In this document: piece after piece, positions 1-64,000 of the stretch
Layout: every line of letters starts with the position of its first letter
Numbering within the stretch: the first letter of the stretch is position 1
From: Luteimonas rhizosphaerae
GTDB lineage: Bacteria; Pseudomonadota; Gammaproteobacteria; Xanthomonadales; Xanthomonadaceae
Direction of reading: 5' to 3'
Length of the DNA: 64,000 bases
Assembly: GCF_002849595.1 (NCBI RefSeq)
Contig: NZ_NRQR01000026.1
Coordinates: forward strand, 248,001 to 312,000
Made by a program: the position numbers and the translations under genes
Notes under the pieces: generated by a model
Seen by the model: the letters and a program-made list of their open reading frames with translations, nothing else
The model's database searches: none
Told to the model about the DNA's origin: nothing

Positions 1-171
1 CGGCGCGACCACGGTCTGCCAGCCGACCGGCTGCATCCGGCCGGCGACGGCGACGGCCGCTTCGGCCTCGGTCACCAGCACGTCGATCGCAGGCTGGATG
101 TGCGCCGGTTCGATCGCATCGAAACGGGGCAGGCCGGAGAAATCGAGCAGCGGATTGGTGGCGGGGGACAT
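1..171 (-). CDS. prlC: Oligopeptidase A (M3 metallopeptidase), 5' part only
   Basis: Only the first 57 codons lie in the window; the gene runs off the left edge. The N-terminus MSPATNPLLDFSGLPRFDAI followed by EPAHIQPAIDVL matches the characteristic start of PrlC/oligopeptidase A. This family is a cytosolic zinc endopeptidase that degrades short peptides and cleaved signal peptides. The HExxH active site would lie outside the window, so the call rests on the N-terminal signature alone. A TAGAAT box on the minus strand at 202-207 is a plausible -10 and would give a short leader of about 25 nt. Confidence 0.8.
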   Translation of the reverse strand, partial: MSPATNPLLDFSGLPRFDAIEPAHIQPAIDVLVTEAEAAVAVAGRMQPVGWQTVVAP

Positions 172-375
172 GGCGGTACCGGAAAGCGGAGACGAGGCTC
201 GATTCTAGGCGCGCGTCGCTGCATGGCGCTTGGCTGGCGGCGCAGGTGGTCCGAAACCGCGGCTGTCCGACGTCGCAACCTGCGGGCGTCCGCGCGTCGG
301 CGCCCCGCGGATCGGCGGCCGTCGGCGGTATCGTGGCGGCCGGGCCGCCGATGGCCTGCCAGGCAGCGGTGCGGG

Positions 376-2016
376 ATGCATTCGATCGAGGTCGTGCTGG
401 TGATGCTGCTGGCGGTCGTCGCCAGCGGTTACCTGGCCCGGGTGCTGCCGCGCTGGCTGCCGTTGCCGCTGCCGGTGGTGCAGATCGCGCTCGGCGCGAC
501 CATCGCCGGCGTCTTCGGCCAGGGGGTGACCCTGGATCCGCACCTGTTTTTCGTGCTGTTCCTGCCGCCGCTGCTGTTCCTCGACGGCTGGCGCATTCCC
601 AAGGACGGCTTGTTCCGCGACCGCCGCGTGATCCTGCAGCTGGCGCTGGGACTGGTGGTGTTCACCGTCGTCGGCGCGGGTTTCCTGATCCACTGGCTGA
701 TCCCGGTGATGCCGCTCGCGGTGGCGTTCGCGCTCGCGGCGATCCTGTCGCCGACCGATCCGGTGGCGGTGTCGTCGATCGCGGCGCGCGCGCCGATCCC
801 CAAGCGCGTCATGCACATCCTCGAAGGCGAGTCGCTGCTCAACGACGCCTCGGGCCTGGTGTGCTTCCGCTTCGCGGTCGCCGCGGCGATGACCGGCACG
901 TTCTCGCTGGCGTCCGCGTCGCTGACCTTCGTCTGGGTCGCGCTGGCGGGCATCGCGGTCGGCGTGGCGCTGACGATCGCGATCAACCGCGGGCATGCGC
1001 TGATCTCGCGCCTGTTCGGCGAAGAGGCCGGCACGCCGATCCTGATCAGCCTGCTGACGCCGTTCGGCGCGTATCTGATCGCCGAACAGATCGCGGCGTC
1101 GGGCATCCTCGCCGCGGTCGCGGCCGGCATCACGATGAGCTACGTCGAGCTCAGCGGCCGCGCGCTGGCGACCACGCGCGTGCAGCGCGCCGCGGTCTGG
1201 GACACGGTGCAGTTCTCGCTCAACGGCATCATCTTCGTGCTGCTCGGCGAGCAGCTGCCGTGGATCCTGCAGCGCGCGGTCGCATCGGTGCGCGAGGCCG
1301 GCCATGTCGATCCGTGGTGGCTGGCGATCTACGTCGTCGCGATCTACGCCGGCCTGTTCGCGCTGCGCTTCACGTGGGTGTGGGTGACGCTGCGCATCGG
1401 CCTGTACCGCGCGCGGGGCGCGGGCCTGCCGCCGCGCAAGCCCGAATGGCGGCTGGTCGCGGCGATGTCGCTGGCCGGTGTGCGCGGCGCGATCACCCTC
1501 GCCGGCGTGCTGACGCTGCCCCTGCTGTTGCCCGACGGCGCGCCGTTTCCGACCCGCGACCTGGCGATTTTCCTGGCCGCGGCCGTGATCATCCTCTCGC
1601 TGCTGCTCGGCAGCCTCGCGCTGCCGCGCCTGCTGCGCGACCTCGACGTGCCGGAAGCGCGCGACGACGACCGCGAACTCGACCATGCCCGGCACGAGGC
1701 CGCGGTCGCCGCCGTCGCCGCGGTCGAACGCGCGCAGCACGCGCTGCCTGCGGCGACCGCCAATCCCGATCTCTATGCCAGCGCGGCGGTGCGGGTCATG
1801 GCGCTGTACGAGGAGCGGATCAGGCGCGACGGCAGCGGCGGCGTGGACGCCGCCGAGCTGCGGCGCGCCGACGACGCCGAACGCGCCCTGCGTCTCGCCG
1901 GCATGCAGGCCGAGCGACGGCGCGTCTACGAGCTCGCGCGGCAGCGGACGATTTCGGACGAGGTCGCACGGCGGTTGGTGCGGGAGCTGGATCTGCTGGA
2001 GGCGCGGTATCGGTGA
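376..2016 (+). CDS. Na+/H+ antiporter, CPA1 family
   Basis: 546-aa polytopic inner-membrane protein starting MHSIEVVLVMLLAVVASGYL. About a dozen hydrophobic segments span residues 1-440, followed by a charged cytoplasmic tail of about 100 residues rich in Arg, Ala and Glu. The motif ILSPTDPVAVSSI and the nearby GESLLNDASG are the ion-binding signatures of CPA1 (NhaP/YjcE-type) exchangers. It should exchange cytoplasmic Na+ or K+ for protons to control pH and salt. The reading frame is open further upstream to position 100, but that extension is Arg-rich and unlike the family. I therefore chose the ATG at 376, which directly precedes the first membrane helix. The ion preference cannot be told from sequence. 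Confidence 0.88.
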   Translation: MHSIEVVLVMLLAVVASGYLARVLPRWLPLPLPVVQIALGATIAGVFGQGVTLDPHLFFVLFLPPLLFLDGWRIPKDGLFRDRRVILQLALGLVVFTVVGAGFLIHWLIPVMPLAVAFALAAILSPTDPVAVSSIAARAPIPKRVMHILEGESLLNDASGLVCFRFAVAAAMTGTFSLASASLTFVWVALAGIAVGVALTIAINRGHALISRLFGEEAGTPILISLLTPFGAYLIAEQIAASGILAAVAAGITMSYVELSGRALATTRVQRAAVWDTVQFSLNGIIFVLLGEQLPWILQRAVASVREAGHVDPWWLAIYVVAIYAGLFALRFTWVWVTLRIGLYRARGAGLPPRKPEWRLVAAMSLAGVRGAITLAGVLTLPLLLPDGAPFPTRDLAIFLAAAVIILSLLLGSLALPRLLRDLDVPEARDDDRELDHARHEAAVAAVAAVERAQHALPAATANPDLYASAAVRVMALYEERIRRDGSGGVDAAELRRADDAERALRLAGMQAERRRVYELARQRTISDEVARRLVRELDLLEARYR

Positions 2017-2088
2017 GATGTGCTTCTGCGGGTTTTCGCAGTTGCGACTGATGCTGCAATGGGCTTGCGTGTGATGCCCACTAGTTTG

Positions 2089-2190
<102 letters not shown>

Positions 2191-2380
2191 GGTTTTGATG
2201 TTGCTTTGCTTCCGGCTTTACCGAGCCGTAAAGCGAGCCGAGCACCGAAGGCTGGCGCGGCCGAAGAGGCGCCCGTGTCTGAGCGAAGCGAGTTTGGGCG
2301 CCGTGCCGCGTCAGGCGGGGAGCGGAGGGCACCGATGCGGCTTCATTGCATCGGCGAGTGTCCGGCGATAGGACTTTTTG

Positions 2381-2408
2381 GTTCCTTTTTGGTCCTTCAA
2401 AAAGGAAC
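2381..2408. repeat. 10-bp hairpin in left repeat unit
   Basis: GTTCCTTTTT and AAAAAGGAAC form a perfect 10-bp stem around the loop GGTCCTTC. It occupies the same place in the repeat unit as the hairpin at 2521-2546 in the right copy, but the stem sequence differs. Confidence 0.9.
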
Positions 2409-2484
2409 TCGCGCGCGCAAGCGGGCGAAAGCTCTGCAATTGATTTCGCTCTTTTCTTTCCCTGCTGTCGCGCGAGTCTGCTGA

Positions 2485-2750
2485 CCCGCGAAGAACAGAG
2501 CTTCCGCGCTGTTCGCGCGGCTTACTTTTGTCTTGGCAAAAGTAAGCAAAACCGCCGTCGCCGGACACGAGCCGACGCGGCTGCGCCGCGCCGGGCCCCT
2601 GCGCTTCTCGGTCCGCGAGGCACGCAGCCCAAACTCGCTGCGCTCAGACATGGGCTGCTCTTCGGCCTCGCAGCCCTGCGATGCTCGGCTCGCTTTACGG
2701 CTCGAGAGACCAACAGCCCAAGCCCAAGCCAGAGCCAGAGCCAGAGCGCA
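2485..2750 (-). repeat. Intergenic repeat unit, right (inverted) copy
   Basis: Reverse-complement counterpart of the left unit. It includes a six-unit hexamer array (AGCCCA/AGCCAG on the plus strand, 2715-2750), the same core motifs in reverse order, and a hairpin with stem CTTACTTTTG at 2521-2530 and CAAAAGTAAG at 2537-2546. The two units face tail to tail. The 250 bp between this copy and the next gene (2751-2999) shows nothing recognisable. Confidence 0.8.
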
Positions 2751-2999
2751 TCGAAAGGCGGAGAAGCGAGCCCCGAACGCGCAGGCGCAACGGCGAGAGC
2801 ACGCAAGCGCTATGCGGATAGAAAGCGCCGACCTCAGACCCCGTGCAACAGGCGTCACCGTTCCGCGCGCGACAGAGAGATCGACACCAAGCAGTGGCCC
2901 GTTGCCACAGCGTTGCTCGCATCAGGCAACCGGGACAGAAAGCACCGCGCCATGTGCATGGGCGGCAATCCATCTGGACGAACGTAAGCCCGCCGCGCC

Positions 3000-3254
3000 T
3001 CAGGGCGCCGTCAACCGCTCGAGCCGGTCGAGCATCGCGAACGCGATCTCCCTCGAATCGCCGCACATGTCCGCCGCGGGACGCAGCGACGCGCAGAACG
3101 CGGGACGCTCCGGCTTGCCGAACAGGCGGCATCCGAGCCGCTCGTCGAGCTGCACGCACGGCGTGCCGGCGGGCTTGCCGTGGGGCATGCCCGGGATCGG
3201 CGAGGTGATCGACGGCGCGATGCAGCAGGCGGCGCACCCGGGGCGACAATCCAT
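3000..3254 (-). CDS. YkgJ-family cysteine-cluster protein
   Basis: 84-aa cytosolic protein with a CxxxCxxCC pattern at the start ([11 protein letters not shown]) and further cysteines in the middle and near the end. This is typical of the YkgJ family, annotated as putative zinc- or iron-chelating proteins of unknown role. No signal peptide or membrane segment is visible. The stop codon at 3000-3002 is followed by the gene-free repeat block. It lies 4 bp downstream of a small membrane protein gene on the same strand, so the two are probably co-transcribed. The metal-binding role is inferred from the cysteine pattern. Confidence 0.75.
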
Positions 3255-3258
3255 CGGC

Positions 3259-3600
3259 TCAGCCCGGCGGGCGGCGGGTGATCGCCAGCGCGACGAGCAC
3301 GAAGCCCGCAGCGGTCAGCACCGAGAACGCGATGCCGCCGGCGGTGAAGGTCAGTTGCATCAGATCGGGCGGCAGGTGCCCGCGCAGCAGCAGCACCTGC
3401 ATCAGCCAGTAGAACAGCGACGAGGCCAGCGTCGTCAGGGCGATCAGGCCGAAGCCGAGCAGCCCCAGGCGGCCGGCGGCGCCGAGCGTCGCGCGACGCT
3501 GCGCGACCAGCGCCAGGGCGATGCCGAGGCCGATCAGGGTCGGCACCAGCACGGGCAGCTGCGACAGCAGCAGGAGCACTTCGCTCGTGTCGGCGTGCAT
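3259..3600 (-). CDS. Small membrane protein of unknown function
   Basis: 113-aa protein with three to four hydrophobic segments (about residues 8-30, 45-68 and 82-108) and an Arg-rich tail. I recognise no catalytic motif. It sits between aroE (12 bp upstream, same strand) and the YkgJ-type gene (4 bp downstream), in what looks like one operon. Function unknown. Confidence 0.65.
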
Positions 3601-3612
3601 GCGGCGCTGCGC

Positions 3613-4461
3613 TCAGTCGGCGGTGACCAGTGACGCGTCGCGCGCGTGCAGCGCGGCGTAGATGGCGTCGGTCTGCGGGCGCACGCCGTGCCACAGGGCG
3701 AAGCTCTCGGCCGCCTGTTCGACCAGCATGCCCAGGCCGTCGATCGTCTCGTGCGCGCCATGCGCCTGTGCCCATGCCAGGAACGGCACCGCGACCTCGC
3801 CGTAGCTGAGGTCGACCGCCGCCGTGCGCATGCCGACCAGCGAGCGCGGCAGCGCCGGCAGCGCGTCGGCACGTGCGGCGGAGGTCGCGTGCACGATCAG
3901 ATCGAATTCGCCGAGCTCGCCCAGCGTCTCCAGATAGCGTGGATGCACGCGACCCGGCTCGCCCAGCGCGTCGGCCAGGGCATCGGCGCGTGCCGGCGTG
4001 CGGTTGACGACGAACAGGTCCGCAACCCCGGCATCGAGCAGCGCCGGGGCGACCCCGCGCGCGGCACCGCCTGCGCCGATCAGCAGCGTGCGCCGGCCGC
4101 GCAGGTCGAGGCCGTGGCGCTCGGTCAGATCGCGCACCAGGCCGGCGCCGTCAGTGTTGTCGCCGTGCCAGTGATCGCCCTCGCGCACCAGCGTGTTGAC
4201 CGCGCCGGCGCGTGTCGCCCGCTCGCTGCGCGTGTTGGCGAGCGCGAAGGCGGCTTCCTTCAGCGGCAGGGTGACGTTGGCGCCGCGACCGCCGTCGGCG
4301 GCGAACCGCGCGAGCGCGTCCGGGAACGCGTCGGCCGTCGCGTCGATGGCGGTGTAGTCGACCGCGATACCGAGCTGCGCGCCGAAGGCCGCGTGGATCC
4401 GCGGCGACAGCGAATGGGCGACCGGGTGGCCGAACACGGCATGGCGGACGGGCTGCGGCAT
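3613..4461 (-). CDS. aroE: Shikimate 5-dehydrogenase
   Basis: 282-aa NADP-dependent enzyme that reduces 3-dehydroshikimate to shikimate in the pathway to chorismate. Visible motifs are [13 protein letters not shown] (shikimate binding) near residue 10, NVTLPLKEA with the catalytic Lys near residue 67, NTDGAG with the catalytic Asp near residue 105, and the nucleotide-binding [13 protein letters not shown] near residue 130. The frame stays open to 4674, but [17 protein letters not shown] is the normal family start, so I placed the start at 4461. Chorismate is also the substrate of XanB2 encoded further along, though there is no operon link. Confidence 0.93.
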
Positions 4462-4831
4462 GGGCTTCCTCGACGGTGGGCGGTGCGCCGGAACGGCGTG
4501 CGGCCAGTCTACCGGCAGCGCCGGACGCGGACGGCGGCGCGCGCGTGGAGGGGCGCTGCCGCGCATTCGGTCGGCCTGCCCGCATCGGCCGGCGCATGCG
4601 ACGCCCGCGACGTGCGACGCGTTAGGGCAGCCTGCGCCCGCACAAAGATAAATACGACGCGGTGCGGCACTCATGCGCCCACCGCGTCGAAATAGTTGTA
4701 TATATCGTCACAGATCCGTTGACGCGCCGGGGCAGGGGCCCGCGTCGCCGGACCGGGAAGTCGATGCCGCGGCGAAGCTTCCGCCGCATCGCACGCGCTC
4801 AATCCAGTGTCATCTCCGAGGGGAACACCGC
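4462..4831. other. 370-bp intergenic region between divergent aroE and S8 protease genes
   Basis: No gene is supported here. The stretch 4690-4712 (tagttgtatatatcg) is the only notably AT-rich segment and could hold the promoter of the protease; no clear -35/-10 pair can be assigned. The frames that cross the region are Arg-rich shadows. Confidence 0.5.
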
Positions 4832-7800
4832 ATGTCTCGTATCCGCAGGTTCGGCGTGGGTTCGGCGTTGCTGGGGCTGGCCGCCCTGGCGGTCGCCAGC
4901 ACCGTGCTTCCGTCCCGTGTCCCCGCCGCGCAGTCCGCGCTGGCGTCGGCCGGCTCCCAGGTCGCCGGCTGGTTCGGTGGCGATGCCGCCGCGACGCCGG
5001 TCGCCACTGCCGGTGGCCGTTCGCAAGCGCCTGTCGCGACGGCGCCGGCGGTTTCCGCATCGCCCGAGCGCTACATCGTCGTGTTCCAGGATCCGGCACT
5101 CGGCGCCTACCGCGGCGAGATCCAGGGCCTCGCCGCGCCGCAGCGCACGGCCAATGCGCGTGGCAAGCTGCGCCTCGACACCCGGAGTGCGGCCGCACGC
5201 AGCTACGTCGGCTACCTGCAGACCCGGCAGCGCGACATCGAGGGTGCGATGGCATTGCGCCTGGGCCGTCCGCTCGATGTCGAGCGCCGCATGCAGCACG
5301 CGGTCAACGGCATCGTCGTCGCGCTCGACGCGAACGAGGCCGCGCGCGTCGCCACGCTGCCCGAGGTCCGCTTCGTCGAGGCCTACCACGAGTATCCGCA
5401 GGACACCGACACCGGCCCGCGCCTGATCGGCGTCGAGCCCGTCTGGGCCGGCACCAATCCCGGCGCCACCGCCGCGTTCCAGGGCGAAGGCGTCGTGTTC
5501 GGCATCCTCGACTCGGGCATCAACTTCGGCGCGCCGTCGTTCGCTGCGGTCGATCCGGTCGACGGCTACCAGCACGTCAATCCGCTCGGCAGCAACACCT
5601 ATCTCGGCACCTGCGCACCGGGCGAGGTCGATGCGGGCCGCTGCAACGACAAGCTGATCGGCGGCTACAACTTCGTCTGCGGGGCGCCGGGCAACACCTG
5701 CGGCCAGCCCAACATCCGCGAGGAACCCGGCTTCGGCGACACCAACGGCCACGGCAGCCACGTCGCGTCGACGGCCGCCGGCAACCGCCGCGACGTCGTG
5801 TTCCGCGGCAACGCGCGCCGGATTTCGGGTGTCGCGCCGCGCGCGAACATCGTCGCCTACGACATCTGCTACACCAACACCGCGACCGGCCAGGGCCTGT
5901 GCCCGAACGTGTCGGCGGTGGCCGCGGTCAACCAGGCGGTGGCCGACGGCATCATCGACGTCATCAACTATTCGATCGGCGGCGGCGCGCAGCCGTGGGG
6001 CGAGGCGGTGTCGCTGGCCTTCCTCGGTGCGACGGACGCGGGCATCTACATCGCCGCCTCGGCCGGCAACAGCGGCCCGGGCCCGAACACGATGGGCCAC
6101 CTGGAGCCGTGGGTTGCGTCGACTGCAGCTGCCCAGCACGGCCGCGGCGCGTTCGCGCTCGCGCTCAACGTCACCGGTCCTGCGCCCGTGCCGGAACCGC
6201 TGTCGCCGCTGCTGATCAATGAAGGCACCGGCGGCGTGCCGCACGCCGCGACGATCCCGGGCACCACGCCGCTGAAGGCCAGCCCCGGCATCGACAGCGC
6301 CAACGACGCCTGCGCCGCGCTGCCGGCCGGCACGTTCCAGGGCGCGATCGCGATCGTGCGCCGCGGCACGTGTCCGTTCACCGACAAGGTCAACAACGCG
6401 GCCGCCGCCGGCGCGATCGCCGTGGTCGTCGCCAACAACGCCGAGGCGGGTCTGATCCCGTCGGTGCCGGGCACCACGGTGCCGGCCTTCGGCGTGTCGC
6501 TGTCGGAAGGCAACGCGCTGCGCGATTTCGCGAATGCGCATCCCGATGCCACCGCCGGCATCGCGTTCCCGCCGCTGGTGACGCCGAACGTCGCCGACGC
6601 GCTCGGCGCCTTCAGCTCGCGCGGTCCGGCGGGCACCTTCGATCTGGTCAAGCCGGACGTCACCGCGCCGGGCGTCAGCATCCTCGCCGTCGTTGCCGGC
6701 ACCACGATCACCGGCTTCGAGAACGCGCTGGATCTCTACAACGGCACGTCGATGTCCTCGCCGCACCACGCCGGCGCGGCCGGTCTGATCCGCCAGGCGC
6801 GTCCGGGCTGGTCGGTGCCGGAGATCAAGTCGGCGCTGATGATGACCGCCACGGCCCAGGTCTTCACCGAAGACACCGTGACCCTGGCGGATCCCTTCGC
6901 ACGCGGCGCCGGCCGCATCCGCGTCGACCAGGCGATCAACGCGGGCCTCGTCATGCACGAGACCGGCGCGCGCTACCTGGCGGCCGATCCGGCGCAGGGC
7001 GGCGACGTCTCGGCGCTGAACCAGCCGAGCATGGCCGACGGCAACTGCTACCGCAGCTGTACGTTCACTCGCACGTTCCGCAACCCGCACGCCACGTCGT
7101 CGAGCTGGCGCGTGCGCTTCACCGGCCTCAACGCGACGGCCAGCCCGTCGATCGTCAAGGCTGCGCCGGGCGCGAGCGTCACGGTGCGCGTGACCGTCAA
7201 CAGCACGGCGATCCCGGCCGACGGCACCTGGCGCTTCGGCGAGATGGTGCTGGAGGCCAGCGGTCCGGTCCTCGGCACGCAGCGCCCGCCGCTGCACCTG
7301 CCGATCGCGGTGTCGGTGCTGCCGCCGGTGGTCCGCCTGCCCGAGGTGCTGGCGCTGTCGCTGGCCGCGGGCAGCTCGGGCACGGTCGCGGGGTCGGTCG
7401 GGAACGTCGGCGGTTCGCCGCTGATCTACTCGGTGGCCAATACCGGCACGGGCTCGCTGACGCCGGCCGACCGCAACCGCGGCGCGCTGACCAACGGCTT
7501 CCGCGCCACCTGGCGTACCGATGCGGGCGCGCCGGTCGCGGCGCTGGCCGCGGACGACTTCGTGCTGCAGGGCGAGACCCGCCTCACCTCGTTGTTCACC
7601 GAGGGCTTCGTCGTCGGCGGCTCGGCGTTGACCAGCGCCGCGTCCAGCCTCGGCTGGGCGATCTATCCAGACGCGAACGGCGTGCCGGCCGGCAATCCGG
7701 TCAACGCGGCAGCGGCGGCGGCGTGGAGCTACACCAGCCCGCTCAACGGGCCGGGGGTGCAGCTGTCGGGCAGCAACATCGGCCTCAACCTCGCGGCAGC

Positions 7801-8203
7801 AGGCCAGGCCGGCGTCGTACTGCCGGCGGGCCGCTACTGGCTGGCGGTGTATTCCCGTGGGCCGTACGCGACCAGCTGGGCCTGGTACGCCTCGCCGGAC
7901 GGCGACGGCACCTTCGCCGCGCTGACCGTCAACGCGGCGAACACCGCCGCGGCGTGGGCGCGGGTCGCCAACTTCCCCGGCCTGTCGATGCGGGTGCAGG
8001 GCGAAGTGGCCTGTGGCGGATCCTGGATCGGCGCGGTCACGCCGTCGTCGGGCACGGTGCTGCCGGGTGCGACCCAGGCCAACCGCATCACCGCCAACAC
8101 CGGCGGTCTCGCGGCAGGCCGCCATGTCGGCAACGTCTGCGTCAGCAGCAACGATCCGGCGCGGCCGAAGGCGGCCAGCCCGCTGGTGCTGACGGTGAAC
8201 TGA
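4832..8203 (+). CDS. Secreted subtilisin-like serine protease (S8) with I9 prodomain and PA domain
   Basis: 1123-aa exported protease. The signal peptide (MSRIRRFGVGSALLGLAALA...) probably ends near VPA-A. An inhibitor I9-type propeptide follows (about residues 80-190, from RYIVVFQD to FVEAYHEY). The S8 catalytic domain has Asp227 (GILDSG), His307 (NGHGSH), the oxyanion Asn413 (SAGNSG) and Ser640 (NGTSMSSPHHAG). A protease-associated domain sits inside it at about residues 455-575, containing RRGTCPFTDK. The C-terminal 450 residues are low-charge and beta-rich, like the fibronectin-like and pre-peptidase C-terminal regions of large bacterial subtilases. The start at 4832 gives a clean signal peptide. 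It should act on extracellular proteins. A terminator follows at 8229. Confidence 0.93.
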   Translation: MSRIRRFGVGSALLGLAALAVASTVLPSRVPAAQSALASAGSQVAGWFGGDAAATPVATAGGRSQAPVATAPAVSASPERYIVVFQDPALGAYRGEIQGLAAPQRTANARGKLRLDTRSAAARSYVGYLQTRQRDIEGAMALRLGRPLDVERRMQHAVNGIVVALDANEAARVATLPEVRFVEAYHEYPQDTDTGPRLIGVEPVWAGTNPGATAAFQGEGVVFGILDSGINFGAPSFAAVDPVDGYQHVNPLGSNTYLGTCAPGEVDAGRCNDKLIGGYNFVCGAPGNTCGQPNIREEPGFGDTNGHGSHVASTAAGNRRDVVFRGNARRISGVAPRANIVAYDICYTNTATGQGLCPNVSAVAAVNQAVADGIIDVINYSIGGGAQPWGEAVSLAFLGATDAGIYIAASAGNSGPGPNTMGHLEPWVASTAAAQHGRGAFALALNVTGPAPVPEPLSPLLINEGTGGVPHAATIPGTTPLKASPGIDSANDACAALPAGTFQGAIAIVRRGTCPFTDKVNNAAAAGAIAVVVANNAEAGLIPSVPGTTVPAFGVSLSEGNALRDFANAHPDATAGIAFPPLVTPNVADALGAFSSRGPAGTFDLVKPDVTAPGVSILAVVAGTTITGFENALDLYNGTSMSSPHHAGAAGLIRQARPGWSVPEIKSALMMTATAQVFTEDTVTLADPFARGAGRIRVDQAINAGLVMHETGARYLAADPAQGGDVSALNQPSMADGNCYRSCTFTRTFRNPHATSSSWRVRFTGLNATASPSIVKAAPGASVTVRVTVNSTAIPADGTWRFGEMVLEASGPVLGTQRPPLHLPIAVSVLPPVVRLPEVLALSLAAGSSGTVAGSVGNVGGSPLIYSVANTGTGSLTPADRNRGALTNGFRATWRTDAGAPVAALAADDFVLQGETRLTSLFTEGFVVGGSALTSAASSLGWAIYPDANGVPAGNPVNAAAAAAWSYTSPLNGPGVQLSGSNIGLNLAAAGQAGVVLPAGRYWLAVYSRGPYATSWAWYASPDGDGTFAALTVNAANTAAAWARVANFPGLSMRVQGEVACGGSWIGAVTPSSGTVLPGATQANRITANTGGLAAGRHVGNVCVSSNDPARPKAASPLVLTVN

Positions 8204-8228
8204 GCCGTCGCCTCCAGATGGAAACGGA

Positions 8229-8256
8229 AACGCCCGGGCTGGTCCCGGGCGTTTTC
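8229..8256 (+). terminator. Rho-independent terminator after S8 protease
   Basis: AACGCCCGGG and CCCGGGCGTT form a 10-bp stem around CTGG, followed by TTT. It lies 25 bp after the protease stop codon and between convergent genes. Confidence 0.85.
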
Positions 8257-8440
8257 CTGTCGGCGAGGCGGTTGTGTCGGTCCGTGCCGACGCACCGGCC
8301 CACGCCGGGACGCGCGCCGCGATCGGGTATCGCGCGCCACGCGCCTGTAGCCCCCAGCGCATGGTTCGCGGGTCAGGCCGCCCGCACCGCAGGTCCAGCG
8401 CCGTCACCGCGCCGCGGCGATCGCAACGCGGCCACTGCGG

Positions 8441-9451
<1,011 letters not shown>

Positions 9452-9629
9452 CGCGTGCGGCCCGGGCGGCGGCCTGCGACGCCGGGTCGCGGCGCGCGTC
9501 GACGCATTCACCACGCATCGCCCCTGTGGGCGCGTGCTCGGCGCGAGGGACGTGCGCCTTGTCGCGGCCCGCGCGCAAGGCGCGCCGGCGATCAGCCGCG
9601 ACGCCGGACGGCCGCGCCCACGGCACGCC

Positions 9630-10661
9630 TTACTCGGCGCCGTGGACGCCGTCGATCTCCAGCGCCAGCTCGCGCCGGCAGATCGCCGCATGCAGCACGA
9701 CGCGGGGCACGCGATCGCCGAACCGCGCGTCGAGCGCCTCGGCGACGATCGGCAGGTCGTCGGCGTCGCGCACGTAGACCTTGAGCCGCGAGCCGGGCCC
9801 GAAGTCCGGCGGCAGGCCGGGCTGGCGCTGGCGCGCGGACGCGATCAGCGCATCGAAGTTGGCGAAGGTCTCGTCGAGCTGCGCCAGCAGTTCGCCGTCG
9901 TGCTGCGAGGCGTGGCCGACGACGCTGGCGGTGCCCGACAGCATCAGCGGCATCGCGCTGCCGTCGGGCGGCAGCATGGCGCGCGCGAAACTCGGCGCCT
10001 GCGGGCCGTACTCGCGCGGGTAGCGGTAGGCGCTGACCTGGCGCGGATTCTCGACCGGCGTGCCGGGCGCACGCGCGGCCAGCCAGTAGATCTGGATGGT
10101 GCGCGCATCGTCGCAACGGCCGATCGCGGTCGCGGCCGGGAGGTTTGAAGGGTCGAAGCTGCCGAGCCCGCGCGCGCGGCCGACGCAGAACTGGCGGTAG
10201 CGTTCGGTGTCGCCGTCGCCGAGCGTGATCGCGTCGAGGTAGTTCCAGATCCGCAGCAGGTGCGGGTAGTCGCTGTCGCCGATGAAGCGGGTCAGCGCCC
10301 GGTAGGCGTGTTCGGCGGCGAGCAGGATGCCGCTGTGGTCGCCCTCGCCGGTGTGGCCCGCGGGCTCGTCGACTTCGATCGCGCCGAACAGCAGCTCGCC
10401 GTCGCAGGACCAGGCGATCTCGCCGTCACGTCCCGCGCTGACCGGCGCCCGCGCATGCCAGACCTCGAGCGGCGCCGGGCCGTGCGGCTGCAGCGGCACG
10501 CGCAGATAGCGCGGATCGTCGAGCGCGGGTGCCTCGCGGCCGAAGCCGAACAGCGCGAGCACGTCGTCGCGCGCGAGCAGCGTCGCCGGTGCGGCGTCGA
10601 CGTATTCGACGCGCAGCTGCTGGCGGCCCGGGGCGGGTGGAACGGGAAGCGGGCGGCTCAT
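9630..10661 (-). CDS. xanB2: XanB2-type chorismatase (3-/4-hydroxybenzoate synthase)
   Basis: 343-aa protein of the FkbO/Hyg5/XanB2 chorismatase family. In Xanthomonas, XanB2 converts chorismate to 3-hydroxybenzoate and 4-hydroxybenzoate, the starter for xanthomonadin and a ubiquinone precursor. Recognisable segments are LFGFGRE near residue 38, the central GILLAAEHAYRAL and FIGDSDYPHLLRIWNYLDAI, then FCVGRARGLG, QVSAYRYPREYGPQAPSFAR, LMLSGTASVVGHASQHDG and a C-terminal VLHAAICRRELALEIDGVHG. Length matches the family. The start at 10661 overlaps the stop of the upstream halogenase-like gene by an ATGA, so the two are translationally coupled. It marks one edge of the pigment cluster. Confidence 0.93.
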   Translation of the reverse strand: MSRPLPVPPAPGRQQLRVEYVDAAPATLLARDDVLALFGFGREAPALDDPRYLRVPLQPHGPAPLEVWHARAPVSAGRDGEIAWSCDGELLFGAIEVDEPAGHTGEGDHSGILLAAEHAYRALTRFIGDSDYPHLLRIWNYLDAITLGDGDTERYRQFCVGRARGLGSFDPSNLPAATAIGRCDDARTIQIYWLAARAPGTPVENPRQVSAYRYPREYGPQAPSFARAMLPPDGSAMPLMLSGTASVVGHASQHDGELLAQLDETFANFDALIASARQRQPGLPPDFGPGSRLKVYVRDADDLPIVAEALDARFGDRVPRVVLHAAICRRELALEIDGVHGAE

Positions 10662-12049
10662 GGCGTCTCTCCGTGCAGGGTGTCGCCGGAGAATCCGACG
10701 CCGGGTTGCCGGCGGCGCCGGCGCCAGCCGCGCCAGGCCTCGGGCGCGATCGCGAGCGCGTTGAGCGCATAGATCATGCGGAACACGTACAGCCGCCAGC
10801 GCACGGACGGATTGTCGAACACGTCGCCGGCCAGCATCGAGATCACCGCCTGTTCGATCTGCAGGTCGTTGCGCGGATCCGCGAACAGGCGCTGCATCAC
10901 CGGCGTGTTGAAGCGGTGGATGAACCAGGTGAAGTGGCGCAGGCCACGACGCAGGCGCGTCTGCATGGCGCGCTGCAGCGCGGCTTCGCGCGCCGGCGTA
11001 CGCAGGCTCGCATCGACGAGGGCCGCGGCCTGGCGCGCGCTGTCCATCGCCAGGAACACGCCGGACGAGAAGATCGGATCGACGAAGGTGTAGGCATCGC
11101 CGATCAGCATCCAGCCCGGCCCGGCCATGCGCCGCGAGCGGTAGGAATAATTGCCGGTCGCGTGCACCGGCGCGATGCGCGTCGCGCCCTGCATGCGCGC
11201 GTGCACGGCGGGCGACGAGGCCAGCGCATCGAGCAGCAGCGCCTCGTTGTCGCGCGGCGTGGCGCCGGTGTGGCGCTGCTTCAGGTACTCGGGCAGGCAG
11301 ACCGCGCCGACGCTCATCACGTCGTCCGGCAGCGGGATCAGCCAGAACCAGCCATGCGCGAACCGCGCGATCGTGATGTTGCCGGCGTCGACGCCGGGCT
11401 GCCGAGCGACGCCGCGGAAATGGCTGAACAACGCCGCCGACTGGTGCCGCGGGTCGCGCTGCTTGAGCTTCAGTGACGAGGCGAGGAAGGTGTCGCGGCC
11501 GCTGGCGTCGAGCACGTAACGCGGCCGGTAGTGCAGCGTGCCGCCGTCGTCGGCGCGTGCCTCGACCAGCGCCGGCCGGCCGTCGTCGCCGAAACGCACC
11601 GCGGTGACGCGCGTGCGCTCGCGGGTCTCGACGCCGGCGTCGCGCGCATGGGTGAACAGCAACTGGTCGAACTGGTCGCGGCGCACGTGCACGGCGTAGT
11701 CGCTCTGCGGCGCCAGCGCCCGGGTGAAATGGAATACGTGGTGGCCGCCGGCGGCGCCGGGCATCGGAAAATCGGCGCCGGCCTTGTGCACGCCGATCGC
11801 GCGGACCTGTTCCAGCACGCCCAGCTCGTCGAGCAGCGGCATGTTCATCGGCAGCAGCGATTCGCCGATGTGGAAACGCGGGTGCGCGTCCTTTTCCAGC
11901 AGCGTCACGCGGTGGCCGGCGCGGGCGAGCAGCGTCGCCGCGGCGCTGCCGGCCGGGCCGCCGCCGATCACCACGACGTCGACCTCCACGGGCGTGGCCG
12001 CCGCGGAGGGCGGGGCGGCAGGGGCGGGCGCGGGCGTGGTGCGGCTCAT
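10658..12049 (-). CDS. Flavin-dependent halogenase-like oxidoreductase of pigment cluster
   Basis: 463-aa FAD protein. An N-terminal low-complexity Ala/Pro stretch (residues 1-20) precedes the FAD-binding VDVVVIGGGPAGSAAATLLA (22-41). The flavin-dependent halogenase signature WxWxIP is present as HGWFWLIPLP. A Lys at about residue 89 (IGVHKAGADF) occupies the position of the catalytic Lys of these halogenases. A second FAD motif reads GWMLIGDAYTFVDPIFSSGV. Xanthomonadins are brominated aryl polyenes, so a halogenating role is plausible, though related enzymes can be plain oxygenases. The start at 12049 removes an upstream Arg/Pro-rich extension. It is divergent from the ACP gene and overlaps xanB2 by 4 bp. 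Confidence 0.8.
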   Translation of the reverse strand: MSRTTPAPAPAAPPSAAATPVEVDVVVIGGGPAGSAAATLLARAGHRVTLLEKDAHPRFHIGESLLPMNMPLLDELGVLEQVRAIGVHKAGADFPMPGAAGGHHVFHFTRALAPQSDYAVHVRRDQFDQLLFTHARDAGVETRERTRVTAVRFGDDGRPALVEARADDGGTLHYRPRYVLDASGRDTFLASSLKLKQRDPRHQSAALFSHFRGVARQPGVDAGNITIARFAHGWFWLIPLPDDVMSVGAVCLPEYLKQRHTGATPRDNEALLLDALASSPAVHARMQGATRIAPVHATGNYSYRSRRMAGPGWMLIGDAYTFVDPIFSSGVFLAMDSARQAAALVDASLRTPAREAALQRAMQTRLRRGLRHFTWFIHRFNTPVMQRLFADPRNDLQIEQAVISMLAGDVFDNPSVRWRLYVFRMIYALNALAIAPEAWRGWRRRRRQPGVGFSGDTLHGETP

Positions 12050-12207
12050 CCGGTCGGGCGGTCTGGCGGGGACGGGTCTGCGGGCAGGCGCGCATGATAG
12101 CGGAACCCCGGCGGGCGCCTGCGCCGTGCGGCGCGTGCTGCAGCTTGCGTCGGCGCAGCCGATGCCGGATCGTGGCACCCCCTGCCAAGCCCTCGTGGAA
12201 CACGTTC
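12050..12207. promoter_or_regulatory. Divergent promoter region of the pigment cluster
   Basis: A 158-bp gap separates the leftward halogenase/xanB2 pair from the rightward ACP operon. Both promoters should lie here. I could not assign a convincing -35/-10 pair; the region is mostly GC-rich. Confidence 0.4.
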
Positions 12208-12477
12208 ATGTCCGTACAAACCGATGCCGAGCGCGATCTGGCCCAGTTGCTGGTCGACAGCCTGAATCTCGAGGACGTGCAGCCCGCCGACATCGATCCC
12301 GAAGCGCCGCTGTTCAATGCCGGGCTGGGACTGGATTCGATCGACGCGCTGGAACTGGCGCTGGCGATCAGCAAGCAGTACGGCTTCCAGCTGCGCTCGG
12401 ACAACGACGAGAACCGCCAGATCTTCGCCTCGCTGCGGGCGTTGTCGGCCCACGTCGAGCAGAACCGCACCACTTGA
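12208..12477 (+). CDS. Acyl carrier protein of the aryl-polyene/xanthomonadin pathway
   Basis: 89-aa ACP. The 4'-phosphopantetheine attachment Ser is Ser44 in GLGLDSIDALEL. The surrounding helices (DLAQLLVDSLNL, LALAISKQYGFQL) fit the fold. It would carry the growing polyene chain between ketosynthase, reductase and dehydratase. It is the first gene of the rightward operon. The start at 12208 (MSVQTDAERD) gives standard ACP length; the frame upstream is open but has no ACP homology. Its stop overlaps the start of the next gene (TTGA). Confidence 0.92.
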   Translation: MSVQTDAERDLAQLLVDSLNLEDVQPADIDPEAPLFNAGLGLDSIDALELALAISKQYGFQLRSDNDENRQIFASLRALSAHVEQNRTT

Positions 12478-13160
12478 TCCTGCTGCTGCAAGCAGTCTTC
12501 GCGCTGGCCTATGCGGCGCTGGCGCACCTGGCCAGCCTGTGGCAGCACGACGGGTACGCGCTGGCCGCGTTGCTGGTGCTGGTCGCGATGCTGCTGGTGG
12601 AGCCGCTGCTCGCCCGTCGGCCCTGGGCCTGGATCGCGCTGCCGCTTTCGCTGTGGGGCGCGTGGGCGCTGTACGCGGCCGGACACGCGGCGCTGCCGCT
12701 GCTGCTGGTGCCGGTGGTGTTCGTCGTCGCGATCGCGTGGATCTTTGCGCGCACGCTGCGGCCGGGCGTCGAGCCGCTGATCACCCGCATCGTCACCGGC
12801 ATCGAAGGCGTGGGCTCGCCCGAGGCGCTGGCGCCGGATCTGCGGCGCTACACCCGCACCCTGACCGCGGTCTGGGCCGCGGTGCTGCTGGCGATGGCCG
12901 GCGCGAACCTGCTGCTGGCGATGATCGCCAGTCCCGGCGGCTTGCTGGAGAGCCTGGGGCTGCGGTCGCCCTGGCCGATCACGCGCGAGCAGTGGTCGCT
13001 GTTCGCCAACCTGCTGAACTACGGCGTGATCGGCGGTTTCTTCGGCATCGAGTTCATGGTCCGCAAGCGCCGGTTCCCCGGGCGTTACGCCGGGTTCGTC
13101 GATTTCCTGCGCAAGCTGGCGGGCCTCGGGCCCACGTTCTGGCGCGATCTGCTGCGCTGA
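12474..13160 (+). CDS. COG4648-type membrane protein of pigment cluster
   Basis: 228-aa inner-membrane protein with about six hydrophobic segments (residues 1-20, 25-50, 55-70, 75-92, 125-147 and 178-190). The end SLFANLLNYGVIGGFFGIEF followed by MVRKRRFPG is typical of COG4648 proteins found in aryl-polyene clusters. Biochemical role unknown. The only start that removes the overlapping ACP sequence is TTG at 12474, which overlaps the ACP stop by 4 bp and gives MILLLQAVFALAY. Translational coupling is likely. Confidence 0.8.
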   Translation: MILLLQAVFALAYAALAHLASLWQHDGYALAALLVLVAMLLVEPLLARRPWAWIALPLSLWGAWALYAAGHAALPLLLVPVVFVVAIAWIFARTLRPGVEPLITRIVTGIEGVGSPEALAPDLRRYTRTLTAVWAAVLLAMAGANLLLAMIASPGGLLESLGLRSPWPITREQWSLFANLLNYGVIGGFFGIEFMVRKRRFPGRYAGFVDFLRKLAGLGPTFWRDLLR

Positions 13161-13220
13161 CGCGACCGGATGACGCCGGAACGGCGTTTCACGTATTTCT
13201 AACGTTATCCTAGGCGCCAG

Positions 13221-13991
13221 ATGGAACAACCACAGGCCCACGCAGACGCCAGGGGTCCGGCGCTCGCCGGTTTCTTCCTCACGCTGCTCAATGCGTTGCA
13301 GTTCGCGTTCACCCTGCTCTGGACGGCGGGCTGGATCAGCGTGTCGCTGTGCGTGCAGCTGGTCACCGGCCGTCCCGATCTGGCGCTGCGCATGGCGCGC
13401 GCGTGCTGGGCGCCGCTGCTGCTCGATGCCGCCGGTGGCCTGACCGTCGACGGCGCCGAGGCGATCGACTGGTCGCGGCCCTACCTGGTCGTCGCCAACC
13501 ACCAGTCGATCCTCGACATCTGCGTGGTGTTCCGCGCCGTGCCGGTGCCGCTGCGCTTCCTGCTGAAGGACGAAATGCGCCGGGTGCCGTTCGTGAACTG
13601 GTATGCGCAGGCGACCGGCATGCTGTTCATCACCCGCGACGACCGCCGCTCCGGGCCGCTGCTGCGGCGCCAGGCCGCCGGCGTGCTGCAGGCAGGGCAG
13701 ATGCTGTGCCTGTTCCCCGAGGGCACCCGGGCCCGCGACGGGCGCCTGGCCGAGTTCAAGTCGGGTTCGTTCCAGGCCGCGATCGACGCGGGCGTCGAGG
13801 TGCTGCCGATCGCGATCCACGGCACCGGCGACGTGCTGCCGGCCGTCGGCTTCTTCTGTGCGCGCCGCGGCCCGATGCGCGCCACGATCGGCAAGCCGCT
13901 GTCGACCACCGGCTGCGTCGGCGCTGCCGGCCGCCAGACCATCGCACGCCAGGCCCACGATGCCGTCGCCGCGATGCTGGCCGGGCGCTGA
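13221..13991 (+). CDS. 1-acyl-glycerol-3-phosphate acyltransferase-like enzyme (PlsC family)
   Basis: 256-aa membrane-associated acyltransferase. A hydrophobic N-terminal segment (about residues 17-48) is followed by the PlsC blocks: NHQSILD (the HX4D motif, near residue 95), FLLKDEMRRVPFVNWYAQATGMLFI, and FPEGTR near residue 167. In aryl-polyene clusters such enzymes are thought to attach the polyene acyl chain to a lipid head group. A short GC hairpin (13173-13187) separates it from the previous gene, and a TATCCT box at 13206-13211, 9 nt before the ATG, could provide an internal promoter. Confidence 0.88.
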   Translation: MEQPQAHADARGPALAGFFLTLLNALQFAFTLLWTAGWISVSLCVQLVTGRPDLALRMARACWAPLLLDAAGGLTVDGAEAIDWSRPYLVVANHQSILDICVVFRAVPVPLRFLLKDEMRRVPFVNWYAQATGMLFITRDDRRSGPLLRRQAAGVLQAGQMLCLFPEGTRARDGRLAEFKSGSFQAAIDAGVEVLPIAIHGTGDVLPAVGFFCARRGPMRATIGKPLSTTGCVGAAGRQTIARQAHDAVAAMLAGR

Positions 13992-13992
13992 G

Positions 13993-14304
13993 GTGTCGGG
14001 CTTCTCGATCGACGCGGACCATCCCTGCCTGCCGGGCCATTTTCCGGGCCGGCCAGTGGTGCCCGGCGTGGTGATCCTGGACCGCGTGGTGGCCGCGCTC
14101 GAGGCCGAACACGGCGCGCTCGGCGCGCTGCGGTTTCCGCAGGTCAAGTTCGTGCAGCCGCTGCTTCCCGGCACGTTCGCGTCGATCGCCCTGGACGCGA
14201 TGCCCGCCGCCGACGCCCGCCGCTGGCGGTTCCGTGTCAGCGCCGACGGTGCGCTGCTCGCGAGCGGCGAGATCGTCGCGCCACCGGCGTCGCCCGCGGC
14301 ATGA
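13993..14304 (+). CDS. Small hotdog 3-hydroxyacyl-ACP dehydratase-like protein (FabZ type)
   Basis: 103-aa single-hotdog protein. DHPCLPGHFPGRPVVPGVVILD is the FabZ/FabA-type active-site helix region with the catalytic His in GHFPG, and FPQVKFVQPLLPG follows. It should dehydrate 3-hydroxyacyl-ACP intermediates to form the conjugated double bonds. No good ATG lies at the right place. GTG at 13993, 1 nt after the plsC-like stop, gives V-S-G-F-S-I-D directly before the domain; an ATG at 13960 inside the preceding gene is the alternative. The stop overlaps the next start (ATGA). Confidence 0.82.
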   Translation: MSGFSIDADHPCLPGHFPGRPVVPGVVILDRVVAALEAEHGALGALRFPQVKFVQPLLPGTFASIALDAMPAADARRWRFRVSADGALLASGEIVAPPASPAA

Positions 14305-15302
14305 AGCCGCAGTGGAAGCACCGCCGCGAAGGCGGCGGGCGGCTCGCGTTGCTGCTGATGATCGGTGTGACCCGGCTGTGCGGCCGCGCGGTCGCGCGCG
14401 CGCTGCTGTATCCGGTGACGCTGTATTTCATGCTGCGCCGGGGCGACGAGCGCCGCGATTCGCGCGCCTATCTCCAGCGCGTGCTGGGCCGCCCGGCGAC
14501 GTGGCGCGATGTCTGGCGGCACGTTCACACCTTCGCCGCGACGATCCTCGACCGGCTGTTTCTGCTGACCGAGAACACGCGCCGCTACGCGGTCCGCACC
14601 CAGGGGCTCGATGCGCTGCACGGCCACCTGGACGCCGGCAAGGGCGTGCTGCTGTTCGGCTCGCACCTGGGCAGTTTCGAAGTGCTGCGGGTGCTGTCGC
14701 AGCAACGGCCGAACTACGCGATCCGGGTGGTGCTCGACCGCGCCCACGGCAAGGCCCTGACCGAACTGCTGGAAGCGATCAGCCCCGAGCTCGCGGCGAC
14801 CGTCATCGATGCCGGCCAGGACGGCCCGTCGGTCGCGCTGGCGATCAAGGACGCGCTCGATACCGGCGCGATGGTCGCGCTACTGGTCGACCGCGCGCAG
14901 GACGGCGGCGCGACGACCAGCGTGCCCTTCCTCGGCGCGCCGGCGCCGTTCCCGACCGCGCCGTGGCAGCTCGCGTCGGTGCTGAAGGTGCCGGTGATGC
15001 TGGCCTTCGGCCTGTACCGCGGCGGCAACCGCTACGACCTGCTGTTCGAGCCGTTCAGCGATGCCATCGCACTGCCGCGCGGCCAGCGCCGGGCCGGGGT
15101 CGACGCACTCATCGCCCGTTACGCCGCGCGACTGGAACATCATGCGCGATCCGCGCCCTACAACTGGTTCAATTTCTATGACTTCTGGACACCCGACCCC
15201 GCGCCCGGCGGCGATCTTCCGGGCGCTGCGAGCATGCCTGCACGGCCTGCTGCTGACCGGCTGCCTGGCGGCGCCGACGTGGGCCGCGACGCCGGCGACT
15301 GA
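14301..15302 (+). CDS. LpxL/HtrB-like acyltransferase of pigment cluster
   Basis: 333-aa member of the lipid A acyltransferase superfamily. Visible are the HX4E-type motif GSHLGSFEVL (His near residue 117) and LLVDRAQDGGATTSVPFLG. The conserved ending YNWFNFYDFW sits at about residues 286-295. In aryl-polyene clusters such enzymes accompany the PlsC-type enzyme and are thought to transfer the polyene to a lipid anchor. After the normal family end, the frame continues for nearly 40 low-complexity residues that overlap the signal-peptide region of the next gene by 125 bp. The start overlaps the preceding stop by 4 bp. Confidence 0.86.
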   Translation: MKPQWKHRREGGGRLALLLMIGVTRLCGRAVARALLYPVTLYFMLRRGDERRDSRAYLQRVLGRPATWRDVWRHVHTFAATILDRLFLLTENTRRYAVRTQGLDALHGHLDAGKGVLLFGSHLGSFEVLRVLSQQRPNYAIRVVLDRAHGKALTELLEAISPELAATVIDAGQDGPSVALAIKDALDTGAMVALLVDRAQDGGATTSVPFLGAPAPFPTAPWQLASVLKVPVMLAFGLYRGGNRYDLLFEPFSDAIALPRGQRRAGVDALIARYAARLEHHARSAPYNWFNFYDFWTPDPAPGGDLPGAASMPARPAADRLPGGADVGRDAGD

Positions 15303-15885
15303 GCGTGCGACGACGGCGATCGACGCGGCCGGCATCCTGCAGCGGCTGACGCGCCCGCCGCCGATGGCGACGCCGTTCGTCGAGCTGCGCGAGTCGTCGA
15401 TGCTGAAGCGGCCGATGCGCCTGGCCGGCGAGTACCGCCGCCCCGACGCCGACACCCTGGTGCGCGATGTGCGCTCGCCGTACGTGGAGACGACGACGAT
15501 CCGCGACGGCGAGGCGACACTGGCGCGCGAAGGCCGCGCCGCGCGCACGTTCTCGCTGTCGCGGGTGCCGGAACTCGCCGCGCTGCAGGGCAGCTTCGGC
15601 GCGCTGCTGTCGGGGGACCGCGCATTGCTCGAACGCCACTACACGCTGGACGCGGCCGGCGCCGCCGACGACTGGATGCTGACGATGACGCCGAAGGACG
15701 CGCGCAGTGCGTCGCGGCTGACCGCGGTCGTGCTGCGCGGTCGCGGCGACGAGCTGCGCTGCATCGAGACCCAGCCCGTCAAGGGCGACGCGCAACCGAC
15801 CCTGCTCGGCAGCGCGGCCGCCGCCGCCGGTGCCGTCGAGACACTCGACGATGCGCTGCGCCTGTGCCGGGAGCGCGTCCGCTGA
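15178..15885 (+). CDS. LolA-like outer-membrane lipoprotein carrier protein
   Basis: 235-aa periplasmic protein. The start MTSGHPTPRPAAIFRALRAC is followed by a hydrophobic stretch and an AxA-like cleavage site near TWAATPA. The mature part resembles LolA/DUF-type carriers: FVELRESSMLKRPMRLAGEY, then DTLVRDVRSPYVETTTIRDG and SFGALLSGD. In pigment clusters it is proposed to carry the lipidated polyene across the periplasm to the outer membrane. The ATG at 15178 lies inside the preceding acyltransferase gene. An upstream in-frame ATG at 15061 would add a non-signal N-terminus and was rejected. Its stop overlaps the next start (TGATG). Confidence 0.82.
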   Translation: MTSGHPTPRPAAIFRALRACLHGLLLTGCLAAPTWAATPATERATTAIDAAGILQRLTRPPPMATPFVELRESSMLKRPMRLAGEYRRPDADTLVRDVRSPYVETTTIRDGEATLAREGRAARTFSLSRVPELAALQGSFGALLSGDRALLERHYTLDAAGAADDWMLTMTPKDARSASRLTAVVLRGRGDELRCIETQPVKGDAQPTLLGSAAAAAGAVETLDDALRLCRERVR

Positions 15886-18272
15886 TGGCAGGGGGCGCGT
15901 CGCTGCGTCCCGCGATGCGCCTCGCGCTCGCGGTGACCTGGTTGCTGGCCGTGCTGCTGGCCGGCTGGCTGACCTCGCGGCACCTGGAATTCAGCGGCGA
16001 CCTGCGCAAGTTCCTGCCCGATGCGCGCACCCCGGAACAGAAACTGCTGATCGACGAGCTCGGCGAAGGGCCGGGGTCGCGGCTGCTGCTGGTGGCGCTG
16101 TCGGGCGATACGCCCGAGACCCTGGCCACGCAGTCCGACGCCCTGCGCGCGGCACTGGCTGACGATCCGCGCTTCACCGTCGTCGCCAACGGCGCCGATG
16201 CCGGCCTCGAGTCGTTTCCGCCGGCGCTGCTGCCATACCGCTACCTGCTGTCGCCGACGCTCGACACCCAGCCGCTGGACGCGGACTACCTGCGCGCGGA
16301 ACTGGAGGCGCGCGTGCAGGATCTCGGCTCGCCCGCGGCCGGGCTCGTCGAGCCGCTGCTGCCGTCGGATCCGACGCTCGAGACGCTGACCCTCGCCGAG
16401 TACTGGGCGCCCGCCGCGGCGCCGCAGCGCCTGTTCGACGTGTGGTTCGACCGCGCCGGCACGCAGGCCCTGCTGCTGGTGGAAACGCGCGCGGCCGGCT
16501 TCGATCCGACCGGCCAGTTCGACGCCGTCACCGCGATCCAGGCCGCCTTCGAGACCGTGCGCGGCGACAGCACGGCGGCGCTGGAGATGACCGGCCCGGG
16601 TGCGTTCTCGGTCGAGATCGGCGGGCGGACCCAGCGCGAGGCGCAGACGATCGGCCTCGTCGACACGATCGGGCTGGTGCTGCTGCTGCTCGTCGCGTAT
16701 CGCAGCTGGAAGATTCCGCTGTTCGGCGTGCTGCCGCTGGCCAGCGCCGGCGTCGCCGGCCTCGGTGCGGTCGCGCTGCTGTTTCCCGACGGCGTGCACG
16801 GCATCACCATCGCGTTCGGCTTCACCCTGATCGGCGTGGTGCAGGATTACCCGATCCACTTCTTCAGCCACCAGCGCGCCGGCCTGTCGCCATGGCAGAA
16901 CGTGCGCAAGCTGTGGCCGGCGCTGTCGACCGGCGTCGTCGCGACCTGCATCGCCTATGCGACGTTCCTGTTCTCCGGCGTCGACGGGCTGCGCCAGCTG
17001 TCGGTGTTCACGATCTTCGCGCTCGGCGTCGCGGCGCTGTCGACCCGCTTCCTGTTGCCGGCCCTGATCGATCCGGCGCCGCGCGATCTCGCGACCTCGC
17101 CGCGCCTGCAGCGGCTGTGGCAGCGCATCGAAGCCTTGCCCCGGCCGACGTGGTCGCTGGCCGTCCTCGCCGCGGCGGCGCTCGCGGCGATCGTGCTGAG
17201 CCCGGGCGCGTTCTGGCAGAACGACCTGTCGAAACTGACGCCGGTGCCCGACAACGCGATGGCGCGCGACACGGCGCTGCGCGCGGAGCTCGGTGCGCCC
17301 GACGTGCGCTACGTGCTGGTCGCGCAGGCCGCGGATGCCGACGCGGCGCTGGCCTCGACATCGGCGTTGCGTCCGCAACTCGACGCGCTGGTCGCGTCCG
17401 GCGAGCTCGACGGCTACGACATGGCCGCGCGCTATCTGCCCGCCGCCGACGTGCAGCGGGCGCGCCAGGCCGCGCTGCCGGACGCGCCGACCCTGCGGCG
17501 CACGCTCGACGCCGTGCTAGCCGACTCGGCGTTCAACGCCGATGCGTTCGAGCCGTTCGCCGACGATGTCGAGACCGCACGCACTGCGCCGCTGTTGACC
17601 CGCGAGTCGCTGGCCGGCACGCCGCTGGCGTCGGCGGTGTCGGGACTGCTGCTGGTGCACGACGACGGCGCGACCGCACTGGTCTCGCTCAGCGGGCTCG
17701 ACGACCCGGCCGATGTCGCCGCGCTCGCCGACGCGGCGCGCACGCCGCAGGTCGACGTGCGCCTGCTCGACATGAAGGACGCGTCCGAATCGCTGGTCGC
17801 CGAATACCGCGGCCGCGTGCTGTGGGCGATGGCGGCGGCGCTGGTGCTGCTGGTCGGCTCAGTGTGGCTCGCGCTGCGTTCGCCGTCGCGGGCCTGGCGC
17901 GTCCTGCTGCCGACACTGCTGACGCTGCTGGTGATCGTCGCGGTGCTGCGGCTGTGCGGCGTCGAGCTGACGCTGTTCCACCTGGTCGCGATGATCCTCG
18001 CCGCCGGTCTCGGCCTGGACTACGCGCTGTTCTTCGAACACGCCGGCGACGATCGCGCCGACCAGATCCGCACGCTGCATGCGGTGCTGGTCTGCAGCCT
18101 GATGACGCTGCTGGTGTTCAGCCTGCTGGCGTGGTCGTCGATTCCGGTGCTGCGCGCGATCGGCACCACCGTCGCGCTCGGCGTGGTCTGCAATTTCGTG
18201 CTGTCGCTGCTCGTCGCCCGCCATCGTGCGGCGATCGACGCCGCGCGCGCCGAGCCGGGCATCGGTGCATGA
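15885..18272 (+). CDS. MMPL/RND-type exporter of pigment cluster
   Basis: 795-aa inner-membrane protein in two homologous halves, each with one leading helix, a periplasmic loop of about 200-230 residues and five helices. The first half's helices cover about residues 10-30 and 255-400; the second half's cover about 425-445 and 645-785. The segments FGFTLIGVVQDYPIHFFSH and AAGLGLDYALFFEHAGDDRA are the proton-relay helices typical of MMPL-type transporters. It is expected to move the aryl-polyene lipid out of the inner membrane, handing it to the LolA-like protein encoded just upstream. It overlaps the upstream stop by one base and the downstream start by four. Confidence 0.88.
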   Translation: MAGGASLRPAMRLALAVTWLLAVLLAGWLTSRHLEFSGDLRKFLPDARTPEQKLLIDELGEGPGSRLLLVALSGDTPETLATQSDALRAALADDPRFTVVANGADAGLESFPPALLPYRYLLSPTLDTQPLDADYLRAELEARVQDLGSPAAGLVEPLLPSDPTLETLTLAEYWAPAAAPQRLFDVWFDRAGTQALLLVETRAAGFDPTGQFDAVTAIQAAFETVRGDSTAALEMTGPGAFSVEIGGRTQREAQTIGLVDTIGLVLLLLVAYRSWKIPLFGVLPLASAGVAGLGAVALLFPDGVHGITIAFGFTLIGVVQDYPIHFFSHQRAGLSPWQNVRKLWPALSTGVVATCIAYATFLFSGVDGLRQLSVFTIFALGVAALSTRFLLPALIDPAPRDLATSPRLQRLWQRIEALPRPTWSLAVLAAAALAAIVLSPGAFWQNDLSKLTPVPDNAMARDTALRAELGAPDVRYVLVAQAADADAALASTSALRPQLDALVASGELDGYDMAARYLPAADVQRARQAALPDAPTLRRTLDAVLADSAFNADAFEPFADDVETARTAPLLTRESLAGTPLASAVSGLLLVHDDGATALVSLSGLDDPADVAALADAARTPQVDVRLLDMKDASESLVAEYRGRVLWAMAAALVLLVGSVWLALRSPSRAWRVLLPTLLTLLVIVAVLRLCGVELTLFHLVAMILAAGLGLDYALFFEHAGDDRADQIRTLHAVLVCSLMTLLVFSLLAWSSIPVLRAIGTTVALGVVCNFVLSLLVARHRAAIDAARAEPGIGA

Positions 18273-18733
18273 GCGCGCAGGACGCTGTCGCCATCGATCG
18301 GGCCGCGCTGATGGCGATGATCCCGCACCAGGACGCGATGTGCCTGTGGGACGCGGTCGTCGACTGGGACGCGCAGCGCGTGCAGCTGCGCAGCACCACC
18401 CATCGCGACGCCGCCCATCCCCTGCGCAGCGACGGCCGGCTGCGGGCGCTGCACCTGTGCGAGTACGGCGCCCAGGCGATGGCGGTGCACGGCGGCCTGC
18501 GCGCGCGCGACACCGGCGCCTCACCGCGCACGGGCATGCTGGTCGCCCTGCGCGGCGTGCAGCTGCATGTCGACAGGCTCGACGCGCTGACCGGCGATCT
18601 CGTCTGCACGGCCGAGGTGCTGATCGAGTCCGCCGACAGCCAGCAGTACGCATTCCGCATCGAGTGCGATGGCGTGCTGCTCGCCGAAGGCCGCGCGGCG
18701 GTGATGCTGGGCGCGGCGCAGGGCGCGCCGTAG
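18269..18733 (+). CDS. FabA/ApeP-like hotdog dehydratase of aryl-polyene pathway
   Basis: 154-aa hotdog protein. MIPHQDAMCLWDAVVDWD near residue 16 contains the catalytic-type His, and LHLCEYGAQAMAVHGGL near residue 70 forms the central helix with an acidic residue. This matches the 3-hydroxyacyl-ACP dehydratases called ApeP in aryl-polyene clusters. Together with the smaller hotdog protein at 13993 it may form a pair acting on different chain lengths. ATGA overlap with the exporter gene. An inverted-repeat element follows at 18755. Confidence 0.85.
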   Translation: MSAQDAVAIDRAALMAMIPHQDAMCLWDAVVDWDAQRVQLRSTTHRDAAHPLRSDGRLRALHLCEYGAQAMAVHGGLRARDTGASPRTGMLVALRGVQLHVDRLDALTGDLVCTAEVLIESADSQQYAFRIECDGVLLAEGRAAVMLGAAQGAP

Positions 18734-18754
18734 CGGCGCAGTCGCGTCCGACCT

Positions 18755-18798
18755 GTTGCCGCTCCTACAAGAGACAGTCGCAACTGTTTCGCGGCAAC
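18755..18798. repeat. Nested inverted repeat with a TCCTAC (GTAGGA) core
   Basis: GTTGCCGC at 18755-18762 pairs with GCGGCAAC at 18791-18798. An inner ACAGT-CGCA-ACTGT hairpin and the sequence TCCTAC (GTAGGA on the other strand) lie between them. It resembles the GTAG-headed REP elements seen elsewhere in the window and could also end the upstream transcript. Confidence 0.7.
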
Positions 18799-18836
18799 GC
18801 CGCCAGCGCGCACGACGACCCGCGCCATCGGCCCGC

Positions 18837-18842
18837 TACAAT
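18837..18842 (+). promoter_or_regulatory. -10 box of fabG-like gene, leaderless type
   Basis: TACAAT followed by exactly 6 nt (TCCCGC) and the ATG at 18849. This implies that the reductase gene has its own promoter inside the cluster and a leaderless transcript. Confidence 0.65.
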
Positions 18843-18848
18843 TCCCGC

Positions 18849-19595
18849 ATGACGACTTCCGACTCCAGCATGCCCACGCGGCGCGCCCTCGTGACCGGCG
18901 GCAGTGGCGACATCGGCGGCGCGATCTGCCGGCGTCTCGCTGCCGACGGCCTGCATGTGATCGTGCATGCGAACGGCAACCTGCAACGCGCCGAACACGT
19001 CGTCGCCGACATCGTCGCTGCCGGCGGCAGTGCCGAGGCGGTCGCGTTCGACGTCGCCGACGGCGACGCGACGCGTGCGGCGATCGACGTCCTGCTCGAG
19101 GGCGGCGCGATCCAGGTCGTCGTCAACAACGCCGGCATCCACGACGATGCGCCGATGGCCGGCATGTCCGATGCGCAGTGGAAGCGCGTCGTCGACGTCT
19201 CGCTGCACGGCTTCTTCCACGTGACCCAGCCGCTGCTGCTGCCGATGGCGCGCAAGCGCTGGGGCCGCATCGTCAGCGTGTCCTCGGTCGCCGCGGTCAC
19301 CGGCAACCGCGGCCAGGCGAACTACGCCGCGGCCAAGGCCGGGCTGCATGGCGCGTCGAAGTCGCTGGCGCGCGAGATGGCCAGTCGCGGCATCAGCGTC
19401 AACGTCGTCGCGCCGGGCGTGATCGCCGGCAGCATGGCCGACGAGGCGTTTCCCGAGGCGATGATCAAGCAGATCGTACCGGCCGCGCGGGCCGGCACGC
19501 CGGACGAAGTCGCCGCACTGGTCGGCTTCCTGTGTTCGGAGCCGGCCGGTTACATCAACGGCCAGGTCATCGGTATCAACGGCGGCATGGGCTGA
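18849..19595 (+). CDS. 3-oxoacyl-ACP reductase of pigment cluster (FabG-like SDR)
   Basis: 248-aa short-chain dehydrogenase. It has the cofactor motif TGGSGDIGGAI (residues 16-26), NNAG near 93-96, catalytic Ser146 and the YxxxK pair Tyr159/Lys163 (NYAAAKAGLHGASKSLA). The C-terminal GYINGQVIGINGGMG is the classical FabG ending. It should reduce the 3-ketoacyl-ACP made by the cluster ketosynthase, before dehydration. The start at 18849 follows a TACAAT box by 6 nt. Distance from the preceding gene (115 bp) and the own promoter separate it from the long operon. Confidence 0.9.
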   Translation: MTTSDSSMPTRRALVTGGSGDIGGAICRRLAADGLHVIVHANGNLQRAEHVVADIVAAGGSAEAVAFDVADGDATRAAIDVLLEGGAIQVVVNNAGIHDDAPMAGMSDAQWKRVVDVSLHGFFHVTQPLLLPMARKRWGRIVSVSSVAAVTGNRGQANYAAAKAGLHGASKSLAREMASRGISVNVVAPGVIAGSMADEAFPEAMIKQIVPAARAGTPDEVAALVGFLCSEPAGYINGQVIGINGGMG

Positions 19596-19737
19596 CCACG
19601 CGCACTGCGCACCGGCTGCGGTTCCAGGTCGATGGCGCCAGGAGCCGACGGCGGCTGAACCGGCGGCGTGCACACCCGCTTCAGACGTCCGGCGCGATGA
19701 TCGCGACGCTGTCCGCCCATCCGCCGAGGAACCCGTC

Positions 19738-20226
19738 ATGCGCGCCGTCCGCCTGCTTTTCCTGCTGCTTCTCGCGCCGATCGTCGTCGGTTGCGCCAGT
19801 TCCCACGTCCTGACCGGCACGCCGCGCGCGCCGATCGACCCGGCGCAGGTGCGCATCTACCACGGGCCGCCGCCCGGACAATACGAGGAGATCGCGCTGC
19901 TCAACACCAGCAGCGGCGCATTCACCTACGGCGAGCAGAACAAGACCGACTCGGTGCTGCAGAAGCTGCGCACCGAAGCCGCCAAGCTCGGTGCGAACGG
20001 CGTGCTGTTCCAGGGCACTGCCGACGCCTATGGCGGCGGTGGCGTCAGCGTCGGCGGCGGCCTGGGTCGCGGCGGCGGGCGTTCGTTCTCGTCGGCCGGC
20101 GTCGGCGTCGACATCAGCCCGCGGCAGAAGTACGCCAACGGCATCGCGATCTGGGTGGCGAATCCGCCGCCGATGGACGCGCCGCAGACCCCGCCGGTGC
20201 TGCCGCCGGAGCCGTCGGTCCCCTGA
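19738..20226 (+). CDS. Predicted lipoprotein of unknown function
   Basis: 162-aa protein with a lipoprotein signal peptide; the lipobox is VVGC with Cys19. The mature part contains PGQYEEIALLNTSSGAFTYG and a segment of about 30 residues very rich in Gly, Ser and Val (GGGGVSVGGGLGRGGG...), then a Pro-rich tail. The Gly-rich stretch may be structural or surface exposed. It lies between the fabG-like gene and convergent pigment genes; whether it belongs to the pathway is unclear. No specific family was recognised. Confidence 0.75.
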   Translation: MRAVRLLFLLLLAPIVVGCASSHVLTGTPRAPIDPAQVRIYHGPPPGQYEEIALLNTSSGAFTYGEQNKTDSVLQKLRTEAAKLGANGVLFQGTADAYGGGGVSVGGGLGRGGGRSFSSAGVGVDISPRQKYANGIAIWVANPPPMDAPQTPPVLPPEPSVP

Positions 20227-20282
20227 GGCGACGGGCGCGTTGCACGCGAGCGAACGCGTGTTCTCGCACTCGCATGTCGATT

Positions 20283-20308
20283 ACACGCGGCGCCTTCGGG
20301 CGCCGTGT
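20283..20308. terminator. Bidirectional hairpin terminator with UUCG loop
   Basis: CGGCGCC (20288-20294) and GGCGCCG (20299-20305) surround TTCG, extended by ACACG/TGT. It lies between convergent lipoprotein and halogenase-like genes, with only a weak T tract. Confidence 0.6.
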
Positions 20309-20309
20309 T

Positions 20310-20351
20310 GCGTTGGGAGGTGTCGCGTCGTTGCACCGACCTTCCCAACGC
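20310..20351. repeat. Inverted repeat between convergent genes
   Basis: GCGTTGGGAGG (20310-20320) and CCTTCCCAACGC (20340-20351) are nearly perfect inverted repeats around 19 nt. They could form a second stem behind the terminator. Confidence 0.7.
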
Positions 20352-20369
20352 GAGGCGGGGGGGGCGAGG

Positions 20370-22004
20370 TCAGGCGGCGTCCGCGTACCAGGTGCCCGAC
20401 AGCGACGCGAGCCGCTGGGGATCGGCGCCGGCCAGCAACGCATCCAGGCCGAAGGCGTCGATCGCGGGATGCGCGCTGCGCGCGTGCTGCAGGATCTCCG
20501 TCGCCAGCCACTGCATCCGCGCGACGTTGTCGCCGATGCGGGCGATGAAGGCGTCGTCGTCCAGCGTGTCGCTGAGCGCACGGTTCATTTCGCGGAACCA
20601 GTCGATGCCCGACTGGTCCAGCAGCCGGGCGCCCGGCACGCCCGCATCGCCGTTGCGCCGGCCCCAGTCGCGCAGCAGCGCCTGCATCGCGTGGTTCAGC
20701 GCGCTCGCCGTCGCGAACATCGGGCGCAGGCGCCCGAGCACCGGCATGCTCGTCAGGCGCTCGGCGAAGAACAGCGGCGCCAGCAGCGACCAGTAATAGG
20801 TGTAATCCCAGATCACCTTGACCGGCATCACCTGCTCGTCGCCGAACAGCGGGTACTGGTCCTGGTAGAGGGTCAGCGTGTTCTCGTAGAACGAGAAGTA
20901 CAGCTGCTGGTACAGCGCCACGTAGGGCCGGAAATCGGCACCGGCGCGATCCTTGCCGATGAGGTCGCAGATGTAGGTGTTGGAGATCGCGATGAAATCA
21001 GTGCCCGGCGAATAGAACGGATCGAGGAACAGGCCCGCTTCGCCGGTCAGCGCCCAGCGTTCGCGCGAGAACACCTGCTTGCAGCCGTAGGAGAAGTGGC
21101 GCAGGAACAGGAAGTCCTGCAGCGTGTGCTCGCTGCGGTCGAGCGTCGCGGCGACCTGCGGCTGGTGCGTGCGCAGCCAGTCCATCGCCTTGGCGTGGGT
21201 GTTCATCGTGTCCAGCGGATGCATCGCCGCATCGCAGACGATGCCCAGCGAATGCGCGCCCGACGACAGCGGGATCAGCCAGAACCAGTAGCCCGGGCCG
21301 CACATGTGGTTGGTCGAACGCCAGCGGTCGGGCGGCGTGCAACGCTGCAGCCAGGCGGCGTCCTGCGACCAGTCGTTGGGATCGACGATGCCGTCGACGC
21401 GCCACCACACCGCGTTGGCGTCGTGGGCGTTCGCGACCGCGAGGTCGAGCTTGCGCTTCAGCAGCCCGGCGCGGCCGCTGGCGTCGACCAGCCAGCGGCT
21501 GCGCAGCGTGCGCGTCTCACCGGCCTGTTCGAAGGTGACCACGTGGTCGTCGTCGCCGTCGCCGCCGAGGTCCAGCGTGCGCACCACCGCGCCATCCTCG
21601 AAGCGCACGCCGGCCGCGCGTGCCCGCTCGCCGAGGAAATTCTCGAACCGGCCGCGGTCGATCTGCCACGACGGTGTCGGCAACAGCTGACTGACGCCGA
21701 GCTCGGTGCACTGGTCGACCGCGTCGCTGCGGTCGGAAAAGAAGAAGCGGAAGCCGAACTTGCGGATCTGCTCGGTTTCCAGATGCGCTTCCAGACCCAG
21801 CGTCTTCGCCAGGTAATAGGCGCCGATCTCGACCGTCGATTCGCCGACCTTGTGCGCCGCTTCGCGGACCGGATGCGCGCGCCGCTCGATGACGGTGATC
21901 GCGCAGTCCGGCTCGCGCTGGCGCAGCTGCAGGGCGAGCGTCAGTCCGGCGAGTCCGCCGCCGAGGATCGCGACGTCGGTCCGTGTGTCGTGGCTGGCAT
22001 GCAT
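20370..22004 (-). CDS. Second flavin-dependent halogenase-like oxidoreductase of pigment cluster
   Basis: 544-aa FAD enzyme. The dinucleotide-binding motif ILGGGLAGLTLALQL is at residues 13-27, and KVGESTVEIG sits where halogenases contact FAD. A candidate catalytic Lys is in EQIRKFGFRF. The halogenase signature WxWxIP is nearly kept as YWFWLIPLS. A second FAD segment reads WALTGEAGLFLDPFYSPGTDF. The C-terminal 170 residues contain many aromatic residues (YVALYQQLYFSFYENTLTLY) and may form the substrate pocket. It is the last gene of the leftward ketosynthase operon, 2 bp after the glycosyltransferase stop. It may halogenate or hydroxylate the aryl head or chain; the exact reaction cannot be read from sequence. 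Confidence 0.78.
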   Translation of the reverse strand: MHASHDTRTDVAILGGGLAGLTLALQLRQREPDCAITVIERRAHPVREAAHKVGESTVEIGAYYLAKTLGLEAHLETEQIRKFGFRFFFSDRSDAVDQCTELGVSQLLPTPSWQIDRGRFENFLGERARAAGVRFEDGAVVRTLDLGGDGDDDHVVTFEQAGETRTLRSRWLVDASGRAGLLKRKLDLAVANAHDANAVWWRVDGIVDPNDWSQDAAWLQRCTPPDRWRSTNHMCGPGYWFWLIPLSSGAHSLGIVCDAAMHPLDTMNTHAKAMDWLRTHQPQVAATLDRSEHTLQDFLFLRHFSYGCKQVFSRERWALTGEAGLFLDPFYSPGTDFIAISNTYICDLIGKDRAGADFRPYVALYQQLYFSFYENTLTLYQDQYPLFGDEQVMPVKVIWDYTYYWSLLAPLFFAERLTSMPVLGRLRPMFATASALNHAMQALLRDWGRRNGDAGVPGARLLDQSGIDWFREMNRALSDTLDDDAFIARIGDNVARMQWLATEILQHARSAHPAIDAFGLDALLAGADPQRLASLSGTWYADAA

Positions 22005-22006
22005 GG

Positions 22007-22894
22007 TCAACCCGTCCCTTGCAGATGGCGCGTGGCGGATGCCGGTTCGAGCGTGCCGTCGACATCGTCGATGACCGGCGGCCGGCGGCGCGCATTGCGA
22101 TATTCGCGCACCGGGTGGCCCTGCGCCAGCAACTGCCGGCCCACGTGCAGGGTGATGTGGCGCAGGTCGTGGAACAGGCGGAAATGACTCTTGCGGAACT
22201 GCTCGTCGCTGCCCGCGCAGTGGTAGCGCGACTCGACCGGCACCGAGACCACGCCGCAGCCCAGGCGGCGAGCGGCCGAGATCAGGATCTGCGCCTCGAA
22301 CACGAAGCCTTCGCCCGGGATGTCGCCCATCGCCAGCACCGACGCGGGATACAGCCGCTGGCCGCTCTGGCTGTCGACCAGCCGGTAACCGCAGGCCCAT
22401 GCGATGCCCCAGTCGCCGAAATCGTTGCCGATGCGGCGGTACCACGGCTGGGTGCTGCGCTTGCGCAGCCGCGCGCCGTTGACGATGCAGTTGGGATGGC
22501 GGTTCGCGGCGTCGATCAGGCGTGGCACGTCGCTGGCGCGGTGCTGGCCGTCGCCGTCCATCGTCACGACGGCGGCGGCGCCGTGGCGCAGCGCTTCGGT
22601 GAACCCGCTGCGCAGCGCTGCACCCTTGCCCTGGCGCCGAGGATGGCGGACCACGGTCACCGGCAGCGATGCGAGGATCTCGGGCGTGCCGTCGTCGGAG
22701 CCGTCGTCGACGACGATGACGCGATCGCTGTGCGCCAGCGCGCCGGTGACGACCTCGCGGATCCGCAATGCTTCGTTGAGTGCGGGGATGACGATCGCGA
22801 CGTTGCCCCGATGCAGCGGCGACAGCGCCGTCGCCTGCGCCGGGCAGCGCTGCTGCAGCGGCACCTCGCGCATCCGCGCGGCAGGCTCAGCCAT
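22007..22894 (-). CDS. Family 2 glycosyltransferase of pigment cluster
   Basis: 295-aa GT-A fold enzyme. The nucleotide-sugar motifs are NVAIVIPALNEALRIREVV near residue 30, VVDDGSDDGTPEIL near residue 60 and TMDGDGQH near residue 105. It resembles dolichyl/polyprenyl-phosphate mannosyltransferase-like GT2 proteins. No C-terminal membrane anchor is seen. A sugar or glycerol-linked head group on the pigment is the likely target. The start at 22894 overlaps the upstream gene by 8 bp; upstream in-frame sequence belongs to that gene's other frame. Confidence 0.83.
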   Translation of the reverse strand: MAEPAARMREVPLQQRCPAQATALSPLHRGNVAIVIPALNEALRIREVVTGALAHSDRVIVVDDGSDDGTPEILASLPVTVVRHPRRQGKGAALRSGFTEALRHGAAAVVTMDGDGQHRASDVPRLIDAANRHPNCIVNGARLRKRSTQPWYRRIGNDFGDWGIAWACGYRLVDSQSGQRLYPASVLAMGDIPGEGFVFEAQILISAARRLGCGVVSVPVESRYHCAGSDEQFRKSHFRLFHDLRHITLHVGRQLLAQGHPVREYRNARRRPPVIDDVDGTLEPASATRHLQGTG

Positions 22895-23666
22895 GGGCGA
22901 TCTCCAGCGCCAGCCGCCGGTGCGGCCCGGCGCGCAGCAGCGCACGGTCACCATCGGCGGCCAGCGCGTCGAACAGCGGCAGCATCTGCGCCATCGCGTT
23001 CGCGCTGCTGCGCGCGCCGAGCGGGCCGGGCAGGTCGACATCGCTGCCGTCGAGGAAACGCCCCTGCACGCGCGGGCCCGGGCCGTCGCGCGTCAGCACC
23101 AGTGCGCCGCCGAGCAGGCCGATGCTGTGGGTCACCGTGCCCAGCGGCCCGGTCGACTCGGTGTCGTAGCCGACCAGCAGCACGGCCTCGGCGCCGGCGT
23201 CGAGCTGCATCATCGCCTCGACCAGGCCCTGGGCGAACGTCGCGTCGTGCGCGCTGATCGCGGTCGTCGCCTCGGTGCAGCCGTTGCCGATGGTCCAGTA
23301 CCCCGCGGCGGCGTTGTGCACGGAATTGTGGAACTTGGTCGGCGAGATCGCCGTCGGCTCCTGCGCCAGCGTCGCGCACATGTAATCGGTGATCGCCAGA
23401 TCGCCGTGGGTCGAGGCGAAGACCGACGGCAGCGTCTTCGGGTCGCGGCCGGCGGCGCTGCAGGCCGCCAGCGCGACATCCAGCGCGACCGCGACCGAGC
23501 CCGGCGCGCGGCGGCGCTCGTTCGGTGCCAGCAGCTGCGGCGACGGCTTGGCCGGCGCGCCCTCGGGCAGGCGGCCATCGGCGACAAACGCGCGCGCGGC
23601 GGTCCAGTCCGGCAGACCGGGCGCCCAGAAGCCGACGCCGGCGATGGTGGCGGACAGGACGCTCAT
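22887..23666 (-). CDS. Ketosynthase-like chain-length factor (beta-ketoacyl synthase N-terminal domain only)
   Basis: 259-aa protein, about two thirds the length of a ketosynthase. It shows only the N-terminal thiolase-like half: FASTHGDLAITDYMCATL, then SPTKFHNSVHNAAAGYWTIGNG and ALVLTRDG. The usual active-site TACSSS motif is replaced by NGCTEATTAISAHD, so it is probably not a condensing enzyme on its own. In aryl-polyene systems such proteins pair with the ketosynthase as chain-length factor. It overlaps the ketosynthase stop by an ATGA and the glycosyltransferase start by 8 bp. Confidence 0.85.
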   Translation of the reverse strand: MSVLSATIAGVGFWAPGLPDWTAARAFVADGRLPEGAPAKPSPQLLAPNERRRAPGSVAVALDVALAACSAAGRDPKTLPSVFASTHGDLAITDYMCATLAQEPTAISPTKFHNSVHNAAAGYWTIGNGCTEATTAISAHDATFAQGLVEAMMQLDAGAEAVLLVGYDTESTGPLGTVTHSIGLLGGALVLTRDGPGPRVQGRFLDGSDVDLPGPLGARSSANAMAQMLPLFDALAADGDRALLRAGPHRRLALEIAHG

Positions 23667-24871
23667 GCCCCGGCCTCCGCCGCCTTGCCGAACAGCAGCG
23701 TGCAGTTGTTGCCGCCGAAGCCGAACGCGTTGTTCATCGCGTAGGCGATGTCGCGCTCGGCGTTGTCGAAGCGGATCTGCGGGCCGCACGCGGGATCGCG
23801 GACAGCACTGTTGAGGATGCCCGGCAGCGTGCCGTGCTCGAGCGCGAGCAGTGCGAACACCGATTCGACGATGCCCGCGGCGCCGAGCGTGTGGCCGGTC
23901 CAGCCCTTGGTCGAACTGGCGTGCAGCGTGTCGGGAAACAGCTCCGCGACCGCGCGCGCTTCGACCGAATCGTTGGCCGGCGTCGAGGTGCCGTGCAGGC
24001 TGAGATAACCGACCGCCGCGGCGTCGATGCCGCCGCGCCCGAGCGCGCCGCGCATCGCCAGTGTCGCGCCGAGGCCTTCGGGATGCGGCGCCGACATGTG
24101 GTGCGCATCGCTGGATTCGCCGTAGCCGCGCAGCTGCAGGCCGGTCTCGCCGGGCGCGGCGCGTTCCAGCACCGCGAAGCCGCCGGCCTCGCCGAGCGAC
24201 AGACCGTCGCGGTTCGCGTCGAAGGGCCGGCAGGGCTCCGTCGACACGACGCCGAGCGCGTTGAAGCCGAACAGCACGCTGCCGCACAGCGTGTCGACAC
24301 CGCCGACCAGCGCGGCGTCGACGAGGCCGGCATGCAGCATGCGCGCCGCCTGCGCGAACACCTTGGTGCTGGAGGAGCAGGCCGTCGCGACTGTGATGCA
24401 GGGGCCGCGCAGACCGGTCGCGTGCTGGACGAAATCGCCGAGCGAATGCGGGGTGTGCACGATGGGACGGGCGAGATCGTCGGGGAAGCGGACGCTGCCG
24501 TCGGCCTCGGTCACCGTGCGTGCGTACGCGTCCTCGGTCGCGCCGATGCTCGAGGTCGAGGTGCCGATGACGACCGCGATGCGGTCGGCGCCGTGCGTCG
24601 CGATCGCGATCTGCAGCGCCTCCTGCACGCCGTCCTGCTGCAGCGCCAGCCAGGCGAGGCGGTTGTTGCGGCACTCCCAGCGCGACAGCGCCGACGGCAG
24701 GGCCGCATCCTCGAGACCGTCGACGCGACCGATCCAGGTCGGCAGCGGCGTGGCGCCGAAATCGTTGCGGCGCAGGCCGCCGCGGCGCGTGCGCAGCGCA
24801 TCGAGCTGCGCGGCATTGCCGCGGCCGAGGGCGGTGGTCGCGGTGTACGCGCGAACCGCAATGGCCGGCAT
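23663..24871 (-). CDS. Beta-ketoacyl-ACP synthase of aryl-polyene pathway
   Basis: 402-aa FabF-type ketosynthase. The active-site Cys165 lies in TVATACSSSTK. The two catalytic histidines are His293 (LHGTSTPAND) and His327 (KGWTGHTLGAAG), with Lys322. The C-terminal NNAFGFGGNNCTLLFG is typical. It extends the hydroxybenzoyl starter with malonyl units. It is the first gene of the leftward operon KS-CLF-GT-oxidoreductase. The start at 24871 gives the normal N-terminus (MPAIAVRAYTATTALG). On the minus strand TATACT (24926-24931) is a candidate -10. Confidence 0.92.
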   Translation of the reverse strand: MPAIAVRAYTATTALGRGNAAQLDALRTRRGGLRRNDFGATPLPTWIGRVDGLEDAALPSALSRWECRNNRLAWLALQQDGVQEALQIAIATHGADRIAVVIGTSTSSIGATEDAYARTVTEADGSVRFPDDLARPIVHTPHSLGDFVQHATGLRGPCITVATACSSSTKVFAQAARMLHAGLVDAALVGGVDTLCGSVLFGFNALGVVSTEPCRPFDANRDGLSLGEAGGFAVLERAAPGETGLQLRGYGESSDAHHMSAPHPEGLGATLAMRGALGRGGIDAAAVGYLSLHGTSTPANDSVEARAVAELFPDTLHASSTKGWTGHTLGAAGIVESVFALLALEHGTLPGILNSAVRDPACGPQIRFDNAERDIAYAMNNAFGFGGNNCTLLFGKAAEAGA

Positions 24872-24925
24872 CGGGGAAAACGACTGCGATGGAGGCACAG
24901 GCTGGTCCGGAGCGGAGAGCCCGGA

Positions 24926-24955
24926 AGTATAGCGAGCGCTCCGTGAGGCTAGACT
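24926..24955. promoter_or_regulatory. Candidate divergent -10 boxes between KS and YdcF-like genes
   Basis: TATACT on the minus strand (24926-24931) faces the ketosynthase operon, and TAGACT on the plus strand (24950-24955) faces the YdcF-like gene. No clear -35 boxes are visible, so this is tentative. Confidence 0.35.
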
Positions 24956-24999
24956 TCGGGCAAACCCCAGTGGAATCGCCGGCGCCGCCGGCCTGCGCC

Positions 25000-25698
25000 A
25001 TGCCCCACACCCGCCTGCGCCATCACCTCGGAATGCTGAACGATCGCCACGCCTGGCATTCGCTGACGGTGGCGGTGACGGCCTGCGTGCTGAGTTTCGG
25101 GCTGGTCTACGCCGGCTACGTGGTGCACGTGCTGCGGGTCGCCCGCAACGCGCCGTGCGCGCCGGTCCGCGGCGATTGCGTGCTGGTGTTCGGCAAGCAC
25201 GCACCGGCCGGCGTGCCGGATGCGGATTTCCAGGCCCGGCTGGCCCGCGCCGCCACGCTGTGGGCTGCGCGTCCGCCGCGCAGCCTGCTGTTGCTGGGCG
25301 GCGGCCCGCTGGGCGCCCGCACCGAGGCGGAACTCGCCCGCGAGGCGCTGTTCGGCCTCGGTGTCGCCGAGGACGCACCGCTCGTCCTGGAGGACCGTTC
25401 GCGCGACACGTGGCAGAACCTGCGCAATGCCCGCCGCCTGTTGGCGGACGTGCTGCCCGGGGAAGGGCCGCATCACGTGACTCTGCTCAGCAGCCGCTAT
25501 CACCTCGCACGCTGCGCGCTGTTCGCCCGCGAACTCGGCTTCGACTGGGAACTGTGCGCCGCGGAGCCCCGCTGGTCCTGGCGGCCGGCTGCGATGTGGC
25601 AGGTGGCCGGCGAGGCGGCCTATGTGTGCTGGCTCGACATCGGCACCCGATGGGCGCGCCTGATCGGCCATCGCGGGATGCTCGAGCGCCTGCGCTGA
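25000..25698 (+). CDS. YdcF/SanA-like DUF218 protein
   Basis: 232-aa protein with one N-terminal membrane helix (about residues 20-44) and a DUF218 domain. Visible are VLVFGKHAP, the glycine motif LLLLGGGPLGARTEAELA, the acidic VLEDRSRDTWQNLRNARRLL and HVTLLSSRYHLARCALFA, which are the core motifs of the YdcF/ElyC/SanA family. Members act in envelope or lipid-carrier metabolism, but the biochemical role is not settled. It is divergent from the ketosynthase operon and may or may not serve the pigment pathway. The start at 25000 was chosen close to the helix; 25033 is an alternative. Confidence 0.75.
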   Translation: MPHTRLRHHLGMLNDRHAWHSLTVAVTACVLSFGLVYAGYVVHVLRVARNAPCAPVRGDCVLVFGKHAPAGVPDADFQARLARAATLWAARPPRSLLLLGGGPLGARTEAELAREALFGLGVAEDAPLVLEDRSRDTWQNLRNARRLLADVLPGEGPHHVTLLSSRYHLARCALFARELGFDWELCAAEPRWSWRPAAMWQVAGEAAYVCWLDIGTRWARLIGHRGMLERLR

Positions 25699-25748
25699 GC
25701 GGTTGTCCGTCGGGTCACGCGAGAACGGTCGGAGATCATTGCCCCCCC

Positions 25749-25852
25749 ATCGCGCGCGCGCGCGCTCCTACAGAAGGTACTTTGCCGGGCGGCGTCGCAT
25801 CTGCGGGCGACCGGCAGGCGCGGCGCCCTTCTTGGGAGCGCTCGCGCGCGAC
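25749..25852. repeat. REP pair (GTAGGAGCGCG type), inverted
   Basis: The left arm ATCGCGCGCG...CGCTCCTAC (25749-25771) and right arm TTGGGAGCGCTCGCGCGCGAC (25832-25852) are imperfect inverted copies about 60 bp apart. The left arm on the minus strand starts with GTAG. They lie between convergent genes. Confidence 0.75.
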
Positions 25853-25895
25853 CCGCCGGCGCACCGGCGGGCCACGGCGGATCGAGACGCAGCGG

Positions 25896-27692
25896 TCAGC
25901 GGCGCTGCTGCGCCGGAATGAAGACCGTTTCCACCGCTTCGGCCAACTGGTCGGGCGGCAGCAGGCCCTGGTCGAGCAGGAAGTTGTTGAACGCGCGGCG
26001 GTCGAACTTGTCGCCGAGCGCGAGTTCGGTGCGCATGCGCAGTTCGAGGATGCGTGTGTAACCGTAGAAGTAGCTCGTCGCTTGGCCCGGTGCGTTGAAG
26101 GTGTAGCGGTCGAGTTCCTGACGCGCCATCGCCGGCGACAGCATGACCTCGTCGGTCAGCACGCGACCGGCGTGTTCGCGGTCGATCATGCCGAGGTTGA
26201 GCATGGGGTCGAGCATCGCGCGCGCGGCGCGCATCAGCCGGAACTGCAGCGCGATCAGCTGGCCGTCCAGCGGTTCGTACGGCACCAGTTCGGCTTCGGC
26301 ATACAGCGCCCAGCCTTCGACGTTGACCGAGTTGAACGCGAACATCGAGCGTGCCAGCGAGACGCCGCGTTCGACCATCGCGGTGAACTGCAGCTCGTGG
26401 CCGGGCCGGCCCTCGTGCGCCGACAGCGTCCAGCGCACCGCGTCGAAGTTGAAGTCGTCGTAGGCTGCGCTCTCGCCGTCGCCCCCGGGATTGCCGACCG
26501 GCAGCACGAACGTGCCCTGCTGGCCGGTATTGCCGACCAGCGGCGCGGGACGGAAATGCGGCGCGGGCTGCGCGGCCGATTCGGCGTCCGAGCCCAAGCG
26601 CATCTGCATCTCGCGCTGCGGCACGTCGACGATGTTCTCGCGTTCGATGATCGGATCGATCGCATCGATGACTTCGCGATAGCTCGCTTCCAGGCGCGCA
26701 TTGGGAATCGTGTCGCGCTTGAGCGCGGCGATGACCTCGCGGTAGTCGGTCGCATCGATGCCCTTTTCCTTCGCCACCAGCGGCGCGAGCTGCTGCATCT
26801 GCGCGCGGATCTCCATGAAGGCCAGCTGCGCGCGCTGCATCAGCAGTTGCGGATCGATGTCGGTGCCGTACTGCTTGAGCCCGAACGCATAGAGTTCCGG
26901 CGGCAGGCGCGTGTCGTCGCGCGCCTTCGGCAGCACGGTGGTGCGGGTCCAGTCGGCGTAGGCGGTGATTTCCTTCGCGATCGCCTCGAGGGCAGGCTCG
27001 GCGCCCTCGATCCCGTATTCCTCGAAGAGTTTGCGGATGCCGGCGATGTAGGTGTCGGCGCTGTCGAGCGCGCGCTGCACCTCGAGCTTCGTGGGCTGCA
27101 GCAGGTCCGGGTTCGACAGGCGCTCTTCATAGCGCTGGCGGGCGAGGGTGGTGATCGGTGTGCTGCCTTCGGTGAGGCCGGCATAGCGCTGCAGGCGGGC
27201 GAGCGCATGCGCGCGCCGCTCGGGCGGCGTCTGTGTCGACAGCAGGCCGTTGATGCCGCCGAAGATCAGTTGCGGCGCATCGGTCCACGGCAGCAGGTAG
27301 CGTTCGCCGAGCGTGCTGCCCTCGATGCTCTGGTCGATGCTGGTGAGCAGGATCTGCAGGTCCTGGCGCACGTTGGCATCGCGCTCGAGTTCGAGCTGCG
27401 TCTGCAACCTGGCGCGCGCCGCGGTCATCGCGTCGCGGTAGCGACGGGCGTTGTCGGGACCGAAGTCGGCGACCTGGTCGTCGTAGCCGGGCACGCCGAA
27501 GAAGCCTGCGGATTCGGGCTGGAACGGCGCCTGGGCGTCGATCAGGATCTGCGACAGTTCGTTGCTGCGCGTCACCCAGGCCGGCGATCCGGCCTGCGGC
27601 GCGGAGGTCGCGGCCCTGGCGTCATCGGTGTGGGCGAGGGCGGCGAGGGGCGTGGCGAGGGACAGGGCGATCGCGAGGACGAGCGGTTTCAT
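25896..27692 (-). CDS. Exported DUF885 family protein, peptidase-like
   Basis: 598-aa protein with a signal peptide (MKPLVLAIALSLATPLAALA). It belongs to the DUF885 family, in which the conserved HEGRPGHELQ (about residues 430-440) resembles a zinc HExxH-like site. The C-terminal segments AMARQELDRYTFNAPGQATSYFYG and LDQGLLPPDQLAEAV are also typical. It is probably a periplasmic metallopeptidase, but catalytic activity of the family is poorly characterised. A TAGGGT box at 27722-27727 on the minus strand could be the -10. Several other exported peptidases lie in this window. Confidence 0.8.
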   Translation of the reverse strand: MKPLVLAIALSLATPLAALAHTDDARAATSAPQAGSPAWVTRSNELSQILIDAQAPFQPESAGFFGVPGYDDQVADFGPDNARRYRDAMTAARARLQTQLELERDANVRQDLQILLTSIDQSIEGSTLGERYLLPWTDAPQLIFGGINGLLSTQTPPERRAHALARLQRYAGLTEGSTPITTLARQRYEERLSNPDLLQPTKLEVQRALDSADTYIAGIRKLFEEYGIEGAEPALEAIAKEITAYADWTRTTVLPKARDDTRLPPELYAFGLKQYGTDIDPQLLMQRAQLAFMEIRAQMQQLAPLVAKEKGIDATDYREVIAALKRDTIPNARLEASYREVIDAIDPIIERENIVDVPQREMQMRLGSDAESAAQPAPHFRPAPLVGNTGQQGTFVLPVGNPGGDGESAAYDDFNFDAVRWTLSAHEGRPGHELQFTAMVERGVSLARSMFAFNSVNVEGWALYAEAELVPYEPLDGQLIALQFRLMRAARAMLDPMLNLGMIDREHAGRVLTDEVMLSPAMARQELDRYTFNAPGQATSYFYGYTRILELRMRTELALGDKFDRRAFNNFLLDQGLLPPDQLAEAVETVFIPAQQRR

Positions 27693-27761
27693 CGGCGTTC
27701 CAGGTGGCGAGGACAGGGCCCGACCCTACGCCGTCCGTGCGCAGACCGGCAATGCCGGAGG

Positions 27762-28265
27762 TCACGGCGCCGGCAATGCGTGCGGTTCGACCGGCGTGTC
27801 CGCCTCGGCGATGGTGATGAGTTGCGGGCGCTCGTCGTCGCCCGAAACGTACAGCAGCAATTCCCAGGTCCATGCACCCTGCCGGCGCTCGGCCGTGGCG
27901 ATGAGGCGACCTGCACCGCGCGGGCCGTCGATGCCGATCAGGAGATCCGCCCGGCCCGAGCCACCGTCGTCGGTCGACGTGCTGATCGACCCCGTCGGCA
28001 TGAAGCCGGCTGTGATCGGCGTGCCGAGGGTCGCGACGAGTCGAGGATGCGCGCGCGCCCGGGCCAGTGCATCCGCGTAGACGTCCGAGCGGAGCATCGA
28101 GCCGCGGATCGCGAACAGCACGATCGCGACGAACGCCGCCGCCAGCACGACGAACGTCAGGACGGTGACCGGCAGTGCCCACGTCCAGTGGCGCTGCCAC
28201 CAGCCGCGCCGCGGAGGCGGCACGGAGGCAGGGCGCGGCGGCAGTGGAGGCGGAATCGCGGCCAT
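27762..28265 (-). CDS. Small membrane-anchored protein, Coa1/Tim21-like
   Basis: 167-aa protein with a Pro-rich cytoplasmic start, one membrane helix (about residues 33-57) and an exported domain. The layout and segments such as DALARARAHPRLVATLGTPI, GRADLLIGIDGPRGAGRLIA and WTWELLLYVS resemble bacterial proteins annotated as cytochrome oxidase assembly factor Coa1-like. No terminal-oxidase gene is adjacent, so the family name should not be taken as a function. It is 23 bp upstream of the DPP IV stop in the same strand. Start chosen at 28265 (MAAIPPPLPP); an in-frame ATG at 28304 would add unlikely sequence. Confidence 0.6.
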   Translation of the reverse strand: MAAIPPPLPPRPASVPPPRRGWWQRHWTWALPVTVLTFVVLAAAFVAIVLFAIRGSMLRSDVYADALARARAHPRLVATLGTPITAGFMPTGSISTSTDDGGSGRADLLIGIDGPRGAGRLIATAERRQGAWTWELLLYVSGDDERPQLITIAEADTPVEPHALPAP

Positions 28266-28288
28266 GCGTGTGCCTCCGGCGTGCGCGG

Positions 28289-30788
<2,500 letters not shown>

Positions 30789-30789
30789 G

Positions 30790-31485
30790 TCAGCGACGGC
30801 CCTGCCCGAACAGCAGCTTCTTCTCCTCGTCGCTCATCGGCTTGCCGGCATCCGGATTGACCTGCGTCGCCAGCGCGTACGCGCGCTGCGTGGCCGGACG
30901 CGCCGCGATCGCCGCGTGCCAGCGCTGGACGTCGGGGAAGGGCGTCATGTCGATCGGGGCCTTGTCGTAGACGCCGATCCAGGGGTACGTCGCCATGTCG
31001 GCGATCGAGTAGTCGTCGCCGGCCAGGAACGCGCGGCCCTGCAGGCGGGTGTCGAGCACCTGCAGCAGGCGGTTGGCCTCGTTGGTGTAGCGCTCGATCG
31101 CGTAGTCGATCTTCTCCGGCGCATAGACGTTGAAGTGTCCGTACTGGCCGGTCATCGGGCCGAGCCCGGCGACCTGCCAGAACAGCCACTCGAAGGTCTG
31201 CATGCGCACGCGCGGATCGCCGTCGAGGAAGCGGCCGGTCTTGTCGGCGAGATACAGCAGGATCGCGCCGGATTCGAACAGCGGCACCGGATCGCCGCCA
31301 TCGGCGGGTGCGTGGTCGACGATCGCCGGCATCTTGTTGTTCGGCGAGATCGCGAGGAACTCCGGCTTGAACTGGTCGCCCTTGCCGATGTTGACGGGCC
31401 GCAGGGTGTAGTCGAGCCCGGCCTCTTCAAGGAACAGCGACACCTTGTGGCCGTTCGGAGTGGGCCAGTAGTAGAAATCGATCAT
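30790..31485 (-). CDS. Glutathione S-transferase, YfcG/nu-class-like
   Basis: 231-aa cytosolic enzyme with an N-terminal thioredoxin-like domain (residues 1-85) and an all-alpha C-terminal domain. The start MIDFYYWPTPNGHKVSLFLE carries the Thr and Asn of the TPNG motif found in YfcG/GstB-like transferases, and ISPNNKMPAIVD and FESGAILLYLA form the glutathione site. YfcG-type members show disulfide-bond reductase activity. It is monocistronic between the GH3 terminator and a hairpin. Confidence 0.9.
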   Translation of the reverse strand: MIDFYYWPTPNGHKVSLFLEEAGLDYTLRPVNIGKGDQFKPEFLAISPNNKMPAIVDHAPADGGDPVPLFESGAILLYLADKTGRFLDGDPRVRMQTFEWLFWQVAGLGPMTGQYGHFNVYAPEKIDYAIERYTNEANRLLQVLDTRLQGRAFLAGDDYSIADMATYPWIGVYDKAPIDMTPFPDVQRWHAAIAARPATQRAYALATQVNPDAGKPMSDEEKKLLFGQGRR

Positions 31486-31601
31486 GGGGGGAGTCCGCCG
31501 GAAGGGAGGTCCGAGTCTAGGCGTGTCGCCGCAACCTGGCGTGGCGGCTGGACGCACGCAGCGTTGCGATGGCGGGACCTGGGACGCGGGCGTGGAAACG
31601 A

Positions 31602-31627
31602 CGACGCCGCCCCGGAGGGCGGCGTCG
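31602..31627 (-). terminator. Terminator after GH3 glucosidase gene
   Basis: CGACGCCGCCC and GGGCGGCGTCG form an 11-bp stem around CGGA, 38 bp after the GH3 stop; the minus strand continues TCGTTTCC. Confidence 0.7.
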
Positions 31628-31664
31628 AAGGACCGGTGTCGCGGTCGGTACCGCGCGACCGGCG

Positions 31665-34265
31665 TTACGGCGTGTCGCAGTCGAGACGATGCGTCGCTTC
31701 GGTGCCGATGCGGATGTCGGCCAGGCCCAGGGTCAGCCCGGCCGGTGCGCGCACCGCGAATGGCGTGCCGATGCGCGTCGCATCGAGGCCGGCCGCGGTC
31801 AGGCACTTCAGCGGCACGCCGGCCGTCACCCATTCGCCGCGTGGCAGCGTGCCCAGCCACGCGCCGACCGGCAGTTCGGCCTTGCAGTCGTCGCCGCAGG
31901 TCGCGTACAGCACGACGTCGCCCGATGCCGGCAGCGCATCGACGCGCAGCGTGGCCAGCAGCAGCGAATCGCCGTTGGTCTCGCGGCTGAGGTCGGACGG
32001 CGAATGCGACAGCAGTTCGGCGGTCGCGTTGCCGGTCCAGGTCAGTAGGCGCGCGCCTTCCTGGGTCTGGTAGTCGACCGCGGCGAGCGTGAGCGTGCCG
32101 TCCGGCGTCGCGACGCGCGGATGCAGCACGTCGGCGCCGCGGCCATCGGCGCCGGTGACGACCAGGCGCACGCCCGGGCCCGGCACGCCGCGCGCGAAGT
32201 AGCCCGCGCTCTTGCCGTCCTCGGCGCTGACGCCGGCTTCTTCCGGCAGCGCGGCGAGGTTGCCGTCATCGGCATAGGTCAGGCCGTGCCCGAACGCGAA
32301 CAGCGGGTCGTAGCCGTCCATGCCGACGTTGTTGACGTACTGGTCGGCGCGCTTGGGCCACGAGAAGCTGAGCTTGCCCTTGAAGTCGTGCTGCGGCTGG
32401 CCGTCCGCGCCGCGCAGCAGCACGTCGGCGACACCCGCGCCTTCCGAGCCCGGCAGCCATGCGGCGACGAAGGCGTTGGCGGCATTGATCTCGCGGTTCA
32501 TCCACAGCGGGCGGCCGCTGAGGAACACCGCGACGACCGGCACGCCGTCGGCGCGCAGGCGCTTGATCAGCTCCAGGTCGGCATCGTCGCCGGGCTTGTA
32601 CAGCAGGTTCGGCAGGTCGCCGAGGAACTCCGCGTAGGGATCCTCACCGAAGACGACGACGGCGACGTCGGGCTTCTGCCGGTAGCGGCCGTCGACCGCG
32701 AGCTGGGCGGTGCCGCCCGCTGCCTCGACCTGGGTGCGGATGCCGTCCCAGATGCTGTCGCCGTTGGGATAGTCGGCGCGCTTGGTGCCGGTGCCCTGCC
32801 AGTTCAACGTCCAGCCGCCGGACTGCTTGCCCAGATCGTCGGCGCCGTCGCCGGCGACCAGCACGTTCTGGTCCGCGGCCAGCGGCAGCACGCCGTCCTG
32901 GTTCTTCAGCAGCACCAGCGACTCGCGCACCGCGCGTCGCGCGATCTCGCGATGCTCCGGCGCGCCGAGCAGCTCGAACTTGCCGCCGAGCGCGCGCGCC
33001 GACGGCTTGGGCGCATCGAACAGGCCCATGCGGAACTTGACCCGCAGGATGCGGCGCACGGCATCGTCGAGGCGTTCCATCGGGATCTCGCCCGACGTCA
33101 CGTGCTTGACGGTGCTGTCGTAGAGCTGGCGCCAGCTGTCGGGCGCCATCGCCATGTCGAGGCCGGCGTTGAACGTCGCCGCGCAGTCGTGGGTCGTGCA
33201 GCCCGGCAACTGGCCGTGGCCGTTCCAGTCGCCGACGACGAAGCCGCCGAAGTTCATGCGGTCCTTGAGCACGTCGGTCAGCAGGGCGCGATGGCCGTGC
33301 ATGCGCGCGCCGTGGACGCTGTTGAACGAGGCCATGACCGCCTGCGCGCCGGCCGCGATCGCCGGCGGATAGCCGGCGCCGTGGATGTCGCGCAGCTGCG
33401 CGTCGGTGACCTGGGTGTCGCCCTGGTCCTTGCCGCCGACGGTGCCGCCATCGCCGAGGTAATGCTTGACCGACACCATCACGTGGTGGTCGTTGAGGAA
33501 CTCCGGCGAACCGGCCTTGCCCTGCATGCCTTCGACGACGGCCGGCGCGAACGCGGCGACGACATCCGGTGATTCGGAGTAGCCCTCGTACGTGCGGCCC
33601 CAGCGGTCGTCCTGCGGGACGGCGACGGTCGGAGCAAACGCCCATTCCATGCCGGTGGTGCGGGTTTCGATCGCGGTGACGCGACCGATCTCGCGCATCA
33701 GCTCGGCGTTGCGCGTCGCGCCCAGGCCGATGTTGTGCGGAAACAGCGTCGCGCCGACGATGTTGCTCTGGCCGTGCACGGCGTCGATGCCGAAGATCAC
33801 CGGGATCGCCTTGCCGCCGCCGGAGGTGTCCATCGACGCCTCCCAGTAGGCGTCCGACAGCGCCAGCCACTCGGCGGGCGTCGCGTCGTAGCGGCCGCCC
33901 GGATCGGAGTTGCCGCCGGCGAGGATCGAGCCGAGACGGTACTTGCGCAGGTCTTCCGGCGTGATGTCGGCGATGTCGCCCTGCACGATCTGGCCGACCT
34001 TCTCTTCGACCGTCATCGTCGCGAGCAGGTCGTCGACCTGCTTCTCGAGCGCGGCGTCCTGCGGGAACGGCCACTCGGGCTGCGGCCACTGCGCGGGATC
34101 GACGGCGTTGGCATCGGCGGCCGTGGTCGGCGCGGCATCGGGCGTGGCCGACGCGGCGGGCGCGTTGTCGCGCGCGCAGGCGGACAGGCCGAAGACGAAG
34201 GCGGTGAGCATCGCCGGCAACAGGGCGCGACGCAGGCGGTGGGCGGGGCGGGGCGGGGCGATCAT
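31665..34265 (-). CDS. GH3 beta-glucosidase-type lipoprotein
   Basis: 866-aa exo-acting glycosidase with a lipoprotein signal (lipobox LSAC, Cys30). The GH3 N-terminal barrel contains KVGQIVQGDI, PVIFGIDAVHGQSNIVGATL and the nucleophile region FVVGDWNGHGQLPG. The (alpha/beta)6 sheet domain carries VVVFGEDPYAEFLGD, LSGRPLWMN and AFVAAWLPGSEG. A further C-terminal beta domain follows. The lipid anchor puts it in the periplasm or on the outer membrane. It should release glucose from beta-glucans or cello-oligosaccharides. An exact copy of the locus palindrome lies 65 bp upstream (34330-34343), pointing to control by the divergent LacI-type regulator. Confidence 0.93.
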   Translation of the reverse strand: MIAPPRPAHRLRRALLPAMLTAFVFGLSACARDNAPAASATPDAAPTTAADANAVDPAQWPQPEWPFPQDAALEKQVDDLLATMTVEEKVGQIVQGDIADITPEDLRKYRLGSILAGGNSDPGGRYDATPAEWLALSDAYWEASMDTSGGGKAIPVIFGIDAVHGQSNIVGATLFPHNIGLGATRNAELMREIGRVTAIETRTTGMEWAFAPTVAVPQDDRWGRTYEGYSESPDVVAAFAPAVVEGMQGKAGSPEFLNDHHVMVSVKHYLGDGGTVGGKDQGDTQVTDAQLRDIHGAGYPPAIAAGAQAVMASFNSVHGARMHGHRALLTDVLKDRMNFGGFVVGDWNGHGQLPGCTTHDCAATFNAGLDMAMAPDSWRQLYDSTVKHVTSGEIPMERLDDAVRRILRVKFRMGLFDAPKPSARALGGKFELLGAPEHREIARRAVRESLVLLKNQDGVLPLAADQNVLVAGDGADDLGKQSGGWTLNWQGTGTKRADYPNGDSIWDGIRTQVEAAGGTAQLAVDGRYRQKPDVAVVVFGEDPYAEFLGDLPNLLYKPGDDADLELIKRLRADGVPVVAVFLSGRPLWMNREINAANAFVAAWLPGSEGAGVADVLLRGADGQPQHDFKGKLSFSWPKRADQYVNNVGMDGYDPLFAFGHGLTYADDGNLAALPEEAGVSAEDGKSAGYFARGVPGPGVRLVVTGADGRGADVLHPRVATPDGTLTLAAVDYQTQEGARLLTWTGNATAELLSHSPSDLSRETNGDSLLLATLRVDALPASGDVVLYATCGDDCKAELPVGAWLGTLPRGEWVTAGVPLKCLTAAGLDATRIGTPFAVRAPAGLTLGLADIRIGTEATHRLDCDTP

Positions 34266-34329
34266 CGGCGGACTCCAGGGCGACGCGTGGCGGACGTGCG
34301 TCCAACGGGAAGCGGGCGGGCGACAACGA

Positions 34330-34343
34330 TGACAGCGTTGTCA
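34330..34343. promoter_or_regulatory. Predicted LacI-family operator, site 1
   Basis: TGACAGCGTTGTCA, 65 bp upstream of the GH3 gene and 154 bp upstream of the divergent lacI-type gene. The identical 14-mer occurs at 42007 and, reverse-complemented, at 43593. Confidence 0.85.
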
Positions 34344-34496
34344 GCGGGCGGTTAGCATACCGGCGACCGCGCGCCGACGCTTGCTGCAGGGCATCAAGAC
34401 GCGACGCCGGCGTGTGCACGGCGACTGCGCGTGCGACACCGCAATGGCGACGTCGGCCACGCCGTCGCTCTGGCAGAATGCGCGACCGAGACGACG

Positions 34497-35522
34497 ATGG
34501 CCGGATTGAACAGCATGCGCGTGCGGATCGAGGATGTCGCAGAAGCCGCGGGCGTGTCGATGAAGACGGTCTCGCGCGTGCTCAACCACGAGCCCAACGT
34601 CGCCGAGCACACCCGCCTGGCCGTCGAGGCCGCCGTCGAGAAGCTGCAGTACCGGCCGCTAGCCTCGGCCCGGCTGCTCGCCGGGCGGCGCTCGTATCTG
34701 GTCGCGATGCTCTACGACAACCCGTCGAGCAACTACCTGATGGAAGTCGAGCTCGGCGTGCTCGACGCGTGCCAGTCGCAGCATTACAACCTGATGCTGG
34801 CCCCGGTCGACTACACGGCCAGCGACATCGTCGCCAAGGTCGAATCGATGATCGTGCAGTCGCAGCTCGACGGCGTCGTGCTGACGCCGCCGATCACCGA
34901 CGACGCGACGCTGCTCGCGCGCCTCGACGAGCTCGGCGTGCCCTATGCCAGCGTGTCGGCGCAGGAGCGGCACCGGCGCATCGGCGCGGTCGTCGACGAA
35001 CGCAGCGCCGCGCGCGACATGGTGCTGCACCTCGCGTCGCTCGGGCACCGGCGCATCGCCCACATCAAGGGCCATTCGGCGCACGGCGCCAGCGGCTGGC
35101 GCCTGGCCGGCTATCGCGACGGCCTGCAGCAGGCCGGCATCGACTACGACCCGACGCTGGTCGTCGCCGGCGAGTTCTTCTACGAATCGGGCTTCGACGC
35201 GACCAATGCGCTGCTCGATCTGCCGCTGCGCCCGACCGCGGTGTTCGCCGCCAACGACGACATGGCCGCCGGCGCGATCTGCGCGATCTGCGAGCGCGGC
35301 CTGTCCGTGCCGCGCGACGTGTCGGTCTGCGGCTTCGACGACATGCCCATCGCACGCCACATCTATCCCTCGCTGACGACGGTGCGCCAGCCCAGCCGCG
35401 AGATGGGCCGACTGGCCGGCCTGGAACTGCTCAAGGCGGTGCGCGACAGCAACGCAGGCGAGACGCTGGTGCTGCCCTACGCGCTCCAGATCCGGCGCTC
35501 CACGGGGCCGGTGCCGGGGTGA
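34497..35522 (+). CDS. LacI-family transcriptional regulator of the sugar locus
   Basis: 341-aa repressor. The helix-turn-helix is [22 protein letters not shown] (about residues 9-30) and the hinge helix is [16 protein letters not shown] periplasmic-binding-protein-like effector domain follows ([19 protein letters not shown] to [23 protein letters not shown]). It is divergent from the GH3 gene and convergent with the halogenase operon. The three identical TGACAGCGTTGTCA palindromes in the locus are its most likely binding sites; the effector is probably a glucoside-derived sugar. I chose the ATG at 34497; 34515 (MRVRIEDV) is also possible. Confidence 0.92.
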
Positions 35523-35538
35523 CTGCTGGCGTCGCAGC

Positions 35539-37056
35539 TCAGTCCGCAGCCGCTGGGCAGTAGTTGCGGACGTACTGTGCGTGCGCGGGCAACTGCTGCA
35601 ACGTCCGCGCGACCCGCTCCTGCACCTTGCCGAGGAACTGCGACAGTTCCTCGTCGCTCATCAGGTCCGCGACCGGGTGGTGGCTGCGCGGCGTCAGGCC
35701 CTGCCCGAGCATCACCTGCACCCACGAGTTCTCGGCGAACAGCTCGAAACCATCGCGGAACACGCGGCCACTGTCGCCGAACAGGGCGATGCGATGCCGC
35801 AGCGCCTCGGGCACGTCCATCGTGCGGCAGGCGCGCCAGAACGGCGTGTCGTCGCGATCGGTGACCTTGTAGTGGAGGATCACGAAGTCGCGGATCTGTT
35901 CGGTTTCCTCGCGCGACTGCCGGTTGTACTCGTCGACATCGGTCTTGCGGATGCCGCCGGTGGGGAACAGCTGCAGCAGGCGCACGATCCCGCGCTGGAT
36001 CAGATGGATGCTGGTGGACTCCAGCGGTTCGAGGAAGCCGCTCGACAGGCCGATCGCGACGCAGTTGCCATGCCAGCTGCGCTCGCGTTGTCCGGGCCGG
36101 AAGCGGATCGTACGCGGATCGGTCAGGCGCTCGCCCTCGAGGGCGGCGAGCAGGGTGTCCCGTGCCTGCGCGTCATCGGTGTGGCGGCTGCTGAAGACGA
36201 TGCCGTTGCCGACCCGGTGCTGCAGCGGGATTCGCCACTGCCAGCCGGCTTCGCGCGCCGTCGAGCGGGTGTAGGGCACCGCGGGGCCGACCGAGGTGGT
36301 CTGCACGGCGATCGCGCTGTCGCACAGCAGCCAGTGCGACCAGTCCTCGTAGCCGACGCCGAGCGCCTGTTCGATCAGCAGGCCGCGGAACCCGGTGCAA
36401 TCGATGAACAGATCGCCTTCGATGCGCTCGCCCGACGCCAGCACCAGCGCCTCGATACGGCCTGCCTCGCGGTCGGCCTGGACCTCTGCGATCCGGCCTT
36501 CGATCCGGCGCGCGCCATGGGACTCGCTGAAGCCGCGTAGAAAGCGCGCGTACAACCCGGCATCCATGTGGAAGGCGTAATTGAGGCCGTTGTCGGGCAG
36601 GTGCGCGAAGCGGTCCTCGAGCGCGGCGCGCAGTTCCAGGCAGTAGTCGCCGTAGTCACCGGCGAGCCCGCGCGTGCGGCCCGCGCGCCAGAAGTGCTGG
36701 AATCCGGCGCTCCAGTGGTCCTTGCCGGTCGTCCCGAAGGAATGCACGTACTCCTGCCCGCGCGCGCGCCAGTCGACGAAACGGATGCCGAGCTTGAACG
36801 TGGCCTGGGTCGCGGCCATGAAGGCACGTTCGTCGATGCCGAGCGCCCGATGGAACGTGACGAGGGTCGGGATGGTCGCTTCGCCGACGCCGACGGTGGG
36901 GATCTCGTCGGATTCCACCAGCACGATGTCGAGTTGAGCGCCGAGCGTGCGCGACAGCCCGGCCGCGACCATCCAGCCCGCGGTGCCGCCGCCGGCGATG
37001 ACGATCCGCCGGATCGGCGTTGTCGCTGGGTCGTGCGAAGCCGGGATGTCGTGCAT
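35539..37056 (-). CDS. Tryptophan-halogenase-family flavoenzyme linked to TonB receptor
   Basis: 505-aa FAD enzyme of the PrnA-like halogenase family. It has GGGTAGWM (residues 22-29), VGVGEATIPTL, the catalytic-type Lys in ATFKLGIRFVDW near residue 88, the WxWxIP motif as GWQWRIP, and GLSSGFLEPLESTSIHLIQRG near residue 340. Enzymes of this subgroup next to TonB-dependent receptors (for example BrvH and Xanthomonas homologues) halogenate indole-type compounds in vitro, with unknown natural substrates. It is last in the operon receptor-SapC-cupin-halogenase, 12 bp after the cupin stop. The natural role here is unknown. Confidence 0.88.
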   Translation of the reverse strand: MHDIPASHDPATTPIRRIVIAGGGTAGWMVAAGLSRTLGAQLDIVLVESDEIPTVGVGEATIPTLVTFHRALGIDERAFMAATQATFKLGIRFVDWRARGQEYVHSFGTTGKDHWSAGFQHFWRAGRTRGLAGDYGDYCLELRAALEDRFAHLPDNGLNYAFHMDAGLYARFLRGFSESHGARRIEGRIAEVQADREAGRIEALVLASGERIEGDLFIDCTGFRGLLIEQALGVGYEDWSHWLLCDSAIAVQTTSVGPAVPYTRSTAREAGWQWRIPLQHRVGNGIVFSSRHTDDAQARDTLLAALEGERLTDPRTIRFRPGQRERSWHGNCVAIGLSSGFLEPLESTSIHLIQRGIVRLLQLFPTGGIRKTDVDEYNRQSREETEQIRDFVILHYKVTDRDDTPFWRACRTMDVPEALRHRIALFGDSGRVFRDGFELFAENSWVQVMLGQGLTPRSHHPVADLMSDEELSQFLGKVQERVARTLQQLPAHAQYVRNYCPAAAD

Positions 37057-37068
37057 GCGTGGTTTCCG

Positions 37069-38085
37069 TCAGCGGTTGAGACGTTGCAGCAGCCGCTGGC
37101 GCAGCCGGCGGGCGCGTGCCTCGTCCAGCGGCGACAGCAGGTTGCGCGCGGGTTCGGGCACGTGATCGGCAGTCTGTGCGCCGGGCTCGAACACGTAGTG
37201 ATCGAACACGTCGCGCCAGATCGCGCGCTGCGCAGGAGGCAGGTCGCGCACCGTCATCAGCGCCAGCATCAGGGCGTTCATCGGCGTGTCCATCCAGGCC
37301 GGGGATTGCCGCCACCAGTAGTTCACCAGCACGTTGAACGGCGTCAGCCCTTCCATGTGATGCCACCACATCGACGGGATCAGCACCGCGTCACCCGGCT
37401 CCAGTTCGGCGACCTGGGCATGCTGCAGGGCTTCGGCGAAGCGTGGGAAGCGCGCGATGTCGGGCGCCGCGAAGTCCACGAGGCTGATCGGCTGGCCGGC
37501 AGGCGTCAGGTCCAGCGGGCCGATGTACAGATTCGGCAGCTGCTCGGGCGGGAACAGCGTGACCCGGCGGCGGCCCGCGACCACGCAGGCGAGATTGTCC
37601 GGGAGGTCCTGGTGCGCGGCGATCCGGGTGCGGTTGCCGATCCAGATGCTGGCGAGCGCGTCGCGTCCGCCGAGCGCGAGCACGTTGGCGTCGCGGAAGC
37701 CGGGCAGCCAGGTGTCGATCGTCGTCGACGCGACGTAGATCGCCGGCGGCGCAGGCGCGTCGAGGTAATTGACCAGGGTGCGCAGCGCCACGTCGAGCGG
37801 CACCTCTTCACGCCGGAAGTTGAAGCCCAGCAGATCGTCGCTGTAGAAGAAGCGGCCTTCGATCTCCGGTGGACCGACGGTGGCCGTGACCGGCGGTGCG
37901 CCCGGGCGCACGAAGCCGGCCAGATACGTCGCCGCGTCCACGCTGCCCGCGCGTGCGGCCTGCACCATCGGCCAATCCGTCACCAGGCCGCGCAACACGA
38001 CGGGCCGGTCCGCGCGCAGCAGCGCATCGGGAATGGCATCGGCGCGGACATCGTCGCGCTCGGCGATCGCATCAGTCATGCGCAT
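37069..38085 (-). CDS. Cupin-8/JmjC-like Fe(II) oxygenase-type protein
   Basis: 338-aa protein with a JmjC/cupin_8 fold. The metal triad is seen as the HxD of IAAHQDLPDN and a distal His in SMWWHHMEGL. RRRVTLFPPEQLPNLYIGPLD and NVLVNYWW are typical of the family, which includes 2-oxoglutarate-dependent protein hydroxylases. It is sandwiched between SapC and halogenase genes downstream of the receptor. The start MRMTDAIAE overlaps the SapC stop by 14 bp; a second ATG two codons on is possible. Hydroxylation of a protein or small substrate is an inference. Confidence 0.83.
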   Translation of the reverse strand: MRMTDAIAERDDVRADAIPDALLRADRPVVLRGLVTDWPMVQAARAGSVDAATYLAGFVRPGAPPVTATVGPPEIEGRFFYSDDLLGFNFRREEVPLDVALRTLVNYLDAPAPPAIYVASTTIDTWLPGFRDANVLALGGRDALASIWIGNRTRIAAHQDLPDNLACVVAGRRRVTLFPPEQLPNLYIGPLDLTPAGQPISLVDFAAPDIARFPRFAEALQHAQVAELEPGDAVLIPSMWWHHMEGLTPFNVLVNYWWRQSPAWMDTPMNALMLALMTVRDLPPAQRAIWRDVFDHYVFEPGAQTADHVPEPARNLLSPLDEARARRLRQRLLQRLNR

Positions 38086-38773
38086 GCCTGCGATTCATGC
38101 GCTCGATGAGATCGCGCAACCGCGACAGCGAAGCCATCGCCATGTAGACCGGCTCCAGATGGCCGGCCGCATGCAGCGCGGCGACGATCTCGGGCGCGAG
38201 CGCCCGGAGACGGCTTTCGTCGATGGTGTGGAAACCGGCGAGCCGATGCTGACGCCCGTCGTCGAGGCGCACGTCCAGCGCGAACGGTTCCAGCAAGGCA
38301 TGGGTCTGCAGGGACTCGGCGAATGCCGGCAGGTCCGACAAACCGTCGTGCAGCGTGGCCAGCACGGCCTGCATGCGTTGCAGGTAGTCGGTCGTTCCGC
38401 CATGCGGGAGGAACACGGGCTCGCCCGTCGACGATTGCACGCGTGGATGGTCGAGATCGACATGCAGGGTGCGGGTGGCGCCATCGACACCGACGAGGAA
38501 CGGCTGTCGCTCGATCGCCAGCGGCACGTAATGGGCATCCCATCCGGTGTCGGAGAGGAAGAGATTGCGTCCCTGTTGCAGGCCGAGCAGCGCGACCGGC
38601 TGGACGCGTGCGCTCTCGACATGGAACACGATGGGGTAGTGCGCCTGCAGCTCCCGGAACTCACCGGGGAACGTCGGCGCCAGCATGACCTCGTCGCCGA
38701 GCGCGGCGGCGCGGCGGGTGTCGATGCGCAGGGCGCGATGGGTGATGGGGTCGAGCTGGACGTGACGGGTCAT
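38072..38773 (-). CDS. SapC family protein
   Basis: 233-aa protein matching the SapC family named after a Campylobacter S-layer secretion gene. Visible are HYPIVFHVESARVQPVALLG, then QGRNLFLSDTGWDAHYVPLAIERQPFLVG and FLPHGGTTDYLQRMQAVLATL. No signal peptide or membrane segment is seen. Such proteins are frequent next to TonB-dependent receptors and Trp-halogenase genes in Xanthomonadales and Caulobacterales, with no established function. It is 98 bp after the receptor, separated by a strong hairpin. Start at 38773 (MTRHVQLDP). Confidence 0.82.
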   Translation of the reverse strand: MTRHVQLDPITHRALRIDTRRAAALGDEVMLAPTFPGEFRELQAHYPIVFHVESARVQPVALLGLQQGRNLFLSDTGWDAHYVPLAIERQPFLVGVDGATRTLHVDLDHPRVQSSTGEPVFLPHGGTTDYLQRMQAVLATLHDGLSDLPAFAESLQTHALLEPFALDVRLDDGRQHRLAGFHTIDESRLRALAPEIVAALHAAGHLEPVYMAMASLSRLRDLIERMNRRHAHD

Positions 38774-38831
38774 CGGGCCGGTCTGTCCCTGGGTACAGAA
38801 GGAGAAGCGCAGGATAGCGTCACCCGGGAAG

Positions 38832-38863
38832 CGCCGCCGCGTACCCGAAGGCACGCGGCGGCG
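38832..38863 (-). terminator. UUCG hairpin between TonB receptor and SapC genes
   Basis: On the minus strand CGCCGCCGCGTGCC, TTCG and GGTACGCGGCGGCG form an uninterrupted 14-bp stem (one G-U pair) with a UUCG tetraloop. It lies 9 bp after the receptor stop and has no T tract. It may be a partial terminator or 3'-end stabiliser that lowers expression of the downstream genes. Confidence 0.65.
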
Positions 38864-38871
38864 TCGCGACG

Positions 38872-41800
38872 TCAGAAGCTGTAGCGCGCGCCGAACATGT
38901 AGCGCGGACCGGTCTGCGTCGCGAAGCGCAGCTGGTTGGTGTGCCGCGCATGCACGCGGTAGGTCTCGTCGGTGAGGTTGATCGCCTCGGCATGCAGCGA
39001 GAACTGCGGCGTGACCTGGTAGCTGATGTTGAGATCAAGCTGGCCGTAGGCCTCGGTGTAGTTCGGGTTCGGACCCTGGCCGCCGATGCCCGACAGGAAC
39101 TCGTCGCGCCAGTTGTAGGCCGCACGCACCTGCCACTGGTTCTTGTCGTAGAACGCGACGACGTTGGCCGAGTCACTCAGGCCGATCATCGGGTACTGGT
39201 CGCCCAGGCTGTTGTTGTCGAACGTCAGGCCCGAATCGACCATCGTGTAGTTCGCCGCGACGCCGAAGCCGCTCGGTCCGAACATGTGCTGGACGTTGAA
39301 CTCCCAGCCGTCGAGCGAATCGGAGCGCTGGTTGGCCGGCGTGTTGATGTCGAAGCCGGCGATCGGGTCCGTCTCCAGGCCGACGATGCTGCCCGTCCGC
39401 TCACCGTTGGAGTTGATGCCGGTGTAGGTGACGCCCGGGTCACCCGCGTGGTTGAGGAAGATGTAGTTGCGGATGCAGACCGCGTCCGACGATCCGCAAC
39501 CATTGGCGATCGCGTTGTTCCAGTACGTGCCGCCGACCGGCGTGTGCAGCTCGAACGGCGTGTCGCGGACGATGGTGTCGCTGATGAAGTTGTCGATGTT
39601 CTTGCGGAACCAGCCCACCGACACGTAGCTCGCTTCGGCGTAGTACCACTCGAACGACAGGTCGAAGTTGGTCGACTTCAGCGGCTCGAGGCCTGGGTTG
39701 CCCTGCGAGCCGTCACCACCGTCGATACGCACGATGTTGGCCAGGCTCAGGCCGCCCTGGATCTGCTGCCAGCCCGGCCGGCCGATCGTCTGGCTGTAGC
39801 TGCCGCGCAGCACCATGTTCTCCGCGACCTGGAGGTTCAAATCGAGGCTCGGCAGGAAATGGTCGTACTCGCCGGTCTGGCTGATGAAGTCGCGCTCGCC
39901 GTCATAGACGACATTCAGCTCGTTGGCCGAATCCCAGCTGATGCCGTTGGCCACGCGCGCCAACGCGTCGGAGGTGACATCGGTTTCCTCGTAGCGGACG
40001 CCGGCGGCCACCCGGAGCGGCATCGACCAGTCGAACTCGGTGCTCCACTGCACGTAGGCGGCCCTGGACTTCTCCTCGGTGCGGAGGTCCTCGGTGAACT
40101 CCGTCGGCGCGCGGTACAGCGAATCGTCACCGGCGATCTCACCGGCGCGTTCGCGCAGGCGGGCGAAGTCGAACATCATGAAGCGGCCGGTGAAGCGGGG
40201 GTCGTTGTGACCGTCGAACGCACCGAAGTAACGCGACATGTCGTCGCCGTAGAAGATGCTGTCGTCGTAGTCGGCCGGACTGCCCACGCCGCCCCAGGTA
40301 TCACGCTGCATCACCGCCGAGGCGGTGCGGTTGTTGACCTCGGTCATCGACACGCCGAAGTCGAGGTTCGAGTAGTTCTCGAACTCGAAACGGCCGCCGG
40401 CCTGGAGCTGCTCGATCTCGGATTCGTTGTAGCTGTTCTGGAACACCGAACCGGTGACCACGACATCCGAGGCTTCGATCTGATCGACGCCCGGCGGCAG
40501 GCCGATCGTCAGGACCGGGAAGTCGCCCGTGTAGTCGACCGACGTGGACGCGCGACGGAACGCGGCCGTGCCGAGCACGCCGGCCGAACCGTAGGGGCTG
40601 TCGGGGCGGGACTCCGCCGTCGAGTTGTGGTAGTCGAGCTGCAGGCTCAGCGCGTCGTTGACGTCCCAGTCGACGTTGAAGCCCGCCGATTCGAGCGTAT
40701 TGCGCGTGCCCAGCTCGACGCCGCCCATCGCGATGTCGGCGTAGACCGGATTGCCGTTCTCGTCGAAGGAGACGTTGTCCTCGCCGTATTCGATCGGACC
40801 GGCGATCGGGCCGTCGGTCCACGAGCTGTCACCGGGGCCGTAGTTGAACCACACCGAGAGCTCGTTGCGCTGCTGCTGCACCTTGTTCTCGGCATAGGTG
40901 TAGTCGAGCGTCGTCCGCACGTTGTCGAGCGGCTGCCACTGGAACGTCGCCTGGCCATTGGTGCGCTGGCGCTGCACGCCGTTGACGCTGTAGCCGGTGT
41001 TCTGCGGGCGGCCGTAGATGGTGTCGGGACCCGGGCGGTTCTCGATGCGGTCGAAACCGGGTTCGCCCGCCATCGGCAGGCGGTTCCACGATGCGGTGTC
41101 GTCGCCCTGGAACATCGCCCAGCCGTCGGCCACGGAGGCCTGGCTGAAGCCGGAGTCGCGCTCCTGGTAGCTGCCGCTCAACGCGACGCCGAAGCGGCCG
41201 TCGGCCGAGGTATTGCTGAAGATGCCCGAGAGTTCGCCGGTGATCGAGCTGCCCGGATAGGTATCGGGAAGATTGTCGACCGACGTGTCGTGCACGCCCT
41301 TGAGGCCGACATTGGCACTGAAGCCCGGGTTGTCGAGCGGGCGCGCGGTCTTGACGTTGATCGTCGCGCCGATGCCGCCCGTCGGGGTCGAGGCCCGGCT
41401 GCTCTTGAAGACTTCGATTTCCGATACGGACTCCGAGGCCAGGTTGGCGAAGTCGAACGCGCGCGAGTTGGACGTGCCGCCGCCGCCGGGACCGAGGTTC
41501 GAGGCCGGCATCTGGCGGCCGTTGAGCAGCACCAGGTTGAAGTCGGGACCGACGCCGCGGACCGTGACCTTGGAGCCTTCACCGCTCGAGGTGCGGTCGA
41601 TCGACACGCCGGAGATGCGCTGCAGCGACTCGGCGAGGTTGGTGTCGGGGAACTTGCCGATGTCCTCGGCGACGATGCCGTCGACGATGCCCTGCGAATC
41701 CCGCTTCAGGTTCATCGACGAGGTCAGGCTGCCACGGATGCCGGTGACGACGACGGAGTCGAGCGTCGTGGCGTCATCGCTGGATTGCGTGGCGGGCGGC

Positions 41801-41901
41801 GTGGTGTCGTCGACGACCTGGGCCGCGACCGGCGATCCGAGTGCAAGCAACAGGGCAGTGGTCAGGAGCCGCTTCTTCGGCGCGGCATGCAGTGTCTTCA
41901 T
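38872..41901 (-). CDS. TonB-dependent outer-membrane receptor for carbohydrates
   Basis: 1009-aa receptor. The signal peptide (MKTLHAAPKKRLLTTALLLA...) ends near VAA-Q. A TonB box-like DSVVVTGIR lies near residue 48. The plug domain follows (NLAESLQRISGVSIDRTSSG, VRGVGPDFNLVLLNGRQ) and then a 22-strand type barrel ending in GPRYMFGARYSF with the terminal Phe of outer-membrane barrels. The length and the plug sequence fit the CUT-associated receptors of Xanthomonadales. It heads an operon with SapC, cupin and halogenase genes and has the locus operator 106 bp upstream, so a glucoside or oligosaccharide substrate is likely. Confidence 0.94.
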   Translation of the reverse strand: MKTLHAAPKKRLLTTALLLALGSPVAAQVVDDTTPPATQSSDDATTLDSVVVTGIRGSLTSSMNLKRDSQGIVDGIVAEDIGKFPDTNLAESLQRISGVSIDRTSSGEGSKVTVRGVGPDFNLVLLNGRQMPASNLGPGGGGTSNSRAFDFANLASESVSEIEVFKSSRASTPTGGIGATINVKTARPLDNPGFSANVGLKGVHDTSVDNLPDTYPGSSITGELSGIFSNTSADGRFGVALSGSYQERDSGFSQASVADGWAMFQGDDTASWNRLPMAGEPGFDRIENRPGPDTIYGRPQNTGYSVNGVQRQRTNGQATFQWQPLDNVRTTLDYTYAENKVQQQRNELSVWFNYGPGDSSWTDGPIAGPIEYGEDNVSFDENGNPVYADIAMGGVELGTRNTLESAGFNVDWDVNDALSLQLDYHNSTAESRPDSPYGSAGVLGTAAFRRASTSVDYTGDFPVLTIGLPPGVDQIEASDVVVTGSVFQNSYNESEIEQLQAGGRFEFENYSNLDFGVSMTEVNNRTASAVMQRDTWGGVGSPADYDDSIFYGDDMSRYFGAFDGHNDPRFTGRFMMFDFARLRERAGEIAGDDSLYRAPTEFTEDLRTEEKSRAAYVQWSTEFDWSMPLRVAAGVRYEETDVTSDALARVANGISWDSANELNVVYDGERDFISQTGEYDHFLPSLDLNLQVAENMVLRGSYSQTIGRPGWQQIQGGLSLANIVRIDGGDGSQGNPGLEPLKSTNFDLSFEWYYAEASYVSVGWFRKNIDNFISDTIVRDTPFELHTPVGGTYWNNAIANGCGSSDAVCIRNYIFLNHAGDPGVTYTGINSNGERTGSIVGLETDPIAGFDINTPANQRSDSLDGWEFNVQHMFGPSGFGVAANYTMVDSGLTFDNNSLGDQYPMIGLSDSANVVAFYDKNQWQVRAAYNWRDEFLSGIGGQGPNPNYTEAYGQLDLNISYQVTPQFSLHAEAINLTDETYRVHARHTNQLRFATQTGPRYMFGARYSF

Positions 41902-42006
41902 GGATTTTCCCCTCCCAAGGAATTCTCACGAATCTGGGTACGTGCTGGCGTTCGTCCGCGAAATTGCGGATCGACGGCAGTGTTCGGCCGGCATTTGAGG
42001 CGAAGC

Positions 42007-42020
42007 TGACAGCGTTGTCA
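42007..42020. promoter_or_regulatory. Predicted LacI-family operator, site 2
   Basis: TGACAGCGTTGTCA, identical to site 1, 106 bp upstream of the TonB-dependent receptor start codon. Confidence 0.85.
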
Positions 42021-42181
42021 ACCGCGCTGTGACCGGGTTATTCGGCAGTTTCGGCGTGCAGGTGCGTCAGGGTCTGGATGGTGCAATGCAGCAGTGCGGC
42101 GGACGACGGGTGGAGCGCGGAGCGACCGCCGGCGACCACGTCTGCGTGTATGGGCAGGCGCGGCGCACGGGGTGTGTTGGA

Positions 42182-43492
42182 TCAATGCATGGCGCCGGGT
42201 CGCGGCAACGGCGCGTCGGTCGCAGCCGGCGCGCCGGCCCCCACCCGCGAGCCGCGCAAGCCGTACCAGATGATGTAGACGTAGCAGACCAGCGGAACGA
42301 CGAACGCATGCTGGATGCCGATGCGGTCGGCCAGCGCGCCCTGCGCCAGCGGCACGATCGCGCCGCCGACGATGCCCATCACCAGCAGACTCGACGCCTT
42401 GCTGGTCAGCGTGCCGAGCCGCTCGATGGCGGTGGTGAAGATCGTGGGGAACATGATCGAGTTGAACAGGCCGATCGCCAACGCGCTCCACATCGCGACC
42501 TGGCCGGTCGTGGTCATCGTCACCACCAGCAGCACGCAGACCATCGCGCCGGCGAAGGCCAGCAGGCGACGCGCGTCGATGCGCGTCATCAACGCCGCGC
42601 CGATGAAGCGGCCGACCATCGCGCCACCCCAGTAGAACGCCAGGAAGCGCGAGGCCGAGGCCTCGCTGAGGCCGCCGATCTCCGGCTCGGCCATGTAGTT
42701 GATCAGGAAGCTGCCGATCGCGACCTCCGCGCCGACGTAGGCGAAGATGCCGAACACGCCCCAGCGCAGGTGCGGCTGGCGCATCGCTTCGATATACGTG
42801 TGGTGCACCGACGGCGCAGCCTCCGTGGCCTCGCGCAGCGACGGAATCCGCATCAGCAGCACGAAGCCGGCCAGCAGCAGCAGGCCGCCCGACAGCAGCA
42901 GATAGGGGATTTCGACCGAGCGTGCCTCGGCCGCGCGATAGGCGACCTGCTCGGCCGCGCCCATCGCCGCGATCTCGTCCGCACCGAGCACGGCGCCGAC
43001 CAGGATCAACGGGCCGATCAGCAGCGGGAATACCGTCGTGCCCAGTGAATTCAAGGCCTGCGCCAGGTTGAGGCGGCTGTGCGAGGTCTCGGGCCGGCCG
43101 AGCAGGCTGATGTAGGGATTGGCGGCGACCTGCAGCAGGGTGATGCCGCTGGCGAGCACGAACAGCGCGGTCAGGAACACGCCGTACGACGGCAGCCGCG
43201 CCGCCGGGTAGAACATCGCGGCGCCGATCGACGCGATCACCAGACCGATGACGATGCCCGCCTTGTAGCCCACGCGCGCAACGACCGCGCCGGCCGGCAT
43301 CGACATCAGGAAGTACGCACCGAAGAACGTGAACTGGATCAGCATCGTCTGCGTGTAGCTCATCGAGAACACGGCTTTGAGATGCGGGATCAGCACGTCG
43401 TTGAGGCTCGTCAGGCCGCCCCAGGTGAAGAAGATCAGGCTGACGACCGCGATCGCGGCCGGCTTCGAAAGCGTCGAGGGCTGTGCGCTCAT
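42182..43492 (-). CDS. Sugar:H+ symporter of FucP/GlcP MFS family
   Basis: 436-aa 12-helix permease. The start FFTWGGLTSLNDVLIPHLKA and the central VAANPYISLLGRPETSHSRLNLAQALNSLGT are signatures of the FucP/GlcP (FHS) family of fucose, glucose and galactose transporters. WGGAMVGRFIGAALMTRI and the final helices are also typical. It would take up the sugars released by the GH3 enzyme. It lies upstream of the receptor gene in the same orientation but 280 bp away. It has its own operator copy 101 bp upstream, so it forms a separate transcription unit of the same regulon. Confidence 0.93.
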   Translation of the reverse strand: MSAQPSTLSKPAAIAVVSLIFFTWGGLTSLNDVLIPHLKAVFSMSYTQTMLIQFTFFGAYFLMSMPAGAVVARVGYKAGIVIGLVIASIGAAMFYPAARLPSYGVFLTALFVLASGITLLQVAANPYISLLGRPETSHSRLNLAQALNSLGTTVFPLLIGPLILVGAVLGADEIAAMGAAEQVAYRAAEARSVEIPYLLLSGGLLLLAGFVLLMRIPSLREATEAAPSVHHTYIEAMRQPHLRWGVFGIFAYVGAEVAIGSFLINYMAEPEIGGLSEASASRFLAFYWGGAMVGRFIGAALMTRIDARRLLAFAGAMVCVLLVVTMTTTGQVAMWSALAIGLFNSIMFPTIFTTAIERLGTLTSKASSLLVMGIVGGAIVPLAQGALADRIGIQHAFVVPLVCYVYIIWYGLRGSRVGAGAPAATDAPLPRPGAMH

Positions 43493-43592
43493 GCGGCGCG
43501 GCGACCGGTCGGGGCGGAGATCTGTCGATGCATCTTGTGTCCTCGAAGACGGCAGACCCGAGCGGCCCAGGGGCGGACTTGTAAGCGACGCA

Positions 43593-43606
43593 TGACAACG
43601 CTGTCA
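43593..43606. promoter_or_regulatory. Predicted LacI-family operator, site 3
   Basis: TGACAACGCTGTCA, the exact reverse complement of sites 1 and 2, 101 bp upstream of the MFS transporter gene. Confidence 0.85.
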
Positions 43607-43784
43607 ATTCGAGATGACGATCGCGCGGCGGCGATCCCGCCCGTCCGCGACAGGGCGCGATTGCCGCGGCCGGCCGCTGTTGCAGCGCAGCACGTCGTGG
43701 CGACGCCGCATCACGCGCATTCAGCGCGGTTGGCAAAGCGCGCGCCCGTCGCTACGCTCCGCGCTCCCCAAGGAACCTGCCGCC

Positions 43785-44432
43785 ATGTCGATCGCCCCGA
43801 AGCCGCCGCGCCTGACGCCGCTGACCTACGTCATCTTCGGGTCACGCTGGCTGCAGCTGCCGTTGTATCTCGGCCTGATCGTCGCCCAGTGCGTCTACGT
43901 GTTCCTGTTCGTCAAGGAACTCACCCATCTGGTGCAGGACGCCAACACCCTGACCGAGCAGGGAATCATGCTGCTGGTGCTGGGACTCATCGACGTGGTG
44001 ATGATCTCCAACCTGCTGGTGATGGTGATCGTCGGCGGCTACGAGACCTTCGTCTCCCGCCTCGGGCTGCAGAACCATCCCGACCAGCCCGAGTGGCTGA
44101 GCCACGTCAACGCCAGCGTGCTGAAGGTCAAGCTGGCGATGGCGATCATCGGCATCTCGTCGATCCACCTGCTGAAGACCTTCATCGCCGCGGGCGAGGT
44201 GGGCCTGCCGGTGTGCGGCTCGGCCGACTTCATCGCCGCGTCGGTCGCCCATGCCCAGGCCATCGCCGGCGGCCTGTCGCTGGCCGCGCCGGTGTGCACC
44301 AAGGTCACCGCGGCGGGCGTGATGTGGCAGACGATCATCCACGGCGGTTTCATCCTGTCGGCGATCGGCATCGCCTACACCGACCGGCTGATGACCGGCA
44401 GCACCGCCAAGCGCGAGCACGTCGCCCACTGA
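43785..44432 (+). CDS. UPF0114/YqhA-type membrane protein (TIGR00645)
   Basis: 215-aa inner-membrane protein with four hydrophobic segments (about residues 20-42, 60-85, 120-140 and 180-200). [24 protein letters not shown] and [15 protein letters not shown] [25 protein letters not shown] are the family hallmarks. Function is not established. The start at 43785 has a ribosome binding site AAGGA about 10 nt upstream. A loop with two Cys (PVCGSADF and PVCTKV) of about 40 residues is an insertion relative to the shortest family members. Confidence 0.88.
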
Positions 44433-44470
44433 CCGCGGCGCGGTCTCGTCCTGCGCGACGGGCACGCGCG

Positions 44471-44476
44471 TAGAAT
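44471..44476 (+). promoter_or_regulatory. -10 box of uvrD, leaderless type
   Basis: TAGAAT followed by 6 nt (GCGGCG) and the ATG at 44483. Confidence 0.65.
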
Positions 44477-44482
44477 GCGGCG

Positions 44483-46660
44483 ATGGATGTTTCGCATTTG
44501 CTCGACGGGCTCAACGCAGCCCAGCGGGAAGCCGTTTCCGCGCCCGATGGCCATTTTCTCGTACTGGCCGGCGCCGGCAGCGGCAAGACCCGGGTCCTGA
44601 TCCACCGCATCGCCTGGCTCAACGAAGTCATGGGTGTGCCGACGCACGGCATTTTCGCGGTGACGTTCACCAACAAGGCCGCGGCCGAGATGCGCCATCG
44701 CGTCGACGCCCAGTTGCGGACCGGCGGTCGCGGCATGTGGATCGGCACCTTCCACGGCCTGGCGCATCGCCTGCTGCGCCTGCACTGGCAGGACGCGAAG
44801 CTGCCGGAGGGTTTCCAGATCCTCGACAGCGACGACCAGCTGCGCCTGGTCAAGCGCGTCGTGCAGCAGCTGGATCTCGACGACGCGCGCTTCCCGCCGC
44901 GGCAGATCGCGTGGTGGATCAACGAGCAGAAGGACGAAGGCCGCCGCCCCCAGCACATCCAGGCCGACGGCGACGAATGGTCCGGCGCGATGCTCAAGGC
45001 CTATGCGCTGTACCAGGAGCGGTGCGATCGTGCGGGACTCGTCGACTTCGCCGAGATCCTGCTGCGCGCGCACGAGTTGCTGCGCGACACGCCGGCGCTG
45101 CTGGCGCACTACCGCCAGCGGTTCGGCCATCTGCTGGTCGACGAGTTCCAGGACACCAACAGCATCCAGTACGCCTTCGTGCGCGTGCTGGCGGGCGATA
45201 CCGGCAAGGTCTTCGTCGTCGGCGACGACGACCAGGCGATCTACGGCTGGCGCGGCGCCAAGGTCGAGAACGTGCAGCGTTTCCTGCGCGACTATCCCGG
45301 CGCGCAGACCATCCGCCTGGAGCAGAACTACCGCTCCAGCGCCAACATCCTCGGCGCGGCGAACGCGGTCATCGCCCACAATCCCGAGCGCCTCGGCAAG
45401 CAGCTGTGGACCGAGAGCGGCGATGGCGATCCGATCGATCTCTACGCCGCCTACAACGAGATCGACGAGGCGCGTTACGTCGTCGAACGCGCGCTGCAAT
45501 GGGTGCGCGACGGCGGCGCCCACGGCGACGTCGCGATCCTCTACCGCAGCAATGCGCAGTCGCGGGCGATGGAAGAGCAGCTCGTCTCCGAGCAGGTGCC
45601 CTACCGCGTCTACGGCGGCGTGCGCTTCTTCGAGCGCGCCGAGATCAAGGACACGTTGGCCTACCTGCGGCTGGTGACCAATCGCGACGACGACGCCGCG
45701 TTCGAGCGCGCGGTCAACACCCCGACACGCGGCATCGGCGACCGCACGCTGGACGAAGTGCGCCGGCACGCGCGCGACCACGCGGTGTCGCTGTGGGCCG
45801 CGGCGCGTGCGGTGTCGATGGGCGATGCGCTCGCGGCACGCGCGCGCAACGCGATCGCCGGCTTCCAGACGCTGATCGACACGCTGGCCGGTGAAGTCGC
45901 GGAGTTGCCGCTCAAGGACAAGATCGACCACGTGCTGGTGCGCTCGGGCCTGCGCCTGCACTACACCAACGAATCCAAGGGCAGCGCGGATTCGCGGGTC
46001 GAGAACCTCGACGAACTGGTCTCGGTGGCGTCGCGCTTCGTGCGCGGCGACGACGAAGAAACCGCGCAGCTGACCGAACTGGTCGCGTTTCTCGCCTACG
46101 CCGCGCTGGAGGCCGGCGAAGGCCAGGCCCAGGCCGGCGAGGACGGCGTGCAGCTGATGACGCTGCACAGCGCGAAGGGTCTGGAATTCCCGCTGGTGTT
46201 CCTGGTCGGTCTGGAGGAAGGCCTGTTCCCCAACGCGCGCTCGGTCGACGAAAGCGGGCGGCTGGAGGAAGAACGCCGGCTCGCGTACGTGGGCATCACC
46301 CGCGCGCGGCAGAAGCTGGTGATCAGCTACGCCGAAGCGCGCCGCCTGCACGGCCAGGACATGCTCGGCATTCCGTCGCGGTTCCTGCGCGAGATTCCGC
46401 CGGTGCTGCTCAACGAAGTGCGGCCGCGGCAGGTCACGCGTGCGTCGTTCCCGCAGCGGCAGCGCCCGAGCTACGGCCATGCGAGCCTGGCGCCGACGAC
46501 CGGCGTGCAGCTCGGCCAGACCGTCACCCATGTCAAGTTCGGCGCCGGCACCGTGACCGACATCGAAGGCGACGGCGCGCATGCACGCGTGCAGGTGAAC
46601 TTCGACGAGGCCGGCAGCAAGTGGCTGGTGCTGGCCTACGCGAACCTGCAGCCGGCCTGA
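44483..46660 (+). CDS. uvrD: DNA helicase II
   Basis: 725-aa superfamily 1A helicase, normal length for UvrD. Motifs in order: Walker A LAGAGSGKTRVL (Lys35), motif Ia VTFTNKAAAEM, Walker B LVDEFQDTN, motif III VGDDDQAIYGWRGA, motif IV LEQNYRS, motif V LHSAKGLEFPLVFLVG and motif VI YVGITRARQKL. The C-terminal GQTVTHVKFGAGTVTDIEGD forms the Tudor-like domain that contacts RNA polymerase. It unwinds DNA in nucleotide excision and mismatch repair. TAGAAT lies exactly 6 nt before the ATG, suggesting a leaderless mRNA. Confidence 0.97.
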   Translation: MDVSHLLDGLNAAQREAVSAPDGHFLVLAGAGSGKTRVLIHRIAWLNEVMGVPTHGIFAVTFTNKAAAEMRHRVDAQLRTGGRGMWIGTFHGLAHRLLRLHWQDAKLPEGFQILDSDDQLRLVKRVVQQLDLDDARFPPRQIAWWINEQKDEGRRPQHIQADGDEWSGAMLKAYALYQERCDRAGLVDFAEILLRAHELLRDTPALLAHYRQRFGHLLVDEFQDTNSIQYAFVRVLAGDTGKVFVVGDDDQAIYGWRGAKVENVQRFLRDYPGAQTIRLEQNYRSSANILGAANAVIAHNPERLGKQLWTESGDGDPIDLYAAYNEIDEARYVVERALQWVRDGGAHGDVAILYRSNAQSRAMEEQLVSEQVPYRVYGGVRFFERAEIKDTLAYLRLVTNRDDDAAFERAVNTPTRGIGDRTLDEVRRHARDHAVSLWAAARAVSMGDALAARARNAIAGFQTLIDTLAGEVAELPLKDKIDHVLVRSGLRLHYTNESKGSADSRVENLDELVSVASRFVRGDDEETAQLTELVAFLAYAALEAGEGQAQAGEDGVQLMTLHSAKGLEFPLVFLVGLEEGLFPNARSVDESGRLEEERRLAYVGITRARQKLVISYAEARRLHGQDMLGIPSRFLREIPPVLLNEVRPRQVTRASFPQRQRPSYGHASLAPTTGVQLGQTVTHVKFGAGTVTDIEGDGAHARVQVNFDEAGSKWLVLAYANLQPA

Positions 46661-46699
46661 GCGCCGGCGCAGCGCCGCTGGTCGATCAGGGTTGATCGA

Positions 46700-46879
46700 T
46701 CAGGCGGACGGCGGATCCGGGCGGCGCGTGCGCGATACGGCCTTCACTATGCCCAGGCCCAGCAGGACGATCACGCCGACCGCGATCCACTGCGGGGCGA
46801 GGCCCGCGAGGTGCGCACCGTAGGCGAGGCCGCCGATCAGGATCAGCATGCCGGCGATATAGAGCGAGAAAGCGGACAT
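46700..46879 (-). CDS. Small two-helix membrane protein
   Basis: 59-aa protein: MSAFSLYIAGMLILIGGLAY, a short Gly/Ala/His loop, then a second helix AVGVIVLLGLGIVKAV and an Arg/Pro tail. It lies convergent to uvrD. Coding potential is supported by two well-formed hydrophobic helices with a positive C-terminus and a proper stop. Function unknown. Confidence 0.6.
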   Translation of the reverse strand: MSAFSLYIAGMLILIGGLAYGAHLAGLAPQWIAVGVIVLLGLGIVKAVSRTRRPDPPSA

Positions 46880-46976
46880 CGGTCGTTCCTGCGGGTGGGA
46901 AGGAGCGCGATGCTAGCGTCGCCCATGTGACGGCTGCGCCCATTCAGCTGAACGGGTCGCGACACGGCGGTCCCGA

Positions 46977-47222
46977 TCAGTCGCGGATCTGGAAGCCCGG
47001 GTTCTCGTTGAGCGTGCCGTCGCCTTCGACCACGACCCAGCGGGTGCCGGCGCGCTCGAACAGCACCGGGACCGGATCGCGGAACAGCGGGCGGCGCACG
47101 AACCGCAGCTCCCAGCCGAAATGTTCCAGCGTGTCGATCTCGCGGGTCTGGGCGGGCGTCAGCGCCTCGCGCATCAGCGCATCGGCGGCGGCGTCGTGAC
47201 GGCGGCGGTCGGGACCGGTCAT
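46977..47222 (-). CDS. Small conserved-looking protein of unknown function
   Basis: 81-aa soluble protein. The start is MTGPDRRRHDAAADALMREA and the second half reads GWELRFVRRPLFRDPVPVLF then a WVVVEGDGTLNENPGF ending. The pattern of hydrophobic and aromatic residues suggests a small folded alpha+beta domain. An in-frame TTG two codons upstream is an alternative start. On the minus strand TAGAAT at 47298-47303 may be the promoter, 75 nt upstream. No family was recognised. Confidence 0.6.
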   Translation of the reverse strand: MTGPDRRRHDAAADALMREALTPAQTREIDTLEHFGWELRFVRRPLFRDPVPVLFERAGTRWVVVEGDGTLNENPGFQIRD

Positions 47223-47418
47223 AGGCAAATGCGAACGCGTAGGAGACGGGGCAGGCAGGCCGGGCCGGCACGCGCCGACTCGGGCTGAATGCGCGCCATT
47301 CTATCGCGCGCGCCCACGCGGCGCTCCGAACCGGTATTTTTGCCGGGTTCGCGCGTCGCACGTCAGCCGCAGGCTGCGCATCGCGCGTCGCTTCTTTCCA
47401 CCGTCCAAGGATTCCTGC

Positions 47419-49383
47419 ATGCCGTCCATCCATTCCCCGCGACGCCGCTCCGTCCGCATCGCGGCGCCCGTCGCCGCGCTCGTCTGGGTCGACCACGCGA
47501 TGCAGGCATCGGTGCGCCTCGCCGGCGGCTGTTCCGGTTCGTTCGTTTCGCCCGACGGTCTGGTGCTGACCAATGCGCATTGCGTCGTCGGCTGCGTACA
47601 GGGCCTCTCGTCGCCCGAGCGCGACCTGCAGAACGACGGGTTCGTCGCCGATGCGCGCGCCGAGGAGCTGCAGTGCCCGGCCGAAGAGCTCAACGTGCTG
47701 CGCGCGATCACCGACGTCAGCGGGCGCCTGACCGCCGCGGCCGAGGGCAAGCAGGGCCAGGCGTATGTGGATGCGCGCAATGCCGAGAAGGGCCGCATCG
47801 AGTCGGAGTGCGTCGGCGACGACGAAGCGAAGACCCGCTGCGACGTCGTCGAGCTCTACAACGGCGGCCAGCAGCATCTCTATCGATACCACCGCTATTC
47901 CGACGTGCGCCTGGTATTCACGCCCGAGTATTCGGTCGGCTTCTTCGGCGGCGATCCCGACAATTTCAATTTCCCGCGCTACAACCTCGACGCGGCCCTG
48001 CTGCGCGCCTACGAGGACGGCAAGCCGGCGACCGTCGAGCACCACTTCACCCTCGATCCGGCGGGCGCCGAGGCCGGCGAGCTGGTCATGGTGACCGGCC
48101 ATCCGGGCCGCACCCAGCGCCAGCTCACCGTCGCCCAGCTCGAAACCGTGCGTGACGTCAGCCTGCTCAACACGTTGCTGTGGCTGGCCGAGCGTCGCGC
48201 GATGCTCGGCCAGTACGGCCGCAGCAACGAGGAAGCGGCGCGCCAGGCGCAGTCGGATCTCACCTTCACCGACAACAGCTACAAGGTCGTGCGCGGCCAG
48301 TTGCAGGCCCTGCTCGACCCGGCCGTGTTCGCCGGCAAGCGCGCCGAAGAAGCGGCATTGCGCGAGGGCGTGGACGCCGCGCCTTGGAACGAGGTCGCTG
48401 CGGCCCAGGCGACGGCGCGTGAACTCGCCGTGCCGGTCATGCTGCTCGAGCAGGGTCGCGGCTTCGATTCGCGCCTGTTCGGCATCGCCCGCACGCTGGT
48501 GCGTGGCGCAGCCGAACGCGCCAAGCCCAACGACGCGCGCCTGCCCGAATACCAGGACGCGGGGCAGGGCCGTCTGCGGCAGACGCTGCTGAGCAGCGCG
48601 CCGGTGTATCCCGGGTACGAGATCGCGAAGCTGACGTGGTCGCTGACCAAGTTCCGCGAACTGCTGGGCACCGACGATCCGCTGGTGAAGTCCGTGCTCG
48701 GCACGCAGTCGCCGGCGCAGGTCGCCAAGGCACTGGTCGAAGGCTCGACACTCGCCGATGTCGCCGAGCGCGAGCGTCTGTGGACCGGCGGTGCGGCGGC
48801 GGTCGAGGCGTCCGAGGATCCCTTCATCCGTCTGGCCCGTGCCGTCGACGCTCCGGCGCGCGCCCTGCGGCAGCGGCAGGAAGCGGAGGTCACGTCGATC
48901 GAATCGCGCGCCGCCACGCAGATCGCCAAGGTGCGCTTCGACAAGCTCGGCACCACGGTCTATCCGGATGCGACGTTCACGCTGCGCCTGTCCTACGGCG
49001 ATGTCGCCGGCTGGGACGAGGGCGGCAAGACCATCGCACCGTTCACCGACATGGGCGGCGTGTTCGCGCGCAACACCGGCGCCGAGCCCTACGCGCTGCC
49101 GGAGCGCTGGCTGGCGGCGGAGGACACCATCGCCAAGGCCACGCGTTTCAACTTCGTCAGCACCAACGACATCATCGGCGGCAATTCCGGCAGCCCGGTC
49201 ATCAATCGCGACGCGCGCGTCATCGGCCTCGCGTTCGACGGCAACATCCATTCGCTGGGCGGCAACTTCTGGTACGACCCGCGCCTCAACCGCACGGTCT
49301 CGGTACACAGCGCAGCGATCATCGAATCGCTGAAGTCGGTCTACGGTGCCGACACGCTGGTCGGGGAACTGCTGCAGCAGTAA
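47419..49383 (+). CDS. S46-family dipeptidyl-peptidase-like protein with shortened N-terminus
   Basis: 654-aa serine peptidase of the DPP7/DPP11 (S46) family. The His of the triad is in VLTNAHC, Asp is in GGDPDNFNFPRYNLDAAL, and Ser is in IIGGNSGSPVINRD; AFDGNIHSLGG follows the Ser as usual. The family is normally about 700-720 residues with a signal peptide and a conserved EGMW near the mature N-terminus. Here only MPSIHSPRRRSVRIAAPVAA precedes the catalytic core, and the hydrophobic part is too short for a signal peptide. Either an in-frame deletion has removed the export signal or the region was misassembled. No alternative start upstream restores it. A terminator follows at 49414. Confidence 0.85.
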   Translation: MPSIHSPRRRSVRIAAPVAALVWVDHAMQASVRLAGGCSGSFVSPDGLVLTNAHCVVGCVQGLSSPERDLQNDGFVADARAEELQCPAEELNVLRAITDVSGRLTAAAEGKQGQAYVDARNAEKGRIESECVGDDEAKTRCDVVELYNGGQQHLYRYHRYSDVRLVFTPEYSVGFFGGDPDNFNFPRYNLDAALLRAYEDGKPATVEHHFTLDPAGAEAGELVMVTGHPGRTQRQLTVAQLETVRDVSLLNTLLWLAERRAMLGQYGRSNEEAARQAQSDLTFTDNSYKVVRGQLQALLDPAVFAGKRAEEAALREGVDAAPWNEVAAAQATARELAVPVMLLEQGRGFDSRLFGIARTLVRGAAERAKPNDARLPEYQDAGQGRLRQTLLSSAPVYPGYEIAKLTWSLTKFRELLGTDDPLVKSVLGTQSPAQVAKALVEGSTLADVAERERLWTGGAAAVEASEDPFIRLARAVDAPARALRQRQEAEVTSIESRAATQIAKVRFDKLGTTVYPDATFTLRLSYGDVAGWDEGGKTIAPFTDMGGVFARNTGAEPYALPERWLAAEDTIAKATRFNFVSTNDIIGGNSGSPVINRDARVIGLAFDGNIHSLGGNFWYDPRLNRTVSVHSAAIIESLKSVYGADTLVGELLQQ

Positions 49384-49413
49384 GCCGAGCCATGTGCGCG
49401 GCGTGACGCAGCA

Positions 49414-49445
49414 GGGCGCTCCGAGGTCGGGGCGCCCTTTCTTTT
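49414..49445 (+). terminator. Rho-independent terminator after S46 gene
   Basis: GGGCGC and GCGCCC (49414-49419, 49432-49437) with an inner CCGA/TCGG stem, followed by TTTCTTTT. Confidence 0.85.
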
Positions 49446-49500
49446 GGAGGAGATTCCACATCCGCCTGGCCAATCGGCGCGGATCGACGCATCGATCCCC

Positions 49501-49570
49501 TTGCAGGGGCGCGCTCGTGCGCGACCGGATGTCACGCATTCCGCCATCGCGCGCAGGCGCGCTCCTGCAA
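49501..49570. repeat. REP pair, inverted
   Basis: TTGCAGGGGCGCGCTCGTGC (49501 on) and the inverse of TTGCAGGAGCGCGCCTGCGC (49546-49570) face each other across 20 bp. Same family as the elements at 25749 and 54356, with GCAG in place of GTAG. Confidence 0.8.
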
Positions 49571-49673
49571 CGGCACGCTTGCGCTGCGGACTGGAAGGGT
49601 GAAACAGGCATGATCCACGTCACCGCGCCCACACCGCAGCCGCACCAGACCGGCTCGGGGATGGCGACCGCAC

Positions 49674-50723
49674 TCAGTCCAGCGCCACCACGCGTCCAAG
49701 GGCGGCGCTGTCGACACCAGCCTGCAGCACGCGCATGACCGCCAGCGCCTCGTCGGCGGTCACGGGTGGCGGCGCGCCGCGTCGCAGGGCATCACGGAGG
49801 CCGGCGTAGTACGCGCGATAGTCGCCGGGCGGCCTGGGCGCATCGGCCGCGGACACGCGGCCATCGGGCGCCACCTGCAGCAGGCGACCGGGGTCGGGGT
49901 CCACACCCCAGCCAAGCGCGCCGGGCACGCGGCCCGCGCGCAGCGCCGCTTCCTGCGGGTCCAGTCCCGACTTGAACCAGCTGCCGCCGCTGCCGTGCAC
50001 GGCGAAGCGCAGGCCCGCACCCGGCACGAGCGCACCCGCGTGCAGCACCGCGCGCAGCCGGGGATAGCGGAGTACCACGTGGAACCAGTCGTCGACCTCC
50101 GCGCCCGCGCGCTGGATCGCGAGGTCGGCCTGCACCGCATCCGGCATGCCGAACAGCTGCAGCACCTGGTCGACGAGATGCGGCCCCAGATCCGCCCACA
50201 GCCCGGCGCCTGGGCCGGCGCGCTCCCGCCAACGGTCCGGCACGACCGGCCGGAACCGGTCGAAATGCGAATGCAGTTCCGCGACCGTGCCGAACGCGCC
50301 GCGGTCGCAGAGTGCCCGCAGCGCGAGGAAGTCGGCATCCCAGCGCCGGTTGTGGAACACGCTGACGGTGCGGCCCACCCGTCGCGACGTGGCGACGACC
50401 GCGTCGGCCTCGGCGAGGTCGACGGTGAACGGCTTGTCGACCACCACGTGGCGGCCGGCTTCGAGCGCCGCGATCGCCAACGGGGCGTGAGTCGCGTTGG
50501 GCGAGGCGATGACGACGACGTCGATGGCGTCATCGGCGAAGGCGGCTGCTGGATCGGCGAGGACCCGCACGTCCGGCAGGTCGGCCGCGACCTTGCCGGC
50601 ATCGCCCGAGACCACCGTGTGCAGGTGCCAGCCGGGCGTCGCACGCAGCAGGGGCGCGTGGAAGGTCCGGCCGACGAAGCCGTAGCCGACCAGGGCGACC
50701 TGCAAGGGACCGGCGTCGCTCAC
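49674..50723 (-). CDS. Gfo/Idh/MocA-family oxidoreductase
   Basis: 349-aa NAD(P)-dependent enzyme. The Rossmann motif is VALVGYGFVGRTFHAPLL (residues 9-26), and VVIASPNATHAPLAIAALEAG and HVVVDKPFTVDLAEADA (with DKP replacing the usual EKP) complete the cofactor site. The substrate domain contains FHNRRWDADFLALR and GLWADLGPHLVDQVLQLFG, where the His of GPHLVDQ is the usual catalytic residue. Overall it resembles the YdgJ/YhhX branch of sugar-type dehydrogenases. Substrate unknown. It lies 13 bp beyond the lipoprotein gene upstream on the same strand. Confidence 0.9.
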   Translation of the reverse strand: MSDAGPLQVALVGYGFVGRTFHAPLLRATPGWHLHTVVSGDAGKVAADLPDVRVLADPAAAFADDAIDVVVIASPNATHAPLAIAALEAGRHVVVDKPFTVDLAEADAVVATSRRVGRTVSVFHNRRWDADFLALRALCDRGAFGTVAELHSHFDRFRPVVPDRWRERAGPGAGLWADLGPHLVDQVLQLFGMPDAVQADLAIQRAGAEVDDWFHVVLRYPRLRAVLHAGALVPGAGLRFAVHGSGGSWFKSGLDPQEAALRAGRVPGALGWGVDPDPGRLLQVAPDGRVSAADAPRPPGDYRAYYAGLRDALRRGAPPPVTADEALAVMRVLQAGVDSAALGRVVALD

Positions 50724-50736
50724 GAGGTGTGCGGCA

Positions 50737-51027
50737 TCACCACTTGAACAGCTCGAAGTAGGTCTGGGGCGGATTGTCGCCGTCGCTGTCGATGCGACCG
50801 TCGCCGTTGCGGTCGTAGAGGAAATACGCCGGGCCGCGCGAGGGCACCACGCGCACGGCGCGGAGCTGGCCCGCGACGCGGAACTCGCTGATCACGTCGC
50901 CGTTGGACTCGGTGCGCGTCGTCTCGACGGCATCGGCGGGAATGCCGTCGCCGTTCATCCCGGTGGTCGCGCAGGCGGACAGCGCGAGCAGGGCGGCAAC
51001 GAGCAGCGCGGATCGGAAGCGGGTCAT
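50737..51027 (-). CDS. DUF2782-type small lipoprotein next to polA
   Basis: 96-aa protein with a lipoprotein signal (lipobox LSAC, Cys19) and a short domain from TRTESNGDVISEFRVAGQLR to PQTYFELFKW, with an aspartate-rich YDRNGDGRIDSDGD segment. This matches DUF2782 proteins, which occur beside polA in many gammaproteobacteria; function unknown. The start at 51027 has AGGAG 8 nt upstream; two closer in-frame ATGs upstream would sit too near that ribosome binding site. Confidence 0.82.
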   Translation of the reverse strand: MTRFRSALLVAALLALSACATTGMNGDGIPADAVETTRTESNGDVISEFRVAGQLRAVRVVPSRGPAYFLYDRNGDGRIDSDGDNPPQTYFELFKW

Positions 51028-51158
51028 GGGCATCACTCCTGCGGGCGGACGTCGAGTATGCGCGCGGCCGACCGGTGGAAGCGTGGAGATCGCGAGGACG
51101 GAGGGTCGGGTTGTGCCGACCTCCGGGCGCCCGACGGCGGGGCCGGCATCGGGGCCGG

Positions 51159-51164
51159 TAGAAT
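51159..51164 (+). promoter_or_regulatory. -10 box of polA, leaderless type
   Basis: TAGAAT followed by CCCCGC (6 nt) and the ATG at 51171. Confidence 0.65.
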
Positions 51165-51170
51165 CCCCGC

Positions 51171-53903
51171 ATGAGACGCCTCATCCTGATCGACGGGTCC
51201 TCGTACCTGTATCGCGCCTTCCACGCGCTGCCCCCGCTGACCAATGCCGGCGGTGAACCCACCGGCGCGCTGTTCGGCATCGTCAACATGCTGCGCGCGA
51301 CGCTGAAAGAGGCGCCCGACTTCGCGGCGTTCGTCGTCGATGCGCCCGGCAGGACCTTCCGCGACGATCTCTACGACCAGTACAAGGCCAACCGCCCGCC
51401 GATGCCCGACGAACTGCGGGCGCAGGTCGAGCCGATGTGCACGATCGTGGAGGCCCTGGGCTTTCCGATCCTGCGCGTTCCCGGCGTCGAGGCCGACGAC
51501 GTCATCGGCACGCTGGCGCTGCAGGCAGCCGACGCCGGGATCGAAGTGACGATCTCCACCGGCGACAAGGATTTCGCCCAGTTGGTGCGGCCGCGCGTGA
51601 CCCTGGTCAACACGATGAGCGGTAGCCGCATGGACAGCGACGCGACCGTGGTCGACAAGTTCGGCGTCCGCGCCGACCAGATCGTCGACCTGCTCGCGCT
51701 GATGGGCGACAGCATCGACAACATCCCCGGCGTGCCGAAGTGCGGGCCCAAGACCGCGGCGAAGTGGCTCACCGAGTACGAATCGCTGGACGGGGTGATC
51801 GCGAACGCCGGCAACATCAAGGGCAAGATCGGCGAGAACCTGCGCGAAGCGCTGCACCAGCTGCCGCTGAGCCGGGAGCTCGCGACGATCAAGACCGATG
51901 TCGTGCTCGATGGCGGCCCGGAGACACTGATCCTGCGACCGCGTGCGGTCGACACGCTTCGTGTGCTGTACACGCGCTACGGCTTCGGTCAGGCGCTGAA
52001 GGATCTCGACGGCGGCAGCGGAGCGGGTGCACCGGCGACTGCCGCCATCGCGAGTCCTGCGCCACCGTCGACGCTCGATCCCGCGCTGTCGGCGCCGGGC
52101 GAGTACGAAACGGTGCTGACGCCCGACCGGCTCGACGCCTGGGTCGCGCAGCTGCAGGCCGCGGACGAATTCGCGTTCGATACCGAGACCGACGCACTCG
52201 ATGCGATGCGCTCCGGCCTCGTCGGCCTGAGCTTCGCGATCGAGCCCGGCCGCGCCGCCTACATTCCCGTCGGCCACGACTATCCCGGCGCGCCGACGCA
52301 GCTCGATCGCGCACTGGTGCTCGATGCGCTGCGCGGGGTGCTGGAAGACCCTGCGAAGCGCAAGCTCGGCCAGCACGGCAAGTACGACATCCACGTGCTG
52401 CGTCGGCACGGCGTCGAGGTGCGCGGCTACGCCGACGACACGCTGCTGGAAAGCTTCGTCCTCGATGCGGGCATCGCCCGGCACGATCTCGACTCGCTGG
52501 CCAAGCGCCACCTGGGGATGGAGACGATCAAGTTCGAGGACGTCGCCGGCAAGGGCGCCAAGCAGATCTCGTTCTCGCAGGTCGCCATCGACGATGCGTC
52601 GAAGTACGCCGCCGAAGATGCCGACATCACCCTGCGGCTCCACAGGGTCATGAAGCCGCGGATCGAGGCCGATGCGGGCCTGGCGCGCGTCTACGCCGAC
52701 ATCGAGATGCCGCTGGTGCCGGTGCTCGCGCGCATCGAGGCCAACGGCGTGCGCGTGGATGCCGACGAACTGCGCCGGCAGAGTGCGGACCTGTCCAAGC
52801 GCATGCTCGCCGCGCAGCAGAAAGCGACCGAACTCGCCGGCCGCACCTTCAATCTCGATTCGCCCAAGCAGCTCGGCGCATTGCTGTTCGACGAGCTGAA
52901 ATTGCCGGCCGTGGTGAAGACGCCCAAGGGCCAGCCGAGCACCAACGAGGAAGCGCTGGAGGCGATCGCCGACCAGCACGAACTGCCCCGCGTGATCCTC
53001 GAGTACCGCGGCCTCGCCAAGCTGCGCAGCACCTACACCGACAAGCTGCCGGAGATGATCAATCCCGACACCGGTCGGGTGCACACGAGCTACCACCAGG
53101 CGGGTGCGGCGACGGGACGGCTGTCCTCGTCGGATCCGAACCTGCAGAACATTCCGATCCGCACCGACGACGGGCGTCGCATCCGCCGCGCCTTCGTCGC
53201 GCCGCCGGGCCGCAAGCTGATCGCCTGCGACTATTCGCAGATCGAACTGCGGATCATGGCGCACCTGTCCGAGGATCCCGGCCTGGTGCGCGCGTTCGAA
53301 TCCGGCGTCGACATCCACCGCGCGACCGCGGCCGAAGTCTTCGGCCGACCGCTGGACGAGGTGACCGGCAACGAGCGCCGCGCGGCGAAGGCGATCAATT
53401 TCGGCCTGATGTACGGCATGAGCGCCTTCGGTCTCGCCCGCAACCTTGGCATCGGCCGCGGCGAGGCGCAGGACTACATCGCGCTGTACTTCTCGCGGTA
53501 TCCGGGCGTGCGCGACTTCATGGACCGCACGCGGCTGCAGGCACGTGAGACCGGCTATGTCGAAACCGTGTTCGGCCGGCGACTGACGCTGGACTTCATC
53601 CAGAAGGGCAACCCCTCGCAGCGCGCCGGCGCCGAGCGCGCCGCGATCAACGCGCCGATGCAGGGCACCGCGGCCGACATCATCAAGCGCGCGATGATCA
53701 CGATCGACGGCTGGATCGCAGATCACTCGAACCGCGCGAAGATGATCCTGCAGGTGCACGACGAACTGGTGTTCGAGGCGGATGTGGATTTCGTCGACAC
53801 GCTGCTGGCCGAGGTCGTGGCCCGGATGACCCGTGCCGGCGAACTGCGGGTGCCGCTGGTCGTCGACAGCGGCGTCGGCGACAACTGGGACGAGGCGCAC
53901 TGA
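51171..53903 (+). CDS. polA: DNA polymerase I
   Basis: 910-aa three-domain repair polymerase. The 5'-3' exonuclease (residues 1-290) has LIDGSSYLYRAFHAL, VEADDVIGTLA and STGDKDFAQLV. The proofreading domain (about 320-500) keeps its acidic residues in FAFDTETDALD, YADDTLLESFVLD and YAAEDADITLRLH. The polymerase domain (about 540-910) has ATGRLSSSDPNLQNIP, DYSQIELRIMAH, RRAAKAINFGLMYGMSAFGLA and LQVHDELVFE. All catalytic motifs are intact. It fills gaps and removes RNA primers. The leaderless-type promoter lies directly before the start; the sRNA gene lies about 240 bp after the stop. Confidence 0.98.
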   Translation: MRRLILIDGSSYLYRAFHALPPLTNAGGEPTGALFGIVNMLRATLKEAPDFAAFVVDAPGRTFRDDLYDQYKANRPPMPDELRAQVEPMCTIVEALGFPILRVPGVEADDVIGTLALQAADAGIEVTISTGDKDFAQLVRPRVTLVNTMSGSRMDSDATVVDKFGVRADQIVDLLALMGDSIDNIPGVPKCGPKTAAKWLTEYESLDGVIANAGNIKGKIGENLREALHQLPLSRELATIKTDVVLDGGPETLILRPRAVDTLRVLYTRYGFGQALKDLDGGSGAGAPATAAIASPAPPSTLDPALSAPGEYETVLTPDRLDAWVAQLQAADEFAFDTETDALDAMRSGLVGLSFAIEPGRAAYIPVGHDYPGAPTQLDRALVLDALRGVLEDPAKRKLGQHGKYDIHVLRRHGVEVRGYADDTLLESFVLDAGIARHDLDSLAKRHLGMETIKFEDVAGKGAKQISFSQVAIDDASKYAAEDADITLRLHRVMKPRIEADAGLARVYADIEMPLVPVLARIEANGVRVDADELRRQSADLSKRMLAAQQKATELAGRTFNLDSPKQLGALLFDELKLPAVVKTPKGQPSTNEEALEAIADQHELPRVILEYRGLAKLRSTYTDKLPEMINPDTGRVHTSYHQAGAATGRLSSSDPNLQNIPIRTDDGRRIRRAFVAPPGRKLIACDYSQIELRIMAHLSEDPGLVRAFESGVDIHRATAAEVFGRPLDEVTGNERRAAKAINFGLMYGMSAFGLARNLGIGRGEAQDYIALYFSRYPGVRDFMDRTRLQARETGYVETVFGRRLTLDFIQKGNPSQRAGAERAAINAPMQGTAADIIKRAMITIDGWIADHSNRAKMILQVHDELVFEADVDFVDTLLAEVVARMTRAGELRVPLVVDSGVGDNWDEAH

Positions 53904-54144
53904 GCGGGCACGGGAGCGGGGCGCACTTCCTGATTGGGGGCGCCGTCTCGAGGTGGTAGGACGTGACGAGACGGCCGTGGCGCGCGCGCAAGAGGCGTCT
54001 GGGCGTCCCCTTCGTCAGCGCCGATCCGGCGGCTCAGGCAGCAGGGGCGCAGTGCGGACGACGGGCCTAAATGTGGCCTGAATCATACGGAAATTTAACT
54101 GTAATCTTCACGAACCATCCATGGTCGGAATGTTGATATAGCCC

Positions 54145-54269
54145 TCGACAGATGCAAGGTCTGTCGCAGATCTCTCCCTTCCCCTGGAGTGATCGAACGG
54201 AACCACATGGCTTCTCCCCGAGCCGGTTCCCTGAGCCCCGCCGGCCCCCCCTGCCTGCGGGGCTTTTTT
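54145..54269 (+). ncRNA. sX13-like small RNA with C-rich hairpin loops
   Basis: About 125 nt folding into four hairpins. Hairpin 1 is CGACAGA/TCTGTCG (54146-54166). Hairpin 2 is GATC-CTCC/GGAG-GATC with loop CTTCCCCT (54169-54194). Hairpin 3 is GGAACC/GGTTCC enclosing GGCT/AGCC with loop TCTCCCCG (54199-54230). Hairpin 4 is the terminator (54234-54269) with a C-rich loop. Xanthomonas sX13 is a short RNA with C-rich loops that pairs with G-rich sites near start codons and regulates virulence, motility and stress genes. The gene sits downstream of polA, like Spot 42 in enterobacteria. A TGATAT/GATATA box at about 54134-54140 can serve as -10; the -35 is not clear. The sX13 identity is inferred from structure and location, not from a covariance search. 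Confidence 0.8.
54234..54269 (+). terminator. Rho-independent terminator of the sRNA
   Basis: AGCCCCGC and GCGGGGCT (54234-54241, 54257-54264) form an 8-bp stem around a C-rich 15-nt loop, followed by six T. Confidence 0.93.
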
Positions 54270-54355
54270 ATGCCCCGCGTTTGGCGATTCCGCGGTTTGG
54301 GCGTCTCAGACGTTCCGTCCGGGTCCGACGCGCAACAGTCGTCGGCCTGGTTCTA

Positions 54356-54416
54356 GTAGGAGCGCCTGCGCGAACGTGTTTCGCTGAACGCCTGTGCGCA
54401 CGGGCGCGCTCCGACA
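54356..54416. repeat. REP pair with GTAG head, inverted
   Basis: GTAGGAGCGCCTGCGCGAAC (54356 on) and the inverse of GTCGGAGCGCGCCCGTGCGC (54394-54416) face each other across 17 bp. The rest of 53904-54518 outside the sRNA holds only an AT-rich stretch at 54085-54110 that probably belongs to the sRNA promoter region. Confidence 0.8.
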
Positions 54417-54518
54417 GAGGTGACGCCAGGCTGGCCCCAGCGAGGCTGGCCCCACGGGCCGTTTGCAGCAGCGGCGTGGCCGACGCCAGGCGGCTGTCGG
54501 CCACGTTGCCGTCCAGCG

Positions 54519-55196
54519 CTAGAAGGGAGTCGGAGACGTCACCAGCAGGGGCTGGCCGGTGCCGGGATGGATAAGGGCCAGCGACGTGGCGTGCAGCAGC
54601 AGACGCGGCGCGCGGGCCTGCTGGGCCGGGTCGGCGTACAGCGCATCGCCCAGGATCGGGTGGCCGATCGCCTGCAGATGCACCCGCAACTGATGCGTTC
54701 GGCCCGTCCACGGGATCAGGGTCAACCGGCTGCAGGGCGTGCCGTCCGCCGCGTGGCCGCGCGAGCGGACCTGCCAGCGGGTCTGCGAGGGCTTGCCGGC
54801 GACCCGGTCGATCCGTTGCTTCGGGCGATTGGGCCAGTCGCTGGCCAGCGGCAGGTCGATCTCGCCCGTGTCGGCCGTCACCCAGCCGTCGACGACCGCT
54901 TCGTAGCGCTTGTCGACCCCGCGATCGGCGAAGGTGTTGCCGAGCGCGCGCTGCATCGCCTCGCCGCGCGCCAGGACGATGACGCCGGAGGTCGCCATGT
55001 CGAGCCGGTGGACGACCCGCGCGTCGGGCCAGGCGGCCTGGGCGCGGGTGGCCATGCTGTCGTGCTTGTCGGCGCCGCGCCCCGGGACCGACAGCAGGCC
55101 GCTGGGCTTGTCGAAGGCGAGCAGCCAGGCATCGGCGTGCAGCACCTGCAGGCACTCCGGCACGACGTCGGGATGCGGCGCGGCGGCATGCGGCAT
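54519..55196 (-). CDS. RluA-family pseudouridine synthase
   Basis: 225-aa RNA-modifying enzyme. The catalytic Asp is in VVHRLDMATSG (near residue 65). LLAFDKPSGLLSVPG, DKRYEAVVDGWV and LIPWTGRTHQLRVHLQAIGHPILGD are the other conserved blocks. Length and lack of an S4 domain fit RluA, which modifies 23S rRNA U746 and tRNA U32, rather than RluC/RluD. It ends in SPTPF. It follows hemF by 9 bp on the same strand, so the two may be co-transcribed. Confidence 0.88.
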   Translation of the reverse strand: MPHAAAPHPDVVPECLQVLHADAWLLAFDKPSGLLSVPGRGADKHDSMATRAQAAWPDARVVHRLDMATSGVIVLARGEAMQRALGNTFADRGVDKRYEAVVDGWVTADTGEIDLPLASDWPNRPKQRIDRVAGKPSQTRWQVRSRGHAADGTPCSRLTLIPWTGRTHQLRVHLQAIGHPILGDALYADPAQQARAPRLLLHATSLALIHPGTGQPLLVTSPTPF

Positions 55197-55205
55197 CGGC
55201 CGGGC

Positions 55206-56117
55206 TCAGGCGGCGTCGGCCAGCCAGTCGCGCGGTCGCAGGTAGTCCAGCAGCCGGGCCTCGTCGCTGCCGGCAGCGGGCGTGTAGCCGTATTCCCAGC
55301 GCACCCGCGGCGGCAGGCTCATCAGGATCGATTCGGCCCGGCCGCCGGACTGCAGGCCGAACAGCGTGCCGCGGTCGTAGACCAGGTTGAACTCGACGTA
55401 GCGGCCGCGCCGGTAGAGCTGGAATTCGCGCTCGCGCTCGCCGTAGGGCGTGTCCTTGCGTCGCGCGACGATCGGCAGGTAGGCGTCGAGGAAACCGTCG
55501 CCGACCGCGCGCAGGTAACCGAAGTCGGTGTCGAAATCGGCGTGCAGATCGTCGAAGAACAGGCCGCCGACGCCGCGGGTCTCGCCCCGGTGCCTGAGGA
55601 AGAAATAGTCGTCGCACCAGCGCTTGTGCGCGTCGTAACGGGTCTGGCCGCCGAACGGCGTGCACAGCGCGCGGGCAGTGCGGTGCCAGTGCCGCACGTC
55701 CTCGTCGACCGGATAGAACGGCGTCAGGTCGAAGCCGCCGCCGAACCACCAGGCCACTGTCTCGCCGTCGCGCATCGCGCGGAAGTGGCGGACGTTGGCG
55801 TGGGTCGTCGGCAGGTGCGGGTTGTGCGGATGGAACACCAGTGAGACGCCGACCGCGCGCCACGAGGCGCCGGCGAGTTCGGGCCGGTTGGCGCTGGCCG
55901 ACGGCGGCAGCGCCGTGCCGGACACATCCGAGAACCCGATGCCCGCCTGTTCGAACACCGCGCCATCGCGCAGCACGCGGGTGCGACCGCCGCCGCCTTC
56001 GGCGCGCCGCCACGGGTCCTCGACGAACGTCGCCCGGCCGTCGGCCTGCTCGATGGCGGTGCAGATGCGGTCCTGCAGACCGGTCAGATAGTCGCGGACG
56101 CTGTCGAAATCGTTCAT
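55206..56117 (-). CDS. hemF: Oxygen-dependent coproporphyrinogen III oxidase
   Basis: 303-aa cytosolic homodimeric enzyme. It converts coproporphyrinogen III to protoporphyrinogen IX with O2. Family blocks are complete: [74 protein letters not shown] and [20 protein letters not shown] followed by ESILMSLPP. The length is typical. TACAAT lies exactly 6 nt before the ATG (56124-56129, minus strand), so the transcript is likely leaderless, as for hemB. Confidence 0.97.
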
Positions 56118-56123
56118 GCCGCC

Positions 56124-56129
56124 ATTGTA
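56124..56129 (-). promoter_or_regulatory. -10 box of hemF, leaderless type
   Basis: TACAAT on the minus strand, 6 nt (GGCGGC) before the hemF ATG. Confidence 0.65.
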
Positions 56130-56186
56130 GGCGGAGCCTCCGGCGCGGCCTTGATCCTGGTCAATGCGCCCGCTGCATCGCCGCGG

Positions 56187-56663
56187 TCAGGCGTGGGCGA
56201 CTCGCCAGCGTTCGAGATGGTCGGCCAGTGCGGCCGCCTTCCGGCCGTAGGTGTCCGGCAGCGCCCCGTCGAAGCCGGTCAGGCCACGATTGACCCGGCG
56301 CAGGCGCACGGCCTCGTCGACATGGGCGGCGAAGTCGAGGCCGACCATGGTGTGCAGGCCGACCCGGGTCGGGCCGAAGCGCGCGATGTCGCGCCAGGCG
56401 TAGCGGGTGCTGCGGAACAGCGAGCGGATTTCCAGCCCCTCGGCGTCCAGCCGCAACCGGTTCGCGTCCGGTACCAGCGAGACCAGGGCGACCATGCCGC
56501 ACAGCCCGAAGAAACCACCGCACGACCACGCGAGCAGGGGATGGCGCTCGCCGATGACGAGCGCCATCCATACGAACCCGGCCGAAATCGCCAGCAGTGC
56601 GAGCATCTTCCACGGCGAAGGCCGCAGCAGCTCGACCGCCGGCAACGGGCCGGGCGCGGTCAT
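56187..56663 (-). CDS. Two-helix membrane protein with PH-like domain
   Basis: 158-aa protein. Two membrane helices (about residues 18-37 and 45-65) are followed by a small beta-rich domain (NRLRLDAEGLEIRSLFRSTR, then YAWRDIARFGPT and MVGLDF) that resembles bacterial PH-like or STM3941-type domains. Its start overlaps the S9 peptidase stop by an ATGA, so the two genes are translationally coupled. Function unknown; a role linked to the peptidase is only suggested by the coupling. Confidence 0.7.
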   Translation of the reverse strand: MTAPGPLPAVELLRPSPWKMLALLAISAGFVWMALVIGERHPLLAWSCGGFFGLCGMVALVSLVPDANRLRLDAEGLEIRSLFRSTRYAWRDIARFGPTRVGLHTMVGLDFAAHVDEAVRLRRVNRGLTGFDGALPDTYGRKAAALADHLERWRVAHA

Positions 56664-59044
56664 TTAAGCGTGCGCTCGAACAGTTCGTAGATGCGGCGGT
56701 ACTGGTCGTACCACGACGCCGGGTGCTGGTAGGCGTGGCGTTCGAGCGGGTAGCTGGCCAGTTCCCACTTGTCCTTGCGCAGCTCGATCAGGCGCTGGGA
56801 CATCATCACCGAGTCCTTGTAGAACACGTTGTCGTCGATCATGCCGTGCGCGATCAGCAGGTTGTCCTGCAGGCGGTCGGCGTATTCCATCGGCGAGGAC
56901 TTCAGATACGCCTCGGGATCGATGTCCGGCGTGTTGAGGATGTTCGCGGTGTAGGCGTGGTTGTACTGCGACCAGTCGGTGACCGGGCGCAGCGCGGCGC
57001 CGGCCTTGAACGTGCCCGGCTCGCGGAACAGCGCCATGAAGGTCATGAAGCCGCCGTAGCTGCCGCCGTAGATGCCCACCCGATCACGATCGGCCTGGTG
57101 GTTGTCGACCAGCCAGTCGATGCCGTCGAGGTAATCCTCGAGTTCCGGGTGGCCCATCTGCCGGTAGATCGCCGTGCGCCAGTCGCGGCCGTAGCCACTG
57201 GACGCGCGGAAATCCAGGTCCAGCACGAGGTAGCCCTGCTGCACCAGCAGGTTGTGGAACATCTGCTCGCGGAAATAGTTCGGGTACCGGTCGGTCACGT
57301 TCTGCAGGTAGCCGGCGCCGTGCACGAACAGCACGACGGGATACTTGCGGCCCGGCTCGACGTTCTCCGGCGCATAGAACTTGCCCCAGACCGTGCCGGC
57401 GCCGTGCTTGGACGGAATCTGCACGTACTCGGGCTGCAGCCAGTCGTGCGCCTTGAACTCGGGCTTGCGGGTGTCGGTCAGCACGCGCACGTCGCCATCG
57501 GCAACGTTCGCGACCGCCAGCTGCGGCGGCGTGTAGCTGTCGGACGTGCGCAGCAGCAGACGGGTCTCGTCCGGCGACAGCGCGAAGTCCTCGATGCCGC
57601 CGGTCTTCGTCACTTCGGCGACGTTGCCGCCTGCCGCAGTGCAGACGTCGTAGCGGCCCGGCCACTCGCGGTTGCACAGGAAGAAGAAGCGGCTGCCGTC
57701 GCGCGACAGTACTGGCGACGAGACTTCCCAGTCGCCCGAGGTCAGCGCACGCGAGCGGCCGCCGTCATTGAGGTAGAGATGCGAATAGCCCGAGGTTTCC
57801 GACAGGAACCACAGAGTGCGGTGGTCGGGGAGCCAGCCGAATTCGTTGAAGTCCCAGTTGATCCACGCGGCGTCGGTCAGACGGTCGCGCGACTGCAGGG
57901 TGGCATTGCCGAGGTCGACGGTCGCAAGCCAGCGGTCCTTGTTGTCGACCGAATGGATCGCCAGCGCGACCTGGCGGCCGTCGTCGCTCCAGCGGATCGC
58001 ACCGCCACCGCCGCCGCGGCCGTCGATCTCAAGGCGCACGGGGCGGTTGCCGTCCAGCGCGTCCTTCCCCGCGGCGCGGCGCAGGTCGGCCAGCGGGTCG
58101 GTGCCGATGCCGGGCAGGGTGCCGGTCTCGAGTTCGCGCACCGTGCCCGTGGCCAGCTCGACCAGCCACAGCGTGTGCGGCAGCGGATCGTTGCGGCCGA
58201 CGCGCGTGCGCACGTCCTCGAACTCTTCGTAGCCCGATTCGGTCACGTACTTGGGCATGCGGCCTTCCTGGCCTTCCTTGCCGTCCTTCGCCTCGGTCAC
58301 GACGACCACCCAGTCGCCGTTCGGCGACAGCGCGCTGCCGGCGATCTTGACGTTCTTGCCGAGGTAGACGGACGCCGGCGCACTGGTCGGGTCGGCGCGG
58401 CGCCAGGTTTCGGTCTGGGCGCGCATCGCATCGCGGCGCTCGCGTTCGGTGCGCAGGGTCTCGATCATCCGCAGCTGGCGGTCGCGCAGGTCGTCGGCCG
58501 GCGGCGGCTTGGCCGGATCGTCCTCGGCTTTCAGGCTGGTCAGCTGCGCGGTGCCGCCGCGCGCGTCCCAGCGGAACCAGTCGCTGCCGGTGCGCCAGAC
58601 CAGGGCGCCGCTCTGGTTCCATTGCGGCTGCGCTTCGGTGGCCTCGGTGCGGGTGACCTGGGTCAGGCTGCCGTTGCGCAGGTCGCGAACGAAGATGTCG
58701 CCGTTGCGGACGAAGGCCGCGCGGGTGCGCGCGGCGTCGAACAGCGGCGTGCCGCCGTCGATGTCGGCGCGGTCGGCGCCCTCTACGCGGGTCGCGGTGC
58801 CGCCGTCGAGCGCCTGGGTCCAGGTGTCGCGGATCGTCGCGCCGTCGCGCTTGAGCGTGTAGAACGCGCGCTGCCCGTCCCAGCTCCACCACGCCTGTTC
58901 GACCGGCGGGCCGATCCAGTCCGGGTCGGCCATGATCCGGTCCATGGTCAAGGCCTGGGCAGGCTGCGCGAACGCAGGTGCGAGGACGAGGGGCGACACG
59001 AGGGCGCAGGACAGCACCCAGCTCAGGGACAGGCGACGGGGCAT
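56660..59044 (-). CDS. Exported S9 prolyl-oligopeptidase-family peptidase
   Basis: 794-aa peptidase with a signal peptide (MPRRLSLSWVLSCALVSPLV...AFAQ). A propeller domain (about residues 40-530) is followed by an alpha/beta-hydrolase domain. The triad is Ser in GIYGGSYGGFMT, Asp in IAHGMIDDNV and His in PLERHAYQHP. It lacks an obvious DPP IV Glu motif and is most like uncharacterised S9 peptidases of Xanthomonadales. It should cleave peptides in the periplasm. The frame stays open beyond 59044, but the signal peptide fixes the start there. Confidence 0.9.
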   Translation of the reverse strand: MPRRLSLSWVLSCALVSPLVLAPAFAQPAQALTMDRIMADPDWIGPPVEQAWWSWDGQRAFYTLKRDGATIRDTWTQALDGGTATRVEGADRADIDGGTPLFDAARTRAAFVRNGDIFVRDLRNGSLTQVTRTEATEAQPQWNQSGALVWRTGSDWFRWDARGGTAQLTSLKAEDDPAKPPPADDLRDRQLRMIETLRTERERRDAMRAQTETWRRADPTSAPASVYLGKNVKIAGSALSPNGDWVVVVTEAKDGKEGQEGRMPKYVTESGYEEFEDVRTRVGRNDPLPHTLWLVELATGTVRELETGTLPGIGTDPLADLRRAAGKDALDGNRPVRLEIDGRGGGGGAIRWSDDGRQVALAIHSVDNKDRWLATVDLGNATLQSRDRLTDAAWINWDFNEFGWLPDHRTLWFLSETSGYSHLYLNDGGRSRALTSGDWEVSSPVLSRDGSRFFFLCNREWPGRYDVCTAAGGNVAEVTKTGGIEDFALSPDETRLLLRTSDSYTPPQLAVANVADGDVRVLTDTRKPEFKAHDWLQPEYVQIPSKHGAGTVWGKFYAPENVEPGRKYPVVLFVHGAGYLQNVTDRYPNYFREQMFHNLLVQQGYLVLDLDFRASSGYGRDWRTAIYRQMGHPELEDYLDGIDWLVDNHQADRDRVGIYGGSYGGFMTFMALFREPGTFKAGAALRPVTDWSQYNHAYTANILNTPDIDPEAYLKSSPMEYADRLQDNLLIAHGMIDDNVFYKDSVMMSQRLIELRKDKWELASYPLERHAYQHPASWYDQYRRIYELFERTLK

Positions 59045-59286
59045 CGGCAGGCAATCCGGGGATGAAAAACCCGGCAAGGGTAGCAGCGGCGCGGTGCGGC
59101 CCGCACTGGCGAAGGTCATGGCCGGCGCGCGTGCACGGGCGGCGCGGATGCGGGACGCGTGCACGCCCCGCACCCGCGAACGGGCGTCGTCACGCGGGCG
59201 GACACCCGGCTGCGACGCCCGGTCACACCCCGGTTTCACGGCCGCGCGCGCAGAATGCGCGGCACTTCCCGCAGGACGCCATCGGC

Positions 59287-60738
59287 TTGGACGCACTGCT
59301 GCTGTCGCGGATCCAGTTCGGATTCGTCATCTCCTTCCACGTGCTGTTCCCGGCCTTCACGATCGGCCTGTCGAGCTGGCTGGCGTTCCTGGAATGGCGC
59401 TGGCTGCGCACGCGCGACGATGTCTGGCGCGACCTGCTGTTCTTCTGGATGCGGATCTTCGCCGTGTCGTTCGGCATGGGCGTGGTGTCGGGCATCGTCA
59501 TGAGCTTCCAGTTCGGCACCAACTGGTCCGAGCTCAGCGTGCAGGCCGGCAACATCCTCGGGCCGCTGCTGAGCTACGAGGTGCTGACGGCGTTCTTCCT
59601 CGAAGCCAGCTTCCTCGGCGTGATGCTGTTCGGCTGGGGCCGGGTGTCGGAGAAGCTGCATTTCCTGTCGACCTGCCTGGTCGCGGTCGGCACGCTGATC
59701 TCCACCTTCTGGATCCTCTCGGCCAACAGCTGGCTGCACACGCCGCAGGGCTACGAGATCATCGACGGCGTGTTCCATCCGGCCAGCTGGATGGCGATCA
59801 TCTTCAATCCCTCGTTCCCGTACCGCCTCGCGCACATGGTGCTGGCGGCGTTCATCACGACGTGTTTCGTCATCGGCGGCGTCAGTGCCTGGTACCTGCG
59901 CCGGGGCGTCCACGTGGATGCATCGACGCGGATGCTGAAGCTGGCCGTCGCGTTCGCGGCGATCACCGTGCCGCTGCAGATCCTCGCCGGCGACCTGCAC
60001 GGGATCAATGCGCGCGAACACCAGCCGATGAAGGTCGCGGCGATGGAAGCGCACTGGGAGCACAAGCCCAAGGGCGAGGGCGTGCCGCTGGTGCTGTTCG
60101 CCGTGCCCAACGAACGCGAGGCGCGCAACGACTACGAGATCGCGATCCCGCGGCTCGGCAGCGTGATCCTGACCCATAGCCTCGACGGCGAGATCGAGCC
60201 GTTGACGGCCGTGGCCCCCGAAGACCGGCCGCCGGTCAAGCCGGTGTTCTACGCGTTCCGGATCATGGTCGGCATCGGCATGGCGATGCTGCTGCTGACC
60301 GTCGTGTCGCTGTGGGCCTGGCGCCGGCGCACGCTCTGGACCTCGCGCTGGCTGCTGGACGCCTGGCGGCTGATGGCGCCGTCCGGCTTCATCGCGGTCG
60401 TCGCGGGCTGGGTGGTCGTCGAGATCGGCCGCCAGCCCTGGGTGATCCATGGACTGCTGCGCACCGCCGACGCGGTCAGCAACGTCGACCGCAGCAGCGT
60501 CATCATCTCGTTGAGCGCGTTCGTCATCGCCTACGCGGTCGTGTTCGGCGCGGGCGGCGGCTACATCCTGAAGATGATCCGCAAGGGGCCGCAGCCGTTC
60601 GAACATCCGCCCGAGCGCGACGGCGGCGACCGTACCGCGTCGCGCCCCTTGTCGGCCGCCGAGGACGACGAGGACGCCGATGCCGACATCGATCCCGATC
60701 CGCGCATGCCGCGGCCCGGGCAGGAGGCGCCCCGCTGA
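59287..60738 (+). CDS. cydA: Cytochrome bd-type quinol oxidase subunit I, short Q-loop (CioA type)
   Basis: 483-aa membrane subunit with about nine helices. The axial His of heme b595 is in SRIQFGFVISFHVLFPAFTI (His18). The Q-loop after HGINAREHQPMKVAAMEAHW is short, so the protein belongs to the CIO/short-Q-loop branch rather than the E. coli CydA type. GRQPWVIHG is the conserved C-terminal motif. It oxidises quinol and reduces O2 with high affinity. No ATG fits; TTG at 59287 gives M-D-A-L-L-L-S-R as in homologues, with AGGA 10 nt upstream. The tail is acidic and Pro-rich. It overlaps cydB by one base. Confidence 0.92.
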   Translation: MDALLLSRIQFGFVISFHVLFPAFTIGLSSWLAFLEWRWLRTRDDVWRDLLFFWMRIFAVSFGMGVVSGIVMSFQFGTNWSELSVQAGNILGPLLSYEVLTAFFLEASFLGVMLFGWGRVSEKLHFLSTCLVAVGTLISTFWILSANSWLHTPQGYEIIDGVFHPASWMAIIFNPSFPYRLAHMVLAAFITTCFVIGGVSAWYLRRGVHVDASTRMLKLAVAFAAITVPLQILAGDLHGINAREHQPMKVAAMEAHWEHKPKGEGVPLVLFAVPNEREARNDYEIAIPRLGSVILTHSLDGEIEPLTAVAPEDRPPVKPVFYAFRIMVGIGMAMLLLTVVSLWAWRRRTLWTSRWLLDAWRLMAPSGFIAVVAGWVVVEIGRQPWVIHGLLRTADAVSNVDRSSVIISLSAFVIAYAVVFGAGGGYILKMIRKGPQPFEHPPERDGGDRTASRPLSAAEDDEDADADIDPDPRMPRPGQEAPR

Positions 60739-61751
60739 TGGACATGGAAACCGTATTGCCGGTGGTGTGGTTCGGCGTCATCGGCTTCGGCGTGCTGATG
60801 TACGTGCTGCTCGACGGCTTCGTGCTGGGTCTGGGCATCCTGGCGCCGTTCGCCGAGAGCGAAGGCCAGCTCGACCACATGATGAACACCGCCGCGCCGA
60901 TCTGGGACGGCAACGAGACCTGGCTGGTGCTCGGCGGCGCCGGCCTGCTGGCGGCGTTTCCGCGGGCCTACGCCATCGTGCTGTCGGCGCTGTACCTGCC
61001 GGTGCTGCTGATGCTGATCGCGCTGGTGTTCCGCGGCGTCGCCTTCGAATTCCGGTTCAAGGCGCGGCGCGGCAAGCGCTTCTGGGGCATCGCGTTCGCG
61101 GTCGGCTCGATGCTGGCGGCGTTCTCGCAGGGCGTGATCCTCGGCGCGCTGGTCGAGGGCATGCCGCTGGAGGAGGGCAAGTACGTCGGCGGCGCGCTCG
61201 ACTGGTTCAGTCCGTTCTCGATGCTGACCGGGGTCGCGGTGATGTTCGGTTACGCGCTGCTCGGGTCGTGCTGGCTGATCCTCAAGACCGAGGGCCGGCT
61301 GCAGCTGATCGCACGGACGCTGACGCGTCCGCTGGTGCTGGTCGTCGCCGCGTTCATGGGCCTGGTCAGCGTGCAGCTGCCGTTCCTCGACTCGCAGATC
61401 ATGGCGCGCTGGTTCGAGGGCGGGAATTTCTGGTGGCTGTCGCCGGTGCCGCTGCTGGCGCTGGTCAATGCCGTGTGGCTGTGGCGCGCGGCAATGCGCG
61501 AAGGCCGCGACGCGACCCCGTTCCTGCTGACGCTGTCGTTCTTCGGCCTGGGATTCCTCGGCCTCGTGCTGGGCATCTGGCCGAACATCGTGCCGCCCGC
61601 GCTGAGCATCTGGGAGGCCGCATCGCCGCCGTCGTCACAGGGCTTCGTGCTGGTCGGCCTGATCGTGCTGCTGCCGTTGATCCTCGGTTACACGGCGTGG
61701 TCGTATCGCGTGTTCCGCGGCAAGATCGAGGAAGACGCCGGTTATCACTGA
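60738..61751 (+). CDS. cydB: Cytochrome bd-type quinol oxidase subunit II
   Basis: 337-aa membrane subunit with eight to nine helices. MYVLLDGFVLGLGILAPF, PIWDGNETWLVLGGAGLLAAFP and ALVFRGVAFEFRFKA are the family blocks. It pairs with the cydA product. The start overlaps the cydA stop (TGATG). No cydX-like ORF was identified in the 87 bp after it, consistent with the CIO branch. Confidence 0.95.
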   Translation: MDMETVLPVVWFGVIGFGVLMYVLLDGFVLGLGILAPFAESEGQLDHMMNTAAPIWDGNETWLVLGGAGLLAAFPRAYAIVLSALYLPVLLMLIALVFRGVAFEFRFKARRGKRFWGIAFAVGSMLAAFSQGVILGALVEGMPLEEGKYVGGALDWFSPFSMLTGVAVMFGYALLGSCWLILKTEGRLQLIARTLTRPLVLVVAAFMGLVSVQLPFLDSQIMARWFEGGNFWWLSPVPLLALVNAVWLWRAAMREGRDATPFLLTLSFFGLGFLGLVLGIWPNIVPPALSIWEAASPPSSQGFVLVGLIVLLPLILGYTAWSYRVFRGKIEEDAGYH

Positions 61752-61838
61752 ACGTGATGCGCGCCACGCGCCGTGCGCGCGATACCCAAGCATCGGCTTT
61801 TGCCGCACAATCCTGCGTGTTCCGCCGCATTTCCGGTC

Positions 61839-62111
61839 ATGCACGCCTACGTCTACAAAAGCCAGCGCAAGGCGGACACCTACGTGTATCTCGCCACCCG
61901 TGACGACTTCGACGTCCTGCCCGCGTCGCTGCGCGCGGAACTCGGTGCGCTGCAGTTCGTGCTGGACATCGCATTGACGCCCGAACGGCGTCTCGCACGC
62001 GGTGATGCGGCGCAGGTGCGGGCCAACCTGCAGGGCCAGCGTTTCCATCTGCAGATGCCGCCGCGCGCGTCGCTCGATCCGATGACCGAGGACTGGGGCA
62101 CCGATGCCTGA
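61839..62111 (+). CDS. YcgL domain-containing protein
   Basis: 90-aa soluble protein. [20 protein letters not shown] and the end RFHLQMPP match the YcgL/DUF709 family of small proteins of unknown function in gammaproteobacteria. The stop overlaps the next start by 8 bp, linking it to the ankyrin protein gene. Confidence 0.87.
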
Positions 62112-64000
62112 GTCGACGCGTCGTCCGCGCCCGGCCTGGATCGCCCTGCTGGCCGGCCTCCTGCTCACCGCCGTCGCCCTCACCGGCGGCCTCGTCGCGG
62201 CCATCGCCGGCGCGCTCGCGCAGCCGGCCTTCGCCTGGGCGCTGCGTGCCCGCCGCGGGAGCCTGCCCGGCACGCGCGAGGCGATGCGCACCGATCTGCT
62301 GTCGCTGGCGGCCGCGTGGGCCGGCGCCGTCGCGGTATCTGCGCTGCTGGTGATCTGGCCGTTGTCGGCCCTGCGCCAGGGCGGCGAACTCGCCGCGGCG
62401 CTCGCATTGAGCGTGGCCGTCGGCGTCGTCGTCATCGCGTTCTGGCGCACCTGGCCGCTGTGGCACGCGCTCGAAACCGACGGTGGCGACCTGCGCGAGC
62501 ACTGGCGCGCGCTCGCCGATCGCGACACCGGCAGCTGGCACGGCGTCGGCGCGGCGGTCTGCGTGGCGGCGATCGTCGCGCTCGTACTGGTGCTGGCCTG
62601 GTTGCCGGCGACCGCCACCGGCGCGCGCCTCGTCATCGGCATCGGCGCCGCGCTCGCGTGGCCGCTGCTGCATCTGGTGCTCCAGCGCCTGCCCGCGCCG
62701 GACGCCTTGCCGGCGCAGGCGATCGAGCCCGTCGCCGATCCGGCCGCGGCGCTGTTCGACGAAGGCGACGGCGCCGATCCGCAGGTCGCACTGTACGCGG
62801 CCGCGCGCGGCGGCCGGGTCGACCGCGCGCTGGCGCTGATCGAAGCCGGCGCCGACCTGCGCGCGCTGCCGCCTGCCGACGATCGCGACCAGCGCAGCCT
62901 GCCGGTGCTGGCCGCGGTGCTGCCGGACCTGCGCCTGCTGCGCGACCTGATCGCGCGCGGGGTCGACGTCAATGCCGCGCACGCGGGCATGACTCCGCTG
63001 CTGGCCGCGACCCGCGACAGCTGGCACGGCCGCCCCGACGCGGTGATGACCCTGCTGGCGAATGGCGCCGACGCGCGCATCACCGACCACGAAGGCAATA
63101 CGCCGCTGCACCTGGCCGCGCGCAGTTCCGATCCCGGCGTCGCCGCGCTGCTGCGCGACGCGGCGGCCGAGCTCGATGTCCGCAACCACGACGGGCTCAC
63201 GCCGCTGGGCGTGGCCTGCGCGGCGGGCAACTGGCGGCTGGCGAAATTCCTGCTCGAACGCGGCGCCGCGCCCGAGGTCGAGGGCGGCACGCCCGCGCTG
63301 CTGGCCGCTGCCGGCGGCGACGAGGACGATCCGGCCGGCGTGCAGCTGCTGATCCGGCACAAGGCGCGCGTCGATTCCCGCGATGCCGTCCGCCGCAGCG
63401 CCCTGCATGCCGCGGCGTTCGCCGGCCACGCCGACATCGTCGCCGCGCTGCTGGCCGCGGGCGCCGACGTGCGCGGCCGCGACAACGACGGCCGCACGCC
63501 GCTGCTCGATGCCGCCCGCGGCGGCAGCCTCGCCGCGCTCGAGGCGCTGGTCGCGGCGGGCGCCGATCTCGCGGCGGTGGACATCGCCGGTCGCAATGCA
63601 CTGGTGCTCGCGTGCGACGCGGAAACGCCGTCGGCGCCGCTGGTCCACCGCCTGCTGGAACTCGGCGTGCCGGCGGATGTCGCCGATGGCGAGGGCCGGC
63701 GGCCGGTCGATCGCGCGGCCGCATCGGGCCGCTGGGCGCTGGTCCGGCTGCTCGATCCCGAGTACGCATTGCCGAACAACGTGCTGTCCGACGACGACAC
63801 CGAGGTGCCGGTCGACCGCGCGCCGCTGCTGCTGCTGCGCGGCAGCCTGCGCGAAGGCCGCTACGACAATCTCGACACCCTGCTGCGGCTGGTCGGCCCC
63901 GCTGACCTCGGCAGCCTGCTGCTCGACGCCGATGCGCCGCAGTCGCAGGCGCGGATCGAATGGCTGCTCGCGCGCGGCGCCGATGTCGAGGTGCGTGACG
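62104..64000 (+). CDS. Membrane-anchored ankyrin-repeat protein, 3' end outside window
   Basis: At least 632 codons; the gene runs off the right edge. The first 210 residues hold about five hydrophobic helices (17-37, 60-85, 95-115, 150-170, 178-195). From about residue 235 on come ankyrin repeats: [100 protein letters not shown], and further ones towards the edge. The membrane part should anchor the repeats at the inner membrane for protein binding. Partner unknown. It is translationally linked to the YcgL gene, downstream of cydAB. Confidence 0.85.

Follow-up and report, generated by a model that had tools for sequence, protein, structure and literature searches.

A 64,000-nucleotide stretch of Luteimonas rhizosphaerae contig NZ_NRQR01000026.1 (the window) carries, in this order on its minus strand between 35539 and 41901, genes for a TonB-dependent receptor, a SapC protein, a Cupin_8 oxygenase and a flavin-dependent halogenase [Table 1]. 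Coordinates and profile matches place all four genes where the original prediction had put them, and the SapC and Cupin_8 genes overlap by 14 bp (38072-38085) while 12 bp (37057-37068) separate Cupin_8 from the halogenase, exactly as claimed. The space between receptor and SapC genes is at most ~95 bp, and 16 bp lie between the halogenase and LacI genes. A second copy of the module is found elsewhere in the same genome.

Table 1 Genes and operators of the receptor module and its surroundings (positions in the window).
Feature	Position	Strand	Basis or remark
TonB-dependent receptor, TIGR01782 (TonB-Xanth-Caul)	38872..41901	-	Profile match; signal-peptide-like N-terminus; groups with trio-linked receptors
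SapC (PF07277)	38072..38776	-	ORF opens at 38854; residues 1-27 poorly modelled, unaligned
Cupin_8 / FIH-like 2-oxoglutarate oxygenase	37069..38085	-	Profile match; H158, D160, H242
HAL1, flavin-dependent halogenase, Xcc4156 type	35539..37056	-	K88, E343/E346 and WQWRIP present
LacI-family regulator	34497..35522	+	Start at 34497 or 34515; convergent with halogenase gene
GH3, exo-beta-glucosidase type with Exop_C domain	31665..34265	-	Profile match
MFS sugar transporter (gluP/fucP type)	42182..43492	-	Profile match
LacI-type operator TGACAGCGTTGTCA	42007..42020	.	Ahead of receptor module
Same LacI-type operator	34330..34343	.	Ahead of GH3 gene
Same LacI-type operator, TGACAACGCTGTCA	43593..43606	.	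Ahead of MFS gene

The sugar-uptake operator postulated earlier proved real: the motif TGACANCGNTGTCA occurs in three mismatch-free copies, starting at 34330, 42007 and 43593, compared to 0.10 in shuffles allowing one mismatch. Receptor, MFS and GH3 genes share this one operator and a LacI gene is present, in the manner of the CUT loci of Xanthomonas, which the main text of PMC1790865 describes as uniting a TonB receptor, a LacI/GalR regulator, an MFS transporter and a carbohydrate enzyme. The words 'halogenase', 'SapC' and 'pass1' are absent from that main text.

The halogenase (P0001) matches PF04820 with a score of 647.8 bits and displays the FAD motif GGGTAGW, K88, E343/E346 and WQWRIP at positions 272-277, such that the Lys and WQWRIP are indeed retained. 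The FAD motif, Lys, Glu and both Trp are conserved in 13 aligned halogenases, with a few small changes inside WxWxIP, and we take the catalytic roles of the Lys and Glu residues to be those of their PrnA counterparts. P0001 aligns with Xcc4156 (PDB 6y1w) at 754 bits over 493 residues, with BrvH (6frl) at 498 bits, with PrnA/RebH rows at no more than 294 bits and with MibH at 223 bits; it is a close relative of Xcc4156, probably its orthologue, and shares with it the HSFG and WxWxIP motifs. A free-tryptophan halogenase of the PrnA, RebH and PyrH group was rejected on these scores and on the presence of HSFG rather than HPFE, the motif assigned to halogenase groups A and B in PMC8269204. In the Xcc4156 and BrvH papers, a crystal structure and in vitro indole halogenation are reported for Xcc4156, for whose native substrate its crystallographers suggest a peptide; free Trp is halogenated by neither enzyme, indole derivatives by both. 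Indole halogenation in vitro would be a candidate activity of P0001. The legend of the BrvH neighborhood figure names a second halogenase upstream, and neither paper mentions 'TonB' or 'SapC' in its main text. A second halogenase, absent here, is carried by most relatives.

The Cupin_8 protein (profile score 223.4 bits) harbors an iron triad, HxD...H, that is invariant in 12 of 12 aligned oxygenases. Searching with a profile built from the Cupin_8 set retrieves FIH (2.9e-25) and JMJD5 (2.7e-23), and the closest solved relatives include protein hydroxylases. The triad is retained as in FIH and JMJD5, unlike which the protein is bacterial and receptor-linked; Arg173 appears to stand where FIH has its 2OG lysine. 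By analogy, the oxygenase may hydroxylate protein residues. A precedent for its linkage is the Caulobacter TonB receptor CciT, which, according to PMC11870441, strictly needs the cytoplasmic Fe(II)/2OG oxygenase CciO, receptor and oxygenase being co-conserved as they are here. That system differs in serving iron uptake under Fur regulation, CciO and Cupin_8 are likened by description only, and the word 'halogenase' is absent from the same text.

SapC scores 217.6 bits against PF07277 (cut-off 28.9). Translation probably begins at the ATG 38776, since the first 27 residues of the open reading frame are poorly modelled and unaligned, and no hydrophobic N-terminus or signal peptide was seen after M27 upon inspection of the sequence. 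The family is usually described as one of S-layer or surface proteins, a role that is putative for this SapC. Although the SapC fold is predicted with confidence, Foldseek returned no PDB match at E<=0.001, and the idea that SapC is a degenerate oxygenase was abandoned in the absence of a fold match. In a survey of 80 SapC loci, mostly the best-scoring SapC per genome and thus favoring the stand-alone type, 62 were without halogenase, Cupin_8 or related receptor above the score used; no neighbor cluster was shared by more than 11 of these 62. Other SapC genes of the surveyed genomes yielded further modules on a second look, so that 11/80 is too low a figure for modules per genome.

The co-occurrence of the trio with TonB receptors, which the original prediction had proposed to survey, turned out strongly positive, and the conserved look of the unit is borne out far above chance. 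Of the halogenase's 80 nearest relatives, 65 are accompanied by receptor, SapC and Cupin_8 genes. Across 16 SapC-positive genomes, 60 of 65 halogenase homologues were found no more than 6 kb from a TIGR01782 receptor, 59 of them downstream on the receptor's strand, against 2.9 expected by chance. The Cupin_8 matches at E<=1e-30 numbered 19 and came from 12 of the 19 genomes searched; coordinates place 18 of them no more than 4 kb from a receptor of this family, and the remaining one is a partial match. In G090, a genome of the same family with eight TIGR01782 matches, none of SapC, Cupin_8 and halogenase passed the cut-offs applied. At 1e-60, Cupin_8 carriers amounted to 8/369 and 8/385 evenly drawn genomes, and the module is therefore patchy; many carriers belong to marine genera, judging by name. 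Sphingomonas, Massilia and Shewanella gaetbuli are also among those with the full module. Searches of the literature found no paper linking these genes, subscription journals being mostly outside their reach and earlier Xanthomonas/Caulobacter tables possibly naming them. That the unit has no known function holds for the module in the literature searched. Its halogenase, however, is not wholly undescribed: the family has known in vitro activity, and for the close relative Xcc4156 a crystal structure has also been solved.

The receptor scores 678.6 bits against TIGR01782 (cut-off 310) and has Plug and barrel Pfam matches; its predicted barrel matches solved TonB receptors. Trio-linked receptors (78 rows) cluster: a 118-row tree accounts for them with 2 label changes, versus 33.5 upon shuffling. 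Full-module receptors do not form a strict clade, as the receptor L265, which is without the trio, nests among them, and on a larger tree their smallest common group, of 93, takes in 20 other receptors, 10 of them without a visible module gene. From these comparisons were dropped split or interrupted receptors (L015/L016, L018, L188, L217, L218 and L263, with L130 represented by its longer receptor piece only), L017, the low-scoring receptor matches L019-L035 and the repeat loci L247, L252, L256, L257, L266 and L281. Unlinked receptors were judged on a ~1.5 kb flank, one set being checked by eye against halogenase positions.

Residues tracking the enzymes were sought among 158 receptors by phylogenetic regression (lambda set by hand), each run comprising 4163 tests; receptors more than 95% alike had been dropped from this and related receptor comparisons. 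W536 is present in 101 of 101 HAL1-linked receptors versus 23 of 57 HAL1-less ones and is associated with HAL1 (t 4.2-5.6, rank 2-7); for the second halogenase the tracking residue is G273 (t 3.6-5.4, rank 1, 1 and 14), and for the oxygenase it is W351 (t 4.6-5.7, rank 4-6). Neither a link of W536 to the oxygenase (t 0.18) nor one of G273 to HAL1 (t 0.83) was seen at lambda 0.8. By our own estimate, at lambda 0.8 W536 and G273 are about at the Bonferroni limit that 4163 tests impose, and at 0.95 both drop under it. Comparable or higher scores are reached by other columns, for example 361 for HAL1, and 480 and an unnumbered column for the oxygenase. Ten of the 57 HAL1-less rows were hand-picked from the score band of receptor L305 (940-985 bits), where HAL1-less relatives were expected, which biases the test; without them, W536 is found in 19 of 47 HAL1-less receptors (t 4.33). 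Among HAL1-less receptors retaining other module genes, 3 of 20 have W536. A held-out check of G273 (WG in 6/10 versus 1/10) went in the right direction only, three of the six being from one genus and the loop alignment being uncertain. L265 retains W536 and its genome has HAL1 elsewhere; L305 is without W536 although its genome carries HAL1 at other loci. Two other tryptophans proposed as halogenation sites were discarded as clade markers: W656, whose linkage to any halogenase falls to t 0.08 after phylogenetic correction, and W361 (t 2.03 for any halogenase, though 3.3 for HAL1 or Cupin_8 alone). For W931, a link to halogenases of any type (t 3.43) is no more than suggestive. Three loops of the receptor are 257-300, 352-384 and 535-603, W536 sitting in the 'QRDTWGG' loop; from strand order in the model, W536, G273 and W351 would all be at the extracellular rim.

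Among the roles first suggested for the enzymes, the modification of a surface or receptor protein is the one we favor, unproven as it is, on the grounds that the receptor family is the constant partner and that its residues track the enzymes. At somewhat below an even chance, we tentatively read the three downstream genes as a dedicated accessory set, a candidate modification module acting on the TIGR01782 receptor and not on its ligand.

The substrate might instead be a small molecule or a short peptide, either self-made or imported by the receptor, such as an indole- or Trp-peptide-derived metallophore or signal, which we consider unlikely. The indole activity of Xcc4156 and BrvH would suit such a substrate, as would the precedent of MibH, a PrnA-type lantibiotic halogenase acting on Trp in a peptide, much like the candidate role on a receptor Trp. 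The CciT-CciO authors propose a self-made, possibly catecholate-like substrate (PMC11870441), and the second module of the present genome has a LysR gene and an AMP-binding/aminotransferase gene in its vicinity. Unlike the MibH system, however, this operon leaves no room for the usual precursor gene, and no RiPP precursor peptide gene is found within its few intergenic spaces. Moreover, no biosynthetic gene for a metallophore or signal of this type was found among 20 neighbor-cluster representatives scanned (6 without Pfam match), and receptor residues tracking each enzyme separately are not what a small-molecule substrate predicts.

Likewise improbable in our estimation is that the enzymes serve a ligand class, through redox or ligand tuning, with the rim tryptophans merely binding sugar and the tracking reflecting ligand specificity. 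Aromatic residues at the rim are common sugar-binding elements, W536 also occurs where no module gene does (20 of 37 such receptors), and HAL1 changes only 6 times on the receptor tree, so that few independent events stand behind W536. Against this, W536 is missing from 5 of the 6 receptors that have the second halogenase, SapC and Cupin_8 without HAL1. The Trp at column 536 is also kept in halogenase-linked receptors whose stretches contain genes for GH9 (L289), GH5/GH13 (L296), mannitol dehydrogenase (L298) and D-serine dehydratase (L273), the halogenases of the first three being divergent from the receptor and of a type merely nearer HAL1 than the second type, and catalytic motifs are intact in both halogenase types.

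Among neighboring genes, the commonest clusters are GH3, LacI, GH16, DUF6445, MFS and GH1, and of 101 full loci 56 have a related GH3 gene nearby and 51 a LacI one. The adjacency of GH3, here and in these loci, would suit the earlier suggestion that an aromatic aglycone freed from plant glucosides by GH3 is the target of the enzymes, for modification or detoxification. We now find this very improbable and reject aryl-glucoside detoxification as the main reading: the GH16, GH1 and glucokinase genes that adjoin full modules along with GH3 point to beta-glucan, related enzyme sets adjoin chitin, agar, cellulose, starch or amino-acid genes (GH20, agarase-CBM, GH9 and GH5/GH13 among them), which argues against an aglycone role, and the many carriers from genera that are marine by name speak the same way. 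Ligand genes vary between loci; the receptor family is constant. Chance adjacency or bare co-regulation without functional link is scarcely credible, given that order and linkage are preserved in Alpha-, Beta- and Gammaproteobacteria (a set not deduplicated, with a few repeats, e.g. L254/L310 and L267/L317).

Returning to the receptor as substrate, the following scheme may be proposed. Through LacI, a sugar derived from beta-glucan would induce receptor, enzymes, GH3 and MFS together, the operators being observed, and the regulator and inducer putative. The receptor would import beta-glucan oligosaccharides, as the GH3, GH16 and GH1 neighbors of its relatives suggest. SapC, the FIH-like oxygenase and the halogenase, in which no signal peptides are visible, would act in the cytoplasm, SapC holding or presenting the unfolded receptor precursor ahead of Sec export. 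HAL1 would halogenate a Trp of the future extracellular rim, W536 being the best candidate, the second halogenase of most relatives would act on the W272-G273 loop, and the oxygenase would hydroxylate a residue near W351; the altered rim might tune ligand binding or shield the receptor. Conservation, order, linkage, intact motifs and residue tracking are the observed elements of this scheme. Weighing against it, a PrnA-type pocket must accommodate a polypeptide, at which only the open site of Xcc4156 hints. We regard as rather unlikely, in its full detail, the reading in which integral outer-membrane receptors acquire halogen and hydroxyl groups ahead of export at precisely these rim positions, with SapC as adaptor.

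For halogenases of the Xcc4156/BrvH group, characterized by structures and in vitro assays, the survey points to the upstream TonB receptor, and to named residues in it, as the place to seek a native substrate. The window halogenase also matches the phage family PHROG 2928 and, speculatively, phage-borne halogenases might rewrite the same receptors. If the scheme is true, enzymatic halogenation of outer-membrane proteins would be new to biology and SapC would gain its first job. 'Orphan' proteobacterial tryptophan halogenases would then be receptor-maturation enzymes, and many 'tryptophan halogenase' genes would shift from secondary metabolism to nutrient uptake.

The four genes of the receptor module lie on one strand (see table), and the 14-bp overlap of SapC with the Cupin_8 oxygenase gene and the 12-bp gap from there to the halogenase gene, both noted in the original prediction, are exact in the coordinates. 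The motif TGACANCGNTGTCA occurs in three perfect copies, ahead of the receptor gene, the GH3 gene and the MFS gene, against 0.10 copies in shuffled sequence with one mismatch allowed, and the LacI gene is convergent to the halogenase gene. The window locus is thus of the CUT type (receptor, LacI, MFS, hydrolase) with three extra genes. A DUF885 gene lies close by, as one also does in the agar-type locus L310. The S9 peptidase family appears to be represented in the window by two paralogues, since two such ORFs cluster by BLAST (the first being DPP IV-like when scanned). Two other large ORFs contain weak PF04820 pieces (22-60 bits) and probably encode other FAD enzymes, not halogenases.

Genes of the receptor module and other features (window positions unless a locus or contig is named)
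Feature	Position	Strand	Remark
TonB receptor gene	41901-38872	minus	First of four genes
SapC	ORF 38854-38072, likely start 38776	minus	Next after receptor
Cupin_8 oxygenase	38085-37069	minus	After SapC
PrnA-type halogenase	37056-35539	minus	After Cupin_8 oxygenase
DUF885 gene	25896-27692	minus	
S9 peptidase ORF, first	28289-30751	minus	
S9 peptidase ORF, second	56660-59296	minus	
Weak PF04820 pieces in two large ORFs	10946-11980; 21180-21977	minus	
Second module of own genome (L038)	G000:C15:95253-101587		Divergent; without second halogenase
DUF6445 (PF20043)	L195:10470-11210		
ShlB/FhaC-type cluster	L086:6996-8711; also L073, L078, L088, L115, L122		Near stand-alone SapC

SapC and Cupin_8 genes each occur twice in the own genome, as do strong halogenase genes (648 and 628 bits, with another four PF04820 pieces scoring under 60 bits), and together they form two modules; the TonB receptor profile TIGR01782 has seven matches above cut-off there. 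In a first survey of the phylum, SapC was present in 124 of 349 genomes. At one locus from each of 80 of these 124, mostly that of the best-scoring SapC, the full block was found 11 times, a receptor with SapC and two halogenases without Cupin_8 four times, a halogenase elsewhere in the stretch three times and a stand-alone SapC 62 times. Six of the 62 stand-alone loci have nearby a ShlB/FhaC-type two-partner secretion gene (one member scanned), whose product is an outer-membrane barrel too. Among the best 80 of 550 halogenase relatives, these 80 spanning Alpha-, Beta- and Gammaproteobacteria as judged by record title, receptor, SapC and Cupin_8 were in view at 65 loci, bearing out the co-occurrence that the original prediction proposed to survey; several of the remaining 15 end at contig edges. 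The order receptor-SapC-Cupin_8-halogenase on one strand was kept at 99 of 100 four-gene loci, L279 and L309 being one locus. Where this order holds, another halogenase, retaining Lys, Glu and WxWxIG, mostly stands between receptor and SapC; it does so at 60 of 78 trio-linked loci, and is absent from this interval at the window and 17 others. At L319, a second-type halogenase is flanked by duplicated SapC genes behind the receptor.

Linkage was also counted in reverse, in 16 SapC-positive genomes with 143 TIGR01782 receptors (E ≤ 1e-100) and 65 halogenase homologues (E ≤ 1e-80). Sixty of the 65 halogenases lay within 6 kb of such a receptor, 59 of them downstream on the same strand, where 2.9 would be expected by chance; 43 of the 143 receptors had a halogenase. 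The 'tryptophan halogenase' is therefore mostly receptor-associated in the SapC-positive genomes examined. By coordinates, Cupin_8 adjoined a TIGR01782 receptor in 18 of 19 matches (E ≤ 1e-30, 19 genomes searched), the nineteenth being partial. G090, a genome of the same family, yielded no SapC, Cupin_8 or halogenase at the cut-offs used, despite eight TIGR01782 matches. At L272 and L291 a Cupin_8 gene adjoins a TIGR01782-type receptor where neither SapC nor a halogenase is in view, so the oxygenase can be the sole partner of a receptor.

The window halogenase retains GGGTAGW, K88, LEPLEST and WQWRIP, so that the Lys and WQWRIP read earlier from the sequence are indeed in place. Its closest solved relative is Xcc4156 (6y1w; 754 bits, residues 12-504), followed by 9luq (559 bits) and BrvH (498); we refer to this type as HAL1. 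Xcc4156 and BrvH are reported to halogenate indole or its derivatives and not free Trp; neither has an established native substrate, and a peptide has been suggested for that role. All 12 aligned oxygenase sequences retain an HxD...H triad, and the top matches of the oxygenase profile are FIH and JMJD5. The SapC model is of high confidence past residue 27 (mean pLDDT 89.4 overall), and Foldseek returned no similar solved structure at E ≤ 0.001 (best 0.49). TonB receptors are common phage receptors, and the 350-bit match of the window halogenase (P0001) to the phage tryptophan halogenases of PHROG 2928 thus makes a phage halogenase/receptor link worth a look.

Clusters near 101 full loci, window included and named from one representative each, comprised GH3 (56), LacI (51), GH16 (25), DUF6445 (20) and GH1 (13), pointing to beta-glucan as cargo. 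The DUF6445 gene, of which one member was scanned and whose cluster recurs in another 19 full loci, may also belong to the module set. Thirty chosen neighbour ORFs were then scanned at 16 loci, 13 of them with other arrangements. Related enzyme genes shared a stretch with GH20 (L272, L311, L317, L319), agarase-CBM (L310), galactokinase and PfkB (L313), GH9 (L289), GH5 and GH13 (L296), mannitol dehydrogenase and a sugar transporter (L298), a sugar transporter (L304), AMP-binding and aminotransferase genes (L274), or amidohydrolase and D-serine dehydratase genes (L273); no such gene was among the ORFs scanned at L293. The receptor-nearest halogenases of L289, L293, L296, L298 and L304 are divergent from the receptor, and L311, L317 and L319 have only a second-type halogenase and SapC. 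At the own second module, a LysR gene and an AMP-binding/aminotransferase gene lie nearby, with no hydrolase among four ORFs scanned. Between loci the ligand varies and the receptor family stays constant.

Trio linkage, found in 78 rows of a 118-receptor tree, required 2 changes there, against a shuffled mean of 33.5, with L265 as the exception (no trio within 19 kb). On a larger tree built by a quicker method, the smallest group enclosing all 93 full-module receptors included 20 others (six lacking HAL1 alone and having SapC, Cupin_8 and the second halogenase, four with fewer module genes, ten with none), so that full-module receptors are clustered rather than a strict clade.

Receptor residues were tested against enzyme presence by phylogenetic regression. 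For the second halogenase, which changes 13 times on a tree of 94 full-module receptors, the top two of 3217 tests were R298 (t -4.58), found mostly without the enzyme, and G273 (t 4.41); both share one extracellular loop, G273 directly following W272. Twenty held-out modules agreed weakly in direction (WG in 6/10 with and 1/10 without the second halogenase). For HAL1, W536 stood out (101/101 with, 19/47 without, t 4.33), and L305, which combines a second halogenase with SapC and Cupin_8 and lacks HAL1, carries Phe at 536. With the W536 prediction set beforehand, ten further receptors were taken at scores close to that of L305, a range expected to contain HAL1-less relatives; their gene content and residue 536 were not known when they were chosen. 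HAL1 was absent from the fetched 9 kb in all ten, leaving no HAL1-positive receptor among them, and five have the other three genes. W536 was missing in eight, L327 and L328 having Trp in another context; being related to each other, the ten count as few events. Over 158 deduplicated receptors (lambda 0.5, 0.8, 0.95), HAL1 tracked W536 (t 4.2-5.6; 101/101 with, 23/57 without), the second halogenase G273 (t 3.6-5.4) and Cupin_8 W351 (t 4.6-5.7; 107/108 with, 15/50 without), all three residues being candidates and not unique signals because other columns score similarly. Among HAL1-less receptors, W536 was present in 3/20 with other module genes and 20/37 without any. A count that takes in a whole segment instead of one column agrees: at least one Trp falls within the stretch aligned to 524-552 in 105/105 HAL1-linked receptors, 5/22 HAL1-less with module and 24/37 without module. 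Strand order in the model would place W272, W351 and W536 on the extracellular rim.

These results agree better with a set of enzymes dedicated to modifying the receptor than with one that serves its cargo. They are not proof, since HAL1 changes only six times on the tree and a sugar-binding Trp would look alike. The best precedent is CciT-CciO, a receptor reported to need a cytoplasmic oxygenase (PMC11870441), although the authors of that study favour a substrate made by the cell itself and leave the link undecided. Among the open-access papers listed in searches for the genes together, none describes the four-gene unit, although the genes may appear in older subscription papers. Its components all come from known families, and the unit is a locus for TonB-dependent uptake to which oxidative accessory enzymes have been added; if true, enzymatic halogenation or hydroxylation of the receptor itself would be categorically new.
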